Assembly: GCA_002731985.1 (NCBI GenBank)
Contig: PCCT01000092.1
Coordinates: 1 to 25,950 of the forward strand
Direction of reading: 5' to 3'
DNA: 25,950 bases
From: Nitrospinota bacterium
GTDB lineage: Bacteria; Nitrospinota; Nitrospinia; Nitrospinales; VA-1
Shown here: in pieces, positions 1 to 25,950 of the stretch
Position numbering within the stretch: position 1 is the stretch's first letter
How the letters are laid out: each line of letters starts with the position of its first letter
Notes under the pieces: generated by a model
Databases searched by the model: none
What the model was told of the DNA's origin: nothing
The model's input: the letters and a program-made list of their open reading frames with translations, nothing else
Translations under genes and position numbers: made by a program

Positions 1-232
1 ACTCCCGTTCAGGGACGTTACTTACGCCCTATATGGTCCAAAATCGTACCAATTTATTCCTTGTAAAAGCATCCGGTTAAATCTTATATTTTAATAGGAT
101 AAATCCGATTGGAGCCCCGGAGCCCAGCCTAGAGTTACAAAAACACATGCCGCCAAAATACGAGAAAATAGTATCTGGTACAGCCCCTTATTATATTCTG
201 GCCTGCCCATGGGTTTCCCCCACTTTTCAACC
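1..232. other. Non-coding left edge, nothing recognised
   Basis: No convincing ORF or RNA gene is visible. The only local structure is at its right end, where ACTTTTCAA (222-230) and TTGAAAAGT (252-260) form a 9-bp inverted repeat around the stop codon of the ankyrin gene. The 21-nt loop and lack of a U-tract make it a weak terminator candidate. Confidence 0.4.
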
Positions 233-922
233 CTACTCCCTGCCCCCATGCTTGAAAAGTAATTCAGCCACGATCCGGTGACCCTTTATGATTGCGGCTT
301 TCAACGGGGTTTTCCCCCGTTTGGTCCGTGCATTTACCTCAGCGCCGTTGGCAATCAGCAGTTCAACGAGGGCCAGGTGACCTCTCTTGGCCGCCCAATA
401 CAAAGGGGTAATTTGATTTTTTATGGATGCCGCGTTCACGTCGCCTCCCCAGGTCACAAGCAGCTTGGCTACGGTTTGACCTCCCTCGAGGGCAGCCAGG
501 TGTAACGCGGAAATCCCATCGTCGTTTTTCTCATTAACCGATATCCCCTCATCAAGAAGAAGTTTCACGATCTCCTCTCCTCCAAAAACTGCCATATGCA
601 GCAGGGTGGTTCCAAAATTGTCTTTTGATTTGATATTGGCCCCGCTATCAATAAGAAATTCCACAACGTTGGAATGACCTTTTATAGCGGCCCAGTGCAA
701 CGCGGTTAACCCCCCCTCATCCCGGAAGTTTATATATTCTCCTTCGGCGACAAGTTTTCTGACCGCATCTATATCGCCCTTTGCAGCGGCCTCATGGAGC
801 GAAGCCGCCATCGCCGGGGCCCCACTCTGGGAAAAAACAGTCACCAAAATCAATATTCTAAAATAGCAGGCAAATCGGAAACGGATCATTCGTTTGATGG
901 AAGGGGAGCAAGAATAATTCAT
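233..922 (-). CDS. Exported ankyrin-repeat protein
   Basis: The 229-residue protein has an N-terminal basic stretch and hydrophobic segment ending in an AMAA-like signal peptidase site near residue 40. About five to six ankyrin repeats of roughly 33 residues follow, with the typical ALHWAAIKGH, LLHMAVFGG and TPLYWAAKRGH helices and NGAEVNAR-type loops. Ankyrin arrays bind proteins, so a periplasmic scaffold or inhibitor role is likely but the partner is unknown. The start used overlaps the stop of the upstream thioredoxin gene as ATGA (919-922), which implies translational coupling. An internal ATG at 889 would give a more compact signal peptide and cannot be excluded. It is the last gene of the probable LRR-SUMF1-TlpA-ankyrin operon. 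Confidence 0.85.
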   Translation of the reverse strand: MNYSCSPSIKRMIRFRFACYFRILILVTVFSQSGAPAMAASLHEAAAKGDIDAVRKLVAEGEYINFRDEGGLTALHWAAIKGHSNVVEFLIDSGANIKSKDNFGTTLLHMAVFGGEEIVKLLLDEGISVNEKNDDGISALHLAALEGGQTVAKLLVTWGGDVNAASIKNQITPLYWAAKRGHLALVELLIANGAEVNARTKRGKTPLKAAIIKGHRIVAELLFKHGGRE

Positions 923-1458
923 TTTCCCGAGATCATCTGTTCGAAAGCCTCAATTAATTCTCTGGTATCCCAGTTTCTTGGGCCAACGGCTTTGTGCACG
1001 ATTAAGCCTGTTTTGTCGAGGACATAAGTTTCCGGTAATCCGATGGTTCTGTATTTCTTCTTGGCCATTTTACTTCCAGGGTCCAAAAGCACGGGAAATG
1101 TCAGATTATATTTTTCCAGATAGGGTTTAATCAGCGATATATCCTGGCCCACACTTATAGCCAGCATCGCAAAATCCCTGCCCTTAAATCGTTGATATGT
1201 TTTTTCCATGGAAGCCATTTCCGTTTTGCAGGGAATGCACCAAGTGGCCCAGAAATTGATAAAAACAACTTTTCCGCGGTAATCGGACAATTTAATTTTT
1301 TTTCCCTTAAGAGACGGTAGTTCAAATGACGGCGCAAAAAAGTTTTTTTCGGGATACTCCATCCCCGACGCCTGAAGTTCTCCCCTTTGGACAATAATAG
1401 AGAAAAGTAAAACGAGGAAAGCTATCAGAAATATCTGGTAAATTAACCTGATTTTCAT
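919..1458 (-). CDS. TlpA/ResA-like membrane-anchored thioredoxin
   Basis: The 179-residue protein has an uncleaved signal anchor or signal peptide at residues 4-23, followed by a thioredoxin fold of the AhpC/TSA-Redoxin type. The active site is W-C-I-P-C (Cys74, Cys77) after the FINFWAT strand, and the cis-proline lies in the GLPETY segment. Proteins of this family reduce disulfides in the periplasm, for example apocytochrome c CxxCH motifs during cytochrome maturation. That is plausible here given the multiheme proteins nearby, but the direct genetic neighbours are a SUMF1-fold protein (33 bp upstream) and an ankyrin protein (ATGA overlap downstream). No good Shine-Dalgarno sequence precedes the ATG, which fits translation coupled to the gene before it. 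Confidence 0.9.
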   Translation of the reverse strand: MKIRLIYQIFLIAFLVLLFSIIVQRGELQASGMEYPEKNFFAPSFELPSLKGKKIKLSDYRGKVVFINFWATWCIPCKTEMASMEKTYQRFKGRDFAMLAISVGQDISLIKPYLEKYNLTFPVLLDPGSKMAKKKYRTIGLPETYVLDKTGLIVHKAVGPRNWDTRELIEAFEQMISGK

Positions 1459-1491
1459 TTTTGATCGATTTCTGTTTTAAAAGGTAAAATT

Positions 1492-2397
1492 TTATGGTGT
1501 TTTGGGTCCGTCAAGAGCGCAACGAAAACCCCGTCGGCTGACTCGTGAGTGATGCGCCCAACTGCGGGTTGCGATTCGCATGGCACTGGCGTTGTTGCCC
1601 CAAGAGCCCCCACGGAGGCCCTTTTTCATGCCACGAACATGGAAAAGGTCTTCCCCTTCAAATGGGCCTTTGGGATTTCTATGGGGTCTCTCCCTGTAAT
1701 AACCTGCTCCATACCAGTCCGATACCCATTCCCATACATTCCCCGCCATGTCATATAACCCATATCCGTTTGGAGGATAACTTCCCACAGGGGCAGTTGT
1801 TTTATATCCGTCATCAAACTGATGAGCTTTAAAATAGGCTTTGCAATTGACGTCGCAAAAATTGGCCTTGTCAGCTTCCACTTCATTCCCCCATGGATAA
1901 ATGGTATCCACATCTCCTCTTGCGGCTTTTTCCCATTCCGCTTCCGTTGGCAACCGTTTCCCTTTCCTTTCACAGTATCCATTCGCCTCTTTCCAAAGGA
2001 CCCTTTCTGCAGGAAGGTTATCGCCCTTATATCTTGAAGGATTTTCCCCCATCATCCCCTCGAACTTCTTTTGCGTTACTTCGTACTTGTCCATGTAAAA
2101 CGCGTCTACCCAAACATTGTGTACCGGGCTCTCGTTTTCATACCATTCTACTTCACAACTTTTAGCGTATTTCAGGCACTCTCGGTATCCAATACTGGGA
2201 TCCAGTCCAGCGGTATATTCCCCCGTCGGGATTAGAACCATATCCTCTGGAGCCAGAATGTTTGATTCGGAGTTACTTTTCTTTTGAAGAGGAAGCTCAA
2301 TACCTGAGACGGTGGAGGCAACCGACAATAAAAACGAAGCAAAGAAAACTAATGAAAAAAAATATTTTAGATTTGGGGTTGAAAGGTAATTTTTCAT
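1492..2397 (-). CDS. Exported SUMF1-fold (formylglycine-generating-enzyme-like) protein
   Basis: From the ATG at 2397 the protein is 301 residues with a clear signal peptide (hydrophobic FFSLVFFASFLLSVAS). The frame stays open to a GTG at 2421, but the ATG gives the better signal peptide. The SUMF1/FGE-sulfatase domain shows the family blocks MVLIPTGEYTAG, DKYEVTQ, RLPTEAEWEKAARG, YPWGN, GLYDMAGNVWEWVSDWY, LRGGSW and the terminal GFRCAL. In genuine copper-dependent formylglycine enzymes two catalytic cysteines lie shortly after RGGSW. Here that stretch is WGNNASAMRIATRS with no cysteine, so it is probably not a sulfatase activator. Related roles include periplasmic modification or binding functions. 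It lies between the LRR gene and tlpA-like gene with short gaps, so co-transcription is likely. Confidence 0.88.
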   Translation of the reverse strand: MKNYLSTPNLKYFFSLVFFASFLLSVASTVSGIELPLQKKSNSESNILAPEDMVLIPTGEYTAGLDPSIGYRECLKYAKSCEVEWYENESPVHNVWVDAFYMDKYEVTQKKFEGMMGENPSRYKGDNLPAERVLWKEANGYCERKGKRLPTEAEWEKAARGDVDTIYPWGNEVEADKANFCDVNCKAYFKAHQFDDGYKTTAPVGSYPPNGYGLYDMAGNVWEWVSDWYGAGYYRERPHRNPKGPFEGEDLFHVRGMKKGLRGGSWGNNASAMRIATRSWAHHSRVSRRGFRCALDGPKTP

Positions 2398-2466
2398 CTT
2401 CAAACTTTCTTGAAAATTCACCCGTCAATAAGGTTGTGGAAGGGAATCCAATAATAGCAATTCAAA

Positions 2467-3501
2467 CTAAGCCTCGCTCTCCTCGATATTTCCCCCCTCC
2501 TCGACACCTCCCCCCACTTCAACATTTTCTCCCCGCAAATATTTCATAATGACTTCCATTCCCTGCTCAATAATTTCACCGGGAGGATCGGTCAGGGGGT
2601 TTTCATCCAAGATCAGCTCATCTAATTTAGTCAGATCGCCGAGTTCCCGCGGAAGGGTGGTCAGTTTATTACTTAGCAGCTCAAGCTTTTCTAAATTCGT
2701 CAAACTTCCGATTTCAGGAGGCAGAATCGTGAGTTGGTTTTCCGCGAGATAAAGTTCTCGAAGATTGGAAAGCTTTCTCGGGTTGAGAGGGAACTCTTTC
2801 ATCTGATTGCTTCCAAAGCTCAAGACTTCAAGCCCGGAGATATTTTCAACTTCCGAGGGTAAATCGGTGAGTTGGTTGCAACTAACGTCCAACAATTTTA
2901 ATTGGGCGAGTTTTCCAATTTCAGTCGGCAGGGAATCAATTTGATTCATGCTCAGGTCAAACTCCTCCAAGCTGTCGAGTTTTCCGATCTCCGGCGGCAA
3001 AACGGAGAACCGGTTCTCTGAGAGGGAAAGGTATTGGAGATTGGTCAGTTTCTCAATTTCCAGAGGCAAGACCGACAATTGGTTTCCATCGAGGTTTAGC
3101 TCTGCCAAATTGGCAAGATCCCCGATCTCTGGGGGCAGGATCGTTAGGTCGTTATGATCCAGGCAAAGCCTCTGAAGCTTAGTGAGCTTTCCAATCTCCG
3201 GTGGAAGAGTGTTCAAATTGTTGATACCCAGATCAAGCACTTTCAATTGGGTCAGTTTTCCGATCTCCGGCGGAAGAGTGGTGAGTTCACTATCGGAGAT
3301 AGAAAGATGCTGGAGATTTACAAGATTCCCAATCTCCGGTGGCAACTTGGTGAACTGGGTGAAATCAAGACTCAGCTTTTCCAAATTGGTGAGATTCCCA
3401 ATCTCCGGCGGCAGGGTGGAAACATCATGTCTGGAGAGGTCTAATTCTTTCTGGTTTTGCTCTTCTGCTTCTTTAATGTTTTGAAAAATGTCTTCTTCCA
3501 T
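2467..3501 (-). CDS. Leucine-rich-repeat protein (12 repeats)
   Basis: The protein consists almost entirely of twelve consecutive 23-residue leucine-rich repeats, most starting LPPEIGKL or LPPEIGNL, the bacterial Ras-suppressor/COG4886 class. There is a short charged N-terminal helix (EEDIFQNIKEAEEQNQK) and an acidic, Gly/Glu-rich tail. No signal peptide or membrane segment is visible, so it is probably cytosolic and mediates protein-protein contacts. I chose the ATG at 3501 because AAAGG lies about 8 bases upstream; the frame extends to a TTG at 3525. The gap to the SUMF1-fold gene is under 70 bp on the same strand. The period of 69 bp makes the DNA look repetitive, but this is coding repetition. 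Confidence 0.9.
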   Translation of the reverse strand: MEEDIFQNIKEAEEQNQKELDLSRHDVSTLPPEIGNLTNLEKLSLDFTQFTKLPPEIGNLVNLQHLSISDSELTTLPPEIGKLTQLKVLDLGINNLNTLPPEIGKLTKLQRLCLDHNDLTILPPEIGDLANLAELNLDGNQLSVLPLEIEKLTNLQYLSLSENRFSVLPPEIGKLDSLEEFDLSMNQIDSLPTEIGKLAQLKLLDVSCNQLTDLPSEVENISGLEVLSFGSNQMKEFPLNPRKLSNLRELYLAENQLTILPPEIGSLTNLEKLELLSNKLTTLPRELGDLTKLDELILDENPLTDPPGEIIEQGMEVIMKYLRGENVEVGGGVEEGGNIEESEA

Positions 3502-3698
3502 TACGTGCCTTTCGTAGTTATTCAAAAACCAACCAATGTCTACAGGAACCTTGGTTATTAGGATAAGGGTTATAAGGTAAATATTCCCGTTAACTAAAAA
3601 TCACTCTACTTACTTCAATACTGTTGATCAAATCCCATATGCAAATCTGCCATTCGAATGAAGTGCAATTTTACAGGTTCAGCGATATTCACGCCAGA

Positions 3699-4103
3699 TC
3701 ATACAAAGTATTTCTTCATCTTCATGTCTTCCTGGCTGAAGTGGTGCATGAACCAATCTCTCAGTATATGGACCAAACCGGGGGTGGTGTACTTGTATGC
3801 CCCTGAGTCTGCATGAGATTGTAAATTATCATGGATCTGTTTTATCTGTTCCATCAAATCCTGATGTTCTTTTTTGTGTGCTTCCTGGTCTGGGAACTTT
3901 ATCTCATCCTGATATTTTTCCTCTCTCTGAAAATGTTTGAAGCTGTAATCAAACAATTCAGAAACATATGCCGACAATGCCTCACTGGAAGCTTCACAAT
4001 CCATTGCCGCTTCAATCGTATTGATAATGCTGATGAGATACTTGTGGTCATTATCAATTTTCGCGTTCCCAACTCTCATTTCCTCCTGCCACATGACTGC
4101 CAT
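3699..4103 (-). CDS. Bacteriohemerythrin
   Basis: The 134-residue protein matches the usual size of bacterial hemerythrins and has all the expected di-iron ligand motifs: DNDH near residue 19, HFQREE, HKKEH, and the terminal HHFSQED (His...Asp). Bacteriohemerythrins bind O2 reversibly at a non-heme di-iron site in a four-helix bundle and serve O2 delivery, storage or sensing in microaerobic bacteria. No signal peptide is present, so it is cytoplasmic. The start is well supported by GGAGGG about 8 bases before the ATG. It lies 170 bp upstream of the LRR gene and 120 bp downstream of the MBL-fold gene, so it is probably transcribed separately. An O2-binding protein fits an organism living at low oxygen, where the neighbouring idr-like system would be useful (inference). 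Confidence 0.93.
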   Translation of the reverse strand: MAVMWQEEMRVGNAKIDNDHKYLISIINTIEAAMDCEASSEALSAYVSELFDYSFKHFQREEKYQDEIKFPDQEAHKKEHQDLMEQIKQIHDNLQSHADSGAYKYTTPGLVHILRDWFMHHFSQEDMKMKKYFV

Positions 4104-4223
4104 CGTTTATTCCCTCCAACGTGGGTTGATCATCGGCTCCTTAGCCAGAACATCGGCTCGGAAACGGGCAATAAATAAAGTGGTGGATTTTCATCAATAC
4201 CTTCAAAGGAATCCGAAGAAGGT

Positions 4224-5633
4224 TCAGGAAACAGAAATTCCCACCGGTGGAGCTTTGTTTTTCCATCGACGCACGTCCTTCATGAACTGTTCGATTTTCA
4301 TTTCCCTGTCATTGGGGAAAATGATCCTTAGAGGTTGGGGGAACCTCTTCTCTTGGGGATAATACTGAAAACCTCCATTCTCAACCTTATAAATGTTATG
4401 AAAAGTGCGATACTGGGCGGATCCCCCGATGAAATCCCAATTCGCCTTTTTCTGGATCAATCCATATAACTCCGAGCAAGCGATCCCTTCATACATGTTG
4501 ATCTTCGCTGTTCGACCTCTTTGAACTTTTGGCTCTTCAGAAAAATCTATCGTCCATATATAGGAACATCCCTCTGCTCCGAAAACTTCAAGTTGATAAC
4601 TTATCTTCCAATGTAGCCACACTTCCGCCATCTCGGTTTGAAGGAGCTGATCGACCATCTCTTCTTCAACAAATGTTATCACTTCCTGCCTTTGTTTCTC
4701 ATGCGCGGCCTTCTCCTTCGTCAGGGTTTTAATGGAGGGAACTGCGGCCACCGGCTTGAACTCGACTATGGATTTGTCATTTGCATCGATGCGGACAAAA
4801 TCGGAATCCTGTGGCAAAATTTTCACACCATGCTTAGAAATCTCTACTACGTCCCCATGAGCAAACGCGCTTCTTTTAACCTCGGGACAAAATTCGGCCA
4901 GATCGATCAGAAACTGTTGAGGGGATGTCGGAAATGAAAAATTATTGAGGAAACCAAATTCATCGCTATAACGGAATGCTGCTGATCCAGGGAGGATAAA
5001 TTTTGGTTTCAGCATTTTGACCATTTTAAGAAAGGACTGGTATTCAACAAACGGAAGCTTGAGCGGTTGATGAAAAACAAAATTTCCTTCCAAAAGGGTT
5101 TCAAATCGGACATGAGCCAAATCAATTTGTTCGCAAAATTTATATATATATTCAATCACCTGCGGAGTGACGACCGAATCCACCTGGTTCCATATCGTCA
5201 CCTCGCCATCTTCAATGAGAAAACCATGCTCTGGAGGTTCCCCTTTGGGGAGAATGGAAGGGGTATAGGTCAGGGTAATATCTTTTACCTTATAAGGCCT
5301 GAAATCTTCCACCACCTCGATTTCCGCGTAATCGAGCTCCCTCATGATCTCCAGCATTATATCGTCATCAGGAGCAAAGACTTTCACATCGGGGGAAAGG
5401 ATTTTTGAGTTTCTGAGATAAGCCAGAGTGCGGACGTCAAAATGGTCCATGTGGATATGCGAAATATTTAATACATCCACCTGAGGTACTTTTTCAAAGT
5501 CCAATACGATACTTGGGCAAAGGACATTGATTTCCTCCCAATGCGGATCAAACCAGACAGGATCCGTCAACATCGTACAGTTTTGGGATTGAATCAACAG
5601 ACAGGCGTGACCGATGTAGGTAGTTTTAATCAT
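4224..5633 (-). CDS. Metallo-beta-lactamase-fold hydrolase with C-terminal extension
   Basis: The N-terminal half is a metallo-beta-lactamase fold of the UlaG / CMP-NeuAc hydroxylase-like branch: TYIGHACLLI, the TDPVW strand, and the metal motif H59-x-H61-x-D63-H64 in SHIHMDHFD. At 469 residues it is about twice the length of a minimal MBL domain. Residues from about 290 to the end form a second domain rich in aromatic residues that I do not recognise; no Rieske CxH/CxxH motif is present, unlike CMAH-type hydroxylases. The substrate is unknown. It follows the putative 2OG oxygenase gene by 60 bp on the same strand, so the two probably act together. No strong Shine-Dalgarno sequence precedes the ATG. 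A 6-bp inverted repeat (ACCTTC/GAAGGT, 4199-4223) directly follows the stop, too weak to call a terminator. Confidence 0.8.
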   Translation of the reverse strand: MIKTTYIGHACLLIQSQNCTMLTDPVWFDPHWEEINVLCPSIVLDFEKVPQVDVLNISHIHMDHFDVRTLAYLRNSKILSPDVKVFAPDDDIMLEIMRELDYAEIEVVEDFRPYKVKDITLTYTPSILPKGEPPEHGFLIEDGEVTIWNQVDSVVTPQVIEYIYKFCEQIDLAHVRFETLLEGNFVFHQPLKLPFVEYQSFLKMVKMLKPKFILPGSAAFRYSDEFGFLNNFSFPTSPQQFLIDLAEFCPEVKRSAFAHGDVVEISKHGVKILPQDSDFVRIDANDKSIVEFKPVAAVPSIKTLTKEKAAHEKQRQEVITFVEEEMVDQLLQTEMAEVWLHWKISYQLEVFGAEGCSYIWTIDFSEEPKVQRGRTAKINMYEGIACSELYGLIQKKANWDFIGGSAQYRTFHNIYKVENGGFQYYPQEKRFPQPLRIIFPNDREMKIEQFMKDVRRWKNKAPPVGISVS

Positions 5634-5693
5634 TGTGTGATATTGAAATTAATGACCTGTTCAGTATGGAATTGGCCGATAGAGCCCCCATAT

Positions 5694-6395
5694 TTATGTA
5701 AACATTTGCATCCCCTGTGGAGATTGATCCAAACTCATCGCCTGGTGAAAAAGTTCCAAATGCTTCCTTTGATATTCCAAATATTGATCAAGCCCCGATA
5801 TTCCCTGAATTATTAGACTTACTTTTTTATGATTGGGCGAATAGTTTGCTGACCGATGCATCTTGGTCGTGTCCAGCTTATAAACAGCGAGCCTGTCCAA
5901 GGTATATAACCTGTCTTCCACCTCGATACCGGACATGCCATTTTCGGAATCGGTAACATCGATAACAAATCTATCGGCATTTTCTCCGGCAAGATCCTGA
6001 TGGTAATGCATAAACGATTCTGGATCGGTGAATGTTATTGACAGTCTCATGATAAAAAACTTCTTGTAGTATTCAGTAAGAAACAAATGAATAGCCCCGA
6101 CCAGACATCTTCTCAGGTGCTCATCTTTCTTATTCTGACAGGGTGGCAATAAATTGGTGTGGATTGCCGCCTTTACAAAAAGTTCATATTCCCCGGGATT
6201 TTGAAAGAAGCGTGCAAAAATCTCATCGTAAATAATGTATTTGTTGAAATAAGGATTTTGTTCACCATCATCCTCTGAAAGGACATGAGTTTTGGGTAAA
6301 TCCAACCCACTGACATAATGAACAAACTCATTGACCAGGTTATCGTCTAACGGAATATCACCTACTTTCTCAACGACTCGATATTCTGAGTTCAT
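5694..6395 (-). CDS. Putative Fe(II)/2-oxoglutarate-dependent oxygenase
   Basis: The 233-residue soluble protein has no signal peptide. Its C-terminal half looks like a jelly-roll oxygenase core: FMHYHQDLAGE supplies a candidate H132-x-D134 pair, and the later block KMHRSANYSPNHKKVSLIIQG supplies a candidate distal His180 and a basic residue (Lys190/191) in the position that usually binds 2-oxoglutarate, as in aspartyl/asparaginyl hydroxylase-like enzymes. The substrate is unknown. The start is supported by GGGAG seven bases upstream of the ATG. It is the first gene of a pair with the MBL-fold hydrolase downstream. The assignment rests on motif spacing only, so a different cupin-like role is possible. 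Confidence 0.55.
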   Translation of the reverse strand: MNSEYRVVEKVGDIPLDDNLVNEFVHYVSGLDLPKTHVLSEDDGEQNPYFNKYIIYDEIFARFFQNPGEYELFVKAAIHTNLLPPCQNKKDEHLRRCLVGAIHLFLTEYYKKFFIMRLSITFTDPESFMHYHQDLAGENADRFVIDVTDSENGMSGIEVEDRLYTLDRLAVYKLDTTKMHRSANYSPNHKKVSLIIQGISGLDQYLEYQRKHLELFHQAMSLDQSPQGMQMFT

Positions 6396-6492
6396 AATTC
6401 ACTCCCTTCATTCATGCCCTTAATACCAAAACACCGGCATGAAGGGAAACCGCCCTTATGTTCGCTCAATCACCGCGAATGCCGTGATCATG

Positions 6493-6526
6493 GAAAAAGA
6501 GCCCAACCTTAAGTTGGGCTCTTTCC
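6493..6526 (-). terminator. Rho-independent terminator of the idr-like operon
   Basis: AAAGAGCCCAAC (6496-6507) and GTTGGGCTCTTT (6513-6524) form a perfect 12-bp stem with a 5-nt loop. Read on the minus strand the stem runs into five T residues (complement of 6494-6498), giving a canonical intrinsic terminator about 70 bp after the last gene of the minus-strand operon. The plus-strand side has no U-tract, so it acts mainly on leftward transcription. Confidence 0.9.
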
Positions 6527-6593
6527 GGTAAGTACTCATTAGTAAAACTTTTTTAAACATCCTATTTTTAAAACCACGTTGGAAAGAGCCAGA

Positions 6594-8228
6594 TCACTCT
6601 CCTGTATGAGCCCGCCCTCCGTTTGTGAAGGCATCGAATATATAGGCGATCAACTGCCAACGCTGTTCTTCTGACAACCAATCTTTCCAAGGTTTCATCT
6701 TGGTTTTCGGAACCCCTTCGGAAATCCTCCAGAACAGGTGGGCGTCCGAGTAGGAGTTCATTGTGGTTGCCACACGAAAATCACGGGCTTTCTTGGCCTT
6801 GGGCCGTCCTGAAACCCCATGACACTTGGCGCATTTCTGCCTCTTGATATTCCCCTTCTTGGTTTTAACATCAAAACCATCCTGGTAAAGCACCTTCCCA
6901 GCCGCGATCACATCCGTATTACCCCACCATCCCGCTGGCATGACCTTACCCGTGTAATCAGAAGGAATAACAATTTTTTCTTCAGCTTTCTCGATGTAAT
7001 GATGACCTGGATCCTTCAGAACCCACTTTTTGAAAGGTTCGTGAATCGTGTAGGGGTACCCTTGTTCCCCATACTTGGCAGGTCTTGCGTCGGCATAAGG
7101 CATCGAGTCGCTACTCATACTCTCCAGGAATGCCACCAGAGCCGCTTTTTCAGAAGTGAGCAGGCCAAGCGGCTGGATCATGGCGTTCTTGTTGGGATGC
7201 GGTCCGCCTCCCTGGTCATAGAACTCCACAATTTCTTCCAAGGTGCTTAACGTTCCGTTATGCATATAAGGACCGGTGTATTTCAGTTCCCTGAGAGACG
7301 GGGTCCGAAAAGCTCCTTTGTCCTTTTCCTCCTTGGTGACCATATAGCGCCCAAGATCCGAGATAATTTTATCCCACTGAGGTACGCCAATGATCATATT
7401 TTCATAACGCAGTCCAACCTGGCGAGTCGGGTTAGTCGACAGTTCGGGATGGTCTGGCACACCGATGTTATAGTACTTGCTGTCGCTGACCAGCGAACCG
7501 TTATGACAGCGGATACATTTCCCCCGGCCCTTAAACACTTCCATTCCCTTTTTCTGCTGGGCGGTCAAAGCTGATTCGTCGCCCGTCATAAATCGGTCGA
7601 AAGCATTAGCGCTAGGACTCGAGGTTAATGTACTTACAAATTTGCAGAGGACTCTTTGAATCTTACCGAAGTAAATCGTCCGCTTAATGCCGAACAGATT
7701 CTGGAACCGTTTGTAATACTCCGGGATCTGACGCGTCCGCTCTTCAATGTACCGTCCATCGGCGTTCATGAACATCTGCGACGTCATATGTGTACGAGTC
7801 GTGGTATCACATTTGTTTTGAGTACCATTCAACATCTGCTCATATTGCCGGTTGGCATTGAGAAGTGACGGCGCGTTTCGAAAATGCGCTGTTCCAGGAT
7901 AACCGTTGGACAACTGCTTTCCATCGCTGTAACCCTTCTCCGGGACATGACAGTTCGCGCAGGAATCCGACGCATCCCCGCTGTAGCGATTATCAAAAAA
8001 TATGAGCCGTCCCAGTTCCACCTCTTCCGGGCTCAACTGCTCTTGAGAGAGAGGCCCCAATGGAGGATACCCCCCCCAATAGGCTTTCGATCCGCTACCT
8101 TCTTTTTTGGTACCACTACCTTCTTTCATAGCGGCCGAAACTGACGAGCTCGCTATGAACAAAACCATCAAGATGACGCTCAAGGCTCCCATCCCGATTA
8201 AAAATCTTTTGTTTCGTTTCATTTTCAT
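6594..8228 (-). CDS. Tri-heme cytochrome c peroxidase-family protein (IdrP-type)
   Basis: From the ATG at 8228 the protein has 544 residues with an N-terminal membrane anchor or signal peptide. The frame opens at a TTG (8273), but the ATG fits the signal sequence and is preceded by GGAAGG. It has the two CxxCH heme sites of the di-heme CCP/MauG family (CANCH about residue 90, CIRCH about 238), and the family blocks LIFFDNRYSGD, FRTPSLREL and GPYMHNGTL. Unlike a standard CCP of about 330-450 residues, it carries an additional C-terminal cytochrome c domain with CAKCH at about 466 and a Met-rich region (KTKMKPW). Proteins of this family act in the periplasm; in the iodate reductase system the two such proteins are proposed to deal with H2O2 or oxo-intermediates. 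Last gene of the operon. Confidence 0.9.
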   Translation of the reverse strand: MKMKRNKRFLIGMGALSVILMVLFIASSSVSAAMKEGSGTKKEGSGSKAYWGGYPPLGPLSQEQLSPEEVELGRLIFFDNRYSGDASDSCANCHVPEKGYSDGKQLSNGYPGTAHFRNAPSLLNANRQYEQMLNGTQNKCDTTTRTHMTSQMFMNADGRYIEERTRQIPEYYKRFQNLFGIKRTIYFGKIQRVLCKFVSTLTSSPSANAFDRFMTGDESALTAQQKKGMEVFKGRGKCIRCHNGSLVSDSKYYNIGVPDHPELSTNPTRQVGLRYENMIIGVPQWDKIISDLGRYMVTKEEKDKGAFRTPSLRELKYTGPYMHNGTLSTLEEIVEFYDQGGGPHPNKNAMIQPLGLLTSEKAALVAFLESMSSDSMPYADARPAKYGEQGYPYTIHEPFKKWVLKDPGHHYIEKAEEKIVIPSDYTGKVMPAGWWGNTDVIAAGKVLYQDGFDVKTKKGNIKRQKCAKCHGVSGRPKAKKARDFRVATTMNSYSDAHLFWRISEGVPKTKMKPWKDWLSEEQRWQLIAYIFDAFTNGGRAHTGE

Positions 8229-8265
8229 CACCCACCACCTTCCTTGTTGGTTATTTAACTTTTCT

Positions 8266-8278
8266 GCGGCCAAGCCGC
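8266..8278. other. Small GC hairpin in the leader of the tri-heme gene
   Basis: GCGGC-CAA-GCCGC gives a 5-bp stem with a 3-nt loop between the cupredoxin-like gene and the tri-heme peroxidase gene. There is no following U-run, so it is not a terminator; it may influence mRNA stability or translation in the operon. Confidence 0.35.
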
Positions 8279-8323
8279 GTACATTTCCTAAAAAATATAA
8301 AAATTCAAGTTTTGATCAATCTC

Positions 8324-9067
8324 TTATCGACCGCTACCAGCCCCTGAAAAGGCGAAGCTGGCTTCTGCAGTTCCACCGCCATTCACGGTGATTTCCTTCT
8401 TCTGCTCACCGAGAATCGGATGCCAAGCCACCAACTGATAGGTTCCCGGAGGAACGTCATTGATCTTGAAACTTCCATCCTTTTCCGCCATGGTCCAATA
8501 GGCGTTGGTCGCTACCCGGACCCAGGCATGCATGAAATCATGCTGATCACATTGGATCTTCACGACATTGCCTTTTTTGACCCGAAGTTTCTTAGTTACC
8601 ACGGATCCTTTTTCGGGCAGGCCTACATTCCACAGGGTCCGTCGGGCCATGCCACGCACCTCGAAAGGATGCGGGTTGTGGCTGACTGGATCCTCGTTGA
8701 CAATTGCAAGACCGGGAGCTTTTTTCCTCCCCTTACCCAGCTTTTCCACAACACCGGAGAACGGTAAAAATGCGCAACCCCTGCCCACCATCTTATGCTC
8801 AGTAGGTTCTTTGGACTTGCCTCCGTCCATCCCCTCAATCAACACAGCGACACCTTGTACCACGCCGTTTTTGACCGTGACATGAAAGAAATCCATTTCT
8901 GCACCACAGAAATCTGGGTTTTTCGTGATTGTAAAATGTTCAGGTTCCGGGGGCGTCCCCTCATAAGAGATCTTTCCGCCGACTGAACCTCCAGCCGCAG
9001 AAACGCTGCCTGCTTGCGCCACCCCGACAATAAAAATTACCATCAGTAAAAATATTTTTCGGTTCAT
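8324..9067 (-). CDS. Exported cupredoxin-like protein with carboxypeptidase-regulatory-like domain
   Basis: The 247-residue protein has a signal peptide ending near AGSVSAAG. The central part resembles a cupredoxin: a candidate His130 in DPVSHNPH, and the segment I-Q-C173-D-Q-H176-D-F-M179-H gives the Cys-x2-His-x2-Met arrangement of type 1 copper ligands. A short beta-sandwich of the carboxypeptidase regulatory-like type follows (EKDGSFKINDVPPGTYQLVAWHP). Such proteins occur in periplasmic electron-transfer clusters and would suit a soluble carrier between the Rieske/Mo enzyme and the peroxidases; this is inference. The start is supported by AAGGAGAT upstream. It sits between idrA-like and the tri-heme gene, on the same strand, with gaps of 94 and 95 bp to the chosen starts. 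Confidence 0.8.
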   Translation of the reverse strand: MNRKIFLLMVIFIVGVAQAGSVSAAGGSVGGKISYEGTPPEPEHFTITKNPDFCGAEMDFFHVTVKNGVVQGVAVLIEGMDGGKSKEPTEHKMVGRGCAFLPFSGVVEKLGKGRKKAPGLAIVNEDPVSHNPHPFEVRGMARRTLWNVGLPEKGSVVTKKLRVKKGNVVKIQCDQHDFMHAWVRVATNAYWTMAEKDGSFKINDVPPGTYQLVAWHPILGEQKKEITVNGGGTAEASFAFSGAGSGR

Positions 9068-9110
9068 AACTATCTCCTTTGCCTGATTCTTTTGAGATTT
9101 ATTTTTATCG

Positions 9111-9141
9111 GGCCCCCACCTTACGGAAACAGGTGGGAGCC
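9111..9141 (-). other. Intercistronic hairpin downstream of the idrA-like gene
   Basis: GGCCCCCACC (9111-9120) and GGTGGGAGCC (9132-9141) can form a 10-bp stem including one wobble pair, with an 11-nt loop, in the 94-bp gap between the idrA-like gene and the cupredoxin-like gene. On the minus strand the following sequence is A/T-rich but lacks a run of T, so it is more likely a processing or partial-termination element than a full terminator. Confidence 0.5.
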
Positions 9142-9161
9142 GTTATCGCCGTTACCAAGGA

Positions 9162-11822
9162 TTAAACCTTCTCCTTGAAGGTCATACGTTTCTTCATATA
9201 ATCTGGAATGGTGCCTATCTTTTTAATGGCAGCCTTCCCGAGTTTGTACCGCGGTGCGTTGGTCAGCGGATCGGCCACCGCAGATGACAGGGAATTGGAA
9301 GCGCCCCCGCCGGGCCAACAGAAGTACATGAAGGTAGTACCAGGCGGTACGACACTTGTCACGTAGGCCATGGCCGAAGCCGACCCCTGAGTCTTCTTGA
9401 TGTAACCGTCTTTCTCGAGGTTCGTGAACAGAAAGTCCTTGTGCCTGGCGCGATAGAATCCTCCCACCTGCACATAGACCTCATCGTTCTCAAGCGAAAC
9501 GATGTCACCGTTTTCGATTCCCCTCTCAGCGGCGTCTTTCGGACTTATTTCTATGAAATTCATCGGATGCCGCTGCATGATGTAGGGTTTTCGCATATCA
9601 TCGAAGACCGACTGCCAGAGCGCGTTGATGCGGCCGCAAGTGACCCACAACTCGCCTTTATCCTTCTTGGGTTTGATCCGGTCATAGAAATCACCGAACA
9701 GATTCCAGTCGACCTTGTGGAGATAAAGCTTCCCGGACGGCTTGGTGAAGCTTCCCGACCTTTTGGACTTGGTAGTGATCCCCTGACCCGAATCGATATG
9801 CACGTGTGGATTGTGCAGGCGTTTGGTCTCGATCAATTTGTTGTTATGCAGGCGAAGCGGCAGTTGGTACCCTGTCGCGGCCCGCTTGCGCAGGATGTCA
9901 TAGGGCTGTTTGCCGTTGATGGCGGCGTACTTCACCAATGGCGCCAGATCCTGCCTGCTGTTACGGGTGAACCGGGCCAGCTCCTTGAAGACATCTTCCG
10001 AAGTCTTCCAGTCGTAGCCATCGAAACCCATCTTTTTGGCCACCATAGAGATGATTTTCCAGTCCGGCTTGGCATCCCCCGGCGGATCGTAGAACTTGGA
10101 ATAAATCCTGAGAATCCGCTCACCCTGGGCACGCGTGAAGTTCTCTTCACCCCAGGTCGCTGCGGGCATGACCAGATCGGCGAATTGGTTGCCGATAGTC
10201 CTCAAGTAGATTTCATTATTGATCAGCACCATGTCACCGGCATCGGCACGCGCCTTCAGCCTCTGGATGACGTGCTCGACATCAAAGCGCTCCACCTGAT
10301 GCTTACTGCCTGTGGTGTGCTCCTTGATGTAGTCCGCCAGATCCTGAGAACCCTGCATGGCTTCGATCCAGTTAGTTCCGATGACCCACATGAAGCGGAC
10401 ATGTCCGGACCGGACCCAGTTATCGACGTTCAGCGCCTTGCGACCGATTTTGCCGAACCGCTCGGGCGTTTTCGACCGGGGATAGGACGCGGCGCTCACG
10501 CCACCACGCTGATGTCCACCGGCGCGACCGATGACTTGACCGTCCCGAGTTCCGGCGCCGCAGATGATAGCCAGGTTGCCGAATGAAATGGTATTGAGAT
10601 AGTTGTTGGACCAGTAATTGCCCTTCTCTAACATGAAGGACGTTTTGGGGCGCCTCTTCTTTCCAGCGCCGGTGAGTATCTTGCACGCTTCGATGATTTT
10701 TTCGCGCGGGATACCAGTCATCTTCACGGCAACATCCATCTCGGCGTATTTTTCTTTCAGAACCCACTTCTTCCACTTTTTGAAGGACGCTCCCCAGCGG
10801 GTACTGCGCCATTGCCAAGGTGTATTTCTAGTTCCCCGGCCCATGCCCCAGTCGAGTTCCTCATCGCTGGCGGCCCAATGGTCGATATGGTCCTGGTCCT
10901 GCCAGCCCTGTTCGATGATGTACCGGCACATGGCGTTGTGCAGGATGGCATCGGTACCGATGGTCACCTGAAGCCATATCCCGTCGTTTTCTTCGGCCCA
11001 GGTGACACCCGGTGACTTCCGGGGAAGCACCATGACCAGCTTGGGTGCACCTTCCATGATATGCTCGGTGAACAGAATCGTCTTGGTCTCATAGGGATCG
11101 GTCCCCGAGATGAAAATCACGTCTGATGCCGACCAATCATCATAGGAAGGACCAAAGGTGTCGATACCCATATCCTCAAGCCCACTGGCGTCATCCTGGG
11201 CAGAAGGTTTGTCGTGATGGGCGTAGACCGGCGTCTCGATACTTTGCAGGGCCAGCTTGGTGATAGCATAGGTATTTTCATAAAACTGGTAAGAGTAGGC
11301 CTTTACTCCGTAAGCCATCTCGCCATATTTGTCAAACACATAGCGTCCCACTTCTGCCGTGATGGTGGTGGCGTCTTCCCATCCAATGGGTTGCAAGACA
11401 CCCCGCACCCTCAACAGGGGCTGTTGCAGGCGGTCACTGGTGGCCCTCCAGGGGCTGTAGCATTTCTGGGCAATGCCTCCGCCGCGAACGCTGTGGTTCC
11501 CGGACTTGTTGACCCGTTCGCTGATGGCCGGGACCACGAGACAATTGTGCGGCTCGCCGTTCTTAAGAACGACCGTGTGCTGATTGGGGCTGGGCCAGCT
11601 CCCGACCAGCGATTCTGTGCGTGGATAATCCACCTTAAATGCGTTTTCATTTGCCTTGGGACCGCCTTCTTTTCCTACCGGCCACGTGATCGCCCGATAC
11701 GCACAGCCAACGATACAGTAGTCACAGGCAGTGGATACGATCTCTGCGTCCGAAGGCGGAAGCGGTACACGATCCTTCGGTAGATCTTGTGAGTATGTAA
11801 CATTCCTTCCGGCGTTACTCAT
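9162..11822 (-). CDS. idrA: AioA/IdrA-type molybdopterin oxidoreductase, probable iodate reductase catalytic subunit
   Basis: This 886-residue protein belongs to the arsenite-oxidase-like branch of the DMSO reductase family, with two Mo-bis-pterin domains and a C-terminal molybdopterin dinucleotide-binding domain. The N-terminal cluster motif is C33-x2-C36-x3-C40, and a serine (S111, in HSVRGG) takes the place of the usual fourth cysteine, as in AioA, predicting a [3Fe-4S] cluster. Against Alcaligenes AioA (aligned from memory) the arsenite-site residues His, Arg and His appear kept (H203, R433, H437 in GRAGGHQ), but Glu203 becomes Asp211. No signal peptide is present; AioA/IdrA proteins ride out with their Tat-exported Rieske partner, encoded 85 bp upstream. 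GGAGGT precedes the ATG. The peroxidase genes around it favour IdrA over AioA, but substrate remains unproven. Confidence 0.85.
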   Translation of the reverse strand: MSNAGRNVTYSQDLPKDRVPLPPSDAEIVSTACDYCIVGCAYRAITWPVGKEGGPKANENAFKVDYPRTESLVGSWPSPNQHTVVLKNGEPHNCLVVPAISERVNKSGNHSVRGGGIAQKCYSPWRATSDRLQQPLLRVRGVLQPIGWEDATTITAEVGRYVFDKYGEMAYGVKAYSYQFYENTYAITKLALQSIETPVYAHHDKPSAQDDASGLEDMGIDTFGPSYDDWSASDVIFISGTDPYETKTILFTEHIMEGAPKLVMVLPRKSPGVTWAEENDGIWLQVTIGTDAILHNAMCRYIIEQGWQDQDHIDHWAASDEELDWGMGRGTRNTPWQWRSTRWGASFKKWKKWVLKEKYAEMDVAVKMTGIPREKIIEACKILTGAGKKRRPKTSFMLEKGNYWSNNYLNTISFGNLAIICGAGTRDGQVIGRAGGHQRGGVSAASYPRSKTPERFGKIGRKALNVDNWVRSGHVRFMWVIGTNWIEAMQGSQDLADYIKEHTTGSKHQVERFDVEHVIQRLKARADAGDMVLINNEIYLRTIGNQFADLVMPAATWGEENFTRAQGERILRIYSKFYDPPGDAKPDWKIISMVAKKMGFDGYDWKTSEDVFKELARFTRNSRQDLAPLVKYAAINGKQPYDILRKRAATGYQLPLRLHNNKLIETKRLHNPHVHIDSGQGITTKSKRSGSFTKPSGKLYLHKVDWNLFGDFYDRIKPKKDKGELWVTCGRINALWQSVFDDMRKPYIMQRHPMNFIEISPKDAAERGIENGDIVSLENDEVYVQVGGFYRARHKDFLFTNLEKDGYIKKTQGSASAMAYVTSVVPPGTTFMYFCWPGGGASNSLSSAVADPLTNAPRYKLGKAAIKKIGTIPDYMKKRMTFKEKV

Positions 11823-11907
11823 GGTGTTACCTCCAGTTGTATTGTTAAATCCTTTTCAGAATCTTTGATGTCTCAACTTGTCCCACGGGCTGATCCCCGG
11901 CGGGCAA

Positions 11908-12528
11908 TCAAACTCCCATCATATTGTCGGGGTATCCATAAATCAGCCCCAACACACCCACCGCGTAGATATCATTCCCCTCCAGTTCCAGCACGATTTG
12001 CGGAAGATTCTGGACAGCTGAAGCGCTGACCATCATCCCGTGTCTTGTTAAATCAAATGTGGAGAGATGAAACTCGCACGGCCCCATTATCTTTTTTTCA
12101 GCATCGTATTGATCCTCCAAAGGGCCGCCCTGATGCGTACAGAAGGCGTTGAAGGCCACAACATCCTGATTGGGACCAATTCCGCCAAGAGCCGGTTCTC
12201 CCAGTTTAATCAAAAGAGCCTTTTGGCCATCAGCTTCACCGGGATATTGGATCGTGACTGGACGATCCTTTTTGAGCGCACTCAAACTACCAACCTTGGT
12301 CCGGGGGTAGCGAACCGTTCGGGCGGTAACTGCCGCACTAACCATACCCCCCTGATTCGCCTCTGCCTTTCCGGAGAAAATCTGGGAGGGCAAAAGCATA
12401 GACATAGCCGCAAGTCCACCCACCTTTCCACCGTTCATCAGCAACTTCCGGCGGGAAATACAGCCAGCTTCCTGAGGGGACGTTTCCTGAGTTGCGTCGG
12501 CCTCTTGTTTTTTTGTATTCTCGCTCAT
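11908..12528 (-). CDS. idrB: Tat-exported Rieske [2Fe-2S] subunit (AioB/IdrB type)
   Basis: The 206-residue protein carries a twin-arginine signal (S-R-R-K-L-L at residues 25-30, then a hydrophobic GGLAAMSMLL segment). The Rieske ligands are C130-x-H132 (CTHQG) and C151-x2-H154 (CEFHLSTFD), and the C-terminal block AVQNLPQIVLEL...LIYGYPDNM closely resembles AioB. It should form the small subunit that shuttles electrons between a periplasmic carrier and the molybdenum enzyme encoded next, and carry that folded subunit through the Tat pore. The family's structural disulfide cysteines are not evident: the usual CTHxxC-type third cysteine is missing. AAGGAG lies just upstream of the ATG. The Rieske gene precedes the catalytic gene, as in aioBA, whereas described iodate-reductase operons read idrA then idrB. 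Confidence 0.9.
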   Translation of the reverse strand: MSENTKKQEADATQETSPQEAGCISRRKLLMNGGKVGGLAAMSMLLPSQIFSGKAEANQGGMVSAAVTARTVRYPRTKVGSLSALKKDRPVTIQYPGEADGQKALLIKLGEPALGGIGPNQDVVAFNAFCTHQGGPLEDQYDAEKKIMGPCEFHLSTFDLTRHGMMVSASAVQNLPQIVLELEGNDIYAVGVLGLIYGYPDNMMGV

Positions 12529-12586
12529 ATTCCTTCTCCTTATTTTTCTTGGGTTTCCATTTATTTCAAATTCACTCGCTGAAAGA

Positions 12587-13828
12587 TCACTTCTTTTTCG
12601 AGGTTACTTTTTCTGGCAACTCAACCAGAACGCCCGTTGCGGTCATGATTCCATCCGGCGGTATCCTGGGAATCTTATAATTCTTACCCGGCATCTCATC
12701 GCTACTGAGGGCCATGAGAAAAGCTACCAAGGCCGCTTTTTCATCATCCGTCAGATTGAGAGGTTTCATCAGCGGGTCTTTTTTCCCAGCGAGCGCTGCT
12801 CCGCCGTCCAAGTTAGGCCCACCACCCACATTGTAGAAATCAACCACCTCTTCCAGATCAAAGAACACGCCGTTGTGCATATACGGCGGAGTCCATTTGA
12901 GTTCTCTCAGTTGCGCGGTTCGCCACTTGTGAATGTCATCGGGGCGGTGCGTGGAGAAATAGAGCCCCTTGTCTTCATCCACTTCGTCGTAATTCAAAAT
13001 CCCAAACGCCTTCGATCGGTATCGGATGGAAATCTGGCGAAGCGGGTCTTCATCGAACGCCTCGTTGCGCGGGAGACCGAGATTGTGAAAATCCTGGTTC
13101 GTCATCAACATGCCATCATGACATTGGATGCATCCCGCCTTGCCCTCGAAGAGTTTCATTCCCTTGATTTGCTGCTCGGTCATGGCGGTCCTGTCACCGT
13201 TCATGTAGCGATCAAAAGGAACGTCTTTAGGATCGGTGTTCAAAGTGCGTTCGAACGCAGCTACTGCCCGGGCAGCGTTATCCCAGGTCGGGGGTTCGCC
13301 GAAGATCTCCTGCATCATCTTGACGTAGACCGGAACCTGCCTCATCCTAGCTTCAGCCATTTGAGCTGAAACATTGTTAGACTCTTGCCCGAACCCTGCG
13401 GCACCAACCTGAGCTTCAAGACTCAATGACCGCCCGTCCCAGAAATATTTATTCAGATGGATATTGTTCAAAACGGTTTGTCCGGCGCGGAAATGCAGGG
13501 TTCCCGGGTAGCCGAAGGAAAGGTCGTCCGGCTGGGACCACGCGTACTCTGGCCTGTGACAGGCCGCGCAAGGGGTGCTACCGTCTCCGGACAATCGCCC
13601 GTCAAACATCAACATCGCGCCGAGCTCTACTTTTGCCGGGGTGGTCACATTATCCTTTTGCGCATTCGGTAGTAAGATGCCATTAGCCGGGATCGGCGGT
13701 ACAGGCGCCAGCGGGCGCGGTGTTGCGGACCCCTGCGACCCAGCAAACGCGGGCATGACTGTAGCCAGCATGAATCCAATTGCCAGTAAAGCTAAACCAA
13801 TTTCCTTATTCGATTTTCTTTGCATCAT
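12587..13828 (-). CDS. Di-heme cytochrome c peroxidase-family protein (IdrP-type)
   Basis: The 413-residue protein has a cleavable signal peptide (LALLAIGFMLATVMPAFAG). Two heme c sites, CAACH (87-91) and CIQCH (233-237), sit in the standard two-domain CCP/MauG arrangement, with LMFDGRLSGDGS before the first and FDRYMNGDRTAMTEQQ before the second. Family blocks RTAQLRELKWTPPYMHNGVF and ALVAFLMALSS are also present. Classical CCPs reduce H2O2 to water in the periplasm; in iodate-reducing bacteria two such proteins are encoded with idrA and idrB. It is the first gene of the operon, with GGGAGG before an ATGATG start, and 58 bp from the Rieske gene. It is not a duplicate of the tri-heme protein: the two share the core but differ in length and loops. 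Confidence 0.92.
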   Translation of the reverse strand: MMQRKSNKEIGLALLAIGFMLATVMPAFAGSQGSATPRPLAPVPPIPANGILLPNAQKDNVTTPAKVELGAMLMFDGRLSGDGSTPCAACHRPEYAWSQPDDLSFGYPGTLHFRAGQTVLNNIHLNKYFWDGRSLSLEAQVGAAGFGQESNNVSAQMAEARMRQVPVYVKMMQEIFGEPPTWDNAARAVAAFERTLNTDPKDVPFDRYMNGDRTAMTEQQIKGMKLFEGKAGCIQCHDGMLMTNQDFHNLGLPRNEAFDEDPLRQISIRYRSKAFGILNYDEVDEDKGLYFSTHRPDDIHKWRTAQLRELKWTPPYMHNGVFFDLEEVVDFYNVGGGPNLDGGAALAGKKDPLMKPLNLTDDEKAALVAFLMALSSDEMPGKNYKIPRIPPDGIMTATGVLVELPEKVTSKKK

Positions 13829-13889
13829 CCTTACCTCCCATTCTTCTTGATCCGGCGCTGAATAGTTCGAAACTCTTCAGCCCCCATTA

Positions 13890-13920
13890 TTGTGATTGAT
13901 CCCTCAAAATAAGATCACAA
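13890..13920. promoter_or_regulatory. Inverted repeat TTGTGAT-N17-ATCACAA upstream of the idr-like operon
   Basis: Perfect 7-bp arms (13890-13896 and 13914-13920) lie about 60-90 bp upstream of the first operon gene, in the 103-bp gap after the receiver gene. The position suits an operator or activator site. The half-sites resemble CRP/FNR-family TGTGA cores, but the spacing is longer than the usual N6, so the binding protein is unknown. Confidence 0.4.
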
Positions 13921-13931
13921 AGAGAAAACTC

Positions 13932-14366
13932 TCACGGCTTCATTTCTGTTCCGGAATAACCAAAAACCCATTGTGCGATTGTCCGGGACACTTGTTCGAA
14001 TTCCGTGGCCTTGTCGAAATAAAAGTCCGCTCCCAAGGCCAAACATTTTTCCCGATACTGCGGAAAAGAGTGGTTGGAAAAAATAATCACCTTTGTATCG
14101 AAATTTAATTTTTTAATTTCTTTAAGGACTTCGATTCCAGTTTCATCGGGAAGCCTGGTATCCAAAACCACTGCGTGTGGATTCAATTCCCGGTTCATTG
14201 CCATGGCTGTTTTCGAGTTCTCTGCCTGACCCACAATTTCGATACCATCAAGTTCTAAAAGCATGTTTGCCAACCTTTCGGAAACTTCCCGGGAATCATC
14301 TAGAATTAAAACCCTAAAAAGTTTTTTCATTGATTTCAAAACCGGGCTTTTTTCATTGATTTTCAA
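13932..14366 (-). CDS. Single-domain response regulator (receiver only)
   Basis: The protein is a lone receiver domain of up to 144 residues: acidic pair in LILDDS, phospho-acceptor Asp in VVLDTRLP, the Ser/Thr switch in IIFSNHS, and the conserved Lys in YFDKA. No output domain follows, as in CheY/Spo0F-type proteins that relay phosphate or bind partners. The start is uncertain: a TTG at 14366 or the ATG at 14330 (MKKLFRVLILDD), neither with a strong ribosome site. It lies between the NarL-type regulator gene (184 bp upstream) and the idr-like operon (103 bp downstream), all on one strand. It may be a phosphate sink or modulator of the large sensor kinase. Confidence 0.85.
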   Translation of the reverse strand: MKINEKSPVLKSMKKLFRVLILDDSREVSERLANMLLELDGIEIVGQAENSKTAMAMNRELNPHAVVLDTRLPDETGIEVLKEIKKLNFDTKVIIFSNHSFPQYREKCLALGADFYFDKATEFEQVSRTIAQWVFGYSGTEMKP

Positions 14367-14441
14367 ACCAGACTTCTATTGCTTCACTGGTATTTACACC
14401 CGGAAGCAAAAATTGGACATCCGGGTGAATCCGCTTTCTAC

Positions 14442-14492
14442 ATAGGATTTGGGGTTTATAGGAAATAGGAGTTGTCCTATGAGGCCATAGGA
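14442..14492. promoter_or_regulatory. Cluster of ATAGGA boxes with overlapping palindromes
   Basis: ATAGGA occurs at 14442, 14458, 14465 and 14487, with its complement TCCTAT at 14475. Two overlapping dyads result: ATAGGA-GTTG-TCCTAT (14465-14480) and TCCTATG-AGGC-CATAGGA (14475-14492). They sit upstream of the single-domain receiver gene and downstream of the NarL-type gene. Multiple short boxes in both orientations are typical of LuxR-type response-regulator binding; the hexamer is not the E. coli NarL heptamer. Confidence 0.4.
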
Positions 14493-14550
14493 GGTTCATT
14501 TGTTGGAATGAAAGGAGAGGTTTCCAGCGAGGAATGGGGCGTGAGGACTT

Positions 14551-15204
14551 TTATTCTATCAGTTTGTTTTCTATAACATACCGGATCAATTGAGCATTGT
14601 TATCCAGTTTAATTTTTTCCAGGATGTGGGTACGGTGGGTGCTGACTGTTTTAATACTCAGTTGGAGTTCATTGGCGATTTCTGAAATCCTTTTTCCAGC
14701 CCCCATCATACACATCACCTGATATTCGCGGTCAGACAACAACTCGTGAGGTTGCTTATCGGATCCTAAAAAGTCAAGCGCCAGCTTCTGTGCCAACTTG
14801 GGGGTTATGAATTTTTCTCCTCTAAAAATCGCTTTAATCGCTTTCACCAGTTCCTCGGAGGCACTGTCCTTGGTTAAAAACCCGGAAGCTCCCGCTTTGA
14901 GAAACCGTGCTGCGATCCGCTCTTCGGGATACATGGTTAAAATCAGGACCGGAAGCCTAGGTTGATCAATCACTAACTGCTTCAAGGTTTCCATTCCATC
15001 TAAACCTGGCATGGCAGCATCCAGGACCACGATATCGAAATGGTTCTTTCGAACTTTTTCCAACACCTCATACCCGTTTTTCGCTTCCCCTGAAGCAATA
15101 ATATCCGGCGTCTCGGAAAGGAGCAATTTCAAACCATCACGCAAAACGGTATGATCATCTGCAAGAAGGACTTTGATTTGGTGTGAGCCCGAATCTTTTT
15201 TCAT
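14551..15204 (-). CDS. NarL/FixJ-family response regulator
   Basis: The 217-residue protein has a receiver domain (LLADDHTVLRDG, phospho-acceptor Asp in VVLDAAMPGLDG, switch Thr in LILTMYP, Lys in FLTKDS) and a C-terminal LuxR-type helix-turn-helix (LSDREYQVMCMMGAGKRISEIA, then ELQLSIKTVSTHRTHIL). It should be phosphorylated by the kinase encoded immediately upstream, whose stop codon lies two bases before this ATG, so the pair is translationally coupled. Family members bind short inverted or repeated boxes; the ATAGGA cluster just downstream is a candidate site. Likely targets are the receiver gene and the idr-like operon further along the same strand (inference). Confidence 0.95.
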   Translation of the reverse strand: MKKDSGSHQIKVLLADDHTVLRDGLKLLLSETPDIIASGEAKNGYEVLEKVRKNHFDIVVLDAAMPGLDGMETLKQLVIDQPRLPVLILTMYPEERIAARFLKAGASGFLTKDSASEELVKAIKAIFRGEKFITPKLAQKLALDFLGSDKQPHELLSDREYQVMCMMGAGKRISEIANELQLSIKTVSTHRTHILEKIKLDNNAQLIRYVIENKLIE

Positions 15205-15206
15205 AA

Positions 15207-18200
15207 TTAATTCACCTGAATTTTAACGGCAACGGTGGTCCCCTTGCCTTTGATCCCGCTGATTTTCACCTGCCCATTCCAAAGAAGAGCGCGTTCCCGG
15301 ATCCCTATAAGCCCGAGGGATTTGGAATTGGAAACCTGGTCTTTAGAAATCCCCTTACCATTGTCCTGTACTTCCAGAGTCAGAGTACAGTTCTTTTTAT
15401 GAAATTCTATACTTATTTTGCTTGCCCCGGCATGACGTGCCACATTGGTCAAGGTTTCCTGAAGGATTCGGAATATCGCTGTGGAAAGGTCGGGGTCCAA
15501 ATCCAGGTCACATAAACTGGAATTAATTTTACACTCGATTCCCGTCCGTTTCTGAAATTCCTGCGCCTGCCACTCAATGGCTTCGGTGAGACCCAGCATG
15601 TCCAGAACCTCGGGTCGCAGATTGGTCGAAATCGTTTGCACGCTTTGGATGGTTTTATCGATTAGGGTTGACATGGTTTGTGTCCGCTCCAAAACTAATT
15701 TTTGCCTGTTGTCTACCTTCTTTTCCAGCCAAGAAAGATCAATTTTCAAAGCGGTTAACATTTGCCCCAATTCGTCGTGGATTTCCCGGGAAATGCGGGT
15801 TCGTTCCTCCTCTCTTATGGATTCCAGGCGGTTATAAAGGTCGCGCAATTCCTGTTGAGACTTTTTCAACTTTTCCTCGGCTTGGTTACGCTCAGCTATG
15901 TTGCCCAGCTGGGTTCCAACATTTTCCATAACTCCCAACAAGTCGTTATCGGGTTCTATCGTTTCAGTAGAGAAAAACTCCAACACCGCAACGATCTTTT
16001 TTCCAACCAGTACGGGGAACCCAAACCCAGCTTTGACACCCAAGTCCTTCGCCAGTTTGGCTCTGGGAAAGTTCGGATCTTTATTGATGTCCTCAATCCA
16101 TAATGGTTTTCTAGAAGATAAGATCCTCCCTGGCAGGCCGACACCGGAAGAAAACGGAACGGCTTCCGTCACCTTTTTAAAAGTGGCAAAACGGTTTGGG
16201 TCATCCAAGTGCCAAACCTCGGTGGGAATCAACCCGATGAAATTTTCATCCGAAACATATAAGTGCCCAACGGGCCAGCCTGTCAGTTCGCAAACCAGCT
16301 TGAGACATACCTGCACCGCTTCTTCCATGACCGTGGCTTCATTCGAAGCTACGGCAACATCTTTCAGCAATTGATTAAACATAACCTCTTTTTGCAGATC
16401 CATTTCCATTTTTTTCTGCAGAGTGATGTCCTCTTTGACTGCAAGGTAATGAGTAATCACCCCCTCGTCATCTTTGATTGGGGAAATGTAAGCCAGTTCC
16501 CAATAAAGTTCCGAATCCTTTTTCTTGTTATGAAATTCTCCGCGCCATTCTTTCCCAGCGGAGATGGTCTCCCACAAATTTTTATACTCTTCTGCAGGAG
16601 CCTCTCCAGACTTTAAAAAACGGGGGTTTTTTCCGATAACTTCTCCGGGGAGGAATCCGGTCACTTGCGTGAACTTGGAGTTCACATATTCAATTTCTCC
16701 AGTGAGATTGGTGATGATGACTGAGGTTGGGCTCTGCTCGACCGCCTGGGAAAGTTTTCTGAGTTCCTCCTCCAACCGTTTGCGTTCGGTGATATCACGT
16801 ATGACCCCGACGAACCAATGACGTTCACCCAGGACCATTTCACCCACCGACAGATCGATGGGAAAGGTGGTTCCATTTTTTTGCAAACCAAGAACCTCCC
16901 TTCCCAACCCTATAATCCTGGCTTGGCCCGTTTGGAAAAAACTCTTCATATGTTCCGCATGTTCCCTTTTATGGGGCTCAGGCATCAACAAATTAACAGG
17001 CTGGCCGATGAGTTCAGACTCTTGATAGCCAAAGATTTTTTCAGCCGCCGGATTGAAGGACTGGATGGTCCCGCTTTCATCGATCGTGACTACTCCCTCA
17101 ACCAGGTTTTCCAATATTCCCTGAAGGTAAGTTTGGCTTTCCTGGATCTCACCGGCAAAAACGATAGCCCTTCTTCGTCCCAAATCCAAAGTGATGGACA
17201 GCCCCAAAGACAAAACCACGGTGAGGACCAAACCGATCATCAATGCCCATCGCGTGATATGGTAGGCTTGGTAAGCCTCCAACCGCTCTATCTCTGAGGT
17301 CAGCCCGAAATTCAGCTCTTCATTCCAAAGCCAGGTGCCTACGACGGGAACCCCTCTGTAATCCCTATAGCCGTCAAGATTGACTCCGGACCTGCCCTGA
17401 GTAGCTTGTTGAGCCATGTAGGTCAACGGTTGTTTGGAACGGGGAAGCGCCGGGCGAAGACCTTCCAGTAAATTGACACCGGGGTCACGGATCTGGACAT
17501 TGAGGATGCTGCGCATCGCCGGGCCGATCAAACCGATCCGCTTCAGTTGCTGGTCGAATCGGCTTTCTGTAAGCAGCTTCCCAGTTTCATCAAAAGCATA
17601 GGTTTCACCCGTTTCGCCAATACCGCCGAGCCTCGTGATGCGACTGAAATCATCTACCGGGTCGACCCTAAATGTCAGTACGGCTAAGGTGACACCGTTT
17701 TCGCTAATGGGGGCGGCAACAAACATGGTGGGTTGACCTTTGGACAGTTTCCCCAAGGCATCGGGCAAGAGAACGTCGGATTGCAAAATCTTACTGATCA
17801 GGACATTCCCATCAAAGATCCTAGGCAAAAATCCTTCGTAGCTAGAAAGCAGATTTGGCGTGCCAACATTCACATCACGCATGGAGGCTATGCTTATATT
17901 ATCTGGAGTGATGATAAAAAATCCGACATAATTCTTTTCTGCCATCACGGGTTGCAGGAGAGCCCGCATCTCTGTCAGAGCCGGACTCGCCAGAAGAGCC
18001 TGCGGGTTGCGTGGAACATTCATTTGTTCTTCAACCAATCGTTTCAACTCTGAGGATAACCCCCAGGAAGTCACCTCCGTCAGGCGTTTTAAAACACTGT
18101 TGTGTAGCGCTTCTTGTGTGGTGTTGATGACCGTGTTCAGCGTAACACGAATGTCGTTCCGAATCTGGCCTTCGATCTTGGACAGAATCAACCCTGCAAT

Positions 18201-18362
18201 GACGGCGGTAAAAACTATCAGGATCGAGGACGAAATCCAGATTAAACCGCGGCCGTAGGGCTTTTGGTGAATCGCTGGCTTCTGTTTCCTATTTGGTGGA
18301 TTCTGATCCTGTGAAGAAGGGGATATTATTTTTTCCTTTGAGGTCCTAGCGAACAAACTCAT
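15207..18362 (-). CDS. Membrane sensor histidine kinase (dCache-like/PAS/PAS/GAF/HisKA_3)
   Basis: This 1051-residue kinase has a cytoplasmic N-terminal tail, a first membrane helix at about 39-61, an extracytoplasmic sensor of about 310 residues (probably dCache-like), and a second helix at about 372-395. Two PAS domains follow (NPAAEKIFGYQESELIG... and NSKFTQVTGFLPGEVIG..., with linkers DITERK and DITLQK), then a GAF domain at about 665-815 and a NarX-type transmitter. The HisKA_3 block is EEERTRISREIHDELGQ with the phosphoacceptor at His862, and the ATPase domain shows LQETLTNVARHA and DNGKGI. NarX-type transmitters pair with NarL-type regulators, and the gene for one follows within two bases. 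The sensor region is paralogous to that of the kinase at 20306-22714. Confidence 0.95.
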   Translation of the reverse strand: MSLFARTSKEKIISPSSQDQNPPNRKQKPAIHQKPYGRGLIWISSSILIVFTAVIAGLILSKIEGQIRNDIRVTLNTVINTTQEALHNSVLKRLTEVTSWGLSSELKRLVEEQMNVPRNPQALLASPALTEMRALLQPVMAEKNYVGFFIITPDNISIASMRDVNVGTPNLLSSYEGFLPRIFDGNVLISKILQSDVLLPDALGKLSKGQPTMFVAAPISENGVTLAVLTFRVDPVDDFSRITRLGGIGETGETYAFDETGKLLTESRFDQQLKRIGLIGPAMRSILNVQIRDPGVNLLEGLRPALPRSKQPLTYMAQQATQGRSGVNLDGYRDYRGVPVVGTWLWNEELNFGLTSEIERLEAYQAYHITRWALMIGLVLTVVLSLGLSITLDLGRRRAIVFAGEIQESQTYLQGILENLVEGVVTIDESGTIQSFNPAAEKIFGYQESELIGQPVNLLMPEPHKREHAEHMKSFFQTGQARIIGLGREVLGLQKNGTTFPIDLSVGEMVLGERHWFVGVIRDITERKRLEEELRKLSQAVEQSPTSVIITNLTGEIEYVNSKFTQVTGFLPGEVIGKNPRFLKSGEAPAEEYKNLWETISAGKEWRGEFHNKKKDSELYWELAYISPIKDDEGVITHYLAVKEDITLQKKMEMDLQKEVMFNQLLKDVAVASNEATVMEEAVQVCLKLVCELTGWPVGHLYVSDENFIGLIPTEVWHLDDPNRFATFKKVTEAVPFSSGVGLPGRILSSRKPLWIEDINKDPNFPRAKLAKDLGVKAGFGFPVLVGKKIVAVLEFFSTETIEPDNDLLGVMENVGTQLGNIAERNQAEEKLKKSQQELRDLYNRLESIREEERTRISREIHDELGQMLTALKIDLSWLEKKVDNRQKLVLERTQTMSTLIDKTIQSVQTISTNLRPEVLDMLGLTEAIEWQAQEFQKRTGIECKINSSLCDLDLDPDLSTAIFRILQETLTNVARHAGASKISIEFHKKNCTLTLEVQDNGKGISKDQVSNSKSLGLIGIRERALLWNGQVKISGIKGKGTTVAVKIQVN

Positions 18363-18707
18363 AGACTAACCTGCCAAGAAGAGTGCGCGAATATAAGGAG
18401 AGTTGCGAAATTACCCCACAGAACCCTAATGATTTTCAGATTATTAGGGAATATTAATTATATAACGAATCTCTATGGAATATGTAGTAATTAAAATAGG
18501 GGCCCAAATTAAATAATCGCAACGTCCAACGGTTTTTTTAAAATTTTCAATTATCAGCTGAATCGAATCGTACACCGAATAGAATTCATCAAAAACTCAA
18601 AAATCATGGCTAGAAAAAATCTTATGATTTAAGGTTCATGACTAGTTAACGTCCCTCTCCAGAAATGTAACCTTGCGACAGGCTACTTAGAGGCTTATAT
18701 ATTTAAT
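18363..18707. other. Divergent intergenic region
   Basis: This 345-bp A/T-rich region separates the leftward kinase gene from the rightward SDR gene and must hold both promoters, although I cannot place -35/-10 boxes with confidence. One dyad, CCCTAAT (18424-18430) and ATTAGGG (18443-18449) with a 12-nt spacer, lies about 65 bp upstream of the kinase start and could be an operator. No ORF or RNA gene is apparent. Confidence 0.4.
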
Positions 18708-20237
18708 ATGGACCCGGCAAAAGTTCTTTACAATTATTGCGGTTCACTCACCACCACCACTTGGCCGCCCAATACCAAGGTTCTGGTGACCGGAGCGAAC
18801 GGTTACGTGGCACAGCGGTTGATTCCGGAACTGGTGCACCGCGGATACTTTGTTCGTTGTATGGTGCGAACCAAACACACTCCTTTTCTTCTCGAACATC
18901 CCAGAATTGAAATCGTTTATGCCGACTGTTGTATCAAGGAACAGTTGCGGTCGGCGTTAAAAGATATTGAGTTTGCGTATTACCTCATCCACAGCATGAG
19001 GGCTAAAAAAAGCGCCTTCTCAGGTATGGACCGAGAGGTAGCACAATCTTTTATGGAGGTGGCTGAAGAAGCTGGAGTAAAAAAGGTTATTTACTTAGGG
19101 GGATTGGGGGAAACCAACGTCCGCTTGTCCCCGCACCTTAAAAGCCGAATGGAGGTGGGAGAAGTTTTAGCAAATAGTTCTATCCCCGTCATCCGCCTGC
19201 ACGCCGCAATCGTTATCGGGACCGGAAGCGCTTCTTATGAATTGCTGAAATCGCTGGTCATGCATAACCGTTACATTCCTTTTATGATCGAGTTTAATAA
19301 CCTTTCCCAATGCATCGCCATACGGGATGTCATCAAATATCTTGTGGGAATCATGGAAGTCCGCAGCAATGAAAGTCGGATGTATCATATTGGCGGGAAG
19401 GATGTGCTGGCTTACAGAGATGTGATTCTTAGTTTTGCAAAAATCTTGAATAAAAAAATCTATTTTTTTGATGTTTTCTGGGTTCCCGTGCCAATTGCGG
19501 TTTCATGCAGGATTTACGCATACTGGCTCCATCTATTTACCTCCTTGCCGGTCAATATCATTTCCTTGCTTTTGGGCAGTTTGAAAACGGATGTTGTATG
19601 TCTCAATGATGATATTAGAAATATTCTTCCCTTTGAGCCCCTCGGCTTTGAAACATCCATCAGACGGGCTTTGCAAAAAGAAAAAGAGGCTCAGGTATTT
19701 TCCCACTGGACCGATACTTCACCAGAGGCCATGCGGGATTTACTGCCTCTCTGTGAGTACGAGTCCGCAAATTTTAAGGTCGAAGAACATTCGATCGAGA
19801 TTCCCGCAGATTCAGAAAAGGTGTTTCAATTGATCACCCAGATAGGCGGAAAGCACGGTTGGTTGCAAGGCAATTTTCTTTGGAGAGTTCGCGGTCTGGT
19901 CGACACACTGGTCGGCGGAGTTGGCCTTCAGAGGGGGCGCCGGCACCCCACCCATTTAAGGGTTGGAGATTCCCTGGACTTCTGGAGAGTGGAAAAGCTG
20001 GAACAGGATAAAGAATTACTCTTGCGAGGAGAGTTGATCTCACCGGGCCTGTCATGGTTGCAGTTTCTTTTAACCCCCGGATCAAACAACTCAACTCAAT
20101 TAACTCTCAAAGCCCATTTTATTCCAAAGCCGTTTTGGGGAGAGCTTTATTGGTTCTGCATGTCAAAATTCCATACCTATATTTTCAAAGGAATGCTGAC
20201 AAATTTTTACCGGAAAGCCACCGACTGGGTACATTGA
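18708..20237 (+). CDS. Atypical SDR/NAD(P)H-binding protein with C-terminal DUF2867
   Basis: Residues about 24-250 form a Rossmann fold of the atypical short-chain dehydrogenase class: VLVTGANGYVAQRL supplies the glycine-rich NAD(P) loop (G29, G32), with MVRT after the second strand and VKKVIYLGGLGE as the central strand. The usual YxxxK catalytic pair is not evident, as expected for atypical SDRs. Residues from about 340 to the end match the DUF2867-type lipid- or substrate-pocket domain (GWLQGNFLWRVRG, GVGLQRGRR, DFWRVEKLE). The whole 509-residue fusion is a known architecture of uncharacterised membrane-associated reductases; a hydrophobic region near 255-290 may contact the membrane. It stands alone on the plus strand between two minus-strand kinase genes. 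The ribosome site is weak. Confidence 0.85.
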   Translation: MDPAKVLYNYCGSLTTTTWPPNTKVLVTGANGYVAQRLIPELVHRGYFVRCMVRTKHTPFLLEHPRIEIVYADCCIKEQLRSALKDIEFAYYLIHSMRAKKSAFSGMDREVAQSFMEVAEEAGVKKVIYLGGLGETNVRLSPHLKSRMEVGEVLANSSIPVIRLHAAIVIGTGSASYELLKSLVMHNRYIPFMIEFNNLSQCIAIRDVIKYLVGIMEVRSNESRMYHIGGKDVLAYRDVILSFAKILNKKIYFFDVFWVPVPIAVSCRIYAYWLHLFTSLPVNIISLLLGSLKTDVVCLNDDIRNILPFEPLGFETSIRRALQKEKEAQVFSHWTDTSPEAMRDLLPLCEYESANFKVEEHSIEIPADSEKVFQLITQIGGKHGWLQGNFLWRVRGLVDTLVGGVGLQRGRRHPTHLRVGDSLDFWRVEKLEQDKELLLRGELISPGLSWLQFLLTPGSNNSTQLTLKAHFIPKPFWGELYWFCMSKFHTYIFKGMLTNFYRKATDWVH

Positions 20238-20305
20238 TGGGGTTCAGAGGACATGATCTCTCGTGGCGGTCCGAGTTCAGGAAATCATTAAATTTTTGAC
20301 TGTTT

Positions 20306-22714
20306 CTAATCGTTTTGAAGGGGCAGGTCGATAATAAATGTGGTTCCTTTTCCTCTCTCGCTTTCCACATCGATGGTCCCGCCATGTTTTTGGATCAAGC
20401 TGTTGCAAAGCGGGAGTCCCATACCCGTTCCCTGACCTTCAGGCTTGCTACTGAAAAAAGCATTAAATATTTTCTCCAGATCTTCCTTTTTTATTCCTAT
20501 CCCCGTGTCGGCTATTTTTATCCTGATAAAATTTGACCCGTTCTTGATTACCTGCCCGGCACTCGTAGTAAGGGTTCCGCCCTCAGGCATAGCAGGCCCG
20601 GCGTTGTCGATAATATAGAAAAACACTTGTCCAATTTCGTCTGGATTCACCTTCAACTCCGGCAACTCAGGGTCAAAATCCCTACGAATTTCAATGCCGT
20701 TCAATTGCATATGGTGACCCATCAGGGTCAGAATCGAATCCAATTCCTCATGGATCTTGACCGATTTAATTTCCCCTTCATCCTCTCTGGAGAATTTCAA
20801 AAGTGATCGGATAATTTTTTCAATACGCTCAGTCTCCTCTCGCGACGTACGAAGTGATTGAAGCAAATCAGAATCTTTGCTCTTCATTTTAACCTTCTGA
20901 AGATGGGTTGAGATGGTATTGATTATGCCTAGAGCCTCGCGACAGACACCTGCCGTCAATCCACCTATACCAGCCAATTTTTCAGAAGCCATCAGACTGC
21001 TGTGGGCTTCCTTGACCTTGGATAGGGATTCCTTAAGTTCTTGATGCGCCTCTTGAAGTTCATCATGGGATCGTATTAACTCATCTTCTGCCTGCTTTCT
21101 TTGGGTGATATCACGCAGGGTCCCGATAAATATCCTGTGGTCTTCCAACCATACTTCGTTGACCGCAATATCCAGAGGGAAGACAGTTCCGTCTTTTTTC
21201 AATCCCTCCACCTCACGTCCGATTCCGATTATTTTTGATTCCCCTGTTTCCAAGTAATTTTTGAGATAGGTATCGTGGGCACTGTGATCAGGTTCCGGCA
21301 TCAAAATGCTGATATTCCGTCCGACCACTTCAGGAGAAAAGTAACCAAAGATTTTTTCAGCGGCCGGACTAAAGGATTCTATGATGCCTTTTTCGTCTAT
21401 GGTAATAATTGCATCTCCCACATTATCGACCACTCCGCGAATGCGTGCTTCTCTTTCCTGAGCCATTTTGGCAAATTGAAGGGCGCGGGTACGACCGACA
21501 TCCACTGCCCCCACCAGACTGAGGGCGCGAACACGACCAACATTCACTATCAGCGTGATGCCAATGGCCAAGATACCTGTCAACCCAATCGCAGTCAGGA
21601 TAAGTTTTCGTGTAAAATCAAATGACCGGTAGGCTTCATTCGCCCTGATTTCAGTGGCCAGAGCAAGTTGCATGCTGGGATCCCAGGTCCAGGCACCCAC
21701 AACCTCAACCCCGCGGTAATTCCGGTAGACGTCAATATTTATTCCTGCCTTACCCGTTGTAGCGATACTTGCCATGGCAGTGAGGGGTTGTTCATCCCGG
21801 GCTAACTCCGGTTGAAATCCTTGAATCAGGTCTCCTCCGGGATCGCGGATCTCAATGGAAAGGATTCCTCTCCTACCTTTGGGAAGCAAGCCCACCTTCC
21901 GCAGTTCCTTGTCAAACCGGCTGTCTGAGAGCAACATACCGTTGGCGTCAAAGGAATAGGTTTCACCGGTTTTTCCAAATCGCCCCAGTTGCAAGATCCT
22001 TGTGAAGTCCGCAGCTGGGTCCAGCCGGAAGCCCAGGGCAGAAATGATCTCGCCTTCTTCATCAAAAATGGGCGTCACCACAAACATGGTGGGTTCCCCT
22101 GCGACAACCTGCCCACTATAAAGACTTAACAAGGGGACATCAGAAATGACAGGATGACTGAGTAAGGTTTCCCCATTAAAAACCCTTTCAAGAAAATCTC
22201 CATTCCCGGCCATCAAGTTGGTTAAACCCAGGTTGATCTCCCGCATGGATCCGATATTGGATGAGTCAGGGGCTATGATGAAGTAACCCAAACGCCTATT
22301 CATACTACCCTTGCGTGCAAGCAAATTTTTGAGCCTGGCCTGAGCAGGAGAATTCTTCAGTGCCTCGCGGGTTCGGGAAACTTTCAATAACTCCTCTACA
22401 ATCCTCCGCAACTCGATAGATTGAGCCCAGGTAACAGCATCTGCTTTTCGTTCAAACTCCCAAATATGCAAGGCTGAATGGGTGGTTCTCAGAATAGTCT
22501 TAAGTGAACCGGAGAGGTCTTCCCGGGTTTGAGCCTCGATTCGCTCCAGGGTGTACCAGGCTATGACCGATACAATCAGGAAGAATAAAAAACCAATTCC
22601 AAAAATAAGAGTTTGCCCTAAACGACCTTTTTCCTGATGAGAGCCACCTGCGAGTTTGTCAGGTTCCCGGTTGGATTCGGGATCGGCGAGTATAGATTTT
22701 TCGGGTGAATTCAT
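20306..22714 (-). CDS. Membrane sensor histidine kinase-like protein lacking the phosphoacceptor His
   Basis: I start the protein at ATG 22714 (802 residues); the frame remains open to 22963, but those 83 residues look non-coding. It has membrane helices at about 35-55 and 352-375 flanking a dCache-like sensor paralogous to that of the kinase at 15207-18362, then a PAS domain (FSPAAEKIFGYFSPEVVG, linker DITQRK), a coiled coil, and a HisKA/HATPase_c transmitter. The ATPase boxes look intact: IIDNAGPAM (N), ADTGIGI (G1), FFSSKPEGQGTGMGL (F/G2). In the H-box the expected AHE is C-R-E (LAGIGGLTAGVCREALG), with Arg at residue 592 (codon CGC, 20939-20941). No response regulator gene is adjacent. 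It may signal by dimerising with another kinase or act as a phosphatase. Confidence 0.88.
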   Translation of the reverse strand: MNSPEKSILADPESNREPDKLAGGSHQEKGRLGQTLIFGIGFLFFLIVSVIAWYTLERIEAQTREDLSGSLKTILRTTHSALHIWEFERKADAVTWAQSIELRRIVEELLKVSRTREALKNSPAQARLKNLLARKGSMNRRLGYFIIAPDSSNIGSMREINLGLTNLMAGNGDFLERVFNGETLLSHPVISDVPLLSLYSGQVVAGEPTMFVVTPIFDEEGEIISALGFRLDPAADFTRILQLGRFGKTGETYSFDANGMLLSDSRFDKELRKVGLLPKGRRGILSIEIRDPGGDLIQGFQPELARDEQPLTAMASIATTGKAGINIDVYRNYRGVEVVGAWTWDPSMQLALATEIRANEAYRSFDFTRKLILTAIGLTGILAIGITLIVNVGRVRALSLVGAVDVGRTRALQFAKMAQEREARIRGVVDNVGDAIITIDEKGIIESFSPAAEKIFGYFSPEVVGRNISILMPEPDHSAHDTYLKNYLETGESKIIGIGREVEGLKKDGTVFPLDIAVNEVWLEDHRIFIGTLRDITQRKQAEDELIRSHDELQEAHQELKESLSKVKEAHSSLMASEKLAGIGGLTAGVCREALGIINTISTHLQKVKMKSKDSDLLQSLRTSREETERIEKIIRSLLKFSREDEGEIKSVKIHEELDSILTLMGHHMQLNGIEIRRDFDPELPELKVNPDEIGQVFFYIIDNAGPAMPEGGTLTTSAGQVIKNGSNFIRIKIADTGIGIKKEDLEKIFNAFFSSKPEGQGTGMGLPLCNSLIQKHGGTIDVESERGKGTTFIIDLPLQND

Positions 22715-23173
22715 GTTGGTGTTTTCCAATCTCTGCAAATAGAAAGGTCCACCGCATTGCTTCCATTTTTCCTTATTCTTTTTTTCACACAAATCTCCAT
22801 CAATCAAGATATGCAAAAGTAAAAATATATTTCCCAAAAGAGTATCCGAATAAGTCTGATTTTTTAATAGGACAAAACTCCCAGGAAAAAAGACCGCAAT
22901 TTTAAAGAAATGGCTGGGAAAAAGGATGCTTTTCGGCCAAGAATAAGAATAATACCTTACCAAAATTCACTAATGCGGCGTGGACGTTCGAATCTGAAAG
23001 TCACGGCCCAAAGAAACCACTTTTTTATCCGTCCATTTTTAGTCTTTCATAAGCTTCCAAATGAAGTTTCTGAATAAAACATATTACATAACTTTTACAA
23101 GGGAAGGTTCCGTTTCAGTGTTAAAATTTTTCCAAGTTGATAGACTCCACGTCTAACTCTATCTGAAAAAATC
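22715..23173. other. Divergent intergenic region before the radical SAM gene
   Basis: About 460 bp separate the chosen kinase start from the radical SAM start. The left half is formally open in the kinase frame but has low-complexity A/T-rich character and no recognised domain. The right half is A/T-rich and presumably holds the promoters of both genes. No RNA gene, repeat or strong dyad was found. Confidence 0.4.
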
Positions 23174-25267
23174 ATGGACACACTTCGGAGGCAGAAGATC
23201 ACTGGTTCAGGATTTACTGTAAAACAAAACCTGAATCGTTCGAACGCAGAAAAACCCGAAATGTTATTTATCGGGATGCCCGATGCCGACTCCAGCTACT
23301 GGACCATGAATATCGCCCAGGCCCCGCAGGGTCCAACCCTACTGGAATCTCCGCTTATACCAGGTTTTATTCGTGGAAAAATCAACTCGCACCTGAAATA
23401 CGTATTCAATCCCCGCAAAAAAGCACCTTATGTCGGAATGCACCTCATCAAACAGAATTTGGAGAAAGACATAATAGGCGGAGCGGATATTACACTTATC
23501 GATTATCCGACAGAGAAGGAAGTTTTACTGATCGTTCAAAAAACTTTCTTTAAAGTAGTCGGGCTTGGAATCGGATGCGAAAATAAAGTGCATGAAGCTA
23601 AACTCCTGGCCCAAAAAATCAAACGCTATTGTAAAAATAAAGAAGTTGAAGTTGTTTTCGGTAGCTACGGAGCAACTACAGGCAAAAAGGTGGGAATATT
23701 GACGGAAGCGGACGGAACAGTATTGAAGGACACCCAGAAAGAAATTGAGGAGAAAGAAAAATCTGGAAGGCACCCATATACCGGTGAAGGGGTGCAGAGC
23801 ATGAGGGCATTTTTGCTCAATAACCGCGGAAAACTTGGTTTGGAACTGAATGTAGAACCCAATGATCCTATGGTTTCCTTTCCTGTACCCGATCCCGATT
23901 TACCTCCAAAAAACCGTTTTCTCAGATGGCTGTCTAAAAAGACGGGCCTTTGGGGAACGCCCCTTGATATGAATAAGCTGGCGGTTTCTCTTGGCTGTGT
24001 TAACAGTTGCTCGTTTTGCAATACAGCCAAAAACTTCGGAAGCAAAACCCTTCTTTATAAGGACGCTGACGAAATGTACCGAGCCATGGAAAAGCAGATT
24101 AATATTAATGAGGCAAGGGAAGATTATGTCCCGGAAACTCTCTTTTTCCTCATGGACGAAAATTTTATGCGTCCGTTGGCTAATACAGAAAAACTTTGCA
24201 AGCTGATAGAGGAATCAGGAAAAAACATCCGCTGGGGAACATTCGGGGATATTAAGGGTTTACTGGAATACAAAAACAGATATAAAGATTTTCGCGGATT
24301 GGTCCGAGGGGGGATGCTTTCCATCTGGATCGGACTGGAGTCGAAGGCCGATGTGTTTAAAAAGCGAGGCGAGGCAAGCCTTGAGGAAGTGGAAACGATG
24401 ATCCGCGAACTCCAAGACCTCGGAGTTCTGGTTTTTGGTTCGTTTATTCCCGCATTGAGCATTCACACCGAGGCAGAATCAATAGTAGTAAAAAATGAAG
24501 AAGCGCTCAAAAATGAAATCAGAGAAAAAAACGGTAGCTTTAACAAAACGCAAATCCAGCAAGCGATGGATGCCCTGATAACAGCTAGAAAGAAAAAAGG
24601 TCAGTACGATCTTTTAAATATCTGGGAAGACATTAAATGGTGGTTAGAGCAAAATACCGCGGCTAACCAAGTGATGATGCTTACCGATACGCGGTTGGTC
24701 AACCCCCAGACCGTAGAGCCGATACTCGACCTTACGGATGAGGAATTCGGGCACACCTTCCAGCGGGACGATCACCCGCATATTCATGGCAAGAGGCTGG
24801 AAGAAATCGACAGAACGGCCCGAAGTTTATTTTACCGGGAAAATGGACCGGTCGCTCTCCGTTCTGTGCTGACGATGTGGGACGGTTATAATAATCTTAA
24901 GGATTCCGATCATCCTGCCGACATTATAGCGGCTACGTATTATTACTGGGTAGCCAAACGTTCTTTCCAAGCGATTTCCCTGTCTCTTGTTTTCTTTTCT
25001 GAAACTCTTTTTAAAAAATGTTCCAGGAAGTTTTTAAATCGTCTCGCTCAATTTCTCGATGAGCTTGAAAAATATGAACCTCCCGTGAATGCTCTCAGTG
25101 AAAAATATAAAAAGGTGTTTGCCCTGTATGACAGCAAAGTGTCCAAAGTAGCTCAATGGTGTGCCGCCCGCCTACGGCATAATTTTATCCGAAAGCATCT
25201 GAACAAAGATGAAGTTAGTCAAATTGTTTCGTTAAGTCACCCGGCAATAGTTCCAAGCGAAGCATAA
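23174..25267 (+). CDS. B12-binding-type radical SAM protein, function unknown
   Basis: The 697-residue protein has an N-terminal alpha/beta region resembling a cobalamin-binding domain (FKVVGLGIGCENKVHEAKLLAQ, then VEVVFGSYGATTG), but the DxHxxG base-off motif is not seen. A radical SAM core follows, with the cluster motif C275-x3-C279-x2-C282 in SLGCVNSCSFC, which binds a [4Fe-4S] cluster and S-adenosylmethionine. Later elements such as GMLSIWIGLESK and VLVFGSFIPAL match the barrel strands of the B12-radical SAM class. The C-terminal 200 residues are helical and unrecognised. The family includes methyltransferases and ring-rearranging enzymes; the substrate cannot be inferred here because no biosynthetic partner is adjacent. 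No strong ribosome site precedes the ATG. Confidence 0.88.
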   Translation: MDTLRRQKITGSGFTVKQNLNRSNAEKPEMLFIGMPDADSSYWTMNIAQAPQGPTLLESPLIPGFIRGKINSHLKYVFNPRKKAPYVGMHLIKQNLEKDIIGGADITLIDYPTEKEVLLIVQKTFFKVVGLGIGCENKVHEAKLLAQKIKRYCKNKEVEVVFGSYGATTGKKVGILTEADGTVLKDTQKEIEEKEKSGRHPYTGEGVQSMRAFLLNNRGKLGLELNVEPNDPMVSFPVPDPDLPPKNRFLRWLSKKTGLWGTPLDMNKLAVSLGCVNSCSFCNTAKNFGSKTLLYKDADEMYRAMEKQININEAREDYVPETLFFLMDENFMRPLANTEKLCKLIEESGKNIRWGTFGDIKGLLEYKNRYKDFRGLVRGGMLSIWIGLESKADVFKKRGEASLEEVETMIRELQDLGVLVFGSFIPALSIHTEAESIVVKNEEALKNEIREKNGSFNKTQIQQAMDALITARKKKGQYDLLNIWEDIKWWLEQNTAANQVMMLTDTRLVNPQTVEPILDLTDEEFGHTFQRDDHPHIHGKRLEEIDRTARSLFYRENGPVALRSVLTMWDGYNNLKDSDHPADIIAATYYYWVAKRSFQAISLSLVFFSETLFKKCSRKFLNRLAQFLDELEKYEPPVNALSEKYKKVFALYDSKVSKVAQWCAARLRHNFIRKHLNKDEVSQIVSLSHPAIVPSEA

Positions 25268-25484
25268 ACCTCAAGTCCTTACCCCCCCCCGCTTTCCTTT
25301 ATCCTCAATTTAATTCAAATATCGGACCTTGGTCCTTTCGGGTGATATTCGTAAGGAAGAAAGAGTTTCTCCGGCAAAATCTACGAATCGCCGTTTTCCA
25401 GGCCTCATGGTCAGAATTCACCCGATGGACGAAAAAATTTTCAAATCAATGCAATAAAATGCACCCTTAATTCGTCTATTAGTT
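25268..25484. other. Non-coding stretch with a C9 tract and dyad symmetry
   Basis: A run of nine C (25282-25290) follows the radical SAM gene by 15 bases. The rest contains the nested dyads described at 25332-25430. No ORF is credible in any frame. Confidence 0.5.
25332..25430. other. Predicted structured element, three-way-junction-like
   Basis: An 8-bp perfect stem TCGGGTGA/TCACCCGA (25338-25345, 25418-25425), extended by GTCC/GGAC, encloses a 7-bp stem ATTCGTA/TACGAAT (25347-25353, 25382-25388) with an inner hairpin (GGA-A-GAAA/TTTC-TCC), and a small GGCC-TCAT-GGTC hairpin. The nested complementarity suggests a folded RNA or a DNA cruciform. It is not a tRNA: no T-arm is present. Confidence 0.4.
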
Positions 25485-25658
25485 ATGGGCACATGCCTTC
25501 AAGCTTTTTCAAACTGTTTAATCCCCAGTCCTAGAGAACTACTCTACCTCTGGGCCGTTGAGGAATATACCTCCAAGGAGTTGGCTGATCTTTTTAATGT
25601 CCCCCGTGGAACCATTCTTTCGAGGTTGCATCGGTTGAAAATAAAAATATGTAATTAG
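25485..25658 (+). CDS. Orphan sigma-70 region 4-like small protein or remnant
   Basis: A 57-codon ORF from ATG 25485 to TAG 25658 encodes a segment like region 4 of ECF sigma factors: PRELLYLWAVEEYTSKEL corresponds to the REVLLL...G-S-x-x-EIA helix, and FNVPRGTILSRLHRLK to the recognition helix GTVKSRLHRAR. Region 2, needed to bind the -10 element and core polymerase, is absent; an in-frame stop lies 30 bases upstream at 25455. It is either a remnant of a sigma factor gene or a genuine small DNA-binding or anti-sigma-binding protein. The ribosome site is poor. The ORF is short, but the motif match is specific. Confidence 0.55.
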   Translation: MGTCLQAFSNCLIPSPRELLYLWAVEEYTSKELADLFNVPRGTILSRLHRLKIKICN

Positions 25659-25734
25659 AAACCAAAACTTCTTATCAAAATTTGACTTCACACTGATTCA
25701 ATCCAAATACCTTCCCACCGGGAAATGGGAACTT

Positions 25735-25950
25735 GTGGGGGCACGATACTGCCCCATTCAGGGGAAACTGGCAGTATTGATGAAATTATTTTTTCGAAAC
25801 GAAGGCAAAGCTCAAACATTGTATCAGGTGCTCTATCCTGAGGATTTTAAGAATAATCACCCTATGCCATTTGAAACTTATGTGAACGGGGTTCGAGTAA
25901 AACTTTGGAGGGAAAGGGTCTGCTTCTTGGGCTGGCCAGCAGTTGATTGA
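25735..25950 (+). CDS. Winged-helix-like small ORF (possible OmpR-type DNA-binding fragment)
   Basis: A 71-residue ORF begins at a GTG; the frame is open from 25645 but has no other start codon. The segment KLAVLMKLFFRNEGKAQTL, then YQVLYPEDF and FETYVNGVRVKLWRE follows the pattern of the OmpR/PhoB winged helix (helix 1, G-K/R-V turn, recognition helix ending V-x-x-x-R-x-K-L). No receiver domain precedes it. It could be a fragment of a degraded regulator, or the start of a small DNA-binding protein. It ends with TGA at the window edge. Confidence 0.35.
   Translation: MGARYCPIQGKLAVLMKLFFRNEGKAQTLYQVLYPEDFKNNHPMPFETYVNGVRVKLWRERVCFLGWPAVD

What the first reader, a model, noticed from the sequence alone, without database searches (positions are those of the whole stretch)
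6594..13828. Rearranged iodate-reductase-like operon with two peroxidases and an extra copper-like protein
Seen: five same-strand genes encoding a di-heme CCP, a Tat Rieske protein, an AioA-like Mo enzyme, a cupredoxin-like protein and a tri-heme CCP, ended by a terminator. Known: AioA-like plus Rieske plus two di-heme CCPs is the composition of idrABP1P2 in iodate-respiring Pseudomonas and Denitromonas; arsenite oxidase loci lack the peroxidases. The order (P-B-A-Cu-P) differs from idrABP1P2, and no arsenic resistance or denitrification genes flank it. It may be an ancestral or divergent iodate reductase, or one for another oxyanion.
Basis: partly seen in the sequence, partly recalled or inferred. 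Interest (0 to 1): 0.85.

Follow-up and report, generated by a model that had tools for sequence, protein, structure and literature searches.

The report
Iodate-reductase-type operon in nitrite oxidisers
A marine bacterium of the Nitrospina family carries a complete but block-rearranged operon of the iodate-reductase type, from a deep side branch found so far in Nitrospinota and Nitrospirota lineages, which makes it testable whether nitrite-oxidising bacteria can breathe iodate when oxygen runs out.

Summary
The five genes are real: in order of transcription a di-heme MauG/CCP protein (P1), a Tat Rieske protein (B), an AioA/IdrA-like Mo enzyme (A), a cupredoxin (Cu) and a di-heme protein fused to a mono-heme cytochrome c (P2), then a strong terminator. 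The catalytic subunit is not of the arsenite-oxidase type: it has the IdrA state at 10 of 12 columns that separate IdrA from AioA, the IdrA-type insertions and neither AioA insertion. Trees split it from AioA at 100/100. It falls outside the clade holding the validated Denitromonas IdrA, in a sister lineage or basal grade that includes Nitrospirota. The order is not scrambled: the block Cu-P2, upstream of P1-B-A in 20 of 50 other loci surveyed, lies downstream here, so the 'extra' copper protein is a common idr neighbour. The order, an upstream two-component system and flanking genes are conserved in a second Nitrospinaceae genome, which also encodes an NxrA-like protein. Best reading: a divergent, probably periplasmic iodate reductase in nitrite-oxidiser lineages, fed by cytochrome c and/or cupredoxin, with P1/P2 handling peroxide or hypoiodite by-products. 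The substrate is inferred; no activity data exist.

The parts
15207..18362 (-). sensor histidine kinase (Cache-like, PAS, GAF, HisKA_3) just upstream; conserved next to the operon in G002
   Evidence: Pfam; 69% identity over 650 aa and same order in L002/L134
14551..15204 (-). LuxR-family response regulator
   Evidence: Pfam; 82% identity in L002
13932..14366 (-). single-domain response regulator
   Evidence: Pfam; 66% identity in L002
12587..13828 (-). IdrP1-type di-heme MauG/CCP protein, 413 aa, 2 hemes, MauG-type Tyr332, inter-heme Trp130 present
   Evidence: P-protein tree
11908..12528 (-). IdrB/AioB-type Rieske subunit with Tat motif, 206 aa, IdrB-like CTHQGGPL...LGPCEFH
9162..11822 (-). 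IdrA-type Mo-bis-MGD/3Fe-4S catalytic subunit, 886 aa, no signal peptide (by eye)
   Evidence: trees 37, 54, 71; diagnostic columns 85
8324..9067 (-). cupredoxin with an N-terminal hydrophobic stretch (His130, Cys173, His176, Met179), the copper domain inserted in a transthyretin/FnIII-like sandwich, 247 aa
6594..8273 (-). IdrP2-type di-heme MauG/CCP protein fused to a C-terminal mono-heme cytochrome c; likely true start 8228; inter-heme Trp replaced by Leu148 in this copy
   Evidence: separate 163-aa cytochrome gene in L047
6494..6524 (-). intrinsic terminator after P2
   Evidence: fold -22.5 kcal/mol, z -3.98
5694..6395 (-). conserved 233-aa protein of unknown family, beyond the terminator, probably its own unit
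   Evidence: no Pfam match at E <= 0.01; 83% identical and in the same place in L002

Best explanation
A divergent Idr-type iodate reductase operon, regulated by the adjacent two-component system, in a nitrite-oxidiser lineage (Nitrospinaceae). Proposed working: IdrA-type A, exported by Tat together with Rieske subunit B, reduces iodate in the periplasm (inferred). Electrons come from the periplasmic cytochrome c pool, which in these bacteria can be filled by nitrite oxidoreductase, and reach A through B (inferred from AioAB/IdrAB). The P2-fused cytochrome c and the cupredoxin are additional local electron carriers (inferred from fusion and gene order). P1 and P2 are MauG/MbnH-like di-heme enzymes (by sequence) that remove or use H2O2 or HOI by-products (inferred). 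Shown: gene content, order, its conservation, phylogenetic place, diagnostic residues and modelled fold of the cupredoxin. Inferred: substrate, direction, regulation and electron path.
For: In a tree of 44 of the 116 P proteins the two P types form separate clans (98* SH-aLRT), each window protein with the expected orthologues. A has the IdrA state at 10 of 12 diagnostic columns (members of its branch range from 7 to 11 of 12), all six runs of IdrA-only columns (two of them adjacent) and neither run of AioA-only columns. At the arsenite-pocket positions the window and Denitromonas share H, D, S, D, R, H, R, where 15 of 15 AioA have H, N, A, E, R, H, E (the A. faecalis numbers and their role are recalled). 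Trees: 100/100 split from AioA. Conserved synteny with G002 over kinase, two regulators, five operon genes, the 233-aa gene and further flanks. G002 encodes a protein, cut off by its contig end, that is 89% identical over residues 13-861 to a 1167-aa Nitrospinaceae NxrA-like protein.
Against: No member of this branch is known to me to have been assayed. The branch lies outside the clade with validated IdrA (that clade 99/96*, 99/99*). Two diagnostic columns keep the AioA state (E609, P857). The Ser at the AioA-Ala199 position is not specific: the IdrA clade has G 45, S 27, A 13 and others 6 of 91. P2 of the window lacks the inter-heme Trp present in 111 of 116 P proteins, although its orthologue in L002 keeps it. 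P1 of the branch members L042 and L047 lacks the MauG-type Tyr. G000 itself, 65% complete, has no NxrA match at E <= 1e-20, nor have G066 and the three Nitrospirota genomes G079, G080 and G081. [quoted passage not shown] Only 3 of 77 Nitrospinota genomes, the window's own included, carry a close copy.
Confidence: 0.62

Rival explanations
1. Same machinery, different oxyanion: a reductase for another acceptor (for example bromate, chlorate or selenate) that kept the Idr gene set.
For: The branch is deep: the window is 47-53% identical to the IdrA-clade proteins compared, and two diagnostic columns differ from IdrA. Substrate range inside the DMSO-reductase family shifts easily (established knowledge).
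Against: Pocket residues H203, D204, S207, D211, R433, H437 and R439 equal those of Denitromonas IdrA; P1 and P2, tied to iodate chemistry in the literature model (PMC8692401), are retained.
Confidence: 0.22
2. Arsenite oxidase with unusual neighbours.
For: NCBIfam names both subunits 'arsenate reductase (azurin)' above cut-off; public records of relatives use the same name.
Against: The same label is put on Idr-type proteins, for example those of the Azonexus P-P-B-A cluster. The AioA states N, A, E and E are 15 of 15 in AioA and absent here; about 31-32% identity to NT-25 and Thermus AioA; no ars genes among the flanking ORFs scanned.
Confidence: 0.06
3. Detoxification or redox-balance system rather than energy-yielding respiration: low-flux iodate (or HOI/peroxide) removal in an aerobic nitrite oxidiser. 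This can hold together with iodate as substrate.
For: Iodate reduction by marine aerobes with idr occurs under oxygen limitation and was proposed as an electron sink (PMC11445184, passages). Patchy presence, 3 of 77 Nitrospinota genomes.
Against: GC3 of the A gene (0.77 in G002) is as high as that of the NxrA-like gene in the same genome (0.69) and above its flanks, which may suggest strong expression but has other explanations.
Confidence: 0.3

Closest known systems
Iodate reductase idrABP1P2 (Denitromonas iodatirespirans IR-12, locus L069; Pseudomonas sp. SCT)
   Same: Same four core genes, two orthologous P paralogues, same pocket residues and insertions, Tat Rieske subunit, unsignalled A (by eye)
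   Different: 48% identity in A, outside the clade of the validated enzyme, block Cu-P2 after instead of before P1-B-A, P2 fused to cytochrome c, cupredoxin present (none detected in L069 at phmmer E <= 1e-4). The Pseudomonas SCT sequence itself was not obtained
Arsenite oxidase AioAB (NT-25, Thermus, Nitrobacter and AioA-like proteins of the Nitrospirota group)
   Same: Same enzyme superfamily, Rieske plus Mo subunit, His203, Arg433 and His437 kept
   Different: About 31-32% identity to NT-25 and Thermus AioA, AioA-only insertions absent, pocket E to D and E to R changes, di-heme proteins and cupredoxin beside it
MauG / MbnH di-heme enzymes
   Same: Both window P proteins match TIGR04039 (MbnH) and TIGR03791 (MauG) best, though far below cut-off; Tyr352 of P2 aligned with the Tyr of 6e1c and with a Met of the CCP chain 3hq6 (that 6e1c is MbnH and that this residue is the axial ligand are recalled); Tyr in 113 of 116 P proteins
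   Different: In an Mo-enzyme operon; P2 has an extra heme domain, and this copy lacks the inter-heme Trp
Amicyanin / plastocyanin-type cupredoxins
   Different: Cupredoxin domain is inserted in a transthyretin/FnIII-like sandwich

Membership tests
IdrA/Idr iodate reductase | Catalytic subunit inside the clade that holds characterised IdrA | tested here: not met
   Falls just outside: IdrA clade 97*, 99/96* and 99/99* without it; own group 98* in the quick tree, unresolved, 87/80
IdrA/Idr iodate reductase | Separate from AioA in tree, diagnostic residues and insertions | tested here: met
   100/100 branch; 10 of 12 columns, 6 of 6 IdrA-only and 0 of 2 AioA-only runs of columns
IdrA/Idr iodate reductase | Two di-heme P proteins beside A and B | tested here: met
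   two clans
IdrA/Idr iodate reductase | Conserved gene order P2-P1-B-A (as on the Azonexus plasmid, and stated in PMC10989891) | tested here: not met
   P1-B-A-Cu-P2
IdrA/Idr iodate reductase | Tat signal on B, none on A, Sec signals on P1 and P2 | tested here: inconclusive
   Tat motif in B by pattern; hydrophobic starts of P1, P2 and Cu and none in A by eye; no SignalP run
IdrA/Idr iodate reductase | Iodate reduction, induction by iodate | not testable with these tools
   needs culture or heterologous expression
IdrA/Idr iodate reductase | Published IdrA HMM threshold of 640 (PMC8692401) | not tested
   model not available here
AioA arsenite oxidase | Pocket residues His, Asn, Ala, Glu, Arg, His, Glu | tested here: not met
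   15 of 15 AioA against the window's H, D, S, D, R, H, R
AioA arsenite oxidase | NCBIfam TIGR02693 above cut-off | tested here: met
   437 against 359 bits; not specific, as the same product name is on the Azonexus protein of a P-P-B-A cluster
Classical bacterial CCP | Met as axial ligand of the high-potential heme | tested here: not met
   Tyr352 of P2 aligns with a Met of 3hq6 and Tyr332 of P1 is in the same column as Tyr352; the ligand role is recalled
Type-1 copper cupredoxin | Greek-key fold plus His, Cys, His, Met ligands | tested here: met
   copper binding itself not tested

The most novel reading that the evidence does not exclude
A separate deep branch of iodate reductase lives in Nitrospinota and Nitrospirota, the phyla of the main nitrite oxidisers, and lets them couple nitrite oxidation to iodate reduction (IO3- + 3 NO2- to I- + 3 NO3-) without oxygen. 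It uses the idr genes in the order P1-B-A-Cu-P2, with a cupredoxin and MauG-type di-heme enzymes managing reactive iodine or peroxide by-products, and may preserve the early form from which the widespread idr island arose.
Probability: 0.28. Interest if true: 0.88.

Novelty: new variant of a known kind. Interest (0 to 1): 0.68.

Why it matters
How nitrite is oxidised in oxygen-free seawater is an open question, and iodate has been proposed as the oxidant (Babbin et al. 2017, cited in PMC11373643 and PMC8114937, passages; the cited paper itself not seen). In the papers found here no candidate gene set in nitrite oxidisers was named. A Nitrospinaceae genome with both an NxrA-like protein and an Idr-type operon supplies one that can be followed in metatranscriptomes and tested by expression. 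The branch also lies next to the root of the IdrA tree, helps define where arsenite oxidase ends and iodate reductase begins, and shows that a cupredoxin is a frequent idr neighbour, one that the search made here did not find mentioned.

Tried and rejected
Arsenite oxidase was considered and rejected as main reading: pocket states, insertions and tree place all speak against it. A private rearrangement or assembly error was rejected, because the same order is in L002 (another genome of the family) and in L047 and L042 (titled Nitrospirota lineages; L042 holds only part of P2), and P1-B-A-Cu to the contig end in L003. L061, inside the IdrA clade, also has a P gene directly after A, so moves of P are not unique to this branch.

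Mis-binning of the contig was tested only in part. Homologues of the flanking epimerase occur in 31 of 46 and of the metallo-beta-lactamase-fold gene in 38 of 46 family genomes, the own genome counted, but mostly at 50-64% identity, and G000 and G002 each hold a second epimerase copy, so many of these are probably paralogues; no genomes outside the family were compared. The nearest copies of the epimerase (80%) and radical-SAM gene (76%; only 3 of 46 genomes match) are in G002, where the same order is kept on two contigs. The family is therefore likely; the exact genus of the contig is unsure.

Horizontal gain suggested by higher GC (0.49-0.55 for the five genes against 0.40-0.48 for the flanking genes) was not accepted as shown, because the NxrA-like gene of G002 has a like GC3. 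The name NxrA for G002 and G027 is recalled from Nitrospina; NCBIfam gives only the DMSO-reductase II subfamily, below cut-off.

Sigma-70 promoter and terminator scans gave no more than shuffled sequence. Literature searches for iodate reductase + Nitrospira, idrA + iodate + cupredoxin, aioA-like + oxygen + Nitrospin, and idrA + iodate reduction + nitrite-oxidizing bacteria found no paper in the held library. iodate + Nitrospinota found one, which mentions iodate once and arsenite or peroxidase not at all. Nitrospina + arsenite oxidase found five, of which passages of two were read. A survey of IdrA hits by phylum (PMC10746228, Fig. 2) exists, but figures are not held, so hits in these phyla may already be plotted there. 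Ca. Nitrosediminicolota are reported to have an 'arsenite oxidase' upstream of NXR (PMC11009272, passage); whether it is of this type was not tested.

Limits: the genome scan kept the best 80 of 528 confirmed stretches, so the survey is biased to close relatives. The haloarchaeal and Dehalococcoidia 'unknown clade' of PMC8692401 was not obtained as outgroup. P0002-P0005 are metagenome proteins without known organism or context. Gene-order counts use ORFs with phmmer matches at E <= 1e-4. Of the 50 loci outside the window's branch, six (L018, L026, L055, L073, L075, L076) were not rows of the tree, so 44 are placed by tree and 6 by identity only. Rows left out: L001, L082 and L094 (repeats of the window, L002 and L003) in trees and residue counts; L112 (split frame) and L106 (partial) from the tree; 23 of 105 rows thinned out by my choice; searches used 48 and 38 chosen rows; only 18 of the 120 proteins went into the tree set. 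The 11 rows of the window's branch include near-identical pairs (L004 and P0008, L042 and L047). The P count of 116 left out P proteins of 300 aa or less and of 620 aa or more (partial or fused).
Full report
WHAT IS THERE. Five minus-strand genes lie at 13828-6594: P1 (413 aa, two CxxCH), B (206 aa, Tat Rieske), A (886 aa, Mo enzyme with Rieske_3 3Fe-4S, Molybdopterin and dinucleotide-binding domains), Cu (247 aa) and P2 (559 aa as called, three CxxCH, probably starting at the ATG at 8228). Gaps are 50-94 bp. A hairpin followed by a U-run at about 6494-6524 ends the set. Upstream on the same strand lie a response regulator, a LuxR-type regulator and a PAS/GAF/HisKA_3 sensor kinase. The other ORFs scanned are ankyrin, thioredoxin-like, FGE, LRR, metallo-beta-lactamase-fold, epimerase, kinase and radical-SAM proteins and a 233-aa protein without a Pfam match; none is an arsenic or denitrification gene.

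HOST. The window is contig C92 of a 1.58 Mb, 65% complete genome, G000. Its family is that of G002, and G002's contig C27 is, letter for letter, the record titled Nitrospinaceae (L002). Close copies of A (88-91%) occur in 2 further of 77 Nitrospinota genomes searched: G002 and G066; G066's stretch is, letter for letter, the record titled Nitrospirota, L003, but the tool's grouping puts it in the window's order. In G002 the order (end of MBL gene)-233aa-P2-Cu-A-B-P1-RR-LuxR-kinase is kept on one contig and epimerase-kinase2-radical SAM on another, the genes being 66-91% identical to the window's (93% over the 43 residues of the MBL end). G002 (91% complete) encodes an NxrA-like protein, cut by its contig end, 89% identical over residues 13-861 to the 1167-aa protein of the single-contig genome G027, and G028 of the window's own genus one at 56%; G000 and G066 (65% and 70% complete) showed none. 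The name NxrA is recalled.

IT IS OF THE IdrA TYPE, NOT AioA. At columns fixed differently in 93 IdrA-clade proteins (95% or more) and 15 AioA-type proteins (all), the window has the IdrA state at 10 of 12. It has all six runs of 5 or more IdrA-only columns (two adjacent) and neither AioA-only run. At the arsenite pocket, AioA has H-N-A-E and R-H-E in 15 of 15; the window has H203, D204, S207, D211, R433, H437 and R439, like Denitromonas. The Ser is not specific: 27 of 91 IdrA-clade proteins have it, 45 have Gly and 13 Ala. The Asp is in 81 of 91 and the Arg at the last place in 90 of 91. Identity to Denitromonas IdrA is 48%, to NT-25 AioA 31% and to Thermus AioA 32%.

PHYLOGENY. An 82-row quick tree, a 48-row careful tree and a 38-row careful tree with extra AioA agree on a full-support split from AioA and an IdrA clade (97*, 99/96*, 99/99*) that contains Denitromonas but not the window. 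The window groups with L002, L003 and P0002 (99*, 100/99*, 100/98*), then P0003-P0005 and the Nitrospirota loci L004, L042 and L047. This set is one clade (98*; 87/80, not starred) and unresolved; one search warns that a long AioA branch meets the ingroup. Other Nitrospinota (L044, L028, L041 by title, L095 by grouping) and one Nitrospirota-group genome (L105) have IdrA-clade proteins, so both kinds occur in these phyla.

GENE ORDER. Of 52 loci with at least 4.5 kb upstream and 2.5 kb downstream of A, 43 have exactly two P genes starting within 6 kb, and 22 have a cupredoxin of this family above 60 bits. In 20, all outside the window's branch, it lies upstream, typically as Cu-P2-P1-B-A; in the two that belong to the branch (L002, L047) it lies downstream. 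Counting shorter contigs too, all 5 loci of the branch that continue beyond A (window, L002, L003, L042, L047) have Cu directly after A. The difference is therefore mainly one block, Cu-P2, standing before P1-B-A or after it. Cu and P2 are neighbours in both arrangements, and in L047 the cytochrome c that is fused to P2 here is a separate gene after P2. These two facts suggest, but do not show, that Cu, P2 and cytochrome c work together.

LITERATURE. PMC8692401 (one section and passages): all its IdrA-clade neighbourhoods had idrABP1P2. PMC10989891 (passages): Ca. Methylomirabilis iodofontis has the order P2, P1, B, A. PMC11445184 (abstract and passages): aerobic marine bacteria with idr reduce iodate under oxygen limitation. 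PMC11373643 and PMC8114937 (passages): iodate is one proposed acceptor for anaerobic nitrite oxidation. [quoted passage not shown] it allows an iodate flux at the top of the zone. PMC11009272 and PMC5767232 (passages): arsenite-oxidase-named genes in other nitrite oxidisers. PMC10746228 (passages) surveys IdrA by phylum in a figure that is not held. No paper in the held library joined idr with Nitrospira, nitrite-oxidizing bacteria or cupredoxin in the searches made.

MECHANISM. Shown: gene set, order, conservation, residues, modelled fold. Inferred: periplasmic iodate reduction by AB with electrons from cytochrome c and/or cupredoxin; by-products handled by P1/P2; control by the two-component system. 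With recalled potentials (about +0.67 V for iodate/iodide and +0.43 V for nitrate/nitrite at pH 7) the coupling to nitrite oxidation is favourable by roughly 46 kJ per nitrite.

VERDICT. Real, not of the arsenite-oxidase type, Idr-type, deep-branching, and conserved in two genomes of Nitrospinaceae (placed in different genera by the tool's grouping) and, as far as its short contig goes, in a third Nitrospinota genome of another family. By the strict test (inside the validated clade, same order) it is not filed as IdrA proper but as a sister or basal lineage. A new variant of a known kind, with a testable link to anaerobic nitrite oxidation.

Noticed in passing
L008, L010, L013, L016, L048, L073: A single ORF of 728-890 aa with 4-5 CxxCH motifs stands where separate P2 and P1 genes lie elsewhere: apparent P2-P1 fusions in several lineages.
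   Followed up: no
L043, L064, L067, L072: Chloroflexota/Dehalococcoidia IdrA-clade loci with one di-heme P gene directly before A and no Rieske B gene detected at phmmer E <= 1e-4, unlike the published statement that all IdrA-clade neighbourhoods hold idrABP1P2.
   Followed up: no
window 4224-5633 and homologues: Several Nitrospinaceae homologues of this metallo-beta-lactamase-fold protein match across one in-frame stop, most often TGA; could be end-of-gene effects, frameshift or recoding.
   Followed up: no
window 6594-13828; L002: Operon GC and GC3 are above the flanks (A: GC3 0.68 in the window, 0.77 in L002), like the NxrA-like gene of G002 (0.69).
   Followed up: partly
L107-L119: 12 of 395 sampled genomes of the phylum of G081 (L047's genome) carry AioA-like B-A pairs without peroxidases in the short flanks held, and 3 of 395 carry Idr-type A, so both kinds occur in this phylum.
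   Followed up: partly
window 20306-22963: A second large Cache/PAS sensor kinase, related to the operon-side kinase, lies beyond the epimerase gene and is conserved in G002.
   Followed up: no
L105, L106: Two further genomes of that phylum have Idr-type A with P and B upstream but Glu at the AioA-E203 position and Asn at the Ala199 position; L105 falls in the IdrA clade.
   Followed up: partly
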